Part shown: one piece after another, positions 1-64,000 of the stretch
Layout of the letters: every line of letters starts with the position of its first letter
How positions within the stretch are numbered: the first letter of the stretch is position 1
DNA from: Candidatus Angelobacter sp. Gp1-AA117
GTDB lineage: Bacteria > Acidobacteriota > Terriglobia > Terriglobales > Acidobacteriaceae
Length of the DNA: 64,000 nt
Direction of reading: 5' to 3'
NCBI GenBank assembly: GCA_003223515.1
Contig: QHVI01000042.1
Span: 1 to 64,000, forward strand
Program-made: the position numbers and the translations under genes
The notes under the pieces: model-generated
The model's database searches: none
What the model saw: only the letters and a program-made list of their open reading frames with translations
Told to the model about the DNA's origin: nothing

Positions 1-2
1 TG

Positions 3-179
3 TCGCGCCAATGCTTGGGCAAACGACGAATCGGGGAGATCGCCAGCCTGGAACAAGAAGTGTCCGCTTGGAACCAAGAGGTAAACCGCCAAGCTATTCA
101 GATTCAATGGAAGTTTGATCGTGCGAAAGCGAGAGAGAAGTTTCGTTATTCTCCCATAATTACCCGGTCAGAGCACTAG
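3..179 (+). pseudogene. IS630-family transposase, C-terminal end only
   Basis: Reading frame open from the window edge to a TAG at 177-179, 58 residues. The tail (LEQEVSAWNQEVNRQ, then QWKFDRAKAREKFRY) has the spacing of the IS630/Tc1-type C-terminus, where a charged helix and a W-x-F-T/D segment precede a basic end. The 5' part lies outside the window, so it may be the end of an intact insertion sequence rather than a true pseudogene. Its stop codon overlaps the point where the quinone oxidoreductase on the other strand loses its reading frame, and a TA dinucleotide (the IS630 target) sits at 177-178. Family assignment is from motif memory only. Confidence 0.55.
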
Positions 180-698
180 CTCCGCCAGTTGTCCAAGCTG
201 CAGGAGTGCTGAGCCGACCCCGCCTGCCGCGCCGTGAATCAACGCGCGCTGGCCCGGTCTGACTTTAGCGGAACGGTGCAGCATCTGGTACGCCGTGATG
301 TAGTTCAGTACCAGGGTGACAGCCTCGGCGGCGTCCAACCCGGATGGCACGGGAACCAGTTCGCGTTGCGGCAGGCAGACGAACTCCGCATAGGCGCCGC
401 TGATGGGCATCGCGGCGACGATCTGGCCTGGTTCGATTCCCGAGACACCAGCGCCGAGCCGGTCCACCACGCCAACCAGGTCCCATCCAGGTGTGAAAGG
501 CGCCAAAGGCGTCTCGGGATGAACGCCCTCGCGCGCCATTATGTCAGGCAAGGAGACGCCAGCGGCCCGCACTTTCACCCGAACTTCACCATCCTTTGGC
601 TCGGGGCATTCTTCTTCAACCACCCGAAGCGCATCGGGCCCGCCGTAGTGGGTGACGATGATTCGCGTGTGTCTCACGAACCTCTTGCTCCCTTCCAT
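168..698 (-). pseudogene. Truncated zinc-independent quinone oxidoreductase (MDR superfamily), cut by the IS
   Basis: 176 residues of a protein family that normally has about 320-340. The GroES-like N-terminal half is complete (TPGWDLVGVVDRLGAG, near residues 69-84), followed by the start of the NADPH-binding Rossmann fold with GAAGGVGSALLQLGQLA (about 156-172). The frame then ends four residues later at TGA 168-170, inside the end of the IS630-type transposase. The catalytic and dimer half of the Rossmann domain is missing, so the product is unlikely to reduce quinones. The start could be ATG at 698 or GTG at 677, which is closer to the usual family start. Insertion is the simplest explanation of the truncation. 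Confidence 0.75.
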
Positions 699-734
699 GC
701 TGGGCGCGCTTGTCGAGCAAAACTCTTTGCTAGG

Positions 735-762
735 GTAACCCAGTTAGAGTAACCCAGTTAGA
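735..762. repeat. Two head-to-tail copies of a 14-bp unit in a gene-free stretch
   Basis: The unit GTAACCCAGTTAGA occurs at 735-748 and again at 749-762. It lies in the 368-base gap (699-1066) between the truncated oxidoreductase and the end of the Sel1 gene. Frames in this gap give low-complexity, arginine-rich translations without recognisable domains, and I see no gene there. Confidence 0.6.
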
Positions 763-1066
763 ATCGGCCTGGTCGGCCTAAGACGAAAGCGCCAGCAGCG
801 CGGCAACGGCTTTGATTGTAAAGACCCTCTTCTTCGATGTGGATGCGGCTGCCCGGAATCAGCCTCGGACTTGTCTCTTGATGCAGAACACACTATCAAG
901 CGGAAACAGCAAGAGCGGGGGCTAACGTAATTGATGCGGCCGTCGAGAAGCACCACTGATCTTGTGATCCTGCGTGGTGCGCTTGGCTTGGGCCCGGAGG
1001 GTCTGCCTTGTCGTTGTCGGCACCGCCTTAATTCCGGCTTGCCTGTGATACCGTCCAGAACCGGAT

Positions 1067-2470
1067 CTAAGGCTTCTTGGTATGCGCCTTCTGCCACTCG
1101 GCCACCTTCACCTCTGACGAGTCGATTTGTCCCTGGGTCATGTGCTTTTTCGCTTGCTCAATTACCGGTCGCGCTTGAGCGCCTCCGCCGCCCATTTCGG
1201 CAATTCGCAACCACACATACGCCTTCTCCCATTCGCCGGATGCTTGGTACAGCATGGCGAGGTTACCCTGGCTTCTGAGGTGGCCGGCTTCCGCTGCTTT
1301 CGTGTAAAGAGCCATGGCCTTGCTAAGGTCCTTCTCCACGCCTTCGCCTTGCTGATAACACCAACCTAGATCGTTCGTTGCCGCGAGATTGCCATGGTCT
1401 GCGGCTTTGGTGTAAAGCCCACAGGCCCGAGCTTTATCGGAAGTGACTCCAATTCCTTGAAAATATATGGCGCCTAGTTTGTATTCCGCATCTGCGAAGT
1501 TCTGGTCCGCAGCGCGTTGGAGGTAAGGCATCGCCTTCTCGGCTGATTTCTCCAACCCCGTGCCGTACAGGAACATCGCCCCTACGTAGTATTGGGCCAT
1601 CGCATTTCCCTGTGACGCCGCCATCTGCAAGTAAGGCGCTGCCTTAACACGATCTTGCGGTAAGTACTTTCCGCTGAAGTACGCCATGCCCAGTAGTAAC
1701 TGAGCGTCAAGCAAACCTTTCTGCGCGGCGCCATCCATTAGGGTGCGCCCTTTCTCTAGATCTGCAGGCACGCCATTTCCCGCCAGATAGGCCTTACCGG
1801 CCTGATACATCGCCTCCGGACTTTCGGACTCGAGATCTGCGGCTAGGGCATCCGCAATACTCTTAGTTTTTGCGTCAGATGGCTGTTGTGGCTTTAACGC
1901 CTTCAAGTCACCCACGAGATCGATCCAGAACAGGGCCGTTTTGGTCTTGTCATGTGCAATCTGGGCAATGAAAACGTCACGGCCCGCCTCAATGGCAAAA
2001 AACGGCTCTTCTATGTCGAAAGGAATTGTTGCCCAGTAATAGGTAATCTCATTCGCCTTGGCTTTGCGCACCTTTGCGGACGCAAGTTGGGGATACTTGC
2101 CGGTCAACGCCACCCAAAAGGCCTGGCGGGCTTCATCTGACGCCAACCCCCGGCCTTCGGTGACCACGCCGGCTGGCGTCGCTACAATCATCGTCATTGG
2201 TTTGGTATTGAGTAACACCGGCCCCGCCACTGGCTTCAATGTTTGCCATAGCATGGGGCCGCATACGGCACTCTGGCTGAGCAGATGTTTCAAAACGGCC
2301 TGGTCGCCCGCCAGAGCTTTTTCAAGCACAGCCTTCACCGCAGCATTCACCTCGTCGCTCGCGAACTTGTACTTCACACCAGCAGGTATGTCCAGCTTCG
2401 TATCAGGAGATTGTGGGAAGGCGATACAGCTCATGGCAAGGCAGAAGAAAACGGTATGGAACAGTTTCAT
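1067..2470 (-). CDS. Exported Sel1-repeat protein
   Basis: 467 residues. An N-terminal signal peptide (hydrophobic stretch near residues 5-17, likely cleavage after FPQ) directs export. Residues about 30-210 form a domain I do not recognise. From about 215 to 430 there are six or seven Sel1-type TPR units of about 36 residues, seen as repeats of the pattern A-x-x-x-L-G-x-x-Y-x-x-G-x-G-V (for example YKLGAIYFQGIGV). Sel1 repeats are protein-protein scaffolds; no enzyme motif is visible. A GAGG box sits about 11 bases before ATG 2470. The gene stands alone, with a long intergenic region upstream. Confidence 0.85.
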   Translation of the reverse strand: MKLFHTVFFCLAMSCIAFPQSPDTKLDIPAGVKYKFASDEVNAAVKAVLEKALAGDQAVLKHLLSQSAVCGPMLWQTLKPVAGPVLLNTKPMTMIVATPAGVVTEGRGLASDEARQAFWVALTGKYPQLASAKVRKAKANEITYYWATIPFDIEEPFFAIEAGRDVFIAQIAHDKTKTALFWIDLVGDLKALKPQQPSDAKTKSIADALAADLESESPEAMYQAGKAYLAGNGVPADLEKGRTLMDGAAQKGLLDAQLLLGMAYFSGKYLPQDRVKAAPYLQMAASQGNAMAQYYVGAMFLYGTGLEKSAEKAMPYLQRAADQNFADAEYKLGAIYFQGIGVTSDKARACGLYTKAADHGNLAATNDLGWCYQQGEGVEKDLSKAMALYTKAAEAGHLRSQGNLAMLYQASGEWEKAYVWLRIAEMGGGGAQARPVIEQAKKHMTQGQIDSSEVKVAEWQKAHTKKP

Positions 2471-2877
2471 CGGTTGTGTGCCTCAGGTTTCAATCGCGAG
2501 AATTCTAAGTTTCTATCCTGGCTCAAGCCAGATGGTTCCAATCGGCAACATAGATAAGCCAGCATAGCCTCTCAAAGCAATAGTATTCTCTCCAAATAGT
2601 CAAAATCTTAATGAAATGCTTTGGCCGACTGGCTTCACTATAGGTCATTTTTAATAATTTTGGGCAGTCAATCAGCGGTGATTAGTACCGGTAAAACTCC
2701 CTTGTCGTCATTAACTCCCGAATCATCGGCAAACCGAAGTTGAGACTTCTTCTCATAATTTCTCGGATGTAGATGATTTTGTAGCTGCCAAGGCCCCAAC
2801 GACCTCAACAGGTCAATAGGTCTCAACTCTGATGGCTACGTCGGATTAAGCAATGCTGTAGGGCAAATTGGTGGAAG
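2471..2877. other. Gene-free stretch upstream of the Sel1 gene
   Basis: No convincing reading frame on either strand. The part near 2580-2780 is A+T-rich and could hold the Sel1 promoter, but I cannot place one. It grades into the hairpin array at 2878. Confidence 0.4.
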
Positions 2878-3057
2878 CCCCGGACTTCAGTCCGGGGAGT
2901 GGGCTTTCAAGCCCACGTAAACGCGATAGTAAATCAAGCGGCGCTTTAGCGCTGGTGGCGCCGCAGCTTCCCTACATAAATTATTAAACTGCCATAGCCC
3001 ACAGCGCAAGCTGTGGGTGAATAGAGCGCATGAATTGACAGAGCCCGCGACGCGGGC
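2878..3057. repeat. Cluster of five short perfect or near-perfect palindromes (REP-like array)
   Basis: Five different hairpins follow one another: 2878-2897 (arms CCCCGGACT), 2899-2916 (GTGGGCTT/AAGCCCAC), 2941-2952 (GCGCT/AGCGC), 2998-3017 (CCCACAGC/GCTGTGGG) and 3043-3057 (GCCCGCG/CGCGGGC). Several have a TTCAA-, TTTA- or CAA-type centre. The pattern matches the dispersed two-hairpin elements near 43.0, 45.6 and 51.6 kb. Such clusters resemble REP/BIME elements mobilised by RAYT (TnpA-REP) proteins; no RAYT gene is in the window. Confidence 0.7.
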
Positions 3058-3092
3058 GACATAATCCTTGCTCCAACAGGACATTGTTAATT

Positions 3093-3119
3093 CCGCAGAA
3101 GACGCAAAAGACGCAGACG
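3093..3119. repeat. 27-bp dispersed repeat, copy A
   Basis: Matches 24 of 27 positions of the sequence at 55552-55578; both read CCGCAGA-R-GACGCAAA-R-GACGCAGA. It sits just after the hairpin array and before the terminator of the DUF1111 gene. It is probably one member of a multi-copy intergenic family. Confidence 0.5.
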
Positions 3120-3122
3120 TTA

Positions 3123-3157
3123 AAAAAGACCGGAATGCAGCTTGCGCATTCCGGTCC
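3123..3157 (-). terminator. Rho-independent terminator of the DUF1111 gene
   Basis: Stem arms 3129-3139 and 3147-3157 are an 11-bp perfect inverted repeat (GACCGGAATGC and complement) with a 7-base loop. On the minus strand the stem is followed directly by six T residues (3128-3123). It begins 15 bases beyond the stop codon at 3172. Confidence 0.9.
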
Positions 3158-3171
3158 GCATGAGGCTGCTG

Positions 3172-4629
3172 TTAGAGAGAACGCAGGAAATTCAAGACGT
3201 CCTGTTTCTGTGCAGCAGTGAGCGCGTTGAAGTTTGCAACTACCGCGTCGGCTTCAGAGTTGCAAGTCTGTCTCTGTTCCAGAGGTTGAAAGGCCTTGCC
3301 GTTGATTACGAACTGGTCAAAGTCCTGGTTGGTGAAGCAATTCACGCCGGTGCTGGCATGCTGCGCGATGGCCTGAAGCAGGTCAGTCGTGCGGCCATCA
3401 TGCATGAAGAACAACCTCTGTCCCAGGCCCCACAACGGGGCGGTACGGAACTCGTCTGGTTCGGCGTCAGCCTGGTGGATCCCGTCGTCCAATCGGTCAC
3501 CCATTTTGTGGATGGCAAAGTCGGAAAACGGATGATAGGTGACCTGGTTGAGGGCCGCGATGGGTGACGTCCCGGAAGTGAGATTGCGCGTATGGCACAG
3601 GCTGCATCCCACCTGGTCGAACAACGCGGAGCCATTGTTGATCGAGGTGGTGGCCGGGGCCGGTGTGGGTGGAGCGAGCAGCCGCATGAAGATGGTGAAT
3701 TCCATCACGTCGGCAATGGCCACGCTGCCTCCGGTCGTGCTGAAATCCATCTTGTCTTCCGGGCTGCTGTTGAACACGCATCCGGCAACTGCGCCGCGCT
3801 CATTGGTGAAATTGTCATTGCTGACGCCCTGCTCCACGTTGTAAGCCTCGCCGGCAAACACCATCAGCGACTTGTTTTGCGCTTTCCAGCCGAACTTGCT
3901 CACGGTGCCATCGTTCCCGCTGAACTGTAGCCGTCCATTGATGCCCAGTGAACTTTTGGTGGCAGCATTGGCAGCCAGGTTGGAAATGAAGGTGGCATCC
4001 GGCGTGGATTCCACCAGTCCAAGGCCGAAGAGCGGAGTCGGAATGCGGAAGATCACGTTGTTCTTGCTCAACTGGGTGGCAAAGTCCGGCTGGCCCAGGT
4101 TGCAACCGGGCGCGTCGGTGCGCCCCTTGATCGTGTACAAGCCATGAACGCCGCCGTCCAGCTCAGCATGCACGTCGTCAGGGTTGGTGGAGATAAAACG
4201 GGCCTCGCGCACCGGGCCGCTGGTGGTGATGAATGAAGGGACCGTGTTGGTGGCGTGGTCCAGAGTGGCCAACGCCACCTGAGGATTGGGTTTGGGACTC
4301 AACCTGCTGTTGAGGCCCGGGCTGCTGCCGCCAATGACAGGTTCAGCATGGCATTGCGCGCAACTGTTGCCGTTAAACGTGGGGCCCAGGCCAATGCCAT
4401 CTTCACCGGCGATCTGGCCTTTGACCGAATCCACTTCTGCGAAAACACCTTTGGCATTGTTGAAGTTGATGGACTGATTGGTTGTAAGCCCGGAAAGCGC
4501 GCCGCCGGCGCCCGCTGTGCCGCCGCGCGGTCCGGGATCGGTTTGGGCCCAAACCATTCCTGCAAACAGGATTGTGACTGCAAGCAAAACGGAATGCATA
4601 GACTGCAAGGGTGACTTCCGTCGAGTCAT
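3172..4629 (-). CDS. Di-haem c-type oxidoreductase of the DUF1111 (DHOR) family
   Basis: 485 residues from ATG 4629, chosen because AGGAGG lies 7 bases upstream; a longer frame exists but its first 30 residues look untranslated. A signal peptide ends near MVWAQ, so the product is periplasmic or surface-exposed. Two haem-binding motifs are present: CAQCH (about 90-94) and CSLCH (about 342-346). Family features include the FNGNSC lead-in to the first haem and the late APLWGLGQR, FMHDGR and DVLNFLRSL segments. DUF1111 proteins resemble MauG/cytochrome c peroxidases and are thought to be periplasmic redox enzymes; the substrate is unknown. Monocistronic with its own terminator. Confidence 0.9.
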   Translation of the reverse strand: MTRRKSPLQSMHSVLLAVTILFAGMVWAQTDPGPRGGTAGAGGALSGLTTNQSINFNNAKGVFAEVDSVKGQIAGEDGIGLGPTFNGNSCAQCHAEPVIGGSSPGLNSRLSPKPNPQVALATLDHATNTVPSFITTSGPVREARFISTNPDDVHAELDGGVHGLYTIKGRTDAPGCNLGQPDFATQLSKNNVIFRIPTPLFGLGLVESTPDATFISNLAANAATKSSLGINGRLQFSGNDGTVSKFGWKAQNKSLMVFAGEAYNVEQGVSNDNFTNERGAVAGCVFNSSPEDKMDFSTTGGSVAIADVMEFTIFMRLLAPPTPAPATTSINNGSALFDQVGCSLCHTRNLTSGTSPIAALNQVTYHPFSDFAIHKMGDRLDDGIHQADAEPDEFRTAPLWGLGQRLFFMHDGRTTDLLQAIAQHASTGVNCFTNQDFDQFVINGKAFQPLEQRQTCNSEADAVVANFNALTAAQKQDVLNFLRSL

Positions 4630-5459
4630 GAAATGTCCTCCTGGAACTTTTCGTAAGGGGTTATTGCGAAGCCAGGTCTGAGGCGCGCCCCGGCAGGACG
4701 TTGGCTGCTGCCTGTGCAAACAATGACGGAGTGTTTGCGAAAAGGTGAAGGCAGATTGAAGGGTGGTGCAAAGAATTTTTTTTAGTCTCCCCGTAAAGGG
4801 AATGAAGAAAAATACAGCAACTCTGGTTTCTTTGTCAATAAATCGTTTTATTAAAGTTCATTAAAGTTTAGTATGCGCTGGGATTACTGCGATGTTTAAT
4901 GTGGCTAACAGTCCAGAAGGGCCGGTGAATGGATGACACCCACGACCCTGATATTCAAAAAGGGTGCAGAGTGAGACGCCCCCGATTACGGAATCGCGCC
5001 TTGCATGGCGCTGCGGAAATGGTGCTTCAACCGTACAAACTCACACCATTCCTGCTCGTCGCCCGCATTCATTTTCCTACGGGTGCCCCGGACTGGGTGC
5101 CCCAGACCAACGACTCTCTTTCGGAATCTAAAGACACCTCAAAGCAAACCTTTTGCTAACGCGGAACGAATCGAACCTTCAACCTCCTGATAAGAGTGCT
5201 TCTTCGGACGAAGAATCAAACAACTGTCTAAATTCTGCGATTTGTGGCGAGATTGTATCTATGCGGCTCGCAACATCTGTTCCCAAATCAACCGACAAGC
5301 TGAATACAAGCTGTCGCTGGGCACAATATCAGGCACACATACGCGTGGCCCATCGCGGCGCCGGGTTGTTGACCGGGACTGTGCAATAGGAAACAGTTCG
5401 CCTGTCAATTCGCTGGCATAATTGGAATCGCGAGGTCTTCTGAAAGCTGTAGGGATTTG
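4630..5459. other. Long divergent intergenic region
   Basis: 830 bases between two divergently transcribed exported redox proteins. An A+T-rich part (4770-4880) contains the unit ATTAAAGTT twice (near 4851 and 4860) and probably holds promoter elements for the DUF1111 gene. Near 5157-5200 a minus-strand segment has a tRNA-like T-arm (GGTTCGATT), but no complete cloverleaf can be drawn. No convincing gene. Confidence 0.4.
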
Positions 5460-8400
5460 ATGAATCGCGCCGTTGTTCTCTTTGTTCTTCTAAGTTTCGG
5501 CTGGGTGGGGTTGTTTTTTTCGCCTCGGGGTCATGCCCAAGCTTCGTCTCAGGGGCAATGGTCGGCTCAGGAAGACTGGCCGACGCGAGCGGTCCATGCA
5601 ATGTTGCTACCCGATGGGCGGGTATTTTTCATTTCGTACTACGATGAATCTCTCCAACCCAATATCTGGGACCCGGTAACGGATACTTTTGCGCCTGCCG
5701 CTGAGGCACCCTACGCTCTTTTCTGTGCCGGCCATACGACTATGGCTGACGGACGGATTTTTATAGCCGGTGGCCACATAGCCGATTACACCGGATACTC
5801 CCACGCCGTCATCTACGACCCGTTTCAGAACACCTTCACCTCAGTGCCGGACATGAACCAAGGCCGGTGGTACCCGACGACGACGGTGCTGTCCAACGGC
5901 GACATTCTTGTAGTTTCGGGTGACGTAAATTCAAACACCGTGGTTGATCCGCTGCCCCAGGTCTTCCAGGTGGCCAGCGGCACCTGGCGCAATCTCACCT
6001 CGGCGCAACTCATGCAGGCCCTTTATCCCGTCATGTTTGTCGCCCCCAATGGGCAGGTCATCTATGCCGGCCCGGAGCCGGAAACACGATACCTTGATAC
6101 CTCTGGTACCGGTGCGTGGACTACGCTTGCTTTCAGGCAGTTCAGCGGCTGGCGGGATTACGGTCCGGGAGTGATGTATGACACAGGCAAAATTCTGGAG
6201 GTGGGCGGCGGCGATCCTCCGACAGCTACTGCGGAAACCATTGATCTTACTGCTGCCACTCCTGCATGGAGTTTGACCGGCAACATGCACTTCCCCCGCC
6301 GCCAGGAGAATGCGGTGATCATGCCGGACGGCAAAGTGTTTATCGTGGGAGGCAGCAGCGGTGGGGGCTTCGATGATTCCACCAATCCTGTACTGCCCAC
6401 TGAAATGTGGGATCCAGCCACGGGGCAGTTTACCCAGATGGCCAGCATCGCAGCCTACCATGGTTACCATTCCACTGCGCTCCTGCTGCCGGATGGACGC
6501 GTTGTGTCCACTGGAGGCAACGTGGGTGGCGCCAATGGTCAGGTTTTCTCGCCGCCCTACCTGTTTGCGGGCCCCCGGCCCACGATCTCGTCAGCGCCAA
6601 CTGGAGTAGGTTACGGACAAACCGTATTCATCGGCACGCCGGATGCCGCCAACGTCACTCAGGTGACCTGGTTGCGCACCGCATCGACGACCCACACTTT
6701 TGACGAGAGTGCCCGCTTTATGCGCCTGAGTTTCACCCAGGCCAACGGCGGCCTGAACGTCACGATGCCAGCCAACGGAAACCTTGCCCCGCCGGGATAC
6801 TACATGCTTTTTCTGCTGAATAGCGCCGGTGTGCCCTCCGTCGCGAAGATTATTCAGATCACGCAAGCTGGAGGCGCAACCGGCACGCTGGTGGGTGCCG
6901 TCACAAATACTTCCGGCTCCCCACTGAATGGCGTCCGGGTTACGACTGGCGGCGCCTCCGCCAGCACTGCGGCTGATGGCACCTACACGCTCACGAACGT
7001 AAACGCTGGTTCGGCCACAGTATCCGCGTCGCTGGCGGGTTATCAGAGCGCATCCCAAAGTGCGACGGTCACGGCGGGAAGTACCGGAAGCGTTCCCACG
7101 ATCCAGCTTGCACCGCTCAATTCCGGCGCTATTGCCGGCAGCGTCTTGGATAGCAAGGGAAATGCCATTTCCGGGGCCAGTGTAAGGGGCGGCGGACTGA
7201 CCGCGGTTACAGGCAGCAATGGAGCTTTTGCGCTGAACAGTGTTCCTGCTGGGAGTATCACTCTCGTCGCCTCGGCGCCTGGATTCCAGGCTGCTTCCGA
7301 GACTGTTACCGTGACCGCCGGGACCACTACAACTGCGCCGCCCCTGACGCTGGGTTCCAACGCCGGTAGTGTAACGGGAAAGGTGACGGATGCTGCATCC
7401 GGCAATCCAATCAGCGGGGCTACGGTAACCTTTGGGGGCGGATCCACCACAACAGCTTCCGACGGGACCTACAGCTTCACGAACCTTCCGACTGGCGCAC
7501 TTCAATTGGTAGCTTCGGCCACAGGGTTCCAGAGCGTGACCCAGAACGTTACCGTCACCGGCGGCAGTAGCACTACGGCCAAGTTTTCGTTGCCGACGGT
7601 GAGTCAATCACCGGGAACGGTGACCGGAGTTGTAACAAACATCTCCACTGGCGGTGTGATCGCAGGCGCCGTGGTCAAGTGGAATGGAGCATCGGCAACT
7701 GCCGACGGCAACGGGGTCTATACGCTTGCGAATGTTGCCGGCGGCTCGCAAACCTTTACCGCCAGCGCGACAGGCTATTTGCCGCGTAACGGTACTGCGA
7801 ATGTTTCCGGTGGAACCACGACCCTAAATTTCCAATTGTCGACCGCGGGCATTCTGAACGTGAAGGTGGTTACAGCGAGTGGTGCTGCTGTGAGCGGCGC
7901 ACCGGTCAATTTAAGTGGCGGCATCATTGCGACCACCCTCACGGGAACGACCGACTCTACGGGTTTGTATTCGAGCAACTGGACTGCAATCGGCACCTAC
8001 TCCGTCAGCAGCGGGCCGGTGACAGCGAGCGCCACGGTCAACACAGGAGCCACCACCACCATAACCTTGACCCAGCAACCGGCTCCGCCGGGAACGGGCA
8101 CGATTGCGGGCACGGTAACGGATTCATCGGGTGCGGCGATATCGGGCGCGTCGGTGACCAGCGGGTCTGCTTCTGCCACGAGCCAGGCCAATGGTAGTTA
8201 TTCACTGCCCAGCATAACGGCGGGAAGCGCGACGGTCACCGCATCGATGGCAGGATTTCAAACCGCGACGCAAAATGTCACCGTAACTGCGGGGGCAACG
8301 GCTACGGCCAACTTCTCGTTGCCGGCGGTGAGTCAATCACCGGGAACGGTGACCGGAGTTGTAACAAACATCTCCACTGGCGGTGTGATCGCAGGCGCCA

Positions 8401-9554
8401 TGGTCAAATGGAATGGAGCATCGGCAACTGCCGACGGCAACGGGGTCTATACGCTTGCGAATGTTGCCGGCGGCTCGCAAACCTTTACCGCCAGCGCGAC
8501 AGGCTACTTGGCTCGCAACGCCACCGCAAATGTCTCTGGTGGAACTACAACCCTGAATATTCAGTTGTCGACCGCGGGCATCCTGAACGTAAAGGTGGTC
8601 ACCGCGAGTGGCGCTGCTGTGAGCGGCGCACCGGTCAATTTAAGTGGCGGCACCATTACGACCACCCTCACGGGAACGACCGACTCTACGGGTTTGTATT
8701 CGAGCAACTGGACTGCAATCGGCACCTACTCGGTCAGCGGCGGGCCGGTGACAGCGAGCGCCACGGTCAACACAGGAGCCACCACCACCATAACATTGAC
8801 CCAGCAACCGGCTCCGCCGGGAACGGGCACGATTGCGGGCACGATAACGGATTCATCGGGCGCCGCGATATCGGGCGCATCGGTGACCAGCGGGTCTGCT
8901 TCTGCCACGAGCCAGGCCAATGGCAGTTATTCACTGCCCAACATAACGGCGGGAAGAGCGACGGTCACCGCATCGATGGCAGGATTTCAAACCGCGACGC
9001 AAAATGTCACCGTAACTGCGGGGGCAACGGCTACGGCCAACTCCTCGTTGACGGCGGTGAGTCAATCACCGGGAACGGTGACCGGAGTTGTAACAAACAT
9101 CTCCACTGGCGGTGTGATCGCAGGGGCCGTGGTCAAGTGGAATGGCGCATCGGCAACTGCCGACGGTAACGGGGTCTACACACTCAGTAATGTGACCAGT
9201 GGAGGCCAGACCTTTACTGGGAGCGCGACAGGATATCTCCCGCGCAACGCGACCGTGACGGTGGCGGGAGGTGCAACTTCCACCTTGAATTTCCAATTGG
9301 CTACGGCAGGCATCATCAAAGTGACGGCAAAGAATGCTTCCGGTGCGGCCGATGTGGGCGCGACTGTAAACCTCCAGGGTGGAGTCATCAACATCACTTT
9401 GACAGGTGCGACCAACGGTTCCGGTGTGTACAGCAGCAGCTGGATTCCGATCGGATCTTACACGGTTACGATTTCCCAAACCGGACACGCGACGCAAAGC
9501 AGGAGTGTGACGGTCACCAGTGGCGCAACTAGCGCGGTGAACTTTACGTTCTAA
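5460..9554 (+). CDS. Secreted galactose-oxidase-like copper radical oxidase with a long carboxypeptidase-regulatory repeat tail
   Basis: 1364 residues from ATG 5460 (a TTG at 5457 adjoins it; AGGG lies 5 bases upstream). A signal peptide ends near GHAQA. Residues about 35-370 form a Kelch-type propeller with repeated PDGRVF and GGNVGG patterns; about 372-470 form the C-terminal E-set domain ([17 protein letters not shown]). Counted from the TTG, the copper and cofactor residues of fungal galactose oxidase appear conserved: Cys90 and Tyr139 (the Cys-Tyr cross-link pair), Tyr337-His338 and His413 in THTFDESAR. Residues about 475-1365 are roughly a dozen beta-sandwich units of the carboxypeptidase-regulatory/CNA-B type, rich in T, S, G and V, likely a stalk or binding region. 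Substrate (alcohol, aldehyde or glycan) unknown. Confidence 0.85.
7601..9170. repeat. 729-bp in-frame tandem repeat inside the galactose-oxidase-like gene
   Basis: The marker GAGTCAATCACCGGGAACGG starts at 7601, 8330 and 9059, exactly 729 bases (243 codons) apart each time. The first two units are nearly identical over their full length. The third is close to identical for roughly its first 110 bases and then diverges. Each unit encodes three beta-sandwich modules. The high identity points to recent duplication, and copy number may vary between strains. Confidence 0.9.
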
Positions 9555-9567
9555 GAGGCGAGAAATC

Positions 9568-10620
9568 ATGGGTAACTTGAATTACAGAATATTCTTCCTG
9601 ATCACCCTGGTGGCGGTGCTCGCTCTGGGAGCAGCCGGGCAAACCTACACCATCACCGATCTGGGAACGTTGCGTCCAGGCAGCGCCCGCGTTCATGATG
9701 TGAATTCGAAAGGCCAGGCGGTGGGGGCGTCTGGACATCCGCATGGTTCCGATACCCATGCTTTTTTCTGGACGAGCGCAGGCGGTATGCGCGATTTAGG
9801 TTTTTTGCCGGGAGGAGATTACAGTGTTGCCTCGGCCATCAACGATGCCGGGCAGGTAGTGGGAACATCAAATTCGCACGATGGGATGCATGCGTTTACC
9901 TGGAGCAGTGGAAAGAGCTTGACGCAACTGCCGCTACTCTCAAGAACTGACTCCAGCAGCGCCTATGCTATCAATCGAAGCGGCCAGATTGCCGGCGCCT
10001 CCGGAGGCCATGCGGTGGTTTGGAGTGGAAATACGGTCACGGATCTGGGCACGCTCGGTGGCTCGTGGAGTGAGGCGCACGGCATCAACAATGCGGGAGC
10101 AGTGGTGGGCGTCGCGGACACCAGCGCCGGACCTCGTGCTTTTCTGTGGACTCAAGGCGCTTCCATGCAGGAACTGGGTACGCTTCCGAACGATACCAGC
10201 AGCCGTGCCAATCGCATCAATGATCAGAGCGCTGTGGTGGGAGCATCCGAAGGGCGGACCGTACAGGCATTTTTCTGGACGAGCAAAGGCGGCATGCAAG
10301 CGATGGGCGTTCTGCAAGGTGGTGGTTACAGCGAAGCATTCGGAATCAATAATCTTGGCCAGGTCGTGGGCCAGTCCGGCAGTTCGCTGGGAACCAGGGC
10401 GTTTCTATGGACCTCCGGCAGTTCCATGGTTGACTTGAATAATCTGGTGCCGGACCTACCCGCCGGAACGATACTGATAGGAGCATTTTCAATTAACGAT
10501 AATGGGCAGATCGTTGCATTTGGCATTATCAATCCAAAGTTAAACAAAAATCACGCGGCCAGTTTGGACGACCATGTGCATTCTGGTCCTACCCACGCCT
10601 TCCTGCTTACACCGAGGTGA
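9568..10620 (+). CDS. Secreted HAF-repeat protein
   Basis: 350 residues, starting 13 bases after the preceding stop with GAGGCGAG as ribosome-binding site, so probably co-transcribed with the galactose-oxidase-like gene. A signal peptide ends near GAAGQ. The body is seven or eight HAF repeats of about 40-45 residues, each with the pattern HAFxWTSxGGMxDLGxLxGG followed by AxxINxxGQVVGxS. HAF proteins are predicted extracellular propellers of unknown binding partner. No catalytic residues are apparent. Confidence 0.88.
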
Positions 10621-11015
10621 TTTCGTCGGCTGCGATGGCTTTCGACGATGCAATCAGAAAACCTACAAGTTCCTCGCCTTGTGGACTTGCGCCGCTCGAA
10701 CGCAAGCCTACCAACGCGAATTCGAGTCGCGATTTATGACGCTTCGCTGCATCAACTGGACGAGACAATAAAGCTCTTTGTAAGGGCAGCCGTGTAAATC
10801 CCGTGACAGGCTCACTAAATTTACAGTCTCGTGATTGCCTGCTCCCGTGCAATGCTTTTCCAGATCACGTTCTTCTTCTTCCCCTAAAGAGTCCAAGGTA
10901 AAAGATCAGTGCCAGAAAACTAGTGCTTATTGACCTTTGAGGATTCCCCAGCCTCAATTTCGTCTACATCGCGGTAGACGAAAACCAGAAATCGCATGTA
11001 AGCCATTGAAAGATT
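10621..11015. other. Gene-poor stretch just outside the left end of the island
   Basis: Only weak frames. A 49-codon plus-strand frame (10648-10797, ending ETIKLFVRAAV) has plausible amino-acid composition but no ribosome-binding site, and is not called as a gene. A small inverted repeat (GTCTAC/GTAGAC) lies near 10963-10980. Confidence 0.35.
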
Positions 11016-11066
<51 letters not shown>

Positions 11067-11318
11067 TTGAACCATTATTGGAGAATGTTGAAGAGTGGGG
11101 CTTGTAAGCGACTGATATTGAAGCTGTTGCTGGCTGCTTCTGGAAAGCTGTTGCTGCCTTTTGGTTCCGGAGGCAATCAATGTCATAAATTTACCTACGA
11201 CTCACTCCTCCTGAGGATTCCGCCCCTTCCGCCCCACACTCGTTTGACGGGTTTCATGCCAGCAGTTATGCTGTGAGCAGAAAATCATCCCTCCCTTTCA
11301 CTAATAATTCCTATCAAA

Positions 11319-11528
11319 ATGTCATCCAGTCATTTCCCATCGGAACTGGCGTTGCAGCCACGGAATACGAATTGCGCTTATGGCAATGATGGGCTGGAGT
11401 ATTGCTTTGGTAACGCTCTTCCCAGCACACCATTTTACAAAACCTCGGTAGGACTTTTAGCTGTAGTGGTGTTTCTAGTTATCGCCGTCTTAATTGTTAT
11501 CATAGTGATAAGAAGCCGACGCAAATAG
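11319..11528 (+). CDS. Small single-span membrane protein, hypothetical
   Basis: 69 residues. An N-terminal hydrophilic part with three Cys is followed by one strongly hydrophobic helix (about 44-65, SVGLLAVVVFLVIAVLIVII) and the basic end RSRRK, giving an N-out/C-in orientation by the positive-inside rule. The start has no clear ribosome-binding site. It converges on the propeller gene, leaving one base between stops. Unrecognised; could be a chance frame, but the membrane segment with its basic anchor argues for a real gene. Confidence 0.4.
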   Translation: MSSSHFPSELALQPRNTNCAYGNDGLEYCFGNALPSTPFYKTSVGLLAVVVFLVIAVLIVIIVIRSRRK

Positions 11529-11529
11529 G

Positions 11530-14500
11530 TCATTGGTTTATGCCAGGAACTATTGCCTGTCCCACCGCAAGTTTGCCATTCCCAGTGTTTTTAGATCTGT
11601 CAACTGACCCCGCAGCCCATGAAAACCAAGCTGACCCTTGAACCGCTGCGCCTCCGTTGTAATCGCCGATAAAATCGCCGACCGAGCTTGTGATCGTTGT
11701 TAAAGTAAGTCGCGTATTGGGTGCAAACTGTGTTCCCCCGTCGGCAGCATATGATGCGTATATATCGAAACTGCGATTGTCAGTTGCCTTCCGCGTATCA
11801 ATCCATGCGATGTGCAGAATTCCGAAATCATCGTAGGTGAGAACTGGCCGAAACCGATTTCCTACTTGGGTATCATTCACCGTCACCGGATCCCCAAATG
11901 ACTGCCCGCCATCAGTCGAAGTCACCACCTTAATGCGCGTTGTACCGTCGGCGGCTTGATCTGCAAACGCTATTGCAATTTCTCCTGTTAATGGTGAAAT
12001 CGCCATCGCAGGACTACTCAACCGGTGATCGATAAATGAAAAATTAGGTGGAATTATGGATGGGGTTGCGATAAAAGAGTCGGCGAAGCTGTTTCCGCCA
12101 TCCGTTGACAATGTGATCGCATAGCCAACATTTGTTCCGCTCGCACCGATTTGATATACAACGTACACCGATCCGTTTGGCGCAACAGCCACCTGTGGCC
12201 CGAAGACGCTTGTTCCCGGGCCACCACCTATTGATTTCGGCTGCGACCAGCTAATACCACGATCATGACTGACCGAGATCATTATTCGAGACTGGTCTGG
12301 CGGTCCCCAAAACAAAGGAGAGAGCAGTTTGCGAAGCAGATTGCCATTCTCGCAGCCAGCGTGAGATCGTACAAAAAGGTGGTCCCAAACCGCATAAATT
12401 GTGCCATCAAATGACGAGCCGCTATTATCTACAGTAATCCAAGGCTTGTCTTCGCATGTAGACGCAAACGAGGACGTATTAGCAGTCACTCGATGAATCT
12501 GATCTCGTCTTATAGGCGGATCAGTTGAGCTTCCAGCAGCAACATAGAGTCCGTTTGCAGACCCACTCAAGTGAACTTCTGCAACATAAATCGCACCGTC
12601 TCTACCCATCGCGATGACCGGATCGGCGACGTTGCTCCAATCCAAATTATCAGCTGTACCCGATGAGATCAGACTGTGCATCCAAGAGTTCCCTGAGTCA
12701 GATGAAGTGGCAAGCTGTGTCAAAAAGCGACCAGTGGACAAATCAGTAATTGCTGCCGCAAGTTGGCTTCGCGCGCGAGCGATTGTCGACTCTGCCTCCG
12801 GAGTCACACCTGTTGGATAAACAGTGGGTAAGACCGTGTACGGCACCAATGGTGTCACAGTAAAGGTGACAGGTACATCAATTGGATTATTACTGACAGA
12901 TGAAGACGTGATACGAATGTTTCCGCTGTATTTGCCTATTGGCAACATAGAGACTCGCACAGCCAAAATGATAGGCGTTGTGCCGGATGAGCCACCTACT
13001 GACAACCACTGCCCTCCTGATGTTGTTGACAGACTGATTGAAACGTCGACAGGAAATCCAATATCAGTGTTGATTGAAACCGATTGCACCGGAATGTGAC
13101 CGAGAAAACCGTCTATCGCAGAGAAGGCAAGTGTTCCCGGCGAAACCGTCAGTTTTGGTGTGCGTATTAACGAGTATGTTGCCGAGAAGAGCAACGTGGC
13201 TCCTGATGTGAGAGTTTTGGTTTCATTCGGCGGTGTGGAGTAGCCCGCAACAGGCTGATATTGAATCGTATACACACCCGCTGGAGCGTTTGGCTGAGTA
13301 AAAGACATTCCCTTGCCGGTGTACGTTGCGGGGCCGGTAATGGTGAAAGTGGCGGCAGAGTTATTTGTTATGACCTGTATAGTACCTACAGATACCGGAC
13401 CGATTCCATTGATCTTAAAAATTCGCGTTGACGACGCATCTCCCACATAAACACCGCTTGAACCAACAGCGACCTTGACGCAAGCTGGGCAGATTGCAAT
13501 AAGATCTATTGACTTAGCAATGCTGCCATCATTCTCATTGACAACAAACAACTTTTGATCGCTTCCGGCAACTGTATCAATTCCGACCACATACACGAGA
13601 CCCTGTTTTATTGCCACAATGCTTTCTGCATTAATCAAATCGTTGTGCCACAAAAGTGCTCCATCCTTGGTGATCGCGATGAATCGTGGAGTTCCGGGAA
13701 TATTATTGAGCGGCAGGTCGAACGCAAAAACGACGCCCTGATCGTAATCCAGAAGCTGGCCTCGGCGGTTCGTCTCCCAGTTGTAAATTGGGAAGGCAAG
13801 ACAGCCGGAGTCGGAGCGCTGCACTCCAAAATTTGTATAAGAAAAAGCCAGGCCGTCGCCGCCTGTAATTGGTACAAAGCTGTCTCCGCCAGCGAATGGA
13901 AATTCACATATCTTGTGGCCGTCATTTCGATCTACCAAGACCGTGTGATCGCTGAATGTATAAAGATTATTATTTGGGCCAATGAGCATTCCCGGTGTGT
14001 TGTCAGCACCAGCAGGAAAATCGGCTGTCCATTTGATTGTTCCATCTTGCTGGAATGAGGCTGTGCGGGTTGATGGAGGTAAAAAAGCCGATGCTGCGCC
14101 ACCTTTGACCAAAACACTTTGGTCCACCGGATCAATTAGCAAGCTCGGAGAAAAAGTGTCTAAGGCGCTGCCGAGAAATACTGGCCAATTCGGCAACGGT
14201 ACGCCGCTAGCGGAGAGTCCTCTAATTTCTCCGAGAGAAAAAGTGTCTTGGAATAAGATGTTATTGTTTGGACTAATCGCAAACTCATTGACCGTGTGTC
14301 CTACGAAATTTGTTTCCGAAGAAATCCAGTTGGGTAAACCGTCCGGTGCAATCGAATAAATTACCGCACCACAAATACCAAAGCCACAGCCCGCTGCGGT
14401 TTGAAGCGTAAAACTGATGACGTTGCCCGTATTATCAACAGCAAGTTGGGTAATGATGCGCTGCGAAGCTACAGTGTCTCCATAAAAAAGTTGTGAGACA

Positions 14501-15513
14501 ACAGTTGTGGTAAGAACGGGCGGTTTTGTGGCAACCCCGGTTATCAGGTTGAGATCACTAACATGAACACTTGCAGTGATTGAGTTGCTCGCCACATCAA
14601 TAATGTCGAGATTCCCTATATCAGAATCACCCACAAATACTTTGGAACCGTCGGATGAAACTGCAATCTGGGTCGTCGCCCCACCGACTGGAATTGTTGC
14701 GGCTACAGTATTTGTTGAAGAATCCACGGCAAGTACAGCACGGGGACCTTGCGTTGAGGAGCTGCGCACGTTAGTGAGATAGATTCGGTTTCCGTTGGGC
14801 GTTACGGTGATTCCGGAGATTCCACCATCTGCACCGGCTATTGTGACCGCTTGGATAAGGGCATCGTTTCGGGCATCTACAACATAGAATATCGGCCCTC
14901 CAGCCTCTCCGATGTAAGCACGGCTGCTGTCGGGCAGAAATGAAATACCTGTTGGGAGTGTCGAAGACATTCCGGCAATCTGATGAATAACTGAATTCGT
15001 TGCAGGGTTCACGACAGCAACGCCGTTCGATCTAGTGCTGACGTAGATGCGGCTGGCGTCTGGACTGATCGCGATTCGGACAGGGTTGCCCGGAACCGAA
15101 ATTGTGGAAATGATCGAATTATTCGACACATCTATGACAAAAACCGATGACGAGTCGAAATGAGCGACATACAGCCTCTTGCCATCAGGTGAGAGGCAGC
15201 TCTCAAATGGGTTAGCGCCTACCGGAATGGTCGTTACGATAATATTCGTTGCAACGTCAATGACGTCTAAGCCATTGAATGCTGAAGCATACAAGCGAGA
15301 ACCATCCTGGCTCGTTGTAAGGAAGGTAGCGCTGGTAGGAATTGTGGCCAGAACCGACCTTTGGGAAGAATCCACTGCGGAAATCCCATTTCCCGAAGTC
15401 ACATAGACGGTCTGAGCACATGCGCTCTCAGAACTCAGAACCAAGAGTACACAAAATACTTGTATGGAAATAATCCATTGGATGATTTTCACCGTCAGAT
15501 TGTGATGCCGCAT
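11530..15513 (-). CDS. Large exported multi-propeller protein (YVTN, PQQ-like and BNR/sialidase-like domains)
   Basis: 1327 residues from ATG 15513, chosen because GGAGGGGGAG lies 5 bases upstream; a start 19 codons earlier has no such signal. The signal peptide ends near ESACA. Residues about 30-340 are YVTN-type propeller blades (PDGKRLYVAHF, VIDVSNNSIISTI). About 350-770 look like a PQQ-type propeller with a short fibronectin-like segment after it. About 790-910 are a BACON/Ig-like module (VPVTFTVTP). About 930-1320 have the Asp-box-like S-x-D-x-G-x-S/T-F/W patterns of BNR/sialidase folds (STDGGQSFGD). No sialidase arginine triad was located, so catalysis is not claimed. It is cargo near the left end of the island and reads toward that end. 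Confidence 0.8.
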   Translation of the reverse strand: MRHHNLTVKIIQWIISIQVFCVLLVLSSESACAQTVYVTSGNGISAVDSSQRSVLATIPTSATFLTTSQDGSRLYASAFNGLDVIDVATNIIVTTIPVGANPFESCLSPDGKRLYVAHFDSSSVFVIDVSNNSIISTISVPGNPVRIAISPDASRIYVSTRSNGVAVVNPATNSVIHQIAGMSSTLPTGISFLPDSSRAYIGEAGGPIFYVVDARNDALIQAVTIAGADGGISGITVTPNGNRIYLTNVRSSSTQGPRAVLAVDSSTNTVAATIPVGGATTQIAVSSDGSKVFVGDSDIGNLDIIDVASNSITASVHVSDLNLITGVATKPPVLTTTVVSQLFYGDTVASQRIITQLAVDNTGNVISFTLQTAAGCGFGICGAVIYSIAPDGLPNWISSETNFVGHTVNEFAISPNNNILFQDTFSLGEIRGLSASGVPLPNWPVFLGSALDTFSPSLLIDPVDQSVLVKGGAASAFLPPSTRTASFQQDGTIKWTADFPAGADNTPGMLIGPNNNLYTFSDHTVLVDRNDGHKICEFPFAGGDSFVPITGGDGLAFSYTNFGVQRSDSGCLAFPIYNWETNRRGQLLDYDQGVVFAFDLPLNNIPGTPRFIAITKDGALLWHNDLINAESIVAIKQGLVYVVGIDTVAGSDQKLFVVNENDGSIAKSIDLIAICPACVKVAVGSSGVYVGDASSTRIFKINGIGPVSVGTIQVITNNSAATFTITGPATYTGKGMSFTQPNAPAGVYTIQYQPVAGYSTPPNETKTLTSGATLLFSATYSLIRTPKLTVSPGTLAFSAIDGFLGHIPVQSVSINTDIGFPVDVSISLSTTSGGQWLSVGGSSGTTPIILAVRVSMLPIGKYSGNIRITSSSVSNNPIDVPVTFTVTPLVPYTVLPTVYPTGVTPEAESTIARARSQLAAAITDLSTGRFLTQLATSSDSGNSWMHSLISSGTADNLDWSNVADPVIAMGRDGAIYVAEVHLSGSANGLYVAAGSSTDPPIRRDQIHRVTANTSSFASTCEDKPWITVDNSGSSFDGTIYAVWDHLFVRSHAGCENGNLLRKLLSPLFWGPPDQSRIMISVSHDRGISWSQPKSIGGGPGTSVFGPQVAVAPNGSVYVVYQIGASGTNVGYAITLSTDGGNSFADSFIATPSIIPPNFSFIDHRLSSPAMAISPLTGEIAIAFADQAADGTTRIKVVTSTDGGQSFGDPVTVNDTQVGNRFRPVLTYDDFGILHIAWIDTRKATDNRSFDIYASYAADGGTQFAPNTRLTLTTITSSVGDFIGDYNGGAAVQGSAWFSWAAGSVDRSKNTGNGKLAVGQAIVPGINQ

Positions 15514-15694
15514 CGAGACTCCCCCTCCAAGCCTTAGTTTGCAGACGAAATAGTCCTTATGCATGTTCATGTCGAGGCAAATCCAATCACATATCGCTGT
15601 TAGGGGGAGTTAAGCTTTATGGGCATAAAATTCTAAATGCGAGTACTCAGTACATGCAAGATAAAAACCACAAGAATATGGAGGGGTCTGAATA

Positions 15695-16423
15695 TTAAGG
15701 GATTTCAATCCTGAAATACTGTGAAAGCATTCCTGTACCATCCGTGAAGAATTTCGCTTGCGCTCCTGACGCTTTGAAGTAATCCGTCCAAAATTCCCGA
15801 ATTGCTTTCCTACGGCTGTCACTCATGGCGGCATATTCATGGCTGAGAAGCAACCCCAAATAGACCTGAACATTTTCTAAACTCTGAGCTGAGTGCATAC
15901 CCAAACTTTTTACCGTCGTGTTACCGCCAAAATAGTGGTAGGCGTTGAAATCAGTATTCCGATCTTCCTGAATGAAATCGCTTAGAACAATGAGCAGCCG
16001 CCTTGATTTTTTATCTATTTGAAATTCTTGCCCGGCCAGGACAATTGATCCGAGAATGTCGGTCTTTGCGCCAGGATGGGCATCTGCACGAGCCTCCATT
16101 TGTTGCAAGGCGCTTCTAAGTTTCACTCTGAAATCACGCAAGTCACTGTCATACGCTTGGCGATTCATAGGCATTTCAAATCTTATGATCCGTCCTGATG
16201 CTTCAGCCTCGGCGTCACCCAAAATGGGAATAATGGCGATTTTGTCTCCACGGCGAAGACTTCCAGACAGTTCATCAATCGCCTTGAACGCCTGCTCTAG
16301 CGCGCTTGGCTCAATACTCCCACTGACGTCTGGCAGGATGACAATGTGCCGTCTTTCCTGCTGCTTGCTGCACCCGAAGAGTGCAACAAGCAGCAAGACA
16401 AAACCTAATATTTTTCTTTTCAT
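15695..16423 (-). CDS. VWA-domain lipoprotein
   Basis: 242 residues. A short signal sequence ends in a lipobox (VALFGC, Cys18), so the product should be a lipid-anchored envelope protein. The von Willebrand factor A domain has a complete metal-ion-dependent adhesion site: D-x-S-x-S at residues 32-36 (DVSGS), Thr121 (AKTDILGS) and Asp149 (VLSDF). Such domains bind protein partners through Mg2+. Its ATG overlaps the stop of the membrane protein upstream (ATGA), so the two are translationally coupled and probably work together. It is the last gene of the long leftward train of the island. The partner is unknown. Confidence 0.75.
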   Translation of the reverse strand: MKRKILGFVLLLVALFGCSKQQERRHIVILPDVSGSIEPSALEQAFKAIDELSGSLRRGDKIAIIPILGDAEAEASGRIIRFEMPMNRQAYDSDLRDFRVKLRSALQQMEARADAHPGAKTDILGSIVLAGQEFQIDKKSRRLLIVLSDFIQEDRNTDFNAYHYFGGNTTVKSLGMHSAQSLENVQVYLGLLLSHEYAAMSDSRRKAIREFWTDYFKASGAQAKFFTDGTGMLSQYFRIEIP

Positions 16424-17610
16424 TCTGGCAACTCCTCTTTGTTGTTCCGCACACGTCCGAAAGCACCGACCGGACGATCAGCAGCATGGGCATCCTTGGC
16501 GGGTATGACAAACTGGACATGCTCAAGATCAAAGAATTCAATCCGGCTAGGAGTCCGCCACTGCCTGCGGTAATAAAGAAAAGCAGCCCACCAGGCCACC
16601 ACAGGAAACAGTACAAAGAACGGCGAGATAAAGAAGATGAACCAGCCAGCAGCAAGAAGGGCAAAAAGCGCCGCGAAGGTGGCTTTGGCAATCACAATCC
16701 AGTAAGGCTCCTGCTTTGCGCCGTGCTTTGTCCCGCGGTCATGATGCAGGCTGTAAACCGATTTCCACTGCTTGCGCTCTTCATCAAGGGCTTTGAGTCC
16801 AAGCTGAAGAGCTTTCTCCTGGGCCTCCAATTCCTTGACTGCTTGAGCACGTCTCTTGGACAGCGCCTCAAATTTCCTCTTGGCGGTTTTCCATTCCCAC
16901 CATCCCTGCATCCGGTGAGCGCCGTAGTGGGTTGCTGTGGCAGCAATTACTGGCGTCGCCAGGGTGATGAACACGAAAAAGATGGATGAAAGAATCGGGT
17001 GGCCTGAAAGGAAATCTCCAAGCGGGTTTTGATTGAGTGACGCCGCAAATGCCACCTGAAAGCCTCTCAAGATTCCCCAAACGACCAATCCAAAGGCGAG
17101 CATGGCGGCCACCACCCGGATTGTCACTTTCCAGATGTTCGGGAATGCCTCTGAAATGAAACTCTCCCAAACAAAATGGAAAGTCAGGCCCGCAACAGCG
17201 GCAAGCCCAAAGGCGGTAAAGAGTTGGGCAATTTCATTGGTGACATTGAGAATGTCCATTGCCGGGGCAAGCAGCAGCGCCTCAGAGATGATTGCAAAAA
17301 GTGCCAGGATGACAACCACCACGGGAAGCACTATCGAAAGCTGCTGTTCGCCATTCTTTTCCTCAACAGCCTGCACTTTGCGCTCTACTGCTGGCCCGAC
17401 CTCATCCAGGTGTTTTATTTCCGCTTCCAGCCGCTTCTGGTTGGTAACAGCGTCTCGCTGCAAATTGGCTTTCTTTTCTTCAAATTTTCCTTCGATTTCC
17501 TCAATTCCTCTTTCAATGGGGCTTCCATGCGCTCCGTCATAGAATCCGTCGCATTCGACCCTGCGCTCTTCGTTAAGTCTTGACATTAACGTCGGTATTG
17601 CCAGTTTCAT
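16420..17610 (-). CDS. Coiled-coil integral membrane protein, unrecognised
   Basis: 396 residues. About 30-90 is a charged helical region (EEIEGKFEEKKANLQ) predicted coiled coil. Then come about six hydrophobic segments (roughly 92-115, 128-150, 160-185, 205-230, 305-330 and 333-350). A second long charged helix (about 240-285) lies between the last two groups. Long cytoplasmic helices on a membrane anchor suggest a scaffold or channel-like role. It overlaps the VWA lipoprotein by 4 bases. An intrinsic terminator lies just upstream, so it and the lipoprotein may be expressed at a lower or separate level from the rest of the train. No family recognised. Confidence 0.65.
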   Translation of the reverse strand: MKLAIPTLMSRLNEERRVECDGFYDGAHGSPIERGIEEIEGKFEEKKANLQRDAVTNQKRLEAEIKHLDEVGPAVERKVQAVEEKNGEQQLSIVLPVVVVILALFAIISEALLLAPAMDILNVTNEIAQLFTAFGLAAVAGLTFHFVWESFISEAFPNIWKVTIRVVAAMLAFGLVVWGILRGFQVAFAASLNQNPLGDFLSGHPILSSIFFVFITLATPVIAATATHYGAHRMQGWWEWKTAKRKFEALSKRRAQAVKELEAQEKALQLGLKALDEERKQWKSVYSLHHDRGTKHGAKQEPYWIVIAKATFAALFALLAAGWFIFFISPFFVLFPVVAWWAAFLYYRRQWRTPSRIEFFDLEHVQFVIPAKDAHAADRPVGAFGRVRNNKEELPE

Positions 17611-17637
17611 TTTGAATTCTCCTTAAAATTTCCATAC

Positions 17638-17669
17638 AAAAAAGGAGCCTGCCTTGTTAGGCAGTCTCC
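17638..17669 (-). terminator. Intrinsic terminator or attenuator inside the island gene train
   Basis: On the minus strand GGAG-A-CTGCCT, loop AACA, AGGCAG-G-CTCC is followed by six T residues (17643-17638). It lies 7 bases after the stop of the 78-residue coiled-coil protein and before the 396-residue membrane protein, so it would separate the last two genes of the train unless read through. Confidence 0.75.
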
Positions 17670-17675
17670 AAAGTG

Positions 17676-17912
17676 TTACTTGGCCTGAAGAAGTTTTGTG
17701 GCGTCCTGCATTTTCTTGAGCTCGCCTTCTTCTTTGGCAAGCTCTTTGCGCAGTTCGGCAACTTTTTCTTCCTGCTTTGCAACCTGCTCAAGAATGATTT
17801 CGACCGGGGTTTTCTTGATCCACGGTTTACGCTTTTCATTTCCTGATGCTCCGGCTGCTCCCGCTTGAGGGCCGCCAGAGCTTTCAGTTTGGCCTTTCTT
17901 CTGAGCTGTCAT
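17676..17912 (-). CDS. Small coiled-coil protein, hypothetical
   Basis: 78 residues. The N-terminal third is a disordered-looking G/A/S/Q-rich stretch. Residues about 33-75 form one long amphipathic helix with heptad spacing (VAKQEEKVAELRKELAKEEG), very likely a coiled coil. AGGAGG is well placed inside the preceding gene, whose stop overlaps this start (ATGA), so translation is coupled. No known family; it may pair with the coiled-coil region of the membrane protein downstream. Confidence 0.65.
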   Translation of the reverse strand: MTAQKKGQTESSGGPQAGAAGASGNEKRKPWIKKTPVEIILEQVAKQEEKVAELRKELAKEEGELKKMQDATKLLQAK

Positions 17913-18088
17913 CTGTTCCTCCTTTCCTGCTGTTTTTGTCGTTTTCGTTTTTGTTGCTGCCTGAGGTTGTCCCTCAGAGCTGTTCGCACTAGGCTGATGT
18001 CCACTTCAAAGCCGCGGAGCGCCTTTAGCGACAAGCGGTAGTTGCCTTGCCCAAAGGCTTTGAGAGCCTGTTTGCAGCGTTGCTGCAT
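17909..18088 (-). CDS. Small basic protein, hypothetical
   Basis: 59 residues, ATG 18088 to TGA 17909-17911. The sequence starts MQQRCKQALKAFGQGNYRLS and ends in a very basic Q/K/R-rich tail (QQQKRKRQKQQERR). The composition suggests a helical, nucleic-acid-binding or protein-binding peptide. The 4-base overlap with the next start (ATGA), and the fact that the next gene's ribosome-binding site encodes its last residues, make chance unlikely. A competing frame (18006-18227) over the same DNA lacks these signals. Unrecognised. Confidence 0.55.
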   Translation of the reverse strand: MQQRCKQALKAFGQGNYRLSLKALRGFEVDISLVRTALRDNLRQQQKRKRQKQQERRNR

Positions 18089-18132
18089 AGTTGAAAGCCG
18101 CTCTTTGACGAAATTGATACCGGAGCAACTTT

Positions 18133-18411
18133 CTACTGGCCGCTTTCAGGCTCAGGGTCTTCTTCCTCAACAAGTCCTGTAGTGGCCTTTTGAGAAAGGT
18201 TTTCTGCGGCGTTTTTGCAAAGCTCACAGGATTTCACGCTTCGCCCTTTGTGGCGGCTGGTCTGTTCTAAGACCTGCGCCTGGACATCCTCGGTTTTCAG
18301 TTCGTTTACTTTTGCTTCTGCTTTTTCGGCAGAGAGGTTATGAGCAATCGGAGTGAATGTTTTAGTCTTTTCATCCACTCTCAGCACCGCTCTGAGATTT
18401 TCTTCGGTCAT
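18133..18411 (-). CDS. Small hypothetical protein with a paired-cysteine motif
   Basis: 92 residues, ATG 18411 preceded by AGGAGG at 8 bases. The central part (about 20-50) is predicted helical. A CELC pair (about 62-65) with neighbouring K and H residues could be half of a metal site in a dimer. The C-terminus is acidic (EEEDPEPESGQ). No family recognised. It lies in the row of small island proteins between the integrase and the membrane protein, all on the same strand. Confidence 0.6.
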   Translation of the reverse strand: MTEENLRAVLRVDEKTKTFTPIAHNLSAEKAEAKVNELKTEDVQAQVLEQTSRHKGRSVKSCELCKNAAENLSQKATTGLVEEEDPEPESGQ

Positions 18412-18448
18412 CTGTTTTGTCCTCCTGTTGTTTGGTTTTGAACTGGAC

Positions 18449-18512
18449 GCTCCACTGGATCAGGAAGACTCTCCGGAGGGAAGAATCAGCCTGTTTGGAT
18501 TTCCAGTGGAGC
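18449..18512. repeat. Inverted repeat between two small genes of the train
   Basis: Arms 18449-18459 (GCTCCACTGGA) and 18502-18512 are exact complements, with a 42-base interior holding a further palindrome (CTCCGGAG). No T-run follows on either strand, so it is not a standard terminator. It may be a structured leader, a processing site or a protein-binding site. Confidence 0.45.
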
Positions 18513-18569
18513 GGTTAAACTTTCCTGTTTCCAATCAGGCTCGGGTCTTCCTAGCCAGGCACTAGAGCA

Positions 18570-18716
18570 TCAGCGAAACGGGCTGAACGCGCCAAGAAGG
18601 CCTTTAACTGTCCCGGCAATGATCCTGCCGCCCTCACGGGCAACACCTTTGCCGATCTTTGCGGCCTCGCTCTTGGCTTTTCTGGACAGCGCCTTTCCCA
18701 AACTTTTCTTCGGCAT
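18570..18716 (-). CDS. Small basic glycine-rich protein, hypothetical
   Basis: 48 residues, ATG 18716 with GGAGG 6-8 bases upstream. The N-terminus is lysine-rich (MPKKSLGKALSRKAK) and the C-terminal half is a glycine-rich, mildly hydrophobic segment (REGGRIIAGTVKGLLGAF) that could be amphipathic or membrane-associated. Composition is reminiscent of small phage or bacteriocin-like peptides, but there is no specific match. It sits 26 bases after the 70-residue gene in the same direction. Confidence 0.5.
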   Translation of the reverse strand: MPKKSLGKALSRKAKSEAAKIGKGVAREGGRIIAGTVKGLLGAFSPFR

Positions 18717-18742
18717 CTCTCTTCCTCCTTCTTTCTTTTCGC

Positions 18743-18955
18743 TTATTTCTGGCTGATTCGGGCTGCGGTCTTAAGAACCGTGTCAATGAATTTGAACTGC
18801 TCTTCCATGCCGGCAAGCGTTCCCAAAGCGGCCAGGTGTTCTTGTTTTTGCAGGTAAGCGATGATCTCGGCAAAGCGCACGGAAATTTCTTTGCTTTCAA
18901 GCAGCGCTACCTGCGTGAGCGCTTCGATCAGTTGTTTCTGCTGAATCTTGTCCAT
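18743..18955 (-). CDS. Small helical protein following the integrase, hypothetical
   Basis: 70 residues. AGGAGGT is ideally placed before ATG 18955, inside the last codons of the integrase gene (59-base overlap), so it is translationally coupled to integrase. The sequence is all-helical (EALTQVALLESKEISVRFAE, then AYLQKQEHLAALGTLAGMEE) without Cys or catalytic motifs. Position suggests a recombination accessory or regulatory protein, but this is inference. Confidence 0.6.
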   Translation of the reverse strand: MDKIQQKQLIEALTQVALLESKEISVRFAEIIAYLQKQEHLAALGTLAGMEEQFKFIDTVLKTAARISQK

Positions 18956-19982
18956 CTACCTCCTTTGCAAGTTTTTGAAGTTCTCCTTCCCGCCACTCTT
19001 CGAGCTTCCTGATGGCTTCCCGCAAAAGCGGCAGCTCAATGTGGCTGTAAAGGTCATTGGTGTCCTCGTTTCGGCTGTGACCCATCAGTTCCTTGCGGAC
19101 GTCTTTGATCACGCCCGCCTCAATGAGCCGTGAATTGAAGGTTGAGCGTAGATCCTTGAAGCGATACGCTTGGATCTTGGCTCTTTTGAGCGCGCCTTTC
19201 CAGGCGGTCTTGATCCGCTGGATGGACTGCTCTTTGAAGGTGAAAATCAACCCCTCCTTTTGCTGCTCTTTGGAAAGCAGGTCAAAGAGGCGAGCCGTTA
19301 AAGGGATTTCGCGGTGTTCGCCTCCTGCGGTTTTTGAGTGGGTCACTGAAATGATCCTGCGGGAAAAATCAATGTCTTCCCAAACTTGGGTAAGGATTTC
19401 TCCCCGGCGCATGCCACTGTCGAGAGCGCAGATGATGATTTTCTGAAGGTGCAGCGCTGCGCCTTCAATGACCTTCATCTCATCTGCCACGCTCATTACC
19501 GGGCGTTTCTTTCGCCTGGGCTTTTCAAGATGAAGCCGTGCCAGCGGGTTTGCAGGCAGTATTCCCTCATCCACAGCCCAATAAAAGATGTGGCGCAGGG
19601 CCTGGACATCTCGGTTCACTGTTGTTTCCGTGAGTACCTTTTGGCTATGGCGGTGCGCCCTGTACTGCCTGAGGAGCGCCTTATTGATTTGCCCGATCTC
19701 GTGGTTAGCGAAATACGGCAAGGTCATTTTCAGCCGCTCTCTTTGGTAAGGCTTGGCAGCACCTTGAGCAAGAAAGCGGGTGGCAAGCTCGGCAAACTTC
19801 ATGCTTGGGTTAAAGTCCTGCGCTTCGACCTGAAAGCGTCTTGAAAGCAGCTCTTCTTCATGCTTGCGGTCAATTGATTGGGCAAGCCGCTTGTTGGTGG
19901 TTCCGGTTGACTTGCGGTAGCGCACACCGTCCATCATGATGTGGCTCTCGTAAACGCCGCTTGGACGTCTCCACAGACTCAC
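18897..19982 (-). CDS. int: Tyrosine recombinase/phage-type integrase
   Basis: 361 residues, GTG start at 19982 with AAAGGAGG upstream, overlapping the stop of the excisionase-like gene (GTGA). It has an N-terminal arm-binding region, a SAM-like core-binding domain (about 62-150) and a catalytic domain with Arg192 (SGMRRGE), Lys217 (HSKTAGGEHREIPL), Arg279 (FKDLRS), His302 (MGHSRN) and Tyr312 (LYSH). The usual His of the H-x-x-R box is Lys276; this occurs in some integrases, so activity is still likely. It is the best candidate to have integrated the island at tRNA-Pro. Unusually, it is in the middle of the gene train and about 8 kb from the nearer island end. Confidence 0.9.
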   Translation of the reverse strand: MSLWRRPSGVYESHIMMDGVRYRKSTGTTNKRLAQSIDRKHEEELLSRRFQVEAQDFNPSMKFAELATRFLAQGAAKPYQRERLKMTLPYFANHEIGQINKALLRQYRAHRHSQKVLTETTVNRDVQALRHIFYWAVDEGILPANPLARLHLEKPRRKKRPVMSVADEMKVIEGAALHLQKIIICALDSGMRRGEILTQVWEDIDFSRRIISVTHSKTAGGEHREIPLTARLFDLLSKEQQKEGLIFTFKEQSIQRIKTAWKGALKRAKIQAYRFKDLRSTFNSRLIEAGVIKDVRKELMGHSRNEDTNDLYSHIELPLLREAIRKLEEWREGELQKLAKEVDGQDSAETTDRSAHAGSAA

Positions 19983-20182
19983 AGCAAATTTCCTCCTTTC
20001 TGTTCCTTTTGTTTTTCAAGAATCCAAGCGACGACCTGGTTTCGGTAAAACGTCAAGCGGCCGCTCGGCCCGGAGCGAAAGCATGGGAGTCCTGCTCTCA
20101 AATGCTTTTGCCGGACTGTCCAGGCCGAACAGCCGAGCAGACGGCTTACCTGTTTCACGTTCATTGGTTCACCTAAGTCCAT
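19979..20182 (-). CDS. Excisionase/AlpA-type helix-turn-helix protein
   Basis: 67 residues from ATG 20182; ATG 20164 is an alternative with AGGTGA before it. The sequence VKQVSRLLGCSAWTVRQKHL is a MerR/AlpA-like winged helix in which the recognition helix follows GCSAWTVR, and FYRNQVVAWI is the usual end of the HTH_17 fold. Excisionases of this type bind attachment-site DNA and bias the integrase toward excision. The stop overlaps the integrase start by 4 bases, the classical xis-int arrangement. Confidence 0.75.
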   Translation of the reverse strand: MDLGEPMNVKQVSRLLGCSAWTVRQKHLRAGLPCFRSGPSGRLTFYRNQVVAWILEKQKEQKGGNLL

Positions 20183-20214
20183 ACTTCTTTGTTCCTTTTT
20201 GCTTAGGGCAATGC

Positions 20215-20235
20215 CTAGGGCACTAGCTGCCCTAG
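20215..20235. promoter_or_regulatory. Palindrome upstream of xis-int
   Basis: Arms CTAGGGC (20215-20221) and GCCCTAG (20229-20235) around a 7-base centre, 33 bases before the Xis start. A second GGGCA lies next to it at 20206-20210. The position fits an operator or an integrase/Xis arm site. No clear -35/-10 pair was placed. Confidence 0.4.
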
Positions 20236-20239
20236 CCAA

Positions 20240-20329
20240 TCACCCTTTAAGCCCAATTTCTACTTGCGATTTCTGAATCCTTCCAAATCCGACTCCGTAC
20301 CAATCCCATTCCGTATTGGTTCCCCGCAT
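20240..20329 (-). CDS. Possible 29-residue peptide upstream of xis
   Basis: ATG 20329 to TGA 20240-20242. AGGAGG lies just before a double ATG. The sequence starts MRGTNTEWDWYGVGFGRIQ. The Shine-Dalgarno is strong, but the frame is so short that it could be a leader peptide or chance. No match is known to me. Confidence 0.25.
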   Translation of the reverse strand: MRGTNTEWDWYGVGFGRIQKSQVEIGLKG

Positions 20330-20395
20330 CATTCCTCCTCACAGCTTCATTGCTCCTGCTCCGCATCCGCTCTCCTGTATTCGTTTCACATCCAA

Positions 20396-20812
20396 TCACT
20401 TCTTATGTCCCTTCTTTCTAAAGAGCCACCGGATAGGGCTTCTGATAAAGTTCGGGAGCATCATCCAGACAAGGAACAAAAGACCTAAGAGAAAACCAAT
20501 GCACATCAGCGGCAAAAGACCGTTTGGGTCAATAAAGAGCTTGTAGACAAAGAAACCGACAAAACCGACGAGGGAGAAAATCAAAATGATTCCAACCAAA
20601 TGCGACAAAAGGAAAATCAGGGGTTTCAACAAAAATGGAATTTTTCTTTGCGGGGTGCTCAGTTCCTTGCTGCCGCACTGTGAGCAGACGTTTGCAGAAC
20701 GCGGACTTATATGCCCGCGGGAGCAAAGCCTGACGTTATAGGTCTTGCCGCAGTAGTGGCAGTAGGATGGAATTCCTGTTGTCACTCTTCCGCAGCTAAA
20801 ACAAAGCTTCAT
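20396..20812 (-). CDS. Double zinc-ribbon membrane protein, hypothetical
   Basis: 138 residues. The first 50 residues hold two zinc-ribbon-like knuckle pairs (CFSCG, CHYCG, then CSRG and CSQCG), similar in layout to DZANK/zinc-ribbon modules. Two long hydrophobic helices follow (about 58-90, FLLKPLIFLLSHLVGIILIF; and about 100-120) with a basic tail (RKKGHKK). The start overlaps the stop of the replication-relaxation gene by 4 bases (ATGA). It is probably a membrane-anchored adaptor for the neighbouring ATPase or DNA-processing proteins; this is inference from position. Confidence 0.65.
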   Translation of the reverse strand: MKLCFSCGRVTTGIPSYCHYCGKTYNVRLCSRGHISPRSANVCSQCGSKELSTPQRKIPFLLKPLIFLLSHLVGIILIFSLVGFVGFFVYKLFIDPNGLLPLMCIGFLLGLLFLVWMMLPNFIRSPIRWLFRKKGHKK

Positions 20813-21597
20813 AAACTCCTTTCTAAAAGTGAGAGCTTCTGACCGCCCTCTGGACGAAACCAGATGGCAGACCAGAAGCCTTCACGCTTAATTTGCTCTA
20901 AAGTCGTAAACCAGAAAATCTTTTGCGTTTGCTTCAGAACCGTTTTACGGATTGACTCAGCACGGCGGTCTGAAGAAGCAATAACCAGCACCCGGAACTG
21001 TTCCTGCTGGAAAAGCTTCCGAAATGTCCCTGCGAGGGCAAGCTCCAAATACAATGTGGTTTTCTTAGTCCAGACCTTGAGTGTTTCTGTGCCGCAATCG
21101 ACCTCAATAAATGCAGCACGGACTCCGAGCGGAGTTTCAATTTCAAAATATCCATCGGGAACAAGCGGGATTGATTTTGTTAATGGTTCTGCAAATGACC
21201 GAAAGCGAAGCACCTTGAATTCCGAGATGGGAGTAAGACGGCAGGCAATGTGAATGTCATTGACTGCAAGCTGATGATTAACAAACGGGTCTCCTACAAG
21301 AAGCGTTTCTTTGGGGCGGATCACTGGCCGGTTTAGAACTTCTGCAACCTGGGCGCCCTTAGGTGAAAGTGTGTAAAGCGCTTTTGAGCCGCCCTTGTAG
21401 GTTCCAAGAAAATACCTGCGAAGAAAGCCGTTAACGGTCAGCTTTAGAAGCCTTGCATTGGCGCGAGTCTGGGAAGTAAAGCCGGCAAATTTCATGGCCT
21501 GCTCCCGGTCAACCAGCCGCGCGTCTCGCCCGAGAATCCTGAAGAATTCAAGATCGCGTTTCTGCAAGATCATCCGCTTTGGGTTATTCCCACTCAT
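20809..21597 (-). CDS. Replication-relaxation family protein
   Basis: 262 residues. The N-terminal part is a winged helix with the typical opening of the family (LQKRDLEFFRILGRDARLVDREQAMKF), followed by LYTLSPKGAQVAEVL. The central part holds a nuclease-like core pattern: F-x-V-x-R-x-R-S-F near 145-152, PDGYFEIE near 167-174 and FIEVDCGTETL near 183-193, which resembles the D...E-x-D spacing of restriction-like folds. The family is found on mobile elements and is linked to plasmid relaxation and transfer. It overlaps the ATPase by 14 bases and the zinc-ribbon gene by 4, forming a tight three-gene block. Confidence 0.8.
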   Translation of the reverse strand: MSGNNPKRMILQKRDLEFFRILGRDARLVDREQAMKFAGFTSQTRANARLLKLTVNGFLRRYFLGTYKGGSKALYTLSPKGAQVAEVLNRPVIRPKETLLVGDPFVNHQLAVNDIHIACRLTPISEFKVLRFRSFAEPLTKSIPLVPDGYFEIETPLGVRAAFIEVDCGTETLKVWTKKTTLYLELALAGTFRKLFQQEQFRVLVIASSDRRAESIRKTVLKQTQKIFWFTTLEQIKREGFWSAIWFRPEGGQKLSLLERSL

Positions 21598-23014
21598 CCA
21601 ATTCCTCCTTTGCTGCGTTGCTCACCTCTGGAACCCTGCTTTGAATTTCTGCTTCGATTTCCGTGCGAGTCCTGGCCCACAGCTTTTGCGACCGCTCATA
21701 GAGATTTCTGAAGTCGGTTTTGAGGGGTTCCACCTTGGGCGCAAGAACCTGTTTCCAAGAGTCGCTTCCGGTTTTCAGCACAAAATTTCTGAGCGGCAGA
21801 TTTCTGAGCAGTTCTGAGAGGCTCTTTCCGCCATCAAGCGCCTGGGCCATCTTGTCGGCGTCACCACTTGAAAGCTGGAAACAAACGTGAGTGCCGATTG
21901 CAAGCACAGCAGAACGCAATTGCGGCGGGTATTGATCGAGATACTGGTTTGCGGCAACAATCCCTATGCCGAACTTGCGAAGTTCTGAAAACATCACTTC
22001 GAGTGAAGATTCGCTTGAAACCAGATTCTGGATTTCGTCGGCGTAGATGGTGAACAGATCGCGCTTGCTTCTGGCGAAGGCCGAGTTCTTGAGTTTTGCA
22101 AGCAGCACGCTTGCAATGAGTGCGGTCTGCTCACCGAGACGATTCTTGGGAAGAGCCAGAATGATGAAGCAGCCAGCATCAATCGCTTCAATCAAGGAAA
22201 AGGTTGATTCCTTCTGTCCCAGGATGTGCCGAAAGTGCGGGTCTGCGGTAAATGCAGAAGTTTTGTTCAAGACCGGATTAGTCATGCTCCGCCGCATGGC
22301 ATCCGAGGCCTCCCCAAAGCGATTTTCAAAGTACGAGCGGACTTCTGCGTTGCTCACTCTTCCCATGAGCGAGAGCCGGAAGGCGCTGTTGGTGAGAAAC
22401 GGGGCAAGCTCAACAAGGGTTAAGGAATTGTCCGAAAGGACGTGCAAAGAATTTCTGAGCAGTTCTTCTGTCTGCGGCCCAAAGTTTTCAAGGTGCGCGT
22501 GGTTTCTTATTACGCTTGAGATTTCTGCAATCTGGATGAATGCTGAAAGGCCTGAACGAATTTCGAGCGGGTTCAACCCTAGGCAGTACTGTGGGTCAGA
22601 GGGGTCAATGATGATTGTTCTGTCGCTTAGGTCACGACCTGTGCGCTTTTCCTGCTCGGCAATGGCGGACAAAATGCGCTTGTGGTCGTCGTGGAACTTG
22701 ATGGCAAGAAATCCTCGGCCTGCCTTGATGTCCTGCTCAATCAGGCAGTCAATCAGGCTTGATTTGCCTGTGCCGTTCCGCCCAAGCATCAGCGTGTGCC
22801 GCGCCCTTTGCTTTTGGCTCAGGTAAACCTTGTACTTAGTCGGGAGGTCATCGCGAATGAGGAATCCCAGGAGCAGCCCCGCTGAAAGCGCCTTGGGCTT
22901 TTTCGTAAAAGCCCAGTTCCAGAGTTTTGAAAAGATTTTTTCCAAAAATCCACTCATGGCGTTGAATGCTTGAATTGTTAGGCTCTGTTTGCTTTGACTT
23001 TGCAAGGTGTTCAT
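21584..23014 (-). CDS. HerA/TraG-type ATPase (DNA-transfer or packaging-like)
   Basis: 476 residues from ATG 23014; a TTG at 23035 would add 7. A hydrophobic segment near 40-55 may be a membrane anchor. Walker A is GRNGTGKSS (about 78-86), Walker B is FTIYADEIQN (about 315-324), and a sensor-like AANQY lies near 350. The layout matches the TraD/TraG/VirD4-HerA class of motor ATPases that move DNA through membranes. It directly precedes the replication-relaxation gene, a pairing typical of mobilisable elements. No relaxase, VirB4 or other secretion proteins are visible here. Substrate recognition probably depends on island-specific partners. Confidence 0.8.
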   Translation of the reverse strand: MNTLQSQSKQSLTIQAFNAMSGFLEKIFSKLWNWAFTKKPKALSAGLLLGFLIRDDLPTKYKVYLSQKQRARHTLMLGRNGTGKSSLIDCLIEQDIKAGRGFLAIKFHDDHKRILSAIAEQEKRTGRDLSDRTIIIDPSDPQYCLGLNPLEIRSGLSAFIQIAEISSVIRNHAHLENFGPQTEELLRNSLHVLSDNSLTLVELAPFLTNSAFRLSLMGRVSNAEVRSYFENRFGEASDAMRRSMTNPVLNKTSAFTADPHFRHILGQKESTFSLIEAIDAGCFIILALPKNRLGEQTALIASVLLAKLKNSAFARSKRDLFTIYADEIQNLVSSESSLEVMFSELRKFGIGIVAANQYLDQYPPQLRSAVLAIGTHVCFQLSSGDADKMAQALDGGKSLSELLRNLPLRNFVLKTGSDSWKQVLAPKVEPLKTDFRNLYERSQKLWARTRTEIEAEIQSRVPEVSNAAKEELDEWE

Positions 23015-23115
23015 CCCTGTTGATTTCTTTCTCAAGCAGGATGAAACAAAGGTGGGGTGGATATGTAGAGTGACCCTATGCGTTTTTTGTCACACCGGGG
23101 AAATGAGAGGAAAAA

Positions 23116-24249
23116 TCAGAGGTTACGGAGAGCATTAGCGCGCAGGACTTGCTTGATCCAGCGGCTCTTTTGGGTAGGCGTAAGCTTGAGGTCGGGTGTA
23201 ATTGAAAGAAGTCTTGAAACCGTGGCTTGCCTGCCGAACGGATCTATGAGGGAAGCATTGGAAAGCAGGAGCTTGAGAGCGCCCTGCTCAACCTTGGAGT
23301 CATTGGTCAGAAAGCCTGCGGCAGTGGTGTAATTGACATTGATCGCATATTCCAAACTGTGTTTGCCGAAGGTCTGTTTGACTTTTGAAAGCAGTTCCTG
23401 CGCTCCGTCCCAATTCGGCGTTTTTCCAAGCAGGTTAAGAAAGCGGCTGCCGATCATCTGGACATGGTTTTCATCTCGCGCCTCGGCCTTATCGCTTGCT
23501 CTCTGCATCGCCTCAAGAAAACACTTTTTGGCATCGTCTTCAAATCCGAGATGGAAATATGCGGAGCCGCGCTGCCGGAAGTGTTCTGAGCCTCTTGGAT
23601 TCTTTGCCGCTTCTGCTGCTTGTTCTGCAAGCCAGAGGATAGCCAAAGCATAGGATTCGCTTCTGTCCTGGCCTTCGGCTGAAAGATGCGCCGCCATTGA
23701 GACAATCAGAGCGGTTTCAACGTAGCGGTTTAGATCAAGGCTGTCCCAGGAATCTTTGTAAGCCTTTCTTGAAAGCCACATCGAGAACTGGCCATGATTG
23801 AGTGCGCTTTTGACCTTTCCTTGCTGGACTTCAAACCATGCGATGAGATGGTGAATTCGCGCCCTGAGCCTCACCCTCTTTGGATTGGTCGGGGCACTGA
23901 CCAGATCTAGCAAGCCCTTAAGCACCCTCGCGCCTTCTTCAAACTGATACGTGCTTGCATACTCATTGAAAATCTCTTCAACTTGCCATTCAAGTGCTTC
24001 AAAGGTTTTGCGCTTTTTGCCATAAAGCAGGAATTCTTTGAGTTGCGCCTGCCTGATTGGTGGCGCAGGCACTTCAAGTGGTATTGGGTTGGGATGTTGT
24101 GCCCTCTCGCTGATCTTGCGAATATTGACGGCGCTTTCGTTTAGCAGGTCTGATATTCGTTTCGCAGAAACACCGAAACTTCTAAGCAGCTCGATCTCCG
24201 GCCCCATGTTCCGGGCTGCTGTCGCCGCCTGCTGCTTCTTTCTCACCAT
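23116..24249 (-). CDS. HTH plus TPR-like helical-repeat protein, probable regulator
   Basis: 377 residues. A short N-terminal helix-turn-helix-like stretch (IELLRSFGVSAKRISDLLNE) is followed by 300 residues of helical repeats (LAEQAAEAAKNPRGSEHFRQ; AYFHLGFEDDAKKCFLEAMQ) resembling TPRs. This is the layout of peptide-responsive or mobile-element regulators, but no specific family is recognised. The start at 24249 overlaps the methylase gene by 68 bases; an internal ATG at 24207 would shorten the overlap. The gap of about 100 bases to the ATPase start may hold a promoter. Confidence 0.6.
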   Translation of the reverse strand: MVRKKQQAATAARNMGPEIELLRSFGVSAKRISDLLNESAVNIRKISERAQHPNPIPLEVPAPPIRQAQLKEFLLYGKKRKTFEALEWQVEEIFNEYASTYQFEEGARVLKGLLDLVSAPTNPKRVRLRARIHHLIAWFEVQQGKVKSALNHGQFSMWLSRKAYKDSWDSLDLNRYVETALIVSMAAHLSAEGQDRSESYALAILWLAEQAAEAAKNPRGSEHFRQRGSAYFHLGFEDDAKKCFLEAMQRASDKAEARDENHVQMIGSRFLNLLGKTPNWDGAQELLSKVKQTFGKHSLEYAINVNYTTAAGFLTNDSKVEQGALKLLLSNASLIDPFGRQATVSRLLSITPDLKLTPTQKSRWIKQVLRANALRNL

Positions 24250-25135
24250 CGGTTTTAACGCTCTGAGTAATCTGATGTTCTGCGGCAGGTTCTGGATTTT
24301 TCAAATCTTGCAGCGCGGTGCTTGACGCTGCATCTGAAACTCCCGGCGTTCTCCCCTTGTCAACCGTGGCAATGGGCAGACTGTAATTGGAAATTAGGAC
24401 TTCTTTGTAGAGCTTGCCTGCCTTGCGCTGTGAGCTGTAAGAAAAAGTCAGGCCGTGGATTTTGAAGTCTACAAATATCTCGCGGATTTCAGGGGTGTCA
24501 TTAAGCGAAAGCAGGAACCGGCCTTTAAGCGCCTTGAGCAGGTTTGCAAGCTCAATGTAGTCGTCTTCTGTGAAATTGAATTTGTAATATGGGCGGTTAA
24601 AGTACGGCGGGTCAAGATAAAAGAACGTGGTCTCCCTGTCATAGCGTTTGAGGATTTCCTGATATGGCAGGCATTCAAGCTGGACCTGAAGCAGCCGCTC
24701 ATGGGCAAGGTGCAGCACCATTGGAATACGGTGCGGGTTGTAATTGGAACCGTCCTGGACGCTGACTGCAAAATTCTTTCTGGTGATCAATCCTCCGTAG
24801 CAATTTTTCTGAAGATAGAAGAAACGGGCTGCGCGCTGGATGTCTGAAAGCGTCTTTGGGTCTTGGTTCTGGAATAGCTCAAACCATTTGCGGCTGGCAA
24901 TACAGAACTGCAAATACCGGACAAGCTCCTGATGATGAAGCTGGCAGACCCGCAGGAAATTGAAAACTTCCTCATCAAGGTCATTCAGGATTTCAACCTG
25001 GGATGGTTCTTTGTGAAAGAAGACCTGAGCGCCGCCGCAGAAAGGCTCGATATAACAGGTATGCTCAGGAATGAGTGAAATTATTTTTTGGGCAATGCGG
25101 TTTTTGCCGCCTAAGTAGGCAAGTGGGCCGACCAT
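24182..25135 (-). CDS. DNA adenine N6-methyltransferase (Dam/D12 class)
   Basis: 317 residues. Motif X-like opening PLAYLGGKNRIAQKI (4-18), AdoMet-binding motif I PFCGGAQVFF (31-40), NDLDEEV (about 51-57) and catalytic motif IV DPPYF (175-179) are in the order of the alpha class (D12). The last 60 residues are a non-conserved acidic tail that overlaps the downstream gene. The protein transfers a methyl group from S-adenosylmethionine to adenine; GATC is usual for Dam relatives, but the target here is unknown. No cognate restriction enzyme is adjacent, so it is a solitary methylase, common on phages and integrative elements for protection or regulation. Confidence 0.85.
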   Translation of the reverse strand: MVGPLAYLGGKNRIAQKIISLIPEHTCYIEPFCGGAQVFFHKEPSQVEILNDLDEEVFNFLRVCQLHHQELVRYLQFCIASRKWFELFQNQDPKTLSDIQRAARFFYLQKNCYGGLITRKNFAVSVQDGSNYNPHRIPMVLHLAHERLLQVQLECLPYQEILKRYDRETTFFYLDPPYFNRPYYKFNFTEDDYIELANLLKALKGRFLLSLNDTPEIREIFVDFKIHGLTFSYSSQRKAGKLYKEVLISNYSLPIATVDKGRTPGVSDAASSTALQDLKNPEPAAEHQITQSVKTDGEKEAAGGDSSPEHGAGDRAA

Positions 25136-25147
25136 TTGTTTGAAAAA

Positions 25148-25603
25148 TTAATTTTGAGAAAGCAGGCGTTCGGTCTGAATATACAGGCCGATCAGCGCCG
25201 CATCGAGCGCTGGCAGTTGTTCCTTTGCAACCTGCGGCCAAAGCGAACGGGCAATGCTCCTGAGTTCATGCTTTTGCGTCAGTGCCGGAGTTGCATAAGC
25301 CTCAAGCAGTTCCCTATCACTCACCTTCCAGACCGGAATCCCCTGCTCCCGCAGGCGGCTTTCGACAATGCCCGTCAAAACCTCTGCCCGTAGCTTGTTG
25401 TCGTCTTCATCGGTTGCCAGTGCCGCAAGTTCCGGGTGGAAATTCTCAAGAATCCAGCCGACAAAGCGGTGGACTCCCTCGCTTGCTGATTTCGGGTTAT
25501 TGGAAAGATGCTTAATGTCTATGTACTCCAGGCCGCGCCCGGAAAAAATAGCAGCAGTAGCTGACCTTCTGAAAATCTTGAAGGCCGCAAGTCTTGATTG
25601 CAT
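25148..25603 (-). CDS. Hypothetical island protein
   Basis: 151 residues, in the same direction as its neighbours with 12-base gaps on both sides, so it belongs to one operon. Mixed helical sequence with a conserved-looking centre (HRFVGWILENFHPELAALAT) and KVSDRELLEAYATPAL. No cysteine pairs, membrane segment or nucleotide-binding motif. I do not recognise it; position between an XRE regulator block and the methylase suggests an element-maintenance function. Confidence 0.55.
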   Translation of the reverse strand: MQSRLAAFKIFRRSATAAIFSGRGLEYIDIKHLSNNPKSASEGVHRFVGWILENFHPELAALATDEDDNKLRAEVLTGIVESRLREQGIPVWKVSDRELLEAYATPALTQKHELRSIARSLWPQVAKEQLPALDAALIGLYIQTERLLSQN

Positions 25604-25615
25604 GAAAATTGTTTC

Positions 25616-25855
25616 TTAATTGATTTCTCTAAGCTGAAACATGAAGGCCTCGCCTGTGAACTGCCCTTCTTTTGCGCAGCGGCGGTAAATGTCAATCAGG
25701 CGGTCTTCCGGGTGGTGCTCAAAGAGAACCGCGTAATGCCGGACTGACTGGAGATCATTTAGCCTTTTGGCGATTTGCAGGGCAAGGTATTCTCTGGGTT
25801 GTGCGGGACGGAAAGGGCCAAACGAGTCAGCCATTTTCTCAAGAATGTTGCTCAT
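25616..25855 (-). CDS. Small hypothetical protein coupled to an XRE regulator
   Basis: 79 residues from ATG 25855, which overlaps the stop of the XRE gene (ATGA); a longer frame upstream is in the XRE coding region and is unlikely. The sequence is helical (REYLALQIAKRLNDLQSVRH, then HPEDRLIDIYRRC). No known family. The tight coupling to the regulator suggests a co-regulator or antitoxin-like partner, which is inference only. Confidence 0.55.
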   Translation of the reverse strand: MSNILEKMADSFGPFRPAQPREYLALQIAKRLNDLQSVRHYAVLFEHHPEDRLIDIYRRCAKEGQFTGEAFMFQLREIN

Positions 25856-26133
25856 ACGTCTTTGGAGAATTTCTGTTTGAGCTTTGTCTCTTTGACCTGC
25901 TCGACCTCGCCTTGCCACTGCTTGTACTCCTTTGGAAACATGTCGCGCCCGTCGGCATCAAAGACCATCTCCAATTTTGATTCCACTGGAAAGGAAGGCA
26001 GCACCTGTCCATGCTCGTACTTTGAAATCATAGTGCGGTCTTTCAAGCCGACAAGCGAGGCAATCTGCTTTTGCGAGAGATGGCGCAGCTTCCTAAAAAA
26101 GCTGAGGCGGTTTGGATATTGCTCTTGGAGCAT
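25852..26133 (-). CDS. XRE-family transcriptional regulator
   Basis: 93 residues. The helix-turn-helix covers about 9-60: FFRKLRHLSQKQIASLVGLK, then DRTMISKYEHGQVLPSFP, the classical Cro/C1-type fold. It is the first gene of the 10-kb leftward train and is divergent from the small gene at 26342. The 208-base spacer between them contains one copy of the 30-bp repeat at 26199-26230. It is the obvious candidate master switch of the train. Confidence 0.8.
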   Translation of the reverse strand: MLQEQYPNRLSFFRKLRHLSQKQIASLVGLKDRTMISKYEHGQVLPSFPVESKLEMVFDADGRDMFPKEYKQWQGEVEQVKETKLKQKFSKDV

Positions 26134-26198
26134 CCGTAATTGTCCTTTCTATGATTAGTGGTAATTGAAATTTATCAGGTGGTGGAATTAGGAAAAGA

Positions 26199-26230
26199 CG
26201 TGAAAACGTGAATACAATTCAACAAAGTGG
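26199..26230. repeat. 30-bp island repeat, copy 1 (candidate recombination or operator site)
   Basis: CGTGAAAACGTGAATACAAT followed by TCAACAAAG. It matches 29147-29178 closely and 28921-28955 partly, with the shared frame GTGAAAA-x-x-TGAA-x-A-x-AATTCAACA. Copies 2 and 3 include an imperfect palindrome TTGAA(N5)TTCAA. Copy 1 and the 29147 copy flank the serine recombinase module in direct orientation. It also lies between two divergent genes, so it could be an operator. Confidence 0.55.
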
Positions 26231-26341
26231 GGATGAACTGTGGAGATTTCAGAGCTGGAAAACTGAGTATATTAGCAAAAATACGCGAAAAATCAAGGGC
26301 AGGGCCTCTGCTCTTGCACTGCTAATGTTTGGAGATGACTC

Positions 26342-26671
26342 ATGAATAAGACGGAGAATATTGAAGCCCGCGAAGCAACACATGGCGAGAAGATGATCGA
26401 GATCAAAATTCGGTTTTGGACAGACGAACTTTGTGAACGAGGCAAGGTGGTTCCGAAGCACGGTTTAACGGCTGGAGTCGTTCGCATCAAACCCAACAAG
26501 ACGCATGGAATAGCGCCCGGTAAGGCTGTTCCATTTAACTCTTTGCTTGATCTTGGAGCTGCCATTGAAAAAGTTTTCAAGCAACATGGCATTGTGCTTC
26601 ACATCGGAAGTGGTATGAAGACTTACCTTGCGCCCCACAGCAGCAGCTTCACGGGAAACAGCACGAAATAA
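26342..26671 (+). CDS. Small conserved-looking hypothetical protein
   Basis: 109 residues; GGAGATGACTC precedes ATG 26342. The core IKIRFWTDEL, VVPKHGLTAGVVRIK and FNSLLDLGAAIEKVFKQHGI has the regular alternation of an alpha/beta domain, and I have an impression of similar short proteins in other soil bacteria, but cannot name a family. It starts the rightward set that leads into the serine recombinase. Function unknown. Confidence 0.65.
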   Translation: MNKTENIEAREATHGEKMIEIKIRFWTDELCERGKVVPKHGLTAGVVRIKPNKTHGIAPGKAVPFNSLLDLGAAIEKVFKQHGIVLHIGSGMKTYLAPHSSSFTGNSTK

Positions 26672-26745
26672 TCCCGAGGATGTTGAAGGTGATTCACCTT
26701 TTCACGTCTGTTTCCTTCTATGTTTTCTTGCTTTGATGTTGGAGC

Positions 26746-26952
26746 ATGGACATTCTTTCCGCACAAACCGAAGACCAGATCAAAGATGATCTGGTCTTGC
26801 TGCATCGTATTTATCCCGATCTTGATCGCAAGCAGCTTCTTGAGGCCAAAGAGAACTTGGACCGCTATTTTGACTTGGCAGTCCGCATTTTCCTGCGGCT
26901 GGAGCAGAACGAATCTCCGCAACTGCTTGACCCCACCGAAGAGAATTCCTAA
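26746..26952 (+). CDS. Small helical hypothetical protein upstream of the recombinase
   Basis: 68 residues; TTGGAGC lies before ATG 26746. The centre is one helix-rich segment (DRKQLLEAKENLDRYFDLAV, then RIFLRLEQ). The gene ends 52 bases before the GTG start of the serine recombinase, in the same direction. It may be a small accessory (recombination directionality) factor, but this is guesswork from position. Confidence 0.6.
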   Translation: MDILSAQTEDQIKDDLVLLHRIYPDLDRKQLLEAKENLDRYFDLAVRIFLRLEQNESPQLLDPTEENS

Positions 26953-27004
26953 GATCCAGCTAAAGGTCGAATTCCTACCTAATCATTAAATTCACTTAAC
27001 GCAT

Positions 27005-28525
27005 GTGAGCAAAATTTACTATGCCTATACCCGCGTTTCAGACTCGCGGCAAGGTGAGGGCGTTTCCCTCACACAGCAGCTTGATGCGATTGAGCGGTAT
27101 GCTTCCAGGCAGGGTCTAAAAATTGTTGAGCATTTTGAAGAGCAGAAAACAGCCGCCAAACGCGGACGGCCAGTTTTCTCTAAAATGCTGCGCCTGCTGA
27201 AGGCTGGAAAAGCCTCTGGCGTGCTGATGCACAAGATTGATCGCTCTGCCAGAAACCTCAAAGATTGGGCCGAACTGGGCGAACTCATTGACAGTGGCAC
27301 CGAGGTTCACTTTGTCAACGAATCGCTGGATTTGAGTTCTCGCGGCGGCAGGCTCTCTGCTGATATTCAAGCGGTGGTCGCAGCTGATTACATCCGTAAT
27401 CTTCGGGAGGAAACAAAGAAAGGTTTCTATGGAAGGCTCAAGCAAGGCTTTTATCCAATGCCGGCTCCGCTCGGTTATCTCAATGCTGGCGCAGGAAAAC
27501 CCAAGACTCCCGACCCGGAACGCGCACCGCTTATCAAGAAAGCCTTTGAACTTTATGCCACCGGCAGGTACAGCCAGATGGCCTTGGGAGAGGAGCTGTA
27601 CCAATTCGGACTCAGAAAGAAGAACGGCAAGCGCCTTGACCAAAACACTCTTGGCCGGATTCTCCGCTCCCCTTTCTACATGGGCCTGATTCGCATCGAG
27701 AAAACCAACGAAACATATCTTGGGCTTCATCAGCCGCTAATCTCAAAGAGACTCTTTGAGCAAGTCCAGAAAGTGCTTTCGGGCAATTTCACCGCATCAA
27801 GAGTCAGGCACGACTTTCCTTTCCGGCAGCTCTTTTGGTGCAAGCTCTGCGGCAGAACACTCATTCCCGAGACTCAAAAAGGCCATGTATATTACCGCTG
27901 TCAGAACAAGCAATGTCCAACCAAGTGCATTCGCCAGGAACCGCTTGAAAAAGGAGTACTTGAAAAGCTTCTTGGAGTTGATCTCAGCCCCGAGCAGCAT
28001 GAATACCTCAAGGGAAAGTTTGACGAGTTCCAGCAGAATCGGGGGCAGAAATGTCGGCAGGCAATTGAAGCGGCAGAAATACAGCTTTCCCAAGTCAAAG
28101 ACAGGCTCAACCGTCTGACGGATGCCTATCTGGACAATGCTGTTGACAATGAAATATTTGAGGAACGCAAAACGGCGCTCCTGATGGAACGCCGTGGCAT
28201 TGAAGACCGGATTCAAGATTTGAAGAACGGATCGCCTGATTTGCCAAAGAAACTTGATCGCTTGCTCGAACTGCTCAAGAGCCCATATTTGCAGTATATT
28301 TCTGGCTCTCCGGACGAAAGAAAAGAACTGATTCAAAACGTCTGCTCGAACCGGACTTTAGCTGAGAAAACCCTTGAGATTTCGTATGCTTTGCCGTTCG
28401 ATCAGGTCGCTTTCTGCTTAAAAAATACATCTGGTGCCCCGTCTCGCCGTAACGCTCGAATGTGGGACAAGCTCGCGCTATTCCTATTCAACTTTGTGAA
28501 GAAAACAGAGGAAGGAAGAGAATAA
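27005..28525 (+). CDS. Large serine recombinase
   Basis: 506 residues, GTG start. The resolvase catalytic domain (1-145) has Arg10 and Ser12 in YTRVSDSRQ and the second arginine cluster in KIDRSARN (77-84). The recombinase DNA-binding domain follows (about 150-260, YPMPAPLGYLN and LGRILRSPFYMGLI). The zinc ribbon has Cys279, Cys282, Cys299 and Cys304 or Cys308. A coiled coil spans about 340-400. This is the standard design of phiC31/TndX-like enzymes that insert or remove large elements. The C-terminal coding end is duplicated 500 bases downstream, and the module is flanked by 30-bp repeats, both consistent with its own insertion history inside the island. Confidence 0.9.
   Translation: MSKIYYAYTRVSDSRQGEGVSLTQQLDAIERYASRQGLKIVEHFEEQKTAAKRGRPVFSKMLRLLKAGKASGVLMHKIDRSARNLKDWAELGELIDSGTEVHFVNESLDLSSRGGRLSADIQAVVAADYIRNLREETKKGFYGRLKQGFYPMPAPLGYLNAGAGKPKTPDPERAPLIKKAFELYATGRYSQMALGEELYQFGLRKKNGKRLDQNTLGRILRSPFYMGLIRIEKTNETYLGLHQPLISKRLFEQVQKVLSGNFTASRVRHDFPFRQLFWCKLCGRTLIPETQKGHVYYRCQNKQCPTKCIRQEPLEKGVLEKLLGVDLSPEQHEYLKGKFDEFQQNRGQKCRQAIEAAEIQLSQVKDRLNRLTDAYLDNAVDNEIFEERKTALLMERRGIEDRIQDLKNGSPDLPKKLDRLLELLKSPYLQYISGSPDERKELIQNVCSNRTLAEKTLEISYALPFDQVAFCLKNTSGAPSRRNARMWDKLALFLFNFVKKTEEGRE
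28432..28476. repeat. 45-bp direct repeat, copy inside the recombinase 3' end
   Basis: Matches 42 of 45 positions of 28953-28997. It encodes GAPSRRNARMWDKLA, the end of the recombinase. The two copies bracket a 94-residue gene on the other strand. It may be an attachment-like core or the mark of an older recombinase gene. Confidence 0.6.
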
Positions 28526-28564
28526 ATTGATGGGCTGGACCTCCAGAAAGAAAATCCAGCACCA

Positions 28565-28849
28565 TTAATCTGATCGACGCATAGATCGACAGCCTACCAT
28601 GACAAGATTATTTTGATCGCGATAGTGGTCTACCTTTCGCCTGGTTTCCATATAAGTATCGCCTGTAAATGTTGCTACGAGCTCCCCATCAGGCACCTCA
28701 GAAGGCCCAAGCGGATCCTCTGCATTGTCCCAAGCTTCGGTGTAAACTTCATAATCAAACATCCTGTGGGGACCGCGATAAAGCTTATATATGCCACAAC
28801 GATCGCTGTCTATCATGGTCCGTCTCCACGTCTTTCTCCATTCCTCCAT
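28565..28849 (-). CDS. Small hypothetical protein between the recombinase and its duplicated tail
   Basis: 94 residues; GAGGAGAG lies 6-8 bases before ATG 28849. Rich in charged and aromatic residues (YKLYRGPHRMFDYEVYTEAW), with a C-terminal MVGCRSMRRSD. It converges on the recombinase, with a weak GCTGGA/TCCAGC hairpin between the stops. It is the only gene between the two 45-bp repeats. Not recognised. Confidence 0.5.
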   Translation of the reverse strand: MEEWRKTWRRTMIDSDRCGIYKLYRGPHRMFDYEVYTEAWDNAEDPLGPSEVPDGELVATFTGDTYMETRRKVDHYRDQNNLVMVGCRSMRRSD

Positions 28850-28920
28850 ACATCTCTCCTCTCAAATCACTTTAGAAATTCACCATCGTGATTTTGATGA
28901 CGAATTTCTTTTGAAATTCA

Positions 28921-28955
28921 AGAGGTGAAAAGTTGAATAAAATTCAACATTTTGG
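28921..28955. repeat. 30-bp island repeat, copy 2
   Basis: Contains AGGTGAAAAGTTGAATAAAA followed by TTCAACATTTT, including the palindrome TTGAATAAAATTCAA. It directly abuts the duplicated recombinase tail at 28954. Related to copies at 26199 and 29147. Confidence 0.5.
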
Positions 28956-29046
28956 TGCCCCGTCTCGCTGTAACGCTCGAATGTGGGACAGCCTCGCTGA
29001 ATTCCTCTACGAGTTCTTTCTCAAAGGTCGAGATGTGAGAGCTTGA
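28954..29046 (+). pseudogene. Detached C-terminal end of a serine recombinase gene
   Basis: 31 codons in frame to TGA: GAPSRCNARMWDSLAEFLYE then FFLKGRDVRA. It is similar but not identical to the end of the intact recombinase (GAPSRRNARMWDKLALFLFN). The rest of the gene is missing; upstream DNA is the 30-bp repeat. It is the tail of a second, related recombinase whose body was lost or swapped. Confidence 0.65.
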
Positions 29047-29146
29047 TTGTCCGGTAAGCTGCAACATCGTTAATACGCAGTCGCCTGCGGGGGGCTTTGA
29101 GTGTAGGCTTACTCTAACTTTGCCAGAAAAGCGATAGCCGATCAAG

Positions 29147-29178
29147 GCGTGAAAACTTGAACAGAATTCAACAAATTG
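29147..29178. repeat. 30-bp island repeat, copy 3
   Basis: GCGTGAAAACTTGAACAGAA followed by TTCAACAAATTG. It is the closest match to the copy at 26199, in the same orientation, about 2.95 kb away. It lies just downstream of the HipA-like kinase stop (29192). The pair may mark the limits of the recombinase module. Confidence 0.55.
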
Positions 29179-29191
29179 TTTATTAGTCAGC

Positions 29192-30061
29192 CTAAAGCAA
29201 TACCTTCGTTTTCCAGTCTGGAAACGGCTGGTGTGAGCATTGGCGGAACTGCAAGATGAGACTGCGCACACTCAATTGTCGCTTGTACAAGGATTCAACC
29301 AAGCAGCAGAGACCGTCGTGATCATATTGATACCATTCCGGCGGGATTTCAGAAGCAAGATTCCAGAGCACGGTGCAATCAAGACTCTCGATTGATGAAA
29401 GTGTCGGCTCGAATGATTCCCAACCATCGACACCGGAGTATACATAATACTGGTGATAGGTTCCGAGCAAAGGCAAGTCTGGAAAGTTCCACGCTGCCGC
29501 ATTGAAGCAATACCCGTGGTCAATAAATGTGGCTTCGTACTGCTGCCCATTTGAGCGGCGTATGAACAGAACCTGTCGAGCATCGCAGTTCCCAAGCCAT
29601 TTATCGAAAGCCAGAATTCGCCAAAAGTCCTGCCTATTTATCACCCTTTCAAATGCAGCTTTCGGCAAATCTTCAAATACCCGGTCTTGCCAAAGATCAG
29701 CAGCATACCGTGTACCTAATTGCAGTCCGCTTAGGCAAGGAATAATTCTGCCTTCTAGCTCGATTCTCAGCCTTGGATTGTCCTCGACAAGATTCTCTGG
29801 TACGGCAATGATTTTCACCTCTGAGACTGGAAGACCAAGAAGACGAGCGATTCGCATCGCAAAGAATTCGTTGGCAAGAACCCTGATGTGCTGCGGATTA
29901 TTCTGGAACTTCGTTATGTAAAGATGGCCATCAGATGCAGCTAGGAGATGAGCCTGGCTTCCGCCGCGCATTCTGCGAATGTGCTGAACTGCCGTAGGAG
30001 CCGCGTAAGGTTGTTTCCAGATACTCGGATTGGGAGCCTGATGAGCCGCCATTTCACCCAT
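29192..30061 (-). CDS. HipA-like kinase (HipA_2 type)
   Basis: 289 residues from ATG 30061; a longer frame to 30124 includes a putative operator and is less likely. Kinase-like features are the glycine-loop region RRMRGGSQAHLL, the nucleotide-contacting Lys in LYITKFQNNPQH, the catalytic loop FDKWLGNCDARQ (N-x-D) and the metal-binding FIDHGYCF (DHG). The family is shorter than HipA of E. coli, usually lacks a HipB partner, and is of unsettled substrate. Here it lies downstream of and in line with the XRE-ImmA pair, so it may belong to the same stress or maintenance circuit of the island. Confidence 0.75.
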   Translation of the reverse strand: MGEMAAHQAPNPSIWKQPYAAPTAVQHIRRMRGGSQAHLLAASDGHLYITKFQNNPQHIRVLANEFFAMRIARLLGLPVSEVKIIAVPENLVEDNPRLRIELEGRIIPCLSGLQLGTRYAADLWQDRVFEDLPKAAFERVINRQDFWRILAFDKWLGNCDARQVLFIRRSNGQQYEATFIDHGYCFNAAAWNFPDLPLLGTYHQYYVYSGVDGWESFEPTLSSIESLDCTVLWNLASEIPPEWYQYDHDGLCCLVESLYKRQLSVRSLILQFRQCSHQPFPDWKTKVLL

Positions 30062-30120
30062 AATCTTGTCCGCTTTGAAGTCCACCAAAATTATGCGATT
30101 TTCGTGGACGGTTATATACG

Positions 30121-30170
30121 GCAAGAGGTCTGGATGCTACCGCGAAAGAAAAAAGAAATGCAAGAGGTCT
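30121..30170 (-). promoter_or_regulatory. Direct repeat in the HipA-like gene promoter region
   Basis: GCAAGAGGTCT occurs at 30121-30131 and again at 30160-30170, 39 bases apart (close to four helical turns). On the minus strand a TTGCAT and TAGCAT pair with an 18-base spacer lies between and beside them, a possible sigma-70 promoter. This is a candidate repressor site for the kinase gene. Confidence 0.4.
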
Positions 30171-30221
30171 TCAGAAAAAATTGTGCCTTTACCCAAACGA
30201 GCCTTGGTTTTCCCTGACAAA

Positions 30222-31238
30222 CTACACCGGAACTACGAGTGCCTGCACCGAACCCGAATTCAATCTTGCAGATACTTTAACAGGACGTCGCGGCAACCGT
30301 GTCCCATCGCTGGAATTCCACCAAGCTAAATCCTCAATGGCTTCGTCATATGCGACAGAATTTGTGAAAACTCTATTGATTACTGATTTCTGAGGAATAC
30401 GCATATTCGGAAAGATTTTCAGTTTTGCATTCCGTGCAGGTTCATTGGTAGAAATTTTCACCGCTCGTAACACGGGCTGGGGCTGCTCCTTGAATTCAAA
30501 CGAGGATTGATTAAGGCCAAGCCTGTCCTGCTTCCGCAATGCTGGAGATGCATCAATCAAAACGCATGGAGTAGGCCAACTGTGAGTAAAACCAATCACG
30601 GAAGCCTGATTACTTGCCTCTGGACAAAGCCGATCCTTCAACTCTTGAATCTTGTTGAAAGAAATTTCACCCGACGCATGTTTCTGGACTATTTCAGGCA
30701 AGAACCCAAGCTTCCCGGCAATCACGTCCATTACCGCCTCTTCGGGGTCTTTTTGGTTGGCAATAGAATGGCTCCGGCAGAATTTAAGGCGCATTTGTGG
30801 CGTGAGGGTAAACAAGTGAGCGAGCTCGTGCCACTTTGAGAAGTAACAGCGCCAAGCCTTAGTGCCACGGAAGTCAATGAGTGACACAAATTTCCGATCA
30901 TGCTTCTTGGGATTCAAGAGTCTAAACGTGATGGCATACACATCGTCAGTTAATTGAAGCTCAAGGTCTGCAAAGCCTATCTCACTGCGGGTCAAATATT
31001 TTGATTTGATCTCTCCCAGATCTGCGTCTGATCGAATTTCAATAAAATGAGTATCCAGCCGTGCCGCAGCCATATCAAGGCTCTCCTGCAACGTGCTGCA
31101 CGGAAACTCCCGCAGGAACTGTCCCATTTGCTTTCTGGCAAACTCAACAATTGCGCTTACGGGATCATCCTTAGGTTTAAGACCCAAGTCTGTGGCCAAC
31201 TTCCAGACTTGGGGTGATTTCGTAAGACGAGAATTCAT
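30222..31238 (-). CDS. ImmA/IrrE-family zinc peptidase
   Basis: 338 residues. The zinc site is HELAH (137-141) in SKWHELAHLFTLTP, with acidic residues in DPEEAVMDVIAG (164-175) supplying the third ligand. Such peptidases cut their partner XRE repressor when an inducing signal is sensed, as in ICEBs1 ImmA/ImmR. The last 140 residues are a tail of unknown role. The start overlaps the stop of the XRE gene by 4 bases (ATGA), the usual pair order. It likely controls island genes, possibly the right-end operon starting at 31857. Confidence 0.82.
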   Translation of the reverse strand: MNSRLTKSPQVWKLATDLGLKPKDDPVSAIVEFARKQMGQFLREFPCSTLQESLDMAAARLDTHFIEIRSDADLGEIKSKYLTRSEIGFADLELQLTDDVYAITFRLLNPKKHDRKFVSLIDFRGTKAWRCYFSKWHELAHLFTLTPQMRLKFCRSHSIANQKDPEEAVMDVIAGKLGFLPEIVQKHASGEISFNKIQELKDRLCPEASNQASVIGFTHSWPTPCVLIDASPALRKQDRLGLNQSSFEFKEQPQPVLRAVKISTNEPARNAKLKIFPNMRIPQKSVINRVFTNSVAYDEAIEDLAWWNSSDGTRLPRRPVKVSARLNSGSVQALVVPV

Positions 31239-31648
31239 TTGTTGTACACCTTTTTTATGGCTTCATGCAGCTGCTTCCACTCTTCCTTGCTGGGTTGACG
31301 TTTGAATGTGTTTCCTCGATTGCCAACAACAGAATTATGAGCAGCCAACACTCTCATAGTCTCATTGAATGACCAATGCTCCTCAGCAGCAACAGCAGAT
31401 AACGTTGGGGGAATTTCGACAGGTTTTCGTTCCCGTTCTTCCTTCCCAATTTCGCCCTTCAATAAATAATCAAGTGATACACCCAAAGCATTGGAAATCT
31501 TCAGTACACTTTCAGCGCTTGGGGTTGCTTTGTTATTCTCCACTTCGCTCAGAAAACTCCGACTGAGCCCCGTTTTTTCTGCAAGTTTTTCTAACGTCCA
31601 GCCACGCTCCTCTCTGACCTCTCGGATTCGGTCGCCAAGAGTGGGCAT
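31235..31648 (-). CDS. XRE repressor, partner of ImmA
   Basis: 137 residues from ATG 31648 with GGAGGAG 5-7 bases upstream; the 14 codons further upstream are unlikely to be translated. The N-terminal Cro/C1 helix-turn-helix (LEKLAEKTGLSRSFLSEVEN) is followed by a linker and a C-terminal helical region (about 85-137), probably for dimerisation and ImmA cleavage. Divergent from the operon at 31857. Several palindromes in the divergent region are candidate operators. Confidence 0.85.
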   Translation of the reverse strand: MPTLGDRIREVREERGWTLEKLAEKTGLSRSFLSEVENNKATPSAESVLKISNALGVSLDYLLKGEIGKEERERKPVEIPPTLSAVAAEEHWSFNETMRVLAAHNSVVGNRGNTFKRQPSKEEWKQLHEAIKKVYNK

Positions 31649-31688
31649 TCGGCTCCTCCAATTTGTCCGGCTGACCCGTGATCGTAGC

Positions 31689-31776
31689 ACGAATATTGTT
31701 CGTAATACCGCAAGTTTTTACTTGACGGGTTTATGGCATGTTCGGTATAAATGTCAAAAGTTCGCTATAAGCGAAC
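31689..31776. promoter_or_regulatory. Operator region between the XRE repressor and the right-end operon
   Basis: Two palindromes with the same half-site: ACGAATATTGTTCGT (31689-31703) and the perfect 17-mer GTTCGCTATAAGCGAAC (31760-31776). A single half-site GTTCGG lies at 31740-31745. The half-site (A/G)TTCG matches across all three. One half-site overlaps the -10 of the rightward promoter, so the XRE protein likely represses it and itself. Confidence 0.75.
31722..31751 (+). promoter_or_regulatory. Sigma-70-type promoter of the right-end operon
   Basis: -35 TTGACG (31722-31727), 18-base spacer, -10 TATAAA (31746-31751). It reads toward the DUF3892 gene at 31857, with a leader of roughly 100 bases that contains the strongest palindrome of the region. 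Confidence 0.7.
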
Positions 31777-31856
31777 AACTTTGATCCCACAGCTGGTCAA
31801 AGAAGTTGTTTTCTCGCTTGGGAATCATTCGGTGAGATTTGGAGGAGGTATTGAGT

Positions 31857-32153
31857 ATGGCTGTTCATCAGGTTACCTGCATTAACAAAAGGGGCGGTCA
31901 TTACAATCCCCACGAGCGAATCCAGTACATTGGCAACGAGTCAGGTGGATGGCGGTTGTCGGAAGACGCTGCGATAAGACGGATACTGAATAGCACGGAT
32001 TCCTTTTACACATTCGTCAATGGCAGGAGAGCTAATGTGATCGTCGCGGAGCATAATGGTCGTCGGTACCTGAAAACTGATGCGGACGGATATGCGCCAG
32101 ACAACCTGCTCAGCTTAGGAGAATGCGCAGGTGCATGCAAGATAATTGAATAA
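31857..32153 (+). CDS. DUF3892 family protein
   Basis: 98 residues from ATG 31857 with GGAGGAGG 8 bases upstream. The pattern VTCINKRGGHYNPHERIQYI, then W-x-L-S-x-x-A-x-x-x-I, then RRYLKTDADGYAPDNLLSL and a final C-x-x-A-C, is characteristic of DUF3892. These are small single-domain proteins of unknown function, frequent next to mobile elements. It is the first gene after the regulated promoter at 31722. Confidence 0.8.
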   Translation: MAVHQVTCINKRGGHYNPHERIQYIGNESGGWRLSEDAAIRRILNSTDSFYTFVNGRRANVIVAEHNGRRYLKTDADGYAPDNLLSLGECAGACKIIE

Positions 32154-32192
32154 TCAAGGCTGCTAAAAGCAGCATCAGGGAGGTTACTAGCT

Positions 32193-32348
32193 ATGGACAG
32201 ATATAAAGTCCTGAAAGGCACTACGGAAAACGCCCTTCAACAGCAGCTTAACGAGGCTGCCAAGCAGGGCTTCAAACCCGTGCTTATGAGCTGTTCTGAC
32301 GGATTTGGCATCGTGGTGATCTTGGAAAACGAACGCCCGCAACACTAG
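32193..32348 (+). CDS. Small DUF4177-like protein
   Basis: 51 residues, ATG 32193-32195 preceded by AGGGAGG. The sequence has the form YKVLKGTTENALQQQLNEAA, then KQGFKPVLMS and GIVVILE, i.e. strand-helix-strand-strand, as in DUF4177-type one-domain proteins. Follows DUF3892 by 39 bases in the same direction. Function unknown. Confidence 0.6.
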   Translation: MDRYKVLKGTTENALQQQLNEAAKQGFKPVLMSCSDGFGIVVILENERPQH

Positions 32349-32405
32349 GCAGGTACACAACTTTATTAAACAGCTATCTGATGCTCGATAAACAAGGAGG
32401 ATTCA

Positions 32406-32621
32406 ATGAGCAAGCATTGTGAAACTGGACTAGATGGTCGCTGTCGTGATGCAGATGGCGAAATTCGGCATAAACGCGGAGATACACTTGTCGGCACCTT
32501 ACGTGACGAATATGGGTCGAATTTCGCTCCCGGTGTCCGCTCAGACATGCGGCTGGACACATTACTTGAGCAAAGTGGAGCAAATTCACTCAGCGACTAT
32601 TTGCGAAATCAAAACAAATGA
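32406..32621 (+). CDS. Small hypothetical island protein
   Basis: 71 residues; AAGGAGG lies 7 bases before ATG 32406. Strongly charged first half (DGRCRDADGEIRHKRGDTLV) and a helical end (LDTLLEQSGANSLSDYLRNQ). No family known to me. A typical short orphan gene in the row behind the DUF3892 promoter. Confidence 0.6.
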   Translation: MSKHCETGLDGRCRDADGEIRHKRGDTLVGTLRDEYGSNFAPGVRSDMRLDTLLEQSGANSLSDYLRNQNK

Positions 32622-32733
32622 CAAACTAGCAAGAATCGGAGCATTGGTCTCTTGAGTCGGGTGTAATTGAACCGCGAACAAGTGGACGTGCATGCACCTA
32701 ATGATCCGCACGTAGAAATAAAGGAGAGATTCA

Positions 32734-32916
32734 ATGAGCAAAGGCAGTAAAACTTTGGCGATGCCAGCAGTACTGGGGGTCAGTGGCATTCTCTTGATCT
32801 GCTGGCTTCAGTCGAATCCGAATTGTGATAAAGGATGCCGCACGCAGCTGGAACATCTCAAGGAACATTTGGCCGTGGACTTGATTAAGCTGTTGCTCGC
32901 TCAATTCGGTTTGTGA
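32734..32916 (+). CDS. Small membrane-anchored or secreted peptide, hypothetical
   Basis: 60 residues; AAAGGAGAG lies before ATG 32734, and the start MSKGSKTL follows the same leader pattern (GATTCAATGAGCAA) as the gene at 32406. A hydrophobic stretch (about 9-25, AMPAVLGVSGILLICWL) could be a signal or membrane segment. Two Cys follow (CDKGC) and an amphipathic helix ends the protein. Unrecognised. Confidence 0.5.
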   Translation: MSKGSKTLAMPAVLGVSGILLICWLQSNPNCDKGCRTQLEHLKEHLAVDLIKLLLAQFGL

Positions 32917-33038
32917 TTCTGTTGTTGTTGCGAAGTGTGAAAACTGCCACTCATTGGGAAAGGCGCGCAAACTTTCTGAAAGATGACTCAGAAAATTCGA
33001 TATAATTGAGCAAATTTTGCCAGGTTAGGAGAATTTTT

Positions 33039-33245
33039 GTGCCAAAGTACACTCGGAATACAGGTAAACAATGGAGTCCTGCGGACGTTAAGCAATTGAA
33101 GCAACTAGCCAAAGGCAACACCCCAACGCGAGTTATTGGCTTGAAATTGGGACGTACCGAAGATGCTGTTTATAGCAAAGCATCTCAAGAAGGCATCAGC
33201 CTCTCACCAACGAATCAATCACCATACGGCACTAAGAAAAAGTAA
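33039..33245 (+). CDS. Small Myb/SANT-like HTH protein
   Basis: 68 residues, GTG start at 33039 with AGGAG 7 bases upstream. The sequence WSPADVKQLKQLAKGNTPTR followed by VIGLKLGRTEDAVYSKASQEG has the SANT/Myb-like pattern of a Trp-led helix and a recognition helix ending in A-V-x-S-K-A. The C-terminus is SPTNQSPYGTKKK. Similar short proteins are widespread in bacteria and probably bind DNA. It is the last intact gene of the right-end row. Confidence 0.7.
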   Translation: MPKYTRNTGKQWSPADVKQLKQLAKGNTPTRVIGLKLGRTEDAVYSKASQEGISLSPTNQSPYGTKKK

Positions 33246-33260
33246 TTGTGGAGGTGAATC

Positions 33261-33473
33261 GTGGGGTTTGAAATCAGAGGATTAGACGAATTCAAAAAAT
33301 AACTCGATAGTTTTTGCCAAAAGGTCGAGCGGTTAAACGGCTCACATCAAGTCCCGATTGCAGATTTGCTGACACCATCATTTCTGACAAGGTGCAGTCG
33401 TTTTGGATCTTTGGATGAAATGATCCAGGCAAGCGGGTTCTCAAAGTTGAATCCGGAGCAACACTTCATTTGA
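33261..33473 (+). pseudogene. Decayed small gene with an in-frame stop
   Basis: GTG 33261, ribosome-binding site GGAGGTG. After 13 codons (MGFEIRGLDEFKK) a TAA at 33300-33302 interrupts the frame, which stays open for 56 more codons (LDSFCQKVERLNGSHQVPIA, then DLLTPSFL, then FGSLDEMIQASGF) to TGA 33471-33473. The reading frame on both sides of the stop reads as one protein of a small family I associate with mobile elements, and the 3' part also seems cut short. A single AAA or GAA to TAA change explains the break. Confidence 0.65.
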
Positions 33474-33704
33474 CAGTTGACGCGCGATGCTTGAGTCAGC
33501 CGCTGGTGACTGGACAAGAAAACAACTTGAAATTTGATTTTTTCGGCAAACTCCTCAGTCTACTTCCTACTCCTACTTTAATTTTCAAATGAGAACTTTT
33601 CGGAATTCCTCCTGGAGCAAATTCGTGAGGAAAACAGTGTCGCATTTTTACCTACGGCGGGATTTTTCAGGACTTCGGAAGGCTTGTAAGTTACTGAAAA
33701 TAAA

Positions 33705-33755
<51 letters not shown>

Positions 33756-33799
33756 TTAATCGCTTATTGAATTCTATGAAGTTTCCTGTTTCTAAGTGA

Positions 33800-34102
33800 T
33801 TGATATTGAATCCTTTGCGTGCCGCTGGAATCGGATTCGCAATCGGCGCTGCCCGCCTCCCATGGCCCGGATGGTTGGTTGGCCTGGTGTTCGGATTGCT
33901 GCTGAGTATCCCTGATGCCATCATCACGAAAGCCTATGCGCCCATTATTGGCATGGGCGCAATCGGGGGGCAGTTATTGGATTTCTTATATCAAGATTCG
34001 GACACTAGATGCGACCCTGTGGAAATCGAAAATGGCCCACTACCGGCGAAAACAAGACTTTGGACAGTCAAGACGTGGGCTGACCCGAGATGGAGTCTTT
34101 GA
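33800..34102 (+). pseudogene. Fragment of a membrane protein gene next to the island end
   Basis: About 100 codons. The first 55 residues read as a glycine-rich membrane protein (FAIGAARLPWPGWLVGLVFG, LLLSIPDAIITKAYAPIIGM), of a type seen in small two-helix or three-helix hypothetical proteins. The N-terminal start is missing because the frame emerges from the attachment repeat, and the last 40 residues look like out-of-frame sequence. It is probably a host gene cut by integration. Confidence 0.4.
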
Positions 34103-34192
34103 GGAAGAACGGCGGGTTACAGGTGGCATGGTGCGATCGTCAGGATTTGCGGCTAACTAAGCTTCTCAGGACTTTCGGCAGCGGGCAATGAT

Positions 34193-34220
34193 AAAAAAGA
34201 GCGCCCGGACCTCAGGCGCT
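34193..34220 (-). terminator. Intrinsic terminator after the SCO1 gene
   Basis: On the minus strand AGCGCC (34220-34215), loop TGAGGTCCG, GGCGCT, then a run of T residues (34198-34193). Located 22 bases beyond the SCO1 stop codon. Ends the multicopper oxidase-SCO1 unit. Confidence 0.85.
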
Positions 34221-34242
34221 AATGAGTGACAGTGTCAGCCGT

Positions 34243-34908
34243 TTACTCGTTGATCTTCGGGTGGCGTTTCAGGTTGCGCGGAATGGCGAAGCCGATTTCC
34301 TGCGCGATCCATTCCGGTTTGCCGCTGCCCTGGCAAGTGCCCCAGATGGCCATCGGCTCATTGCCATAGCGGATCATGCCGCTGTGGCGTAACTTGTCTT
34401 TGTCGATCTCCGGATTGGGATCGGCAAATCCGATGCTATGGCGCAATCTGTCCATCTCCATGGGATCACCGGTGAGGAACAACCAGTTCTTGTCTTCAAT
34501 CCCATGCATCTTCGCGTATTCCTTCAGCTTGGCCGGCGTGTCCTGCTCCGGCTTGGTCGTAAGTGAGCAGATGTGGACGTCCTGGGTAATCTCTTCTTTC
34601 AGCAGCTTCTGCACCCTCTTGAGGTTTGCGGTGATGGTGGGACAGACGCCCTGGCAATCCGCATACATCATCTGCAGGATGACGATCTTGTCTTTGAGCA
34701 GGTCATCATAAAACCTGACCTTTTTCCCTTCCTGAGTGATCAGCTCAAAATTCGGGAAGTAACGCTGGCGCATCATTTCCCGGCCCGAGAGACGTGGTGC
34801 GAATTTGCGCAGTGCTGGCGGCTGGTCATCGGCATGCGCCAAAAGCTTGCCTGCAAGTGGAAGCATAGCCATGCCCGGCAGAAACTTTCTTCTCGTGATT
34901 TCCGACAT
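34243..34908 (-). CDS. SCO1/SenC-type copper chaperone, Tat-exported
   Basis: 221 residues; AAGGAG lies before ATG 34908. A twin-arginine signal (TRRKFLPGMAMLPLAGKLLA) directs folded export. The thioredoxin-like domain has the copper-binding C-x3-C motif in CQGVCPT (about 85-89) and a downstream His in KLRHSGM (about 170-176), the third ligand. SCO proteins deliver copper or reduce cysteines in copper enzymes. It follows the multicopper oxidase gene by 68 bases on the same strand and ends at a terminator, so it likely matures that oxidase. Confidence 0.88.
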   Translation of the reverse strand: MSEITRRKFLPGMAMLPLAGKLLAHADDQPPALRKFAPRLSGREMMRQRYFPNFELITQEGKKVRFYDDLLKDKIVILQMMYADCQGVCPTITANLKRVQKLLKEEITQDVHICSLTTKPEQDTPAKLKEYAKMHGIEDKNWLFLTGDPMEMDRLRHSIGFADPNPEIDKDKLRHSGMIRYGNEPMAIWGTCQGSGKPEWIAQEIGFAIPRNLKRHPKINE

Positions 34909-34976
34909 AGGTAAAACTCCTTTTCTTTGACTCGGAAACGGGCAGCAGCGCCTCGCGGCGCGGCTGCCCTGACGGT

Positions 34977-36935
34977 TTACGGGTTCGTCTTGGTGTCACC
35001 GGTTGGGCCAACATCAAAACGCACCATCATGGCGTGGTCTTCGTGGATCACGTTATGACAATGAATGACATAGCGGCCCTGCCAGTCGCGGAAGCGCATC
35101 CTGATGCTCGCATTGCTCTTGGGGGTGAGGCGCACCGTGTCTTTGCGTGACAGGTTCACTCCGGTCGACGCATTCGAACTGCAACCTGACCAGCAGTACT
35201 GGCTGCCCCAGCGGCTGTAGTTGGAAGAATCGTCCGTGCTGCTGCCGTAAAGTCCCGGCGCACCTGCCGTGACCTGGTGCTCTTCCATGTGAACGTGAAT
35301 CGGATGCGACCAGTTCCAGCCGTTCTGGAAGTTCCACTGCTCCATGGTATTCTGCTGGACCGTGAAACGCGTTGTACTGCAGTCAAACAAGTAGCCATTC
35401 ACAGTCCACTGACCGTTGCGACCCTGGTCGAAGTTGAAGCTGCGGGTCACACGCGGCGTTCCACTCACGCTGGGCAGCACGTAGAACGTGGGATTGGTTG
35501 ACGGATCAACGCTGTTGTCAGTGACCGTCGGGCCATCCACAACAATCTTTAACATCAGGAAGCCCTGGCCTCCGCTTACTACGCTGCCAGTCGGCCCGCC
35601 CTGGCCGTTCGGTTGGTTGAGCCGGTTCTCGATGTAGATGGTTTTGCCCGCGTACTGGCGGAAGTCGATGATGACGTCGGCGCGCTCAGCCACGCCCATC
35701 GCGACGGCCGGCACCTGAATCGGATGCTGCAGCAGGTTACCGTCATTGGAAATCTGGTAGAACGGCTGTAGAGTGGTTGGACTCGCGAGGTCCGTCAGGT
35801 AAAGCTGGAGGAAACGCGATGGACCGGTGTTGATCCAGCGGAAGCGATAACGCCGCGGACTCACATGCAGCACCGGCTGAATCGCTCCATTCACCATGAA
35901 CTTGTCGCCCAGGATGCCATCAATATTGAAAGTGTCAAATACCAGGTCGCCGGTGCTGGAATCGAAGCAGCGGTCAGCGAACATCATGGGGATGTCATAA
36001 TTCGGGAACGAAGGCAGACGGAACCCGGTGGTTTCGTCGCCAGTATCGTTCTGATTGAACAGAATGTAATTTCCCACCAGTCCCTTGTAGACGTTCTGGG
36101 CGGTGAAGCCCTCGCGGTGATCGTGATACCACAAGGTGCTCAGAGCTTCGTTGATGTCGCCATTGCTGTTGCTGTGGTCAGAGAGGAAGCCCGCAAGCTG
36201 GTTCGGATAGTACTGGTCATAGTACTGCCCGGCGGCGAAGTAATCGCAGGGGAAACCATCACTTTCTGAAGGCGTGTGCCCGTTGTGCAGGTGCGTGGAG
36301 ACTGAGTTGATTCCGAATCCGCCATTGTCCGAAGGCAGATTGTTGTAGTTGCGGATCAGGATCGGCTCGCCGTAATGGGCAACATAGGTCAATCCGGGGC
36401 TGGTGCCATCATAAGTCCAGATGCGCTGCAGCGGTAGTTGAGGATGCATCTGCACGTTCGCCACGTGCTGCGAAACCTGGTAAATCTTCGTCGCTGGGAA
36501 AGGCAGATTGCTGTTGCTGCCAATGGGCGACTGGTGTGCGCGCGTGCGGCCTTCATACGCGATGCCGGTTGTGGGATTGATAGAGCTGTTCGGAGCGATG
36601 GTGGGCGCCGGGCCTGAGAGCTGTGATAATGAAATCGGCTGTTTCACTGCCGGAATCGGCAAGTTCATCATCCAGGGTGTAGTGGCAGGGCTGGCGCAAT
36701 TTCCGCAGCCGCTATTGCCGGAGTAGCAGTTGCCGCTGCCCCAGGTGTCCGCCCACGCGCGTGAACTCAAACCGGTTTTCGCCACCAGCATGCCTGCGCT
36801 GGTAAGCAGGCCCATCTTGAACAGGTCGCGTCGCGTCAATCCGGCTTTGATGATCTCCTGCCGGTTCTTGAAGGCGTTGTACATCTCTTTCCATCGTGAG
36901 CGGGAGACTTTCTCTCCATTCGCGTTGTAGTACAT
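34977..36935 (-). CDS. Multicopper oxidase 1, Tat-exported (CotA/bilirubin-oxidase-like)
   Basis: 652 residues; AAGGAGAG precedes ATG 36935. Twin-arginine signal TRRDLFKMGLLTSAGMLVAK near 34-53. Copper motifs in order: HLHNGHTPSESDG, LWYHDHREGFTAQNVYKGL, HPIHVHMEEHQV and HCHNVIHEDHAMM, giving complete type 1 (Cys, two His, axial Met), type 2 and type 3 sites. Such enzymes oxidise phenols, Mn(II), Fe(II) or Cu(I) with reduction of O2 to water. The substrate here is unknown. Expression with the SCO1 chaperone and proximity to Cus genes point to a copper-related or metal-oxidising role. Confidence 0.92.
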   Translation of the reverse strand: MYYNANGEKVSRSRWKEMYNAFKNRQEIIKAGLTRRDLFKMGLLTSAGMLVAKTGLSSRAWADTWGSGNCYSGNSGCGNCASPATTPWMMNLPIPAVKQPISLSQLSGPAPTIAPNSSINPTTGIAYEGRTRAHQSPIGSNSNLPFPATKIYQVSQHVANVQMHPQLPLQRIWTYDGTSPGLTYVAHYGEPILIRNYNNLPSDNGGFGINSVSTHLHNGHTPSESDGFPCDYFAAGQYYDQYYPNQLAGFLSDHSNSNGDINEALSTLWYHDHREGFTAQNVYKGLVGNYILFNQNDTGDETTGFRLPSFPNYDIPMMFADRCFDSSTGDLVFDTFNIDGILGDKFMVNGAIQPVLHVSPRRYRFRWINTGPSRFLQLYLTDLASPTTLQPFYQISNDGNLLQHPIQVPAVAMGVAERADVIIDFRQYAGKTIYIENRLNQPNGQGGPTGSVVSGGQGFLMLKIVVDGPTVTDNSVDPSTNPTFYVLPSVSGTPRVTRSFNFDQGRNGQWTVNGYLFDCSTTRFTVQQNTMEQWNFQNGWNWSHPIHVHMEEHQVTAGAPGLYGSSTDDSSNYSRWGSQYCWSGCSSNASTGVNLSRKDTVRLTPKSNASIRMRFRDWQGRYVIHCHNVIHEDHAMMVRFDVGPTGDTKTNP

Positions 36936-37394
36936 GTGTGTTTCTCTCCTTTATTCGGGGCCTGACATTTTCCCCGGAGGGTGGGCGCACACGGATGCAT
37001 CTGTGTCTTAAGCACACAAATGCATGGCCCCGAAGCGCCTCTAGCGTTTGTTCCCTTAGTGGTTAATTGAATTCAATTTGTCCGCACCTTCTGTCCCGCG
37101 GACAAACCATTGCCAGTTCATGTGGCATGCAGCCACCGAAGGAGATTGCATTACTCACCTAACTGCCGTTCCGTCGCGGACAGCTAGCTAGCTGGGAAAC
37201 CAACTTGCTGCAACATCTTGCTGCTGATTTTCCACAGCCTAACCCCGAAAATAGGCAGTGTCAAACAAATTCTTAGAGCTTTTTTATCTTCAAGACGCTC
37301 AGCCATGCACACGATGCTTGTAAGTTTCTGGATCGTTCTTTCCAGAAATTTTATGCGCTGTTGGGATTAAGGGTAAATTCCTCTTCACTCCAGA

Positions 37395-37539
37395 TTAGCA
37401 GCGCCTGAGATCCGTAAGTCCGATTCCCAATTTCTTAGCAGCTTCATTTGCGGTTTGTCTGTAGAAACTGCCTGAGCACATAGTCCGAATCCAGAGAGTC
37501 TACCTCTTGGTACTCAAATCTCACATCCTTTATATTCAA
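37395..37539 (-). pseudogene. Possible decayed Fis-type HTH gene remnant
   Basis: One frame gives LNIKDVRFEYQEVDSLDSDY then VLRQFLQTNRK and stops; shifting one base gives TANEAAKKLGIGLTDLRRC. Together they resemble a helix-turn-helix end of the Fis/NtrC C-terminal type (A-A-x-x-L-G-I-x-x-x-x-L-x-R). One frameshift is needed. Weak evidence from short length. Confidence 0.3.
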
Positions 37540-37682
37540 CGAACTCCAAGAATGGGTTGGTTTATCAAGCAGGCACTGTAGTCAAATTTGTAACTGCGAA
37601 AGCCTCATGATTCAACAGCCTTCAATAACCTCGATTGTTGCTGTTGTTGAATCTGAAAGACTTGCCAGCTGGTGCGCCGGGT

Positions 37683-37760
37683 AGAACCTCCTGGCCCCGA
37701 CCAGAGCCAAAAGTCTGTTGAACTCTATTGAATCGCTCGTTTCTAAGTGCGTGAGACAAA
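37683..37760 (-). repeat. Worn third copy of the tRNA-Pro attachment sequence and flank
   Basis: 37683-37706 resembles the anticodon-arm part of the tRNA-Pro fragment (AACCTCCTGGCCCCGACCAG against CCTGGTCCCGAACCAG), and the following 50 bases align with the flank of the 33705 copy (TTGAA, CTAT, GAA, CGTTTCTAAGTG). The T-arm and acceptor part is lost. Same orientation as the other two copies. Confidence 0.5.
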
Positions 37761-38268
37761 TTCAATTCCCACACTTCCGACACTGCTTTCTTGCCTCGGC
37801 CAGTGCCGTAGAAGCTTTCTCGCCGCCCGGCGGGAAGAATCTTACGTCACGGTACTTTGAGTTCACTCCATGGCAAATAGGACATTCTGGTGCTGTGACA
37901 CATGATTTGTGAAGCAAGGGTTGTGTGGACGGAGTGGACTAGAGCAGTTTCGAAAATAATGTAGGGTTGCCAAGTTGCATGCCGGTTCTTTCGCTCCGCT
38001 CATTACGTTGCAAGCATCATGCGTGCGCTTTTCAACAGTTCCGTGAGAACACCTTGTAACAGCATTGATGGAGCAGACATCCTCGGGTTTCCTCCACTCC
38101 GTCCTCCCTCCTACGTCGGTCGGACTGCGGTCGGAATGACAAGGGGGGTGAGTGAATTCCCGCCAGCTCAACCTAAAATGCTCTAGCTCCAGAGAAGGTG
38201 AGGCTTCCGCACAGCCGGGGCGGCTGTGCCACACGATCCTTTCAGGCTCCAGCAACTTTGGTTTTGCG

Positions 38269-41200
38269 CTAGACAACAGTCGCTACGGCGGGCGCGTCTG
38301 CTACCTGTGCCGTCTCTGGCACTAGCTGGCGTTTCATTTCGAAGTTCCATTTCCAGATCTGGTACACGGCTGGGTATACCAGCAGTTCCAGCAGGAAAGA
38401 AGTGATGATTCCGCCTACCATGGGCGCGGCGATGTGCTTCATGACTTCCGCTCCGGCGCCCATGGACCACATGATGGGGACCAGGCCCAGGAATGCCGCG
38501 GCCATGGTCATGAACTTGGGGCGCAGGCGCTTGACTGCTCCCTGAAGAATGGCCTCCTGCAGCTCTGGCAAAGTCCGGAGCCGGCCTTCGCGTTTCGCCT
38601 GCTCATAGGCCAAGTCCAGATAGAGAAGCATGAAGACGCCGGTCTCCGCATCCACTCCCAGCAAAGCGATCAAGCCGACCCAAACCCCAACGCTCATGTT
38701 ATAGCCCAGGAAGTAGAGAAGCCAGATGGCGCCGATGGCGGAGAACGGCACCGCCAGCAACACTATAAAAGTCCTGGTGAGTGACCGCGTGTTCGCATAC
38801 AGCAGCAGCAGGATGAGGAAGAGCGTGAGCGGCACCACGAACTTGAGCCGCTGCGTGACGCGCTGCATGGCCTCGTATTGGCCGCTCCAGGAAGTGGAAT
38901 AGCCTACCGGGAGCTTCAATTTCTCCCGCAGCAGTTGGCCAGCTTCCTCCACGTAACTGCCGGGGTCTCTTCCGGTGATGTCTACGTAGACATAGCCAGT
39001 CAATAAACCGTTTTCATTGCGCAGCATGGCAGGCCCGCTCGCTGGTCGAATGGTGGCGAGCTGGGCCAGCGGAACCTGCCCCTGTCCTCCGGAGACGGGA
39101 ACCAGCATCCGGCTGAGCGCGCTCAGGTCAGAGCGAAAATCGCGCATGTAACGCACGTTGACCGGATACCGCTCCCGGCCCTGAACTACGGTGGTCACGT
39201 TTTCACCGCCGATCGCGTGCTGGATGACGGTCTGCACTTCTTCCATGCTTAATCCGTAGCGGGCCAGTTCATCGCGGTTCCAATCGATATCCAGAAAATA
39301 GCCTCCACCGGTGCGCTCCGCAAAGACGCTGCGTGTTCCCTCCACTGAACTCAACAGCGATTCTGCCTGCATGCCGATTTTCTCGATCTGCTGAACGTCT
39401 GCTCCCGATATCTTGAGAGCCACAGGCGTGCGTACTCCGGTGGTCAGCATATCCGTGCGTCCCTTCACGGGCATGGTCCAGACGTTAGCCAGACCGGGCA
39501 CTTTCAGGGCTTCATTCATCTGGCGGATGAGTTCTTCCTGGGAAATATGATCGGGCGTGACATGACGAAGGACGGGTTTGGCCCATTGCGGCGTCCATGA
39601 TGAGTACCACGTGTCTACCGTGCGCCACTGCGAATGAGGCTTCAAGATGATGACCGTTTCGAGCATAGAAAGAGGAGCGGGGTCGGTGGCAGTTTCCGCC
39701 CGGCCTGCCTTGCCCAGCACGCGGTCCACTTCGGGAAACTGCTTGAGGATGCGATCAGTAACCTGCAACACCTTTTGCGCCTCGGTGAGGGAGATGCCCG
39801 GTGCGGTTGAAGGCATATAAAGGATGGAGCCTTCCTCCAGCGGCGGCATAAGCTCCGAGCCCAATTTTTGAAATACAGGGAGTGTAACTGCAACCAGCAG
39901 AACAGCCGCTGCAATCACAGCCCAACTCCAGCGCAACGCCCAGGAGGCGAGGGGATGATACCAGCGAATCAGGAGGCCAGTGATGGGATGTTTTTCCTGG
40001 GCATGAATGGAGCCTACTACGAGGGCATTGGTCCAACGGCAGAGCCATGCCGGACGGAAATGGAACTTCCTGCGCCGCGTGAACAACATACACAATGCCG
40101 GCGCCAGGGTGATCGCCAGGACCGCTGCGATGACCATAGCAAGGGTCTTGGTATAAGCCAGTGGCCGGAACAGGCGGCCCTCCTGGGCCTCCAGAGTCAG
40201 CACAGGAAGAAATGAGACGGCGATCACCAGAAGCGCGAAGAAACTGGGCGCAGCCACCTGCTTTATGGCATTCAGGACCACGTCACGATAATCTTCGCGG
40301 CTGCCCGTGCGTTCCCATTCTTCCAGCTTCTTGTGGGCCTGCTCCACAACCACGATGGAAGCGTCTACCAGCGCACCGATAGCAATCGCGATGCCGCCCA
40401 GCGACATAATGTTCGCAGTCAACCCCAGCATGCGGAAGGGAATGAATGCGAGTAGCACGGAAACAGGAATGGTAATCAACGGGATAAGAGCACTGGGCAC
40501 ATGCCACAGAAACAGCAGGACCACCAACGCCACAATGAAGAGCACTTCGATCAGAGTGGTTTGCAGGTTGGAAATGGAGCGGCGAACCAGATCGGAGCGG
40601 TCATAAATGGGGACCACCTCTACTCCAGAGGGCAAGCCCGGCCCAATTTCATTCAACTTGGCTTTCACGCGATCGATCACCTGCAAGGCATTCTCGCCCT
40701 GGCGCATGATGACGATACCGGAGACTACTTCGCCGTTGCCATCCAGATCGGAGACGCCCCGGCGCAGCTCGGGCGCCAGCACCACCTGCCCAACGTCTTT
40801 CACGCGGACTGGCGTAGCTGTTTCGCCGGCAGTCAGAACAATGTTTTCGAAATCATGCAGTGATTTGGCATAACCTCGCCCGCGCACCATGTACTCGGTG
40901 CCGCCAAACTCCAGCAGGCGACCGCCAACTTCGCTGTTGCCAGCGCGCACGGCCTCAACCACGCGGCTAAGTGGAATTCCATACGCCTGCAGACGGCTGG
41001 GGTCGAGATTGATCTGGTACTGCTGCTCGAAGCCGCCCAGCGGCGCGATTTCAGCCACGCCCGGTACTGACTTGAGGTAATAACGCATGTACCAGTCCTG
41101 AAAGGAGCGCAATTCCGCCAGACTATGCCGACCGGATTTGTCCACCAATGCGTATTGAAAAATCCAGCCCAAACCATTGGCGTCCGGGCCAAGCTCCGTC

Positions 41201-41574
41201 TTTACACCCTGGGGAAGACCCGGCAGCACGCCTGACAAGTATTCCAGGGTGCGCGAGCGCGCCCAGTAAATGTCGGTGCCTTCTTCAAAGATCACGTAGA
41301 CGAAGGAACTGCCAAAATCAGAAAATCCGCGCACCGCCTTCACGTGGGGCGCTCCGAGCATCGCGCTGATGATCGGGTAGGTGACCTGGTCCTCAACGAT
41401 ATCGGGGCTGCGGTCCCAGGTCGAATACACGATCACCTGGGTATCGCTCAGGTCGGGAATAGCGTCCAGGCCCACATGCTTCATGGACCACCAGCCGATC
41501 ACGCACGCGACCGCCACAACGGCAAAGACCAGGAACTTGTTTCTGACTGAGAAATCAATGATCCGGTTAACCAC
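38269..41574 (-). CDS. cusA: CusA/CzcA-type heavy-metal efflux RND pump (Cu/Ag class)
   Basis: 1101 residues from GTG 41574, preceded by GGGAGG; an ATG 17 codons upstream lacks a signal and lies within cusB. Features of the HME-RND class: the opening NRIIDFSVRNKFLV, DAIPDLSDTQVIVYS (a copper/silver-type signature), VEDQVTYPI, FEEGTDIYWARSRTLEYL, the TM4 relay IAIAIGALVDASIVVVE, the PVALKISG segment and RLRPKFMTMAAAFLGLVPI. It is the inner-membrane proton-driven pump of a tripartite system that expels Cu(I)/Ag(I) from the periplasm. Its start overlaps the cusB stop by 8 bases. No outer-membrane CusC/TolC partner is encoded nearby. Confidence 0.92.
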   Translation of the reverse strand: MVNRIIDFSVRNKFLVFAVVAVACVIGWWSMKHVGLDAIPDLSDTQVIVYSTWDRSPDIVEDQVTYPIISAMLGAPHVKAVRGFSDFGSSFVYVIFEEGTDIYWARSRTLEYLSGVLPGLPQGVKTELGPDANGLGWIFQYALVDKSGRHSLAELRSFQDWYMRYYLKSVPGVAEIAPLGGFEQQYQINLDPSRLQAYGIPLSRVVEAVRAGNSEVGGRLLEFGGTEYMVRGRGYAKSLHDFENIVLTAGETATPVRVKDVGQVVLAPELRRGVSDLDGNGEVVSGIVIMRQGENALQVIDRVKAKLNEIGPGLPSGVEVVPIYDRSDLVRRSISNLQTTLIEVLFIVALVVLLFLWHVPSALIPLITIPVSVLLAFIPFRMLGLTANIMSLGGIAIAIGALVDASIVVVEQAHKKLEEWERTGSREDYRDVVLNAIKQVAAPSFFALLVIAVSFLPVLTLEAQEGRLFRPLAYTKTLAMVIAAVLAITLAPALCMLFTRRRKFHFRPAWLCRWTNALVVGSIHAQEKHPITGLLIRWYHPLASWALRWSWAVIAAAVLLVAVTLPVFQKLGSELMPPLEEGSILYMPSTAPGISLTEAQKVLQVTDRILKQFPEVDRVLGKAGRAETATDPAPLSMLETVIILKPHSQWRTVDTWYSSWTPQWAKPVLRHVTPDHISQEELIRQMNEALKVPGLANVWTMPVKGRTDMLTTGVRTPVALKISGADVQQIEKIGMQAESLLSSVEGTRSVFAERTGGGYFLDIDWNRDELARYGLSMEEVQTVIQHAIGGENVTTVVQGRERYPVNVRYMRDFRSDLSALSRMLVPVSGGQGQVPLAQLATIRPASGPAMLRNENGLLTGYVYVDITGRDPGSYVEEAGQLLREKLKLPVGYSTSWSGQYEAMQRVTQRLKFVVPLTLFLILLLLYANTRSLTRTFIVLLAVPFSAIGAIWLLYFLGYNMSVGVWVGLIALLGVDAETGVFMLLYLDLAYEQAKREGRLRTLPELQEAILQGAVKRLRPKFMTMAAAFLGLVPIMWSMGAGAEVMKHIAAPMVGGIITSFLLELLVYPAVYQIWKWNFEMKRQLVPETAQVADAPAVATVV

Positions 41575-42958
41575 GGCGCCTCCCGTGATGTGTAGCGATG
41601 ATTGGCTGGCCGGCAGCACCTGCACCGGTCTTCTTGAGGTCGTTTTGCGCTTCGCTGCCCGCGGCCGTGTTCACGTTCGGAGAAGGAGCTTCGGGCGCCG
41701 TAGCCGGCGTATACATCTCTACAGCTTCCTGCAAACGACTTTCAGAACTGACGAGAAAATTACCCGTGATCACGATTCTCTCGCCGGCCTCCAATCCCTT
41801 GACTATCTCTACCCGGTCATCAAAGCGGCGGCCGATTTCTACTATGCGGGGCGAGAACAGTCCTTCACCGCGCTCTACAAAGACAGTCTGCTTCAATCCT
41901 GAATCGAGGACTGCGCTGGAGGGGACGACCACAGTGCGCGAAAACGTGACCGGCAACTCGACGTCGACAAACATGTCGGGACGAAGAACGTAGCCTTGGT
42001 TCTCTACCTCGATCCGCACCTTCAAAGTTCGCGCAGCGGCATCGAACTGCGGCAGCGTAGATCCCACCCGGCCCTGGAACACTTTGTTCTTATTAGGAAG
42101 GCGCACGCGGACTTGCCTTCCTGGCTGAAGATACTCAGCGTCGCCTGCGAAAACATCGGCCACAATCCACACCCGGCGCAAATCGGCAATCCGGTACCAC
42201 TCGGTATCTCTTTCGAACTTCTGTCCGGGGGAAACATTGCGCGCGATCACAAAGCCATCTGCAGGAGAGATGATCCTGATGATGTCAGGATATTGGCGGG
42301 TGCGCCTGATCTCTTCCATCTGGAGAGGAGACATTCCCAGGTTCTGCAATTGCTGGGTGCGTTGCTGGATATTGATGTTGGCGGAGGCCAGAGACTGGCC
42401 CTCAACCGAGCCTTCCGCAGCGCTTTTCTTGAAACGATCTTCGGCACCCAGGTTGAGCATGTACGTCTGGATGGTCATGGCGGCCATAGGAGATGAAAAC
42501 GTGGCCAGCACCTGGTCCTTGCGAACAAAACTGCCCGTAGTGGCTGGGGAGACTTCCTGAATAAAACCCTCAATGCCTGCATTGAGCCTGTAAACTCTCG
42601 CTTCATCAGGAGCGACCCGGCCTAACAGACGGAGGTTGTAGCTTCCCGAGGTCTTTTCCACTGGATCAACACGCACTCCGAAAAGCTGCTGCCTTGCAGG
42701 ATCAATATTGATTGTCCCTGCGGGCGCCACTGCTTCGGCCTTGCGCTCCCCGGCATAGACCGGAACCAGCTTCATGCCGCAATCAGGAGCGATGCCTGGC
42801 TTGTCTGACTTATAGGCAGGGTGCATGGGGTCAACATAGTAAAGAACTTTTTGTGCGGTACTTTTTGAGGATGTCTTGTGCTGGTTGTACCAGGAACCGG
42901 CAAAGAATGTTCCCGTGGCGAATATGAACAGCAGCAATATGTAGAAGATCTTTTTCAC
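41567..42958 (-). CDS. cusB: CusB-type periplasmic adaptor with N-terminal heavy-metal-binding domain
   Basis: 463 residues, GTG start with GGGAGG upstream. A signal anchor (YILLLFIFATGTFFAGSWY) is followed by the metal-binding module YYVDPMHPAYKSDKPGIAPD then CGMKLVPVY (about 41-70), with the MHP and CGM Met/Cys/His residues that hold Cu(I)/Ag(I). Then come the lipoyl/barrel-sandwich hybrid (about 105-250), the helical hairpin and beta-barrel (VWIVADVFAGDAEYLQPGRQ) and the membrane-proximal domain of MFP adaptors. It links CusA to an outer-membrane channel. Disordered C-terminal tail ends in HHGRRRG. Confidence 0.9.
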   Translation of the reverse strand: MKKIFYILLLFIFATGTFFAGSWYNQHKTSSKSTAQKVLYYVDPMHPAYKSDKPGIAPDCGMKLVPVYAGERKAEAVAPAGTINIDPARQQLFGVRVDPVEKTSGSYNLRLLGRVAPDEARVYRLNAGIEGFIQEVSPATTGSFVRKDQVLATFSSPMAAMTIQTYMLNLGAEDRFKKSAAEGSVEGQSLASANINIQQRTQQLQNLGMSPLQMEEIRRTRQYPDIIRIISPADGFVIARNVSPGQKFERDTEWYRIADLRRVWIVADVFAGDAEYLQPGRQVRVRLPNKNKVFQGRVGSTLPQFDAAARTLKVRIEVENQGYVLRPDMFVDVELPVTFSRTVVVPSSAVLDSGLKQTVFVERGEGLFSPRIVEIGRRFDDRVEIVKGLEAGERIVITGNFLVSSESRLQEAVEMYTPATAPEAPSPNVNTAAGSEAQNDLKKTGAGAAGQPIIATHHGRRRG

Positions 42959-42990
42959 AGCAGCCCTCCCGGAGTAAGTTTCAAAGGCAG

Positions 42991-43150
42991 CAGGGGCTAA
43001 AGCCCAAGTTAATCAAATCTTTTCGGCACGACTAAAGTCGTGCCCTGATACAAATCGTTAGTGCATCCTTCAGCAGCGTGACGACCGTCTGCGGAAACTA
43101 AATTCACTTGCACCCCTGACACAATCGTTTGTGCATCCTTCAGCAGCGTG
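42991..43150. repeat. Two-hairpin REP/BIME-like element and a 30-bp direct repeat
   Basis: Hairpin 1 GGGCTAAAGCCC (42994-43005); hairpin 2 with arms GGCACGACT/AGTCGTGCC (43025-43044). The same order and linker (CAGCAGGGGCTAAAGCCC, AATCTTTT, then the second hairpin and CCTG-TAC) occurs at 51625-51690. Immediately after, a 30-bp unit at 43051-43080 is repeated at 43121-43150 (27 or more identities; shared core GTGCATCCTTCAGCAGCGTG). It occupies the space between multicopper oxidase 2 and cusB. Nothing else is seen in 42959-43314. Confidence 0.7.
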
Positions 43151-43229
43151 GATGCCCTTTATTGCTTGTTGCAGGATGCGATGTTTCTTTTACTTCTCTC
43201 TCCGCCGAAGAGATCTTGTTGCCTGATCC

Positions 43230-43262
43230 CAGGTACTCCGGCAGTGCATGCCGGAGTACCTG
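43230..43262. terminator. Perfect 14-bp hairpin downstream of multicopper oxidase 2
   Basis: Arms CAGGTACTCCGGCA (43230-43243) and TGCCGGAGTACCTG (43249-43262) with loop GTGCA, 53 bases past the oxidase stop (43315). No T-run follows on the minus strand, so it may be an mRNA-stabilising or Rho-linked end rather than a classical terminator. Confidence 0.55.
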
Positions 43263-43314
43263 AGAAATTACCTGACTGGCTTTCAGGCGTCAGTGATCTG
43301 CATCACCGATCTTT

Positions 43315-45501
43315 TTAAGGCAAGATGGACCAGCCAAACATCATGTTGTGGTCCTCGTGCGCCAGGTTGTGGCAGTGTGCGACATAGTTGCCCGCGAAGG
43401 TGCGGAACCGCCGGAAGAATTGCACGGATTCGCTGGGATCCAAGGCGACCACGTCCTCCTTGCCGGTGTCCTCGGGATGAGGATTGGTGCTGCCGACGCG
43501 CGAAAGCACGGTATGCTCTTCCATGTGCATGTGCATCGGATGCACCCAACCACCGCCTCCATTGGCAACTGTCCACAATTCGCCGCCGCCACTGCGTTGC
43601 GGAAGGGCGAGCGGTGTGGTGGGATTGAACTCCAGGCCGTTAATCACCCACTGAGTTTCCCCGCCGGCCGTACCGCTACGCGCCAATGTGAACGTCCGCT
43701 GTGGCAGTGAGGTCTTGTTCTTGGGCAAATCCGGCATGGGGCGGAGGTTCTGGGGAACGTTACTCACGTCAGTCTCCGGCGGAGCGCCGCCGATGACGAT
43801 CTTCATGAGCGGCACCTTGTAGGTCAGAGCAGCTCCCGCAATGTTGAAGTTCGGTTTGCGTCCGTCAGGCATCTCCAGGACGTCCACCAGGTAGAGCACG
43901 TCTCCAGGTGTGGTCGGAGTCCCGTCCAGATACTTGGTGAAGTCAACGACTACCTCTCTCCGTTTTGCCGGCCAGATCTGGAAGGAATCACGGGTAATGG
44001 GCTTAGGCAGCAGTCCACCTTCGCTGGCGATCTGGGTGAACCGATGACACTGCTGGCCATCCGGGAGTTGGTACTGCCCCTGAGTGCCGGGGGCCGCGGT
44101 CGGCGTGCCGCGCATGAGCATGAGTTCATAGATACGCGACACTGAGGCACCCAGGAAGCGGAAGCGATACTTGCGGCGGAACACATTGAGCACCGGGAAA
44201 GCCGTTCCGTTCACGGTGAAGATGTCTCCCACAAAGCCATGGTTGGGGAAGTGGCGGTGATAAAGCTTGCCCCACCACTCGGGGTGGAGTTCGCCCAGGC
44301 CGTTGTGGAAGTCCTGATGCTGCGTAACACCATCATCGAGGCAGCAATCGTACAGGGCCATGGGAATGTCGTAGTCCACGTTGAAGGTCTGCCCCGTCGG
44401 GTCGGCCGGGTCAATCCGTTTGCGTCCGGGCAGCCCGAGGCCGCTCCTTTGGGTCTCGTCGCCTGGATCGAGGACCGGATCATAAATGGGATATAGACCA
44501 ACCATTCCTTTGTAAACGTTAGGCCCGGTGTGGTGCATGCGATGGTCGTGAAACCACAGGAAGGATTGCTTCTCTGCGGAGTCGTTGCCTGCCGGATAGT
44601 TGTGATAAAGATTGTCCACCCACTGCTCCGGTATGTACCCACCTTTGTTATCTGTGAGGTGGTGGGGCTGGCCATCGCTCTCCGGCGGCGTGTGACCGTT
44701 GTGCAGGTGGGTAAGGAACGCCCAGTCCGGCGCCCCGAAATCCTGGCGGTCAAGACACAAGGGGTTGAGGTCCAAGTCATTCTCGAAACGTACGATGTTG
44801 GGTTGCCCGTACATGGCGTTGATTCGGGGTCCGGGGAAAGTCCCGTTGAATCCATAAATCGTGCTGGCGGGCAGCGCCTGCGGACCGGCAATCCCGGATG
44901 GCGGGACCACCGGCAGGCCGCCGCTGGTGATGGGCTGTACCTGCGAGCTGGTGTAGGAATGCTCCCTCACCTGTAACCTGATGTGGTAAAGATTGGGGTT
45001 CGGCAGCGGGAAACCAGGCACATTGATACCGTTGGTCGTCCCTGATACACCGCTCCCATCTGTCCAGAGCTGGTGCGTGCCTGCGTCGGGAACGGTGGGT
45101 CCGGGCACTCCGGCGGTGCGAGGCCGCGCTCCCATTGCGTCCTGGCGGCCGCGGAGCGGACTCGGTGGAAGAACCACGTTGCTTCCGAATGCCGATGTTC
45201 TCACTCTCCAGGCATCGGGAGCATTCGGGGTCAGAGTGCCATCAGGCTGCCGATATCCCGGCAACAAGGCTGATGGGATGGGAAGTGGATCGGTGAACGG
45301 GCTCATGATGAATGGACTGGTGGGGAAAACTTCGATTGGGGTAAGCCCCGTGACGATGTCAATGTCCTGCGGCGTCTGATCAAGGAAGCCTGAGCATTGC
45401 TGGGCCCACAGTTTTCCGGGCAGGAGCATGCCCGCCCCGCACATCATGCTCAACTTGATTAATTCCCTCCGGTTCATTTTGGTTATGTCAAATTTGCTCA
45501 T
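43315..45501 (-). CDS. Multicopper oxidase 2, Tat-exported
   Basis: 728 residues; GAGGAGAG precedes ATG 45501. Signal MNRRELIKLSMMCGAGMLLP with twin arginines near 10-12. Copper motifs: FLTHLHNGHTPPESDG, FLWFHDHRMHHTGPNVYKGM, VHPMHMHMEEHTVL and HCHNLAHEDHNMM, so all three copper centres are complete. It is longer than oxidase 1 because of a proline-rich N-terminal insertion (about 55-150) and a longer middle. Both oxidases share the HLHNGHTP and HEDHxMM signatures and are probably paralogues. Upstream on the same strand is the MauG-like peroxidase, separated by a REP-like region, so co-regulation is possible but not shown. Confidence 0.92.
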   Translation of the reverse strand: MSKFDITKMNRRELIKLSMMCGAGMLLPGKLWAQQCSGFLDQTPQDIDIVTGLTPIEVFPTSPFIMSPFTDPLPIPSALLPGYRQPDGTLTPNAPDAWRVRTSAFGSNVVLPPSPLRGRQDAMGARPRTAGVPGPTVPDAGTHQLWTDGSGVSGTTNGINVPGFPLPNPNLYHIRLQVREHSYTSSQVQPITSGGLPVVPPSGIAGPQALPASTIYGFNGTFPGPRINAMYGQPNIVRFENDLDLNPLCLDRQDFGAPDWAFLTHLHNGHTPPESDGQPHHLTDNKGGYIPEQWVDNLYHNYPAGNDSAEKQSFLWFHDHRMHHTGPNVYKGMVGLYPIYDPVLDPGDETQRSGLGLPGRKRIDPADPTGQTFNVDYDIPMALYDCCLDDGVTQHQDFHNGLGELHPEWWGKLYHRHFPNHGFVGDIFTVNGTAFPVLNVFRRKYRFRFLGASVSRIYELMLMRGTPTAAPGTQGQYQLPDGQQCHRFTQIASEGGLLPKPITRDSFQIWPAKRREVVVDFTKYLDGTPTTPGDVLYLVDVLEMPDGRKPNFNIAGAALTYKVPLMKIVIGGAPPETDVSNVPQNLRPMPDLPKNKTSLPQRTFTLARSGTAGGETQWVINGLEFNPTTPLALPQRSGGGELWTVANGGGGWVHPMHMHMEEHTVLSRVGSTNPHPEDTGKEDVVALDPSESVQFFRRFRTFAGNYVAHCHNLAHEDHNMMFGWSILP

Positions 45502-45589
45502 CTCATCTCTCCTCTGCTAATCATTTTTTTATTGCGTACTTCAATACACGTGACCTGCTACAACTCATCTCATGAATGCATTTCAACCA

Positions 45590-45667
45590 GGGCTAAAGCC
45601 CCTTAACTTGGCGGGCTGGAACGCGGGCCTGAAGGCCCGCTCTTCCACCGGATGCGCTCAAGCGCAT
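45590..45667. repeat. Three consecutive hairpins (REP-like)
   Basis: GGGCTAAAGCCC (45590-45601), GCGGGCCTGAAGGCCCGC (45623-45640) and ATGCGCTCAAGCGCAT (45652-45667, followed by a T-run). The first is identical to hairpin 1 of the elements near 43.0 and 51.6 kb; centres are TAAA, TGAA or TCAA. Lies between the MauG-like gene and multicopper oxidase 2. The third hairpin with TTTTTT could terminate rightward transcription. Confidence 0.65.
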
Positions 45668-45709
45668 TTTTTGAGATGACTACTAAAAATTGATTCCATT
45701 CTTCCTGCT

Positions 45710-48094
45710 TCACAATGCAAACGGGTTCAAGTTCAGAAAACGTTGCACGGGTGTTTGCGAGCCGCTGGTTCCTACCGCCGGGATTTCCACCATGTTGTCA
45801 GTTCCGGGCGGGCTGTCACCGTCAGGGACGAACAACTGCGGGTGATCAAATGGCGCCTGCTGCAAGAGCACACGATCGTCTGTAAGCGCGAGCAGAAAGG
45901 CCACCAGGCTTTTTTGCTGATCTGCGTTCAATTGCAGAGGCAGTATGGCGGGAGCCTTTGTGGCATTCACAGTACGGTCAAAGTCTCCGCCGTTGTCATA
46001 GAACTCCACCACCTGTGCAAGAGTGGACTTGCCTCCGTTGTGAAAATACGGGCCGTTCAGTTCCACGTCCCGCAAGCCGGGCACCTTGAAGCTGCCAGCC
46101 ACAGCCGTGGCCTCCGTAGCTGTCAGACCACCTGAGAGCAGTGGGAAACCCTGCGCATTCAGCAGCGTATTCGGGAAGGTGGCGTTGCCAGCTCCAGTAC
46201 AACCGAGCGCATTCCCGGGAACCTGAATGAGATTCGGTGAGCTTGACTGGAAGAACTGGGTCCAGGACCACGGACCGAAAACGTCTGTAGCTCCCAGGCC
46301 AAGATCATCCGCTGTTGCCCGTACGCCGAGGTTGTACCAGCCGGTGTCATAGGTGGCTATCGGCAACGGGATCGCCGGAGAAACTGGTGTTGAAAATCCG
46401 CCCGGGAACGGAATGATCTCGTCGGTTACGTTCACAGCGTAGGTGCTAGGATCGAATGTGATGACATCTGTGCCGAGAGGTACCGGAGTCAGCGGTCCGG
46501 GTGGAGTCCAATCCAACTTCATGAACATGCGCTCCATCCTCAGATCGAAGCCCGCCTTTTTGAGCGCCACATCCCCAGCCTCGACTCCGGCACCGGTCAG
46601 GTTCCTTACAGAGGCGCTGGTGGTCTCCGCGCCCACATGGCACCCGATGCATCCCACCCCGAAACCGGCCGGAACCGGAAACGAGGGCGGCGGTGATACG
46701 GGCCGTTCAAACAGGCCGAGGCCATTGAGGATATCGGCACGCGTGATGCTGATGCCGCCAGCGGCCAGCCGGTTCACTGTCTGGTCCAGAAGCGCAGGAT
46801 TGTCTGACATCAGCGCCGGCATGCCGGTGACGGGATCGAATGTGGTGGTGCTGAAAACCCTTGTCAGCAGATATTGGTCCATGGGGCTGCTGTCCGCGAC
46901 CAGGGTCCCCTCATAGAGCATGATGGAGAGTCCCCAGAAGAGGGCGAAGTTGTCTTCCATCATGTTGTAGGTTCCCACCGGCATTCTCCTGCTGTAATTC
47001 CACCACTTCGGCTGGAAAGCTTTTTGGACCAGCGAAGTGTATGTGACCGTGAGCCCCTTGCCGGCTGTGGTATCGGCCAGGCTGCCCAGCACGCTGTCCG
47101 TGGGATCCACCTTCTGGAGTCCCAGCGGTTTGACCAGCAGCAACTTGTGGCCGAGGTCCGCGAAGGTGCGTCCGGAGGCCGACATTTCAGTTGTATTGAG
47201 CGGCGGCCCTACCGCCTGGGATGCGGGACTCGCGTTTGGAATATGGATGTCAATCTGTACCGGGCTTCCAGTACTGCCCAGCACCCAGACTCGGGCGGAG
47301 CCGTCTCTGTTCCCGAACGGATTTATTCCGTTGAATTCCGGCTGGGCACGGCCATTCCAGAATTCGCGGTGGTTGAAAACCGCGTTGATCGACGAGGGAG
47401 TGTTCTTCCCCGTCACTTGCCGCACGTTCACGCCATTCACGTTGAACACCGGGTCGGAAACGGACGAGGTCAACTCTGCCCCGGACTTGCTGAAACCGGC
47501 GAAATTACTCTTGCGGACACCCTGCGATCCGACGACGTTGTCTACGTCTTTGGTTGGAAGGGTGGTGAACGGGAAATCATTCGATATCAAGGTGTAGTTT
47601 GGCTCGTAGCCAAAGCCGTCCCAGCCGCCATTTGCGCCGGGGTTCATTTGGTTGCGGTCGCGCCCATCCTGGCCAGCCTTGAAGTGGCAGGTAGCGCACG
47701 CGGTTTTGTTATCGCTGCCAGCCTGCATCTCCCAAAACAGCGCCTTGCCTAACTGAATAGCAGCGGCCTGGTTGGCAATGTAATCCGCGAGATCGCCCCT
47801 CACGACGCCAGCTGCGCCATTGGGAAGAACTGGATTGGCCACGGTCTTGAGCGATTGCATCAGTAAACCAGGCAGAACTGGCGCGACCGCTACTGGACCA
47901 AAAGCTGTAGGACAATTGTAGGTTTGCACCTGCGCTAATAAGGACTGGGGTACCACCATCAGGCAGGCCAGAATCACGGCGAGAATGGCGCGAAACGTCT
48001 TCCCTGATTGTGGGGACCGCGCCCTGCCGAATAAGCGTGTTACCCGGAACCCGGTGGGAGCGAATCTGGGAGCCTGGCATTTTGAAGATTGCAT
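45710..48094 (-). CDS. MauG/cytochrome c peroxidase-type di-haem protein
   Basis: 794 residues; GGAGGAGG is 6-8 bases before ATG 48094. An uncleaved-looking basic N-terminus is followed by the signal FRAILAVILACLMVVPQSLLA. Haem motifs are CATCH (133-137, inside NKTACATCHFKAGQDGR) and CIGCH (482-486). The spacing and the final GLRDVELNGPYFHNGGKSTL segment are those of bacterial di-haem peroxidases, but with a 350-residue middle, about twice the usual length. Such proteins reduce peroxide or oxidise protein or small substrates at the periplasm. It sits between a large Ig-like secreted protein and a multicopper oxidase, suggesting a shared oxidative pathway. Confidence 0.88.
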   Translation of the reverse strand: MQSSKCQAPRFAPTGFRVTRLFGRARSPQSGKTFRAILAVILACLMVVPQSLLAQVQTYNCPTAFGPVAVAPVLPGLLMQSLKTVANPVLPNGAAGVVRGDLADYIANQAAAIQLGKALFWEMQAGSDNKTACATCHFKAGQDGRDRNQMNPGANGGWDGFGYEPNYTLISNDFPFTTLPTKDVDNVVGSQGVRKSNFAGFSKSGAELTSSVSDPVFNVNGVNVRQVTGKNTPSSINAVFNHREFWNGRAQPEFNGINPFGNRDGSARVWVLGSTGSPVQIDIHIPNASPASQAVGPPLNTTEMSASGRTFADLGHKLLLVKPLGLQKVDPTDSVLGSLADTTAGKGLTVTYTSLVQKAFQPKWWNYSRRMPVGTYNMMEDNFALFWGLSIMLYEGTLVADSSPMDQYLLTRVFSTTTFDPVTGMPALMSDNPALLDQTVNRLAAGGISITRADILNGLGLFERPVSPPPSFPVPAGFGVGCIGCHVGAETTSASVRNLTGAGVEAGDVALKKAGFDLRMERMFMKLDWTPPGPLTPVPLGTDVITFDPSTYAVNVTDEIIPFPGGFSTPVSPAIPLPIATYDTGWYNLGVRATADDLGLGATDVFGPWSWTQFFQSSSPNLIQVPGNALGCTGAGNATFPNTLLNAQGFPLLSGGLTATEATAVAGSFKVPGLRDVELNGPYFHNGGKSTLAQVVEFYDNGGDFDRTVNATKAPAILPLQLNADQQKSLVAFLLALTDDRVLLQQAPFDHPQLFVPDGDSPPGTDNMVEIPAVGTSGSQTPVQRFLNLNPFAL

Positions 48095-48150
48095 GGTGTG
48101 CCTCCTCCGCCTCCGGCGGTATGTTCAATTTCGAGTACAGGGTTCCAGGT

Positions 48151-48182
48151 GCGGTCGAAGAGCAGCTTCGCTCTTCGACCGC
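48151..48182. terminator. Perfect 13-bp hairpin after the Ig-like gene
   Basis: Arms GCGGTCGAAGAGC (48151-48163) and GCTCTTCGACCGC (48170-48182), loop AGCTTC, 13 bases past the stop at 48195. No T-run follows. It separates the Ig-like gene from the MauG-like gene and may stabilise or end the upstream message. Confidence 0.6.
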
Positions 48183-48194
48183 CTGGGATTCTAA

Positions 48195-51100
48195 CTACCG
48201 AATGCGGGTGATTGCGGAAGATGCCGTGCCACCTTTCGATGACCGGGCACTGATGGAGACGACGTTGCACGGCGTCTTGTAAGTACCACCGAGATTGCAG
48301 GCCGGGGCAGGGGCTCCGACCACGTCGATGATGTAGAGGCCGCCGGCGCCGCCGGTGAACAGGTTTCCAACACCTCCGTTGATCGGGTCGGGGTCATACG
48401 TCCAAACGCCTGGAGCTGTCTGCACGCAGGGCGCAGCGGCGTTTTCACACCGGTAAGGCTGCAGGAAGATCTGGATGGTTGGGTCGATGGTGTTGTCCGT
48501 CACGTTGACGATCAACCGCTGCTTGTTGGACCGGTACTCCGCCGCCGTGATGCTGAAAACGTCAGTGACGGTGACCGTGGTGGTGACCGGCGCCGAAACC
48601 ACACCGGCAGAGTTGATGGCCGTGATGGTTAGCGTGACCACAACAGGAGCAGCCGGAGCGTTGAAGGAGACCGTCGCCGTGGTTGGACCCGAAGGAGTCA
48701 CACACAAGTTGCCTTGGTTTGTTCCCAGGGCGCAGCCAGCGGATGGGAACTGCAACGTTCCAGCCGGGTTCTGCGTAATGGTAAAGAGCAGCGGTGTCCG
48801 TGCCGGAATGTTGGGATCAGATCCGGTGATCAGCAGGCTGACATCAGAGGAACCCACGGGCACTGAAACGGCCGCTACTGGATTGGCTACTGGTGGCAGC
48901 ACCGGGACCGGCGGATTGATGGCCACCGTGGTTGATACCGGCGCTGAGGCAATGCCGATAGTATTGGTCGCAGTCACCGTGACCGTGATGTTCGTGGCTA
49001 CCACCACTGATGGTGCGGTATAGCTCACGGTGGCGGTGGTTGCCCCAGTGGGGGTAATCACCAGGTTGAGCAGAGCGGACGCTCCGGTCTGGCTGACTGT
49101 CCAGGTGAGCGGCGTTGCCGCCGGCACGTTGGGATCAGAGGCAGTGACATTGAAAGAGCCTGCCGCTCCGGAAGCGACGGACTGATTGGCGATAGGATTC
49201 ACGGTCGGAGCCGACGCCGGAGCGACGGTCACGAATGCAGTCGAAGGGGCAGAAGTCCCGCCGCAATTGGTGGCCGTGAGTGCCAGGGTGAACACCGTCT
49301 GGACCGCCACCTGGGGCGCTGTGTAATCAGGCGTGGGCAGGGTGGGGTTAGAGATTGTCCCACCGCTTGCCGTCCATGAATAGCTGATGGGCGTTGTTCC
49401 AGTGGCGCTGCCGTTTAAGGCGATGGTTGCTCCAGAGTTGACTCCATACGGCCCTCCGGCGTTGGCCGCTGCCGTAATGCAGGCCACGACTGGAACGACG
49501 TTACTGGGCCAGGGATTGAGTTGCCCCACCAGCGTACCCGGCGATGAGCTATATCCACCCTGGGCCAGGAAGTTAATGGTGTTGAAGTTGTTCTCCGGGA
49601 TAGCGGTGCCGGGGACGTTCTCCGGGAAGATGTACGTCAGAATGGGGGCATGATATTGGCCATAGACGATCCCGTTAGCCGACCGGGGCGATGCCGCAGT
49701 AAGGGGCGCGGTAAATGCACCCTGAACTACTGCCCGCATCTCGCGCGGCGGTGGCAGGAAGGTGTCCGCAGAATTCATCACGCATTGCTTGTCTGGTTTT
49801 AGAGGAGTCGACCCGAATGCCAGACACGGCGGACGGAAACGCCAACGTCCCTTAACCGCACCCAAGCCATTTTCCGGGCCTGGATCGACGCCGATTGTGC
49901 CAAAATCACGGTCGGTGGCCGCACCAGTAAGCGAATTAAAATCCATCCCGTAGAGGTGGATGAACCTCTGGTTCGCCGCAGTCGGATCAACATCAGTGGT
50001 CATGCCTTCAAAGCGGGTCCGTGCGGTCGCTTCGCCTGCACCCACAACCGTTAGTCCTCCAGTGCCGATGAGGGTCACTTCCGTCGAGACATAAGCTGGG
50101 TTGGTACCAGGGGCTGTGTAGATGGCAGCGTTGTTGTTAATGGTGTGGGCAGAGATGTAAGTTGCAGCCCTTCCAAGCGCCGGCCACGGCCCAGCGGTGG
50201 GGCCGCCGCCCGGACACCCAGTCATGGTGCAATCCTGCACTAGTGTTCCTGCGAAGGTCACGTAGTCGCCAACTTCGAAGGGCGCCTGAATGGTTGGATC
50301 AGGCAGGCCGCCTCCGGGAGGAAGCGTGGTGAAGTTGGTGCACCGAAGCCCAACCGTAGCTGGGGCTAAACACACTATCACTGGATTTCCGACGAACGGC
50401 CTCTGGGTCACAGGGCAACGGGCATCATCGGGGTTCCCAGCAACGTTCGGGTCAGCCACAACGCGTGGCACACACATGGGAAAGCCAGTGGCGGAAGCGA
50501 TGGTGGGGTTGTCCTGGTCCACCTGGAACCGCGCATCCGGGGTTTGTCCCCGGCTGTAACGTCCTGTGCCTGCCGCGACATCTCCGACAGTGGTAATCAC
50601 CGGATCATTGATTTGCACCCGTGCGCCGGTGGCACAATTGCCGATCGGACCACCTACGCGCATCTCGCCGGTAGCATAGTTAATGCAATTGATGTATCCA
50701 GCACCTGAGTTCAACGCATGCTGGGAAATGTAAATCAGCCCGGCGATGTACACGTCAGCACCGCCCGGACCGCCCAGCACGCGGTTACCGATCACGTGCG
50801 CTTCATAGGTGGTCAGGGGCGTGGGAACATCGTCTTGAGCCATGCCCGTAGCCGCCCCGGTATAGGGCGCCGGCGCCAAAGCAAAAAGTTCCTGCCACGT
50901 GAGAGCATTGGCAGGCAGGATCACAATGGTTTCCGAAGGCACCGTAATCAACTGGCCATTCACGACGATAAAACCACCCTGGTGCGCGCCCCCGCCGTTG
51001 CCGCTGCCGGGGCCGCCCAGTGTGGCCGTCTGAACAAAGCCAGTCACATCAAATTGTGACGATACGGGGACAGGCAACTGTCCTGCCGCAAAGGTAGATA

Positions 51101-51212
51101 GCAGAATTATCACTAATAAAGTGAATAGAATGCTTGTGGTTGAGGCCCCGCGCCGTTGAGCTACGCCTACGGCCTGGGCTGTTTGGATTTGCAGGCTTCC
51201 TATATTTGTCAT
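48195..51212 (-). CDS. Large secreted protein with Ig-like repeats
   Basis: 1005 residues from ATG 51212 (GGAGA 9 bases upstream; ATG 51230 is an alternative). The N-terminal membrane segment SILFTLLVIILLSTFAAGQ is a signal or anchor. Residues about 60-590 form a domain I cannot name, with many Cys (CVPRVV, CPVTQRP, CTMTGCPGG) and Gly/Pro-rich loops. Residues about 600-890 are four Ig/cadherin-like modules (AGGPYGVNSGATIALNGSAT; SVASGAAGSFNVTASDPNVP), and the last 110 residues contain more Cys. No enzyme motif. It is probably a surface or matrix protein. First gene of the leftward Ig-MauG-MCO-Cus series. Confidence 0.75.
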   Translation of the reverse strand: MTNIGSLQIQTAQAVGVAQRRGASTTSILFTLLVIILLSTFAAGQLPVPVSSQFDVTGFVQTATLGGPGSGNGGGAHQGGFIVVNGQLITVPSETIVILPANALTWQELFALAPAPYTGAATGMAQDDVPTPLTTYEAHVIGNRVLGGPGGADVYIAGLIYISQHALNSGAGYINCINYATGEMRVGGPIGNCATGARVQINDPVITTVGDVAAGTGRYSRGQTPDARFQVDQDNPTIASATGFPMCVPRVVADPNVAGNPDDARCPVTQRPFVGNPVIVCLAPATVGLRCTNFTTLPPGGGLPDPTIQAPFEVGDYVTFAGTLVQDCTMTGCPGGGPTAGPWPALGRAATYISAHTINNNAAIYTAPGTNPAYVSTEVTLIGTGGLTVVGAGEATARTRFEGMTTDVDPTAANQRFIHLYGMDFNSLTGAATDRDFGTIGVDPGPENGLGAVKGRWRFRPPCLAFGSTPLKPDKQCVMNSADTFLPPPREMRAVVQGAFTAPLTAASPRSANGIVYGQYHAPILTYIFPENVPGTAIPENNFNTINFLAQGGYSSSPGTLVGQLNPWPSNVVPVVACITAAANAGGPYGVNSGATIALNGSATGTTPISYSWTASGGTISNPTLPTPDYTAPQVAVQTVFTLALTATNCGGTSAPSTAFVTVAPASAPTVNPIANQSVASGAAGSFNVTASDPNVPAATPLTWTVSQTGASALLNLVITPTGATTATVSYTAPSVVVATNITVTVTATNTIGIASAPVSTTVAINPPVPVLPPVANPVAAVSVPVGSSDVSLLITGSDPNIPARTPLLFTITQNPAGTLQFPSAGCALGTNQGNLCVTPSGPTTATVSFNAPAAPVVVTLTITAINSAGVVSAPVTTTVTVTDVFSITAAEYRSNKQRLIVNVTDNTIDPTIQIFLQPYRCENAAAPCVQTAPGVWTYDPDPINGGVGNLFTGGAGGLYIIDVVGAPAPACNLGGTYKTPCNVVSISARSSKGGTASSAITRIR

Positions 51213-51816
51213 GAGAGTCTTCTCCGTCATGCCGGCATTTCGCGGGGCCTTTCTTCGGCCGGACGTGCAGCAACCTGGGTAGAACAACTGGAAGTGCTGC
51301 TACGTAACATCGAAAAGCGGCAAGTTCACACGGGCAGTGTGAAACATTGGCTGCATTCTCACCATCCCCCCATACCGGGAGGTTGGGGTACTTCTGTACC
51401 GGAGATTTAGAGAAGAGCCGGGGGAGTTATTACAAACCCATGGTTATAACCGCTTTTTGCAGGTGCTGGATACCTTTAAAGAGATGTGTAACAGGACATG
51501 ACTTGTAGAAGTGCCAATAAAGCTCTGCAACCCTGGGGGCTTTATGCGGGGTTAAGAAATGCCGTATAGGTTTGCTAGAGCGTTTTTAGAGTTAATGTAG
51601 ACCGGCATTCATCAGGAGGAAACAGCAGCAGGGGCTAAAGCCCAGAATCTTTTTTGCTCTTTCGGTACGACTGAAGTCATACCCTGTTACTCGTCTCGCT
51701 CCTGGACGGTCTACATTAACTCTAAAAATGCTCTAGACGGGTAACAGGGCATGACATTAATTAGTCGTGCCGATAAGGCTTATAAGATGCGACACCGGCC
51801 CCGGAAAGAAAATGGT
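51213..51816. other. Intergenic region with a MITE-like element
   Basis: 604 bases between the Ig-like gene and the response regulator. No gene seen. The left half (51300-51560) is unremarkable; the right half contains the 162-bp inverted-repeat element and REP-like hairpins described separately. Confidence 0.5.
51575..51736. mobile_element. 162-bp MITE-like element with 30-bp terminal inverted repeats
   Basis: The left end CTAGAGCGTTTTTAGAGTTA continuing ATGTAGACCG (51575-51604) is matched by its complement at 51707-51736, with 29 of 30 positions identical. The interior carries the two-hairpin REP-like unit (51632-51643 and 51664-51683). Outside the right end (51738-51771) an inverted copy of the second hairpin unit continues. 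No transposase lies inside. The terminal CTAG suggests a TA-type target, but a duplicated target was not proven. Confidence 0.6.
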
Positions 51817-52446
51817 TTACTGGATAACGCCCGTGCGTAGAGCATAGCGCACCAAACCTACAGTGTCATGGATGTCCAGCTTCTCCATCAGATTAGTACG
51901 ATGGGATTCGGCTGTATTCACGCTGATGCCCAGCAGCGATGCGATTTCCTTGGTAGTCTTTCCTTCCGCAACCAGTTGCAAGACCTGGCGCTCACGGTCG
52001 CTCAGCGGCCGCTCTGGAAGTGAATCTTTCATCAGGAATGCCTGCACAATAGCGCGGGAGATGCTTTGCGTGAGATACATTTCCCCACGACAAACAGCAC
52101 GAAGAGCGTGCACCAATTCACTTGTAGCCCTGGTTTTAAGAACGTATCCGGTAACGCCTGCCCGCAAGCTCTCTAAAACCATCTGGTCTTCAGTATGCTG
52201 GGTCAGAAGTACAACCTTGGTTCGGGGATTGGACTTGATGATCTCTCGAGCTGCGAAGATTCCATTCAATACGGGCATGGAAATGTCGAGGATGGCAACT
52301 TCAGGATGGTGTTGCTGGCAAAGCCGCACCGCCTCGCGGCCATCAGACGCTTCTGCGACGAATTGAAACCCTTCTTCTTCAAGAAGAGCGCGCAGGCCCT
52401 GCCGAAACATTTCATGATCATCCGCGATCAATACTCGGACTGCCAT
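51817..52446 (-). CDS. NarL/LuxR-family response regulator
   Basis: 209 residues. The receiver domain has Asp9-Asp10, phospho-acceptor Asp54 (AILDISMP), Thr82 and Lys104. The DNA-binding LuxR helix-turn-helix is at about 145-205 (LSDRERQVLQLVAEGKTTKE, ASLLGISVNTAESHRTNLME). It is divergent from a histidine kinase of the HisKA_3 class, its natural partner, with a 317-base A+T-rich region between. Likely target: the neighbouring redox region or its own pair; not shown by sequence. Confidence 0.9.
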   Translation of the reverse strand: MAVRVLIADDHEMFRQGLRALLEEEGFQFVAEASDGREAVRLCQQHHPEVAILDISMPVLNGIFAAREIIKSNPRTKVVLLTQHTEDQMVLESLRAGVTGYVLKTRATSELVHALRAVCRGEMYLTQSISRAIVQAFLMKDSLPERPLSDRERQVLQLVAEGKTTKEIASLLGISVNTAESHRTNLMEKLDIHDTVGLVRYALRTGVIQ

Positions 52447-52763
52447 TCATGACCCCTTAAGACCCGGAATCTAAGGGACTCCACAACTAGGAACGGCCCA
52501 AAAGCATAAATATTTGTTCCAAAAAAACCTGGAGTTCTTGACGAATCCTGGGATAAACAACAACCAATTCAATATATGCTTGTAAACAAAGCTTACACCT
52601 AATCGAGTCAAGGTATTTAAGGAAAAAATGGTCCTTTTTATTAAGAGTTTTAATGTTTTTTTAAGGGTTTCTTAAATTTAGTTAGCTAAAGGAGAAACCA
52701 GGGGCCAAAGACGCAATTTTCAACCAGGAACTGGCATTGCTCTCATCCTCCAGCCAGGTATCC

Positions 52764-54800
52764 ATGTCATTCATGACAGGAAGGCTCGGCCTGATGCACC
52801 GAATTCGGAAAGCCGTGCGTGTTGCACTGTCCCCCGCGATGCTGATCGTGATGGCCTTTACCGCCATCAGCACATTCGTCGCCTGGCATTTTGCAAAGAC
52901 CAATGAGCGCGATCACATTCATCGCATGACCCGCTTGGCAACTTCCGCTATATCAGCGGATTTGAACTCAGACATGGAAGCATGGCTGCTTAGTCAGGTC
53001 CGCCTCGCGAGAATGTGGGAATTTGGGGAACCTACTTATGCGCAATGGTCAGCCTTTGCCGGCCTGTTCCTGGAGCATCACCCCGGCTGTATCGCTCTCG
53101 AATGGCTTGATCCTAAATACGAAGAACGCTGGATCTCGCGTGCTCCGGGGCAGAAGATTCCTCTGGCGGGCGCCGCAATCCGGGAACACCTGCTCACGGA
53201 CGCAGCAAATTCAAAGGCGATCTTGCTGTCGAATATTGTTGTCTCCTCCACTGGCCAAAAGCAGTGGATAACAGCGGTGCCGATTTTTCAGAACGGCGGG
53301 TTCCGCGGCTTTGTTCTCGGACACTTCGACGTCCAGCGGTCTCTGGACACCATGCTCAACGATATCGAAAAGCTCGATTTTTCTGTGGCTGTGGAAGAGC
53401 AGGGTATTGAAGTTTTCCGCCTGGCAGGAAGCAATGATGAAAATTTTGTGGGATGGGCGCAGGACACAAGCGTCCGCCTGCCGGGAACTATCTGGCAGTT
53501 GCGTGTCTGGCCCAAGCGGGAGGTGATGAGCGAAATGCGCTCCAACTTGCCTGCGGCAACACTTTTATTCGGTGCAGCGGCAGGTTTGATGCTCATGATC
53601 ATCGCGTGGATCACCGACTTTCTGCGGGCTTCGCAACGGCGATTTTCCGGAATCCTGGCGATTTCCGCGGAAGCGGTGATCTCCATGAATGCAGACCATA
53701 AAATCACACTCTTTAACCGCGCGGCTGAAAGCACTTTTGGTTACACCGCCGGGGAGGTTCTGGGCCAGCCGATGGAACTGTTGATCCCTGGGCGTTTTCA
53801 AAAGGTGCATAAGGAACATGTTGCCCATTTCACTCATTCGGACAAAAACAATCTATTGATGTCTGACCGGCGGCACGTTCTTGGCCTTTGCAAAGACGGC
53901 AGTGAGTTTCATATGGCGGCCTCCATCTCCAAATTGGAAATTGCAGGTGAAACCATCTTCACTATCATCTGCAGCGATGTGACAGAAGCGGTGCTTGCAG
54001 AAGCGCAACTCAGAAAATCACACGAGGAGCTGGAAATACGTGTCCAGGAGCGTACTGCGGCACTGGTGAACATGAACCAGTCCCTGGAGCTCGAAATCCT
54101 GGAACACCAGCGGGCCGAGGAAGAAATACAGGAACTCTCCCGGCGCATGATGCGTGTTCAGGAAGAAGAGCGGCGCAACCTGGCCCGGGAGCTTCACGAC
54201 GGCGCCACCCAGAACCTGGTGACCTTGTTATTGCATATGGGAAGAATGTCGCGGGATCCGTCTGTCATTTCACCCGCAGTCCTGGAGGAATGGATGCGGC
54301 TGACGGAGCAGAGCGCTAACGAATTGCGAACGGTCTCATACTTGTTGCATCCACCTTTGCTGGAAGAGTTAGGTCTGGGCCTGACGCTCCGGAGTTACGT
54401 GGAAGGTTTTGCTAAACGGACAGGAATTCAAGTGACCCTGAGCAGCCAGGGGGACCTGGACAACATGGGATTCGATATTGAACTGGCCGTCTTTCGCATC
54501 ATCCAGGAAGCGCTTTCCAATATCCATCGCCACTCTGGCAGTCGTACCGCAACTGTCCGGATTTCCTGCGATGGCGATGTTCTGCGGTTGCAAATCGCCG
54601 ACCAGGGACGCGGCATCCTGGAAATACATCGCAGCGGCGTGGGGCTGGGATCGATGCGCGAACGAGCGAGGCTCCTGAAAGGCCAGCTTGCCATTGAGAC
54701 TGGGAGTACCGGCACGACAATCAAAATTGAACTACCTGTGAGCCATCTGATCCGCTCTCACGCCCTAGCTCAAGCTGCTCCTCCCCCCTCTGGGAGCTAA
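52764..54800 (+). CDS. Sensor histidine kinase (CHASE-like, PAS, HisKA_3, HATPase)
   Basis: 678 residues from ATG 52764 (TTG 52737 and ATG 52794, the latter with GGAAGG upstream, are alternatives). Two membrane segments (about 25-45 and 265-285) enclose a periplasmic CHASE-like domain. Then come a PAS domain (about 300-420, NRAAESTFGYTAGEVLGQPM), a coiled coil, the phospho-acceptor His in RNLARELHDGATQNLVTLLL and a NarX/DesK-type ATPase (FRIIQEALSNIHRHSG; GRGILEIHRSGVGLGSMRER). Phosphate would pass to the NarL-type regulator encoded divergently. The extracellular ligand is unknown. Confidence 0.88.
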   Translation: MSFMTGRLGLMHRIRKAVRVALSPAMLIVMAFTAISTFVAWHFAKTNERDHIHRMTRLATSAISADLNSDMEAWLLSQVRLARMWEFGEPTYAQWSAFAGLFLEHHPGCIALEWLDPKYEERWISRAPGQKIPLAGAAIREHLLTDAANSKAILLSNIVVSSTGQKQWITAVPIFQNGGFRGFVLGHFDVQRSLDTMLNDIEKLDFSVAVEEQGIEVFRLAGSNDENFVGWAQDTSVRLPGTIWQLRVWPKREVMSEMRSNLPAATLLFGAAAGLMLMIIAWITDFLRASQRRFSGILAISAEAVISMNADHKITLFNRAAESTFGYTAGEVLGQPMELLIPGRFQKVHKEHVAHFTHSDKNNLLMSDRRHVLGLCKDGSEFHMAASISKLEIAGETIFTIICSDVTEAVLAEAQLRKSHEELEIRVQERTAALVNMNQSLELEILEHQRAEEEIQELSRRMMRVQEEERRNLARELHDGATQNLVTLLLHMGRMSRDPSVISPAVLEEWMRLTEQSANELRTVSYLLHPPLLEELGLGLTLRSYVEGFAKRTGIQVTLSSQGDLDNMGFDIELAVFRIIQEALSNIHRHSGSRTATVRISCDGDVLRLQIADQGRGILEIHRSGVGLGSMRERARLLKGQLAIETGSTGTTIKIELPVSHLIRSHALAQAAPPPSGS

Positions 54801-55017
54801 AAATCAGTTTTCCACCCGATGCCAAGCAATCAGCCATATATTATGCTGTTGCTACAGCGTGTCTCTTTCATTATTGCGCCGCTTCCGGGAGAAAGCGATC
54901 TGAAGCTTTGGAGAGGCACTGGGCCAGAAGGCCTTGACGATTGAATCGCCTAAAGTACATGGAGAACGGTACGATAAACTTACCAAGAGAAATCAGAGGT
55001 GTGAAGGAGCCACTCAA

Positions 55018-55413
55018 ATGGTGCAAACTGCCGTAAGACACACTCGAGTACTGGCGATTGATGATTCTCCTGAATTTCTTTCAAGCCTCCGGGCCTTTTT
55101 TGAGACGACGCCGGATTTTTGTCTGGTCGGCGCCGCTCGAAGCGGAGATGAGGCCCTCGCATTGGCCCAGGAATTACGTCCTGACCTGGTGCTTATGGAT
55201 CTTCAAATGACGGGCATGAATGGACTGGAAGCCACTTCGGAAATTCGACAGCGTTTCCCCGAAATAGCCGTCGTGATCATCACGGCCCATGAAATTCCAG
55301 GCCTGCAGCAGGTATGCCATGAGAGCGGCGCCTGCGATTTTGTAAAAAAATCCAGGCTGTACCAGGACCTCCCTGAGGTGCTCGCCAGGTTTCTAAGCTC
55401 CCGCCGGACTTGA
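55018..55413 (+). CDS. Stand-alone receiver-domain protein
   Basis: 131 residues from ATG 55018 (AAGGAG 8 bases upstream; a longer frame from 54934 is less likely). Only the receiver domain: acidic pair in LAIDDS, phospho-Asp in LVLMDLQMTGMNG, Thr in IITAHE and Lys in FVKKSR. No output domain. It lies 217 bases after the histidine kinase in the same direction, so it is probably a phosphate sink or connector for that kinase, competing with the NarL-type regulator. Confidence 0.85.
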   Translation: MVQTAVRHTRVLAIDDSPEFLSSLRAFFETTPDFCLVGAARSGDEALALAQELRPDLVLMDLQMTGMNGLEATSEIRQRFPEIAVVIITAHEIPGLQQVCHESGACDFVKKSRLYQDLPEVLARFLSSRRT

Positions 55414-55841
55414 ATTGGGTCCACAACCAAAGCGAAACACGGAGACACAAGAAGTCAGACGCGAATGACGCGAATCGGGCGAATGAACGCGAATCAAAAC
55501 CCTTGCCACTGATCAACACAGCGTGGCGAGCCACAACCAAAAACCTTTTTACCGCAGAGGACGCAAAGGACGCAGAGGTAACAATAGTAGTTGATGTGTA
55601 TTGAATTTGGCAGTGTGTTGCTCCCTATGGACCGCAGCCGCCCTCGGCTGTGCGGGAGAATTCGTCGCAAGCAGAGATGAATTTGAACGTTAGTAATACA
55701 GATGAACACTGATTAGAGGACAGACTGCTGGATAATCAGGACGACCGAAAGCTTCGTCCATTCAGATCACAAGTTCCACAAGGTCAGTTCAGACTCGCCG
55801 CCGAGTAGCCACGGCGTGCCCTGTGGACGAGTTCGTCGAGG
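55414..55841. other. Gene-free region with a dispersed repeat
   Basis: 428 bases, no supported gene. It contains simple GAATGACGCGAATCGGGCGA-type reiteration (near 55463-55496) and the 27-bp repeat at 55552-55578, a copy of 3093-3119. It seems to be decayed repeat DNA. Confidence 0.5.
55552..55578. repeat. 27-bp dispersed repeat, copy B
   Basis: Same family as 3093-3119 (24 of 27 identical), made of near-repeats of GACGCAAAGGACGCAGA. Positioned in a gene-free region like the first copy. Confidence 0.5.
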
Positions 55842-58562
55842 TTACTTCATCATGAACGTAAGCGAGTCAAAACCGACTTTGCCGACATTGTCGGTGGCCC
55901 GGGCCGTCAACAGGTGCTTTCCCTTGGCCAGGCCGGCAGTGGAAGCAGAACACGCCCAGGAGTCGGTGTTTTGACATAACTGCCATGGACCGTTGTCCAC
56001 GGAAATTTCGACTTTGGCGATGCTTCCATCGCGGTCTGCAGCGGTGCCGAGAACACCGAAGTCCGTATGAAAGCTGCTGTTTTTCTTGGGGAAAGTAATC
56101 ACCACGGCCGGCGGAGCATCGTTGTTGGCTATGACTACGGACTCGCTCACGGTGCTCGAATTGGCCGCGCTGTCGGTGGCGCGCGCGGTGATTACCGCCG
56201 CTCCGTCCGGGCAGCGTGTGGTGTCCCAAATAAAGGTCCAGGACGTGGTGCCGGAAGCCAGGCTGAAGGGCTGGCTACATACGGAGACTTCAACCTTGGA
56301 TATGGTGGCGTGGTCAGACGAAGCGATACCCGCAACCGTGATGGTTGCCAAGGCAAAAGCTCCAGGCGCCGGAGATATGATGGCGACAGTTGGTGGAATG
56401 TGGTTACCGATGCTTACTGATTCACTCACGGTGCTGCTGCCACCTAATCCATCGGTCACACGCGCGGCGATCACCGCCGGTCCATCCGGACAGAGGGTGG
56501 TGTCCCAGACAAAGGTCCAGGACGTGGTACCGGAAGCCAGGCTGAAAGGCTGGCCACAGGCCGATACCTCAACCTTGACCACGGTGCTGTTGGTGGCCGC
56601 TGCGGTACCTGCAATCGTGATGGCTCCGAAGATCGAGGCATGGGGCGCGGGGAAGGTGATCGCGCCCTGCGGAAGTGGATTGGGAAACACCGCGATCACC
56701 GTCATCCCGATCTGACCTTTGTTGTCGGTGGCGCGTGCGTTGACAGTATGGTAGCCAGGAGTCAAGGTGGTCATGTCGAGCGGAAAGTTCCACGAGGTTG
56801 TCCCGGCAGCGAGTCGAAACGGACCTGAGTCGATGGCAACTTCAACCTGCGCCACGGCGCCATCATCTGCAGCCGTCCCTTTGATTGTGGTCGCGCCTTC
56901 CAGGAGGTCGCCGTTGCCCGGCGACGTGATACTGATGACCGGAGCCAAATCGGGACCGCCGCATCCGGGGAAACGGAAGGATGCAATACGCGTCGCCCAG
57001 TTTCCGGCTTTGTTGCTGCTGTTGTATTCCGTCGTATACCAGAACGTGCAGTCATCCGCCGGATCGATAGACATGCTGCTGTAGTCACCCCAGCGCGCCG
57101 AGTTGCCAGAGGTCGTGTCCTGATATCCAACTCCTTCGAAGATTGACGCCTCTCCCTGGGTGAGTTCTCCCAGCGGGTCAGAGGCCAAGCGCCCCGCGTA
57201 GCGGATGGAGGGGTAGAGGGTATCGCTTGCAATGCTATACCCCAGCGCGATATCGCCGCTTCCGTCCATCGCGATACTTCCCATCCAGCGGTGGTTGAGG
57301 TCGGGCGCAAAGGTGCCCTGCTGAAAGACGAAGGGAGCAGCAGTGCCCGGACTGCGGATCTCGTACCAACGGACGCCAAGACTGGTATTGCTGCGCACCA
57401 CGTGACTGATGACTAGCGATTCGTGATCACCGAAGTTGCGGTAGGCAAGCCGGAACATGAAGCGGTCGCCGATTACCTCCAGCAGGTTTGCCGATGACGG
57501 AGATTTCTCCGGGACGCACCCGGGGTTCATGCAGGTTGGACTTGCGGTAAAACCGGCGGGAGAAAGGGCGGTGCTGGTGAATGTGCTGTTGAGTGGGTTT
57601 TGCCAATCGATGTGAAACTGCCACAGAAAAAAAGGAGAGCTGAACGCGAGAAGGTAGTTCGGCGCTCCCACTGGCGGTGGGGTGCGGCCGTCGAAATCAG
57701 CAGGCATCATGGTGCCGGTGGAGGTGAGTGGGCCCACCTGGAAGGCCGCCGGTTGGCCCGCGATCATGGCGGCGCGGTCGAAGGCCCATGCACGGGCCCC
57801 AAGATAGCTGGTGGCGGTGTTGTTGTACTCGTTCTCTGTCATGTAGTAGCCATCAGGCCATGCCCCGAACTTCGGATAATCTATGAAATCGTTCCCCGGC
57901 ACCTGGAAAGCGTAGCGGTTCCAGGCGCCCAGCGGATCAGGCGTGGCGGAGACAGCAATGCACTCGTAGAACGGTTGACCCAGCAAAGGCGCTCCGCCGA
58001 TTTGACTGACCAACCAGCGATCGGCGAGCCGGTCATAGAGCACAATTGGATCTCCGGATCCGTACAGCTCGCAGGAGCCGCCAAAGCCCGACCAGAGCGA
58101 TGCGATAGGAATCGGGCCCAGCAAGGACGCGCCTTTCTTGTCCCAGACCTGGAGATGGATATTTGCGATCTGGATGTAGTGATTCGGCCCGGCGGCGCCA
58201 TTGATATCCGGCGGCGTATTGCCGCTCGCGGCAAAGTTGATCCCTTCCCAATTGGCGCCGGTGGCCGGCATCTTCGACGGCGCCAGCAGCGCGCTCTGCA
58301 CTACCGTATCCGGCCTGGCCGGGGGCGTGGGGAGCGTCGGCAAAGGCCCTCTCCTTACGTGAATGGAAGCGCTGCGGGGCAAGGCACGCGGCTGCGATTG
58401 AAGCGGCGGCGAGACATCATTCTTCTCACTCTTACTCAACGCGATGCCCGATTGGGCCATCATTCGAGTCGATAGCAACGTGCAGGCAGGCAGTAAGATC
58501 GCCATTGACATGGCAGTTGCCAGCAAGCGGCGGCGCAGAACACTGCTCAAATGCATCTTCAT
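55842..58562 (-). CDS. Secreted protein with a five-bladed-type N-terminal domain and Ig-like repeats
   Basis: 906 residues from ATG 58562 (other Met starts lie within 12 codons; no clear ribosome-binding site). A signal peptide ends near MMAQ. Residues about 110-520 form a domain with propeller-like repeats (DINGAAGPNHYIQIANIHLQ; LYDRLADRWLVSQIGG; DYPKFGAWPDGYYMTENEY), frequent in exported proteins of soil bacteria, function unknown. Residues about 545-900 are four Ig-like (Big_7-type) modules with the phrase VKVEVSACGQPFSLASGTTS repeated. Modules 2 and 3 are near-duplicates. Probably a surface adhesive or polymer-binding protein. Located next to the Rhs locus. Confidence 0.8.
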   Translation of the reverse strand: MKMHLSSVLRRRLLATAMSMAILLPACTLLSTRMMAQSGIALSKSEKNDVSPPLQSQPRALPRSASIHVRRGPLPTLPTPPARPDTVVQSALLAPSKMPATGANWEGINFAASGNTPPDINGAAGPNHYIQIANIHLQVWDKKGASLLGPIPIASLWSGFGGSCELYGSGDPIVLYDRLADRWLVSQIGGAPLLGQPFYECIAVSATPDPLGAWNRYAFQVPGNDFIDYPKFGAWPDGYYMTENEYNNTATSYLGARAWAFDRAAMIAGQPAAFQVGPLTSTGTMMPADFDGRTPPPVGAPNYLLAFSSPFFLWQFHIDWQNPLNSTFTSTALSPAGFTASPTCMNPGCVPEKSPSSANLLEVIGDRFMFRLAYRNFGDHESLVISHVVRSNTSLGVRWYEIRSPGTAAPFVFQQGTFAPDLNHRWMGSIAMDGSGDIALGYSIASDTLYPSIRYAGRLASDPLGELTQGEASIFEGVGYQDTTSGNSARWGDYSSMSIDPADDCTFWYTTEYNSSNKAGNWATRIASFRFPGCGGPDLAPVISITSPGNGDLLEGATTIKGTAADDGAVAQVEVAIDSGPFRLAAGTTSWNFPLDMTTLTPGYHTVNARATDNKGQIGMTVIAVFPNPLPQGAITFPAPHASIFGAITIAGTAAATNSTVVKVEVSACGQPFSLASGTTSWTFVWDTTLCPDGPAVIAARVTDGLGGSSTVSESVSIGNHIPPTVAIISPAPGAFALATITVAGIASSDHATISKVEVSVCSQPFSLASGTTSWTFIWDTTRCPDGAAVITARATDSAANSSTVSESVVIANNDAPPAVVITFPKKNSSFHTDFGVLGTAADRDGSIAKVEISVDNGPWQLCQNTDSWACSASTAGLAKGKHLLTARATDNVGKVGFDSLTFMMK

Positions 58563-58767
58563 AATGTATTGTCCGATTGGGCTTGCGATTCTCAAGTACT
58601 GCTAAACAGGCCCTGTGAGGCTGGTCCAGGCTGGGAAAGACCAGCGGGGAATGACTTTGCATGTTTCAATCCCACGGTTACTATGACGGCCGTCACATAT
58701 GTATGTGAGGAGCTTTTGGGGAGTGTCATTCGCCAAGAACTCGGAACTGCTGGGATTTGACAATTGG

Positions 58768-58834
58768 CTGAGATGAACCGTCCAAATCCGGACGAATAAT
58801 AACGGAACTGCGCATAATCCAGCTTCAATTCGCT
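58768..58834 (-). pseudogene. Detached Rhs core tail
   Basis: 67 bases nearly identical to the end of the Rhs core in the main gene (63277-63343). On the minus strand it reads ELKLDYAQFRYYSSGFGRF, the last strand of the core just before the toxin junction. It follows the 104-residue gene directly and has no toxin behind it. This is the third copy of the core end in the locus. Confidence 0.7.
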
Positions 58835-59147
58835 ATCTATTCTCCACATCGAATCGTACTTTCTGCATCCATTGCGCTATGGGAGTGATCTTGGATTTTT
58901 GAGGCGGCCTTTGGGGAAAGGAATAAAAAAAGGAGAGCCGCATTGAATCTGCACGCGTGTCGAACCAAAAATCAAAGCAGGGGGTTTCATCCACTGGAAC
59001 CCACGTTTCAAGCACAAGGGGGATATTGAGTTTTTGTAATTCTCGTTGCCAGAAGACAATTTCTTTTGATGATACATTCACTTCTTTTTTACGAACTCGT
59101 ATCTGGGAAGCTACTTCCTTAATTGTGGCATGAGGGTCTTGGCGCAC
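58833..59147 (-). CDS. Small hypothetical protein at the end of the Rhs cluster
   Basis: 104 residues from a GTG at 59147, 43 bases after the propeller-like gene; the frame continues upstream without a good start, so it may be N-terminally cut. An N-terminal helical part (ATIKEVASQIRVRKKEVNVS) precedes a strand-rich part (IPLVLETWVPVDETPCFDFW). No motif known to me. Its stop touches the Rhs core scrap, which suggests it came in with a toxin cassette, perhaps as an immunity gene. Confidence 0.4.
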   Translation of the reverse strand: MRQDPHATIKEVASQIRVRKKEVNVSSKEIVFWQRELQKLNIPLVLETWVPVDETPCFDFWFDTRADSMRLSFFYSFPQRPPQKSKITPIAQWMQKVRFDVENR

Positions 59148-59189
59148 AATTTGTTCAACTCGTGTGAAGATGGCCTGCCGGAGCGGCCA

Positions 59190-59969
59190 TCATAACAGTG
59201 CCACTTCAAAGCTACACCCACCATCTCGGGAGATGTAAACTCCATCAGTTGTTCCGATTGCCAGATTAGCTGAGTTCATTGGATTAATTGCTATTGACCG
59301 AACAGAAAAGAGCTGCTCAGTCGCTACAGGCAGCAAGTTCCAGGACTGCGCGCGATTACAACTCTTAAATACCCCCTGATTTGTAAGTAGATAAATCGTA
59401 CCGGACTTATTGATATCAAAGATCATCTCAACAATTTGTAATCCTTGCCAAGAAGCTATCGAATAGTGCGAATGTAATCCGTGGGCTTCTGAAGCTGCAA
59501 CTGCTTCTGCGTGCCCCTTTAATATAACCGGCTTTTCGAGGAGATTGTGATCCAGTACAGATGTCCAGGAGCGGCCGCGATCATTGGTCATGAATATTTG
59601 TGAATGATGCACTCTTAAGCCAAATTCGTGATTACTAGGATCCCAAATTGTCATCTGCGCCAAGGCTATTAGCTTGCGATCAGAAGATATCTTGGAATTG
59701 GATGAGGTTTTCCAGGTATGCTCATCGACTGAGCCTGACATAGTACGTTTCGATGAATGTTCTGAGAACTCGTGCCGAACTGCTAGTAACTCTACCGGGT
59801 GGCCCTTAGAATGCCGAAAGTACACATCAAAATAGGGCAAATCAACTTCCGCAGGGGGCGACATATAACTCCTCTCTGCAGCAATCGGCATACCACAACT
59901 ACATTTTGTGTCTTGTGCTGGATTGAATAATGCAACAAAAGCAATGATAAAGCCTATGTAAGCATTCAT
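59190..59969 (-). CDS. Exported BNR/propeller-like protein
   Basis: 259 residues. Signal peptide MNAYIGFIIAFVALFNPAQ, followed by KCSCGMP. The second half has Asp-box-like patterns S-x-D-x-G-x-S-W/F (TNDRGRSWTSVL, then SRDGGCSFEVALL at the very end), typical of BNR and YCF48-like propeller blades. At 259 residues only part of a full propeller is present, so it may be truncated. It lies in the region behind the orphan Rhs cassette, separated from it by an insertion-sequence scrap. Function unknown; a secreted binding or immunity role is possible. Confidence 0.55.
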   Translation of the reverse strand: MNAYIGFIIAFVALFNPAQDTKCSCGMPIAAERSYMSPPAEVDLPYFDVYFRHSKGHPVELLAVRHEFSEHSSKRTMSGSVDEHTWKTSSNSKISSDRKLIALAQMTIWDPSNHEFGLRVHHSQIFMTNDRGRSWTSVLDHNLLEKPVILKGHAEAVAASEAHGLHSHYSIASWQGLQIVEMIFDINKSGTIYLLTNQGVFKSCNRAQSWNLLPVATEQLFSVRSIAINPMNSANLAIGTTDGVYISRDGGCSFEVALL

Positions 59970-60180
59970 TTCTTTACATCCTTTGAGTTACATTCTTTTT
60001 CCATTTTACTGGGAATTCGTCCGAGGCTTGCCGGGCCGGTCATCTTATCAGCCCCCTTTATCTTGCTGCTTTGGCGAGACCTTGATCCGAATCTCCAAAG
60101 ACTGATGTATGGAGAGTTTCATGTACCAGAGTCTGCGGGAGATGGCTCTTTCTGGGTGATCGACATGGATAGCCGGGCTT
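59970..60180. other. Short gene-free region with an open plus-strand frame
   Basis: A plus-strand frame ending at TAA 60211-60213 reads LDPNLQRLMYGEFHVPESAG then DGSFWVIDMDSRALSRLIDR, which looks coding-like but has no usable start. It may be the end of a broken gene. No other feature. Confidence 0.3.
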
Positions 60181-60272
60181 TATCCAGGTTGATAGATCGC
60201 TTTCCGCTTTAAAGCCTTGGTGAAGCTCTCACACTGGCGTTGTCATGCGGATTGGCCAAGGTGCGGAACAAG
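60181..60272 (-). pseudogene. Insertion-sequence transposase remnant (DDE, catalytic-Glu end)
   Basis: One frame gives RTLANPHDNA, and after a one-base shift QCESFTKALKRKAIYQPG then TAA (60183-60181). Joined, this is N-P-x-D-N-A-x-x-E-S-F-x-K-x-L-K, the catalytic-Glu segment of IS3/IS481-type transposases. Only about 28 codons survive. Confidence 0.5.
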
Positions 60273-60301
60273 CGTCAGCTTGAAACTATCGAACTGAACG
60301 G

Positions 60302-60859
60302 TTAAGCGGTAGTCCATCCACTGCTACCGGTTTTCTTCTGCTTTCTGGTAACAAGCTTTTTTCGATTTATGTCCCGTTCAACTCTAATTGCCAACTGTAA
60401 ATTAGAGGACGCCACCCAATAAAAATGATTGTGATTTGTCCAGAGGATAGCATGATAAGCGTCGTGAGCTGCCGTCTTGTCAAATAGTGCTACAACTCGT
60501 CTTCCGATCTTATGTTGTGCCTGCTCTGCTTTGGCTGAATCTTCGATGATACGAGCAGCCTTCTTAAGTGATCTGCGGAGCTGCTCTTCTGCTCCTTGGG
60601 CTGATGAAAACGCTCCCTGAGTCACCGCCACACGCTCTCCAGTTGGAGCCTCATATGTGGTCATAGACAAGAATGTACCATCTTCGGCCTTCGCATCTCC
60701 CATCCATACAGCCTTCAGCGATTCGCTGCTGCCATTGCTCTGTTCTTGGAAGCTGTACACAGATAGCGTGAGTTTCTTCAGCCCGTCTTCTGGCCATGAA
60801 TTTAATTCAGTCAGCAAGATTGTACACAATAAGAAAATAGAGCTCCGTAGCTTATTCAT
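60302..60859 (-). CDS. Secreted small protein behind the orphan Rhs cassette (candidate immunity)
   Basis: 185 residues from ATG 60859 with AAGGAG 6-8 bases upstream. Signal peptide about 1-20 (LRSSIFLLCTILLTEL). The mature part has alternating strands and a long helix (AEEQLRRSLKKAARIIEDSA). It starts 23 bases after the stop of the orphan Rhs toxin end, the usual place of a cognate immunity gene. Export suggests it would meet the toxin in the periplasm. No known immunity family recognised. Confidence 0.55.
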   Translation of the reverse strand: MNKLRSSIFLLCTILLTELNSWPEDGLKKLTLSVYSFQEQSNGSSESLKAVWMGDAKAEDGTFLSMTTYEAPTGERVAVTQGAFSSAQGAEEQLRRSLKKAARIIEDSAKAEQAQHKIGRRVVALFDKTAAHDAYHAILWTNHNHFYWVASSNLQLAIRVERDINRKKLVTRKQKKTGSSGWTTA

Positions 60860-60882
60860 AGTGATCTCCTTCACCTTGGGAT

Positions 60883-61905
60883 CTACTTCCTCTGAAAAGT
60901 GCCTTTTATGTAGCAATCCTGAAGAGCGGATGAGAAAGTTTCATCCCGCGGCCCCTTCCCGATACCTGTTATCGCCGTCAATGAGTTACCTAACTCAAAA
61001 ATCTGAACTAGAAGGAGTTCTTGCGGATCCACCATACTATTAGCCGAAAAGTTTGTATATGGTTGTGATGGTATGGTATAGCCTAGAGCTACTCCTACCC
61101 CTGGCTCCAGTTGGCCCTGATTAACAGCATCGAGTGTTATTTGCGATGCTGATTTGGAGTGCGCATCATTGGTAATGCTTATGACGCTGAGTGCTCCTGA
61201 AAACGTCGAAGAGCCTCCGTGTGTATCAATGCCAAACCCGACGAACGACCCATCTGAGCTTGGATTTGCCTTTGCTCCCATTTGAGACGGGGTGAAGCTA
61301 AGCAGCACAGTGCCAAAAATCTTGGCAATACAGTCGGCCAAGACCTTAGTATCCACTTTTGGCGCTGGATTTGCGCCATCTCCCCCGCCACCACCTAACC
61401 CGCCGCCTAGAGGATCTCCAGATACACCACCACCTATATCGTCAAAAACCATCTCCTGGTGGCAGACGATTCCCCAATTTACGGTTGTTCCGCGGTCTTC
61501 ACCATTAAATTCCGTGTGTTCTATACTGGTAATACCCGGTCCGCAGACACTTACCAACGTGAGGCCGAGTGGGTCTACATTGTTAACCGGATCATTGGCA
61601 ACATAGCTATAGTGATTCAGTGACTGTGGTCCCTGAAGCTTGCCTTCCAGAAGATCTGCAGACATGTACCGCCCAAAGCCCGATGCATAATTCCGGAACT
61701 GCGCATAATCCAGCTTCGACTCGCCATCTCGCTCATACGTGGTGAACTTCAGTTTGGAGCTGCCGCTGTCATACCAGCTTTCTCCGAAGGGCGCATGCCC
61801 ACGGCGGGTTACGTTACCAGCAGCATCGGTATCGGCGCGGTTGGAAAGATGATCAGGATGATGATAGGTCACTGTGCTGGAAGAAAATTGGAAAAGCTCA
61901 AACAT
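60883..61905 (-). CDS. Orphan Rhs C-terminal cassette with a degenerate HELGH-type domain
   Basis: 340 residues from ATG 61905 (weak start, 12 bases after the preceding stop; the frame is open further up). Residues about 10-95 duplicate the Rhs core end (YHHPDHLSNRADTDAAGNVT to the NDPVNNVDPLGL junction). The C-terminal domain then aligns loosely with that of the main Rhs gene: both have K-V-x-x-x-x-L-x-x-C-I-x-x-x-F-G early and end in a Q-I-x-E-L-G and D-C-Y series. Where the main gene has HELGH this one has FELGN (60985-60999), so a zinc site is lost. It is an orphan cassette that could recombine onto the main gene through the core copy. Confidence 0.6.
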   Translation of the reverse strand: MFELFQFSSSTVTYHHPDHLSNRADTDAAGNVTRRGHAPFGESWYDSGSSKLKFTTYERDGESKLDYAQFRNYASGFGRYMSADLLEGKLQGPQSLNHYSYVANDPVNNVDPLGLTLVSVCGPGITSIEHTEFNGEDRGTTVNWGIVCHQEMVFDDIGGGVSGDPLGGGLGGGGGDGANPAPKVDTKVLADCIAKIFGTVLLSFTPSQMGAKANPSSDGSFVGFGIDTHGGSSTFSGALSVISITNDAHSKSASQITLDAVNQGQLEPGVGVALGYTIPSQPYTNFSANSMVDPQELLLVQIFELGNSLTAITGIGKGPRDETFSSALQDCYIKGTFQRK

Positions 61906-61916
61906 CTCGTAAAATG

Positions 61917-62450
61917 CTAACCAATCGCTCGATTTGTTCGATGTGCTCGCCAAAATTTGAACGCAATCAGTTCCAGCCATCCCAGAGTCATTAGAAGAAA
62001 AAGACCGGACACAAGATAACCAGCCATGTCATCGCTAGGATGTTGAATCGCTTGGATTACAGTGACAGCTAGAACATAGATTGCAAGAATCTGAAAAGCA
62101 GCAGCTAAAATAAGCCAGAAGATACTTAATATCAGCCATCTTCTAGCGAGGTGGCGAAGCAGATCCAAATCCAGTTCCAACCCAACTAAATACCACCACA
62201 GTCCGGCCAGAGAAATGAATAACAGTTGAACAAGCCATGTGCGATATCCGAAAACATTGTGTCCCTGAAAGCAGCATCCCGGGATAGATTGAAGTGCTAC
62301 CGATCCCGGAAAGTTAAGCTCATCAATAAAAACAGCCAGCAGATTCTTTGTGTTTACTGCGTTGTCTAAAGCGATGAGGAGAATGGATAGCGAAATCCCC
62401 ATGAGTGGTAGCCAGTAGCGATACGGCTTGAGTGTCATCGAGTTAGTCAT
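61917..62450 (-). CDS. Four-helix membrane protein next to the Rhs toxin (candidate immunity)
   Basis: 177 residues from ATG 62450; a TTG at 62495 or an ATG at 62438 are alternatives and no strong ribosome-binding site is seen. About four membrane segments: LPLMGISLSILLIALD, WLVQLLFISLAGLWWYLVGL, LILSIFWLILAAAFQILAIY and LVSGLFLLMTLGWLELIAF. It begins about 58 bases after the stop of the main Rhs gene in the same direction and ends 12 bases before the orphan cassette, the position expected of the immunity protein for the main toxin. Family unknown. Confidence 0.55.
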   Translation of the reverse strand: MTNSMTLKPYRYWLPLMGISLSILLIALDNAVNTKNLLAVFIDELNFPGSVALQSIPGCCFQGHNVFGYRTWLVQLLFISLAGLWWYLVGLELDLDLLRHLARRWLILSIFWLILAAAFQILAIYVLAVTVIQAIQHPSDDMAGYLVSGLFLLMTLGWLELIAFKFWRAHRTNRAIG

Positions 62451-62507
62451 GCTGTTTCTGTCATTACACCCATGTCGATTCGATTTTGCTTGCAAAAAAG
62501 CAAATTA

Positions 62508-64000
62508 TTACTTGTGTGTTTTGGCGTAGCAATCTTCCAGATTTGTTGCATATTTCTCATTTGAGTAATCATATTTACCACCCCCATAATTATTCTCGCC
62601 AGTAGCTTTCGCTAATTGATGGCCAAGCTCATGAATTTGATTTGCTACCATCACCCCGGGCGCGAGATCATTACCGACATAGCTTGTCTTGTATGAGAAG
62701 ATACCTCCCAAAGTTTTTATTCCGAATACCGATCTGGTGGCCGTATAACCATCTAAAGTAAGTCCCGTAACCTTTGCAGGCCCGCCATTTATGTTACTGA
62801 TTCTTGACAGATCCTCCGTACTAAAGCTAGTTCCGTCACTGCTTAGTGAAACAACACTGCTATCGGATTGTTTTGTTCCATTAAACACTCCAGCATTATC
62901 TTTGGTCACTATACTGAACGACTTACCTATAACACCAAATTGATCAAGTATGCACTTAAATAACTTGTCCAAGTTGACCTTGATTGCAGGGGTCCCTGAT
63001 CCTGTCGAGCCGCCCCCTCCGCTCCCCATACCACCATCCAGTGGCGGATGTTCTGGGTGTCCACCGCCGTCCACTCCTGGACCGTCATACCAGCATTCTT
63101 CATTAAAGCATGGCGGGGAACTCGAAAAGTTACTAGGCCATTCGCACCAATAATCATTGCATGGATAATTTGGGTTCAATCCTTGTGGATCAATCATATT
63201 CAAAGGATCATTAAGTGCATATACATATCGATTAAGTGACTGCGGCTCATCCAAGCCGCCACCCAGCAAATCGGTTGACATGAACCGGCCAAATCCGGAC
63301 GAATAATACCGGAACTGCGCATAATCCAGCTTCGACTCGCCATCTCGCTCATATGTGGTGAACTTCAGCTTGGAGCTGCCGCTGTCATACCAGCTTTCTC
63401 CGAAGGGCGCATGTCCGCGGCGGGTGACGTTACCAGCAGCATCAGTATCTGCACGGTTGGAGAGATGGTCGGGATGATGGTACGTAACCGAACCGGAAGT
63501 GATTTCCGCCAGCACCTGAGAGCCGCTGTAAATATATTCCTTGCTCGGGCTGCCGTTCACGTATTCCACGATGGGCCTCGTGCCTGAATAGACATAGACG
63601 GTCGTGGTTGAACTGGCGACTTTCTTGATCCGAAGCGGGCCAAAATATGTAGAAGTAACAGCACCGCTGTCCACCTGCTTCATGCGGTTGAGCGCGTCAT
63701 AGGAATATGTGTGTGTTCCATCCGCAGTCAGATTGCCCGCTGCATCGTAATTAAACCCTGTATTCGTGATGCGATTGGTCGCAGGATCGACAGTAAGTTG
63801 CGCCTGCCCGATGTCGGTTCTCGTGGTATTCCCGCCCACCAAGGTTTGGGTCAGGCGGTTGCCGAAGCGGTCATAGCCCCAGTTGAGGCTCCAGGTTCCG
63901 GGGGTTGAAGAGCTGAATGTCGCAGTCTGGGCGGCGCTCAGGCGGCCATACTGGTCATAGGTGAAATATTCCGACTTAGTGGTGTCCTCCGCACCCGGTG
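62508..64000 (-). CDS. Rhs-repeat protein with a HELGH C-terminal domain (5' end outside the window)
   Basis: The frame is open from the stop at 62508 to the window edge, so only about the last 497 residues are seen. YD repeats (YDQYGRLSAA, WGYDRFGNRLTQ, YDAAGNLTADGTHTYSYDAL) lead to the Rhs core GRFMSTDLLGGGLDEPQSLN and NDPLNMIDPQGL. After the DPQG junction the variable domain of about 215 residues has a Cys-rich, glycine-rich linker and then VANQIHELGHQLAKATGE. HELGH (62619-62633) is the H-E-x-x-H zinc site of metallopeptidases; the end DYSNEKYATNLEDCYAKT may supply the third ligand. Rhs proteins wrap and deliver toxic C-termini between cells. A peptidase-like toxin is inferred, not known. 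Confidence 0.82.
   Translation of the reverse strand, partial: PGAEDTTKSEYFTYDQYGRLSAAQTATFSSSTPGTWSLNWGYDRFGNRLTQTLVGGNTTRTDIGQAQLTVDPATNRITNTGFNYDAAGNLTADGTHTYSYDALNRMKQVDSGAVTSTYFGPLRIKKVASSTTTVYVYSGTRPIVEYVNGSPSKEYIYSGSQVLAEITSGSVTYHHPDHLSNRADTDAAGNVTRRGHAPFGESWYDSGSSKLKFTTYERDGESKLDYAQFRYYSSGFGRFMSTDLLGGGLDEPQSLNRYVYALNDPLNMIDPQGLNPNYPCNDYWCEWPSNFSSSPPCFNEECWYDGPGVDGGGHPEHPPLDGGMGSGGGGSTGSGTPAIKVNLDKLFKCILDQFGVIGKSFSIVTKDNAGVFNGTKQSDSSVVSLSSDGTSFSTEDLSRISNINGGPAKVTGLTLDGYTATRSVFGIKTLGGIFSYKTSYVGNDLAPGVMVANQIHELGHQLAKATGENNYGGGKYDYSNEKYATNLEDCYAKTHK

Follow-up and report, generated by a model that had tools for sequence, protein, structure and literature searches.

The window analysed here, i.e. 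the whole 64,000-nt stretch of Candidatus Angelobacter sp. Gp1-AA117 (GCA_003223515.1, contig QHVI01000042.1, positions 1–64,000 of the forward strand), carries a recurrent mobile element of soil Acidobacteria with a leftward operon as its core, and we consider it rather likely that this is an integrative mobilizable element, which encodes its own relaxase and a split coupling protein and uses the type IV secretion system (T4SS) of a helper. The first-pass annotation had placed a candidate undescribed mobile system at 15695–26133, but the element is larger (22.7 kb, 11016–33751) and is flanked by a 47-bp direct repeat, both copies of which (11016–11062 on the left and 33705–33751 on the right, minus strand, 45/47 identical) represent the 3' half of tRNA-Pro(CGG). 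The repeat includes an exact 32-bp stretch, for which the chance expectation in 64 kb is ~1e-10 at equal base frequencies. Compared with the 3' half of intact tRNA-Pro(CGG) genes, the right copy shows no difference in the loci L009, L054 and L132, one substitution in L056 and two in L130. The element coincides with a low-GC block (0.45–0.53, 1-kb steps); other low-GC stretches are present in the window outside of it. In the genome of origin, tRNA halves are found also as tandem arrays and remnants.

Gene presence and order were counted in 25 distinct loci, almost all from Acidobacteriota and including the window; the order count took in the genes on the operon strand (Dam, ATPase, Replic_Relax, ZnMem, Xis, Int, p78, CCmem and VWA). 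The order is kept in 25/25 loci, also in other genera, and direct copies of the tRNA half enclose five loci, namely the window, G016 (25.8 kb), G031 (71 kb), L104 (26.9 kb) and L096 (35.2 kb); in each of the last four, one of the two ends holds an intact tRNA-Pro(CGG). It is for these two reasons that we regard the element as recurrent and mobile, as had been suspected at first pass. The idea that the same order might recur next to different tRNAs was not borne out, as the target is tRNA-Pro(CGG) in all five loci with both ends mapped. Other targets are nevertheless possible, because in 8 of 12 further loci examined no tRNA-Pro half was found on the element's own contig, and in L108 a tRNA-Arg adjoins the serine recombinase gene. 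Distinct copies are present in several genera; the element was strongly detected in 6 of the 399 sampled genomes of the class, with up to four copies per genome, and further named assemblies carry it as well. The ATPase from the window clusters with a copy from another genus (FastTree support 0.998), apart from three other copies from its own genome.

The description of the core as a leftward train of seventeen genes stands: the operon consists of 17 ORFs, all on the minus strand and running from 26133 to 15695. The reported start/stop overlaps of exactly 4 bases are seen for Replic_Relax/ZnMem, Xis/Int, p59/p78 and CCmem/VWA, i.e. for four of the 16 junctions, with overlaps of any length at 8/16 and three gaps of 156–158 bp. 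It begins with an XRE regulator (25852–26133; PF01381, 30.4 bits), a 100-aa protein without an assigned role (25616–25918; present in 7/25 loci), a RuvC-like protein (25148–25603; RuvC in the profile search against the PDB, E 4.6e-5), a Dam-type N6-adenine methyltransferase (24182–25135; PF02086, 1e-30), which is present in 24/25 loci and lies nearby on the operon strand in 23, and an optional TPR-like protein (23116–24249; weak sub-cut-off TPR matches, 6/25 loci). These are followed by the ATPase, Replic_Relax, ZnMem, an Xis-like HTH protein (19979–20239; weak sub-cut-off HTH matches, 18/25 loci) and Int. The small ORFs downstream comprise p70 (18743–18955; 13/25 loci), p48 (18570–18716; in the window alone among the 25 loci), p92 (18133–18411; 5/25 loci), p59 (17909–18088; with a relative in one other locus, C174) and p78 (17676–17912), a 78-aa basic coiled-coil protein found in 22/25 loci and thus a core gene. 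CCmem and VWA close the operon.

Replic_Relax (20809–21597) contradicts the claim that no relaxase is present, since a profile search does recognise one, an outcome that the first-pass annotation had itself named as refuting its proposal. The sequence matches PF13814 with 63.8 bits (cut-off 25.3), as do all 23 aligned Replic_Relax sequences, window included, and with E 4.6e-11 it also hits phrog_9381, annotated as "replication initiation by nicking". The PF13814 family has been equated with the MobC relaxases (PMC5357655), and by profile Replic_Relax is a member of the MOBC relaxase family. The structural models (pLDDT 91.0 for Replic_Relax and 85.9 for the nuclease domain) predict an N-terminal winged helix with MarR-type matches (best Z 9.3, rmsd 1.9, 74 residues) followed by a PD-(D/E)XK-like domain. 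The best rows for the latter point to the nickase N.BspD6I (Z 8.7, rmsd 3.1–3.2, 131/166 residues), a score that barely exceeds the 7 to 8 typical of the tool's best hits for models without a clear match; most of the 50 structural-match rows are, by name, restriction-type or related nucleases, and plain Foldseek with this domain model gave no match with E < 0.001. Residues P147, D148, E165, D167, E171 and K179 are invariant; for the putative catalytic residues D148, E165 and D167 this holds in 23/23 sequences. The plasmid pAM373, of MOB-suite type MOBC, encodes a 261-aa PF13814 protein, and D148, E165 and D167 match its D152, E170 and E172 in order and spacing; acidic residues of this type we take to be the catalytic residues of TraX. 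The TraX-type relaxases of pAD1 and pAM373 thus share with Replic_Relax the winged helix followed by a D...ExE/D motif, the PF13814 match and a coupling-type ATPase gene nearby, but these are Enterococcus plasmids with further conjugation genes, and the nuclease domains are too dissimilar for profile alignment: against three pAM373-type relaxases only the winged-helix part (residues 16–118) aligns, with a probability of 81.6%. A search for repeats in six stretches revealed no oriT and no direct-repeat array of the kind described for TraX. Based on its family, predicted fold and conserved residues, Replic_Relax is likely a nicking enzyme.

The gene directly upstream encodes an ATPase of the VirD4/HerA superfamily (21584–22957, minus strand; the start was set at an internal Met, while the longest ORF would begin at 23035). 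TrwB_AAD_bind is detected in 20/21 ATPases (E ≤ 0.001), the window copy scoring precisely the cut-off value (20.5 bits), and DUF87/HerA is matched as frequently (20/21). The TraD models are matched with E 2.8e-6 and 9e-6, and TrwB is the best hit among PDB sequences, with unrelated P-loop proteins scoring close (ExpZ, 1.3e-4). The match to the VirB4 model reaches only E 0.024, in line with the earlier statement that VirB4 is absent. An N-terminal hydrophobic segment is missing from 21/21 ATPases; six of them exhibit one internal hydrophobic segment above threshold (residues 164–251). The neighbouring ZnMem (20396–20812, minus strand) is a double zinc-ribbon protein, in which C4, C7, C18, C21, C30, H34, C43 and C46 are invariant in 19 aligned sequences, with two hydrophobic segments in 18 of the 19. 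Coupling proteins that have no membrane domain and are paired with a small membrane protein are on record (PMC7434980; PMC13037476). The ATPase thus resembles the type IV coupling proteins but lacks their N-terminal membrane domain; as a subfamily without this domain has been described, we propose that it works like a coupling protein, rather than being a canonical VirD4. ZnMem probably anchors the ATPase at the membrane, and the two together would form a split coupling protein, with the motor and the presumed anchor on separate genes.

In line with the first-pass annotation, scans of 10 operon proteins with PHROGs and of all 17 with Pfam recognised no capsid or tail gene, and the Pfam scan of these 17 operon proteins revealed no T4SS family beyond the coupling-type ATPase. 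Lacking its own transfer channel, the element probably makes use of those that other elements provide. A survey with the VirB4 model in 6 host genomes, the window's own among them, gave strong matches in three, its own genome included; G016 and G227 showed no VirB4 and G031 none but the ATPase of the element itself, and the model's own cut-off was reached by no match in the six. In a congeneric genome, an element bearing a T4SS occupies the same tRNA as the window element. In the mechanism we envisage, Xis and the embedded Int would excise the element from, and insert it into, the 3' half of tRNA-Pro(CGG), where the target is observed and the recombinase is presumptive; once the element is excised, Replic_Relax would bind an origin on it and nick it, and the ATPase, with ZnMem tethering it to the membrane, would link the DNA to a helper's T4SS channel. 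For Dam methylation and the RuvC-like protein, a role in protecting or processing the element's DNA is probable.

A relaxase of the MobC type together with its own VirD4-type coupling protein is known from a few mobilizable plasmids and from two streptococcal integrative mobilizable elements (PMC5704250). The latter, IME_Class_8, exhibit a compact order of coupling protein, relaxase, excisionase and integrase with a PF13814 relaxase, as here (PMC5357655; PMC5704250), but their integrase is of the serine type and their coupling protein a VirD4, whereas the present element has a tyrosine integrase and a separate zinc-ribbon membrane protein, adds Dam, the RuvC-like protein, p78 and optionally VWA/CCmem, resides in Acidobacteriota and targets tRNA-Pro. 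CloDF13 (MobB coupling protein and MobC relaxase, MOBC1) likewise combines a relaxase and its own coupling protein with no channel (PMC7431656), but it is a small plasmid whose MobB depends on an N-terminal membrane domain, while our element is integrated and its ATPase lacks such a domain. A close parallel to the ATPase and ZnMem is the TraJ/TraI pair of pIP501, a VirD4-like ATPase without a membrane domain and a separate small membrane anchor, which belongs to a full T4SS and for which the cited accounts mention no zinc ribbons (PMC7434980; PMC13037476). Gene movement among Acidobacteriota, which are common soil bacteria, is poorly described, and the literature on Acidobacteria and on PF13814 contains, among the matches listed, no description of this element; to that extent the system remains undescribed, although the part of its novelty that rested on the absence of a relaxase is lost. 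Our results suggest that the strategy of a MobC relaxase with its own coupling protein exists in Acidobacteriota with the motor and presumed anchor on separate genes, and we offer this two-part coupling system for testing. Such an element is easily overlooked, because the relaxase family is named "replication-relaxation".

Could the element dispense with a T4SS altogether? Thermus ICEth1 (TdtA/NurA) is likewise flanked by 47-bp repeats that correspond to the 3' end of a tRNA; it carries a restriction-type gene, the nuclease NurA and a pumping ATPase of the HerA type, with T4SS genes unmentioned in the cited report, and the rest of the gene set described there differs from ours (PMC5365140). 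By analogy, the ZnMem-anchored ATPase would pump nuclease-processed DNA out of the cell and competent recipients would take it up, a reading that we regard as rather unlikely. The HerA/DUF87 matches of 20/21 ATPases and the three hosts with no VirB4 other than the element's own ATPase agree with it, but the nuclease belongs by profile to the MOBC relaxase family (Replic_Relax being its only Pfam match) and not to NurA, TrwB is matched by 20/21 ATPases and tops the PDB sequence matches, and half of the hosts do show strong VirB4-model matches. A self-sufficient T4SS-independent DNA export device of diderms appears unlikely as well; here the ZnMem-anchored VirD4/HerA-type motor would be fed by the MOBC-type nickase and, in some lineages, helped by the MIDAS lipoprotein and the coiled-coil membrane protein, bridging the envelope or gripping the recipient.

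The frame-split int in the C127 copy, the similarly split ATPase gene in L107 and the tRNA-half arrays and remnants in the own genome would fit a genomic island that has lost its mobility and retains leftover replication and transfer genes; yet the putative active-site residues and the gene order are kept across deep divergence and several genera have distinct copies, which makes such decay quite improbable. Still harder to accept is a swap of roles, in which the tyrosine recombinase would act as relaxase, in the manner of TcpM of pCW3, and integration would fall to the serine recombinase: Int is indeed embedded in the operon and, in the four other aligned copies, 49–60% identical to that of the window, and a serine recombinase is present in 17/25 loci, but 2 of 22 loci keep Replic_Relax with no Int in place, the Xis-like gene overlaps int by 4 bases, and the repeats are the tRNA 3' half, the usual target of tyrosine integrases. 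That a helper phage packages the element as a satellite or prophage remnant is barely credible. In its favour are the integrase, Xis, XRE and Dam and two matches of the ATPase, a weak terminase-like one (phrog_2666, E 0.003, the sole match in a structural category) and a strong one to the phage family phrog_5156 (function not annotated; E 2.7e-27); against it, a pattern scan of viral contigs found no relative of the ATPase, and the 10 PHROGs-tested proteins include no recognised structural protein. Finally, we give next to no credence to the idea that the element carries, as cargo, an anti-phage defence cluster linked to methylation: many methyltransferase models recognise Dam, and the PADLOC model mad8 recognises the ATPase (E 3.9e-15, 54.2 bits), but this match covers residues 50–372, the HerA/VirD4-type core common to coupling proteins, the other eight scanned proteins match no model of the mad8 system, and the PF13814 gene follows directly after the ATPase gene.

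For the mobilizable element that we favour, the position of Int (18897–19982, minus strand; PF00589, 5.5e-18) is unusual and was correctly recognised as embedded, with 7.9 kb of the element to its left and 13.8 kb to its right. Its R192, K217, R279, H302 and Y312, presumably the tyrosine integrase catalytic positions, are invariant in 5 sequences. Int lies between ZnMem and p78 in 20/22 loci having both; its absence there in the other two, and a serine recombinase usually nearby, are the reasons why we call Int only the presumed integration enzyme. The large serine recombinase (27005–28525, plus strand; PF00239, PF07508 and PF13408) has a relative in 17/25 loci and is preceded by a 68-aa protein (26746–26952, plus strand; 8/25 loci). 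VWA (15695–16423, minus strand) is a lipoprotein with a MIDAS-type DxSxS motif (PF13519, E 2e-5, 25.6 bits, slightly under the cut-off of 27), in which D32, S36, T121, D122, S148 and D149 are invariant in 11 sequences; relatives occur in 14/25 loci, those in C127 and L102 being distant. CCmem (16420–17610, minus strand), a coiled-coil multi-pass membrane protein with 4 to 6 hydrophobic segments in 10 sequences, is found in 12/25 loci, all of which also have VWA. The pair is absent from the C27 and C174 copies, which have tRNA halves on both sides; this, and the pIP501 precedent for an ATPase with a small anchor in the membrane, bear on the first-pass suggestion that such proteins could form an envelope-spanning machine of a new type. 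We regard VWA and CCmem as optional envelope accessories and guess that they may act in cell contact or exclusion. As cargo we list a large beta-propeller/BNR-repeat protein from the ORF list (11530–15570, minus strand), with no relative by tblastn among the loci compared, and a HipA-like kinase gene (29192–30124, minus strand; PF20613, 43.5 bits), which in the C27 and C174 copies sits between int and p92.

The first-pass annotation of the operon (26133-15695, minus strand) had listed no relaxase, and this is contradicted by its replication-relaxation protein (Replic_Relax, 262 aa, 20809-21597, minus strand), which family, fold and motif, taken together, lead us to call a MOBC-type relaxase with a putative nicking activity. 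The protein matches PF13814 with 63.8 bits (cut-off 25.3) and phrog_9381, 'replication initiation by nicking', with an E-value of 4.6e-11; PF13814 is likewise matched at E <= 0.001 by all 23 aligned Replic_Relax sequences, a set that takes in a second, distant copy from genome G129. In the sections of Coluzzi et al. (2017, PMC5357655) cited here, PF13814 represents the MobC relaxase superfamily, while excerpts of a 2025 review (PMC12857230) relate MOBC relaxases to PD-(D/E)XK nucleases and describe an N-terminal winged helix in TraX. The reference was pAM373, typed as MOBC by MOB-suite, whose 'replication-relaxation family protein' of 261 aa reaches 27.1 bits with PF13814; the CloDF13 record was discarded as a reference, its mob frames appearing broken and MOB-suite classifying it as non-mobilizable. 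The pAM373 protein carries D152, E170 and E172, which we take to be the catalytic residues of TraX, and the element family exhibits D148, E165 and D167 at corresponding spacing, these three as well as P147, E171 and K179 being invariant in 23 of 23 sequences.

The structural model of Replic_Relax (pLDDT 91.0) consists of a winged helix and, C-terminal to it, elements in the order alpha-beta-beta-beta-alpha-beta. Because the full-length model retrieved mainly winged helices in Foldseek, the second domain was also modelled alone (pLDDT 85.9). Its best VIA-align match is the nickase N.BspD6I (Z 8.7, the tool's usual top Z for models lacking a clear match being 7 to 8; rmsd 3.1-3.2 over 131 residues), followed by BstEII, FokI and others, and most of the 50 matches listed are restriction-type or related nucleases by name. 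Plain Foldseek found nothing for this domain at E < 0.001 (best nocturnin, 0.019, then EndoMS), and the profile-profile comparison with three pAM373-type proteins aligned the winged helix only (probability 81.6%). The predicted nuclease assignment is thus based on the VIA-align structure comparison combined with the motif and the family. A search for oriT by repeats revealed nothing convincing.

The ATPase encoded in the operon resembles coupling proteins: TrwB_AAD_bind and DUF87 (HerA) were each identified in 20 of 21 family members, and the window copy matches two NCBI TraD models, far under their cut-offs (E-values 2.8e-6 and 9e-6), its best sequence matches in the PDB being TrwB (8e-5), DotL and ExpZ (1.3e-4) and HerA (2.5e-4). 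An N-terminal hydrophobic segment is absent from all 21 ATPases, and one internal segment exceeds the threshold in 6 of them. The gene directly after that of the relaxase candidate encodes the double zinc-ribbon membrane protein (ZnMem), with zinc-ribbon ligands invariant in 19 of 19 sequences and two hydrophobic segments in 18. Such a pair is reminiscent of TraJ and TraI of pIP501, given in the cited parts of PMC7434980 and PMC13037476 as examples of coupling proteins that are devoid of a membrane domain and have a small membrane partner; for MobB of CloDF13, the membrane domain is reported as essential in the corresponding part of PMC7431656. By analogy with pIP501, ZnMem probably serves as the membrane partner of the ATPase.

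The operon itself comprises 17 minus-strand ORFs in the order originally described, from 26133 to 15695. Exactly 4 bases are shared at 4 of the 16 junctions, and an overlap of any length occurs at 8; three gaps, which precede the ATPase gene, xis and p92, measure 156-158 bp. Promoter-like sites were found at chance level and terminator-like sites below it. A direct-repeat search of flank against flank revealed a 47-bp repeat (11016-11062 and 33705-33751; 45 of 47 positions identical, including an exact stretch of 32 bp with a chance expectation of 1e-10), which corresponds to the 3' half of tRNA-Pro(CGG). An element of 22.7 kb is therefore delimited by the repeats; it coincides with a low-GC block (0.45-0.53 per 1-kb step from 11 to 34 kb; mostly 0.53-0.62 elsewhere, though low again at 37, 51-53 and 59-63 kb), and the integrase sits in its middle. 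Neither a tRNA gene (ARAGORN) nor an Rfam family was detected in the window, and both copies of the tRNA half lie outside any intact tRNA gene. The window element is probably part of a tRNA-Pro array, since the same genome carries an intact tRNA-Pro(CGG) gene on another contig (stretch L009) and further half copies on several contigs.

When 61 genomes were searched by protein and 399 genomes of the class by profile, 10 strong loci (E < 1e-80) emerged in 6 genomes, 4 of them in the genome of the window, while 13 more of the 399 genomes gave weaker matches only (1e-15 to 2e-4). The ATPase profile, run against named genome contigs, found 20 loci, of which 5 (L095, L097, L099, L111 and L112) duplicate those of G031, G129, G371a, G016 and G227 and were dropped from the counts; 18 of the 20 records are labelled as Acidobacteria or members of that phylum, and the remaining two, one Planctomycetota and one Parcubacteria, may be binning errors. 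A contig scan with a single Replic_Relax protein as query gave no match, tblastn of the plasmids, with the own genome's two PF13814 proteins as queries, yielded a single weak match in one search and none in the other, and the ATPase matched 59 plasmid records, every one below 60% identity. The suspected recurrence of the gene order is borne out: Dam, ATPase, Replic_Relax, ZnMem, Xis, Int, the small ORF p78, the coiled-coil membrane protein (CCmem) and the VWA lipoprotein keep it in 25 of 25 distinct loci, counting those genes that lie on the operon strand no more than 7 kb from the anchor gene. Two of these loci are contig ends with Dam and ATPase only, three (L100, L103 and L109) are mutually close relatives, and on C127, a contig of the own genome, Dam lies apart on the opposite strand. 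Dam and ATPase were each found in 24 loci, Replic_Relax and ZnMem in 23, p78 in 22, Int in 22 (21 nearby on the operon strand), Xis in 18, the serine recombinase in 17, the RuvC-like protein in 16, VWA in 14, the small ORF p70 in 13 and CCmem in 12; absences are upper bounds, because contig ends truncate several loci. Two genes are broken over two reading frames, namely int of the C127 copy (L006, 11321-12297) and the ATPase gene of locus L107 (3727-5085).

The ATPase tree (21 sequences) places the window copy together with that of G031, a member of another genus (support 0.998), and puts the own genome's remaining copies elsewhere, C27 with C174 and C127 apart; in the Replic_Relax tree the window copy likewise falls with G031 and G371b (support 0.941). 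We read these groupings as horizontal movement of the element. Four relatives lie between two direct tRNA-Pro halves on the same contig (G016, 25.8 kb; G031, 71 kb, a stretch that may contain more than one element; L104, 26.9 kb; L096, 35.2 kb), each flanked on one side by an intact tRNA-Pro(CGG), and a single half was found on the contigs of C127, G371b, L102 and L107. Targets other than tRNA-Pro are possible, because among 12 further loci the half is present on the element's contig in 4 (L096, L102, L104 and L107) and absent from it in 8, and because in L108 a tRNA-Arg lies beside the serine recombinase, at its 3' end. On C27 (positions 123 and 22649) and C174 (127 and 18560) the halves at the two ends have opposite orientations (sites including L008 15561 and L009 618) and are adjoined by 50 and 80 identical bases; on both contigs the repeat lies no more than about 155 bases from the contig start, and the arrangement may represent a real inversion or an assembly error. 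Between the inverted half and the intact tRNA, C174 also harbors a second small element that carries Replic_Relax and T4CP-like genes of its own. Pairs of halves at the same tRNA-Pro in G003 and G007, with no relative of the window genes by tblastn in the stretches examined, are probably remnants.

Whether a type IV secretion system (T4SS) is available to the element bears on how it could move. With PF03135 no VirB4 was detected in the own genome and a match was found in one of eight genomes, but the conclusion that the host lacks a T4SS was dropped, because TIGR00929 matched where PF03135 did not, on contigs C133 (E-value 3.2e-52) and C77 (split). Strong matches to TIGR00929 (E < 1e-30, none reaching the model's own cut-off of 643 bits) occur in three of the six element-carrying genomes, the own genome included; in G031, G016 and G227 the model matched nothing, save the element's own ATPase in G031. 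TrbI/VirB10 scores above cut-off in G000 (the own genome), G004, G371 and G129 and below it in G031 and G227, with no match in G016. The two contigs of the own genome carry similar T4SS-like clusters (L127 and L128), VirB4 of C77 being in two reading frames. The congeneric genome G004 possesses at the same tRNA-Pro(CGG) an element (L058-L060, G004:C17:88280-144050) with VirB4, VirB6, VirB9, VirB10, a VirB11-like and a VirD4-like ATPase, whose integrase adjoins an intact-looking tRNA and is unmatched to the window's Int by tblastn; L059:7143-8195, tried as a related relaxase of this element, gave no match. The G004 element is a natural candidate for both helper and site competitor, and together with the VirB4-model matches in three of six hosts it suggests that possible helpers exist in the genus, though not in every host.

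The closest rival to such helper-dependent mobilization is a T4SS-independent DNA donor like ICEth1 of Thermus, which according to the cited part of PMC5365140 gives DNA by transjugation and, like the window element, is bounded by 47-bp repeats of a tRNA end. The ATPase evidence fits both readings equally; dependence on a helper is favored by the family of the nuclease and by the presence of VirB4-like genes in half of the hosts, and we regard an ICEth1-like donor as unlikely. That the embedded integrase itself could be the relaxase is far less probable still, as two loci have no int in place and keep the rest. Least credible of all is an anti-phage defence role, despite a match of the ATPase to the PADLOC model mad8 (54.2 bits); otherwise, PADLOC assigned Dam to methyltransferase models, gave weak single matches for the HipA-like and 30222-31238 proteins and none for VWA, CCmem, ZnMem, TPR, RuvC-like and propeller proteins. 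Among the matches listed from open-licence literature on Acidobacteria or PF13814, the element appears to be undescribed, and within that scope we consider it a known kind in a new form.

Among the remaining genes, the 151-aa protein is RuvC-like (E-value 4.6e-5), the VWA lipoprotein has MIDAS-like residues, with no match of its profile to solved structures, and CCmem contains 4 to 6 hydrophobic segments, the latter two being limited to part of the family. Besides the tyrosine integrase there is a large serine recombinase (window 27005-28525) with a small partner gene (26746-26952), and in several copies the two are oriented divergently to the operon. All four copies in the own genome carry a HipA-like kinase gene as cargo (window 29192-30124; L007 2947-3759; L008 12403-13245; L006 16782-17687), which in two of them lies inside the operon between int and the small ORF p92. 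Next to it in the window (30222-31690), an XRE regulator and a 338-aa partner with a weak capP match probably form a regulatory or peptidase pair. In G016, a 998-aa SMC/AAA-type ATPase is encoded beyond the VWA end (L019 15205-18201) and is possibly defence cargo.
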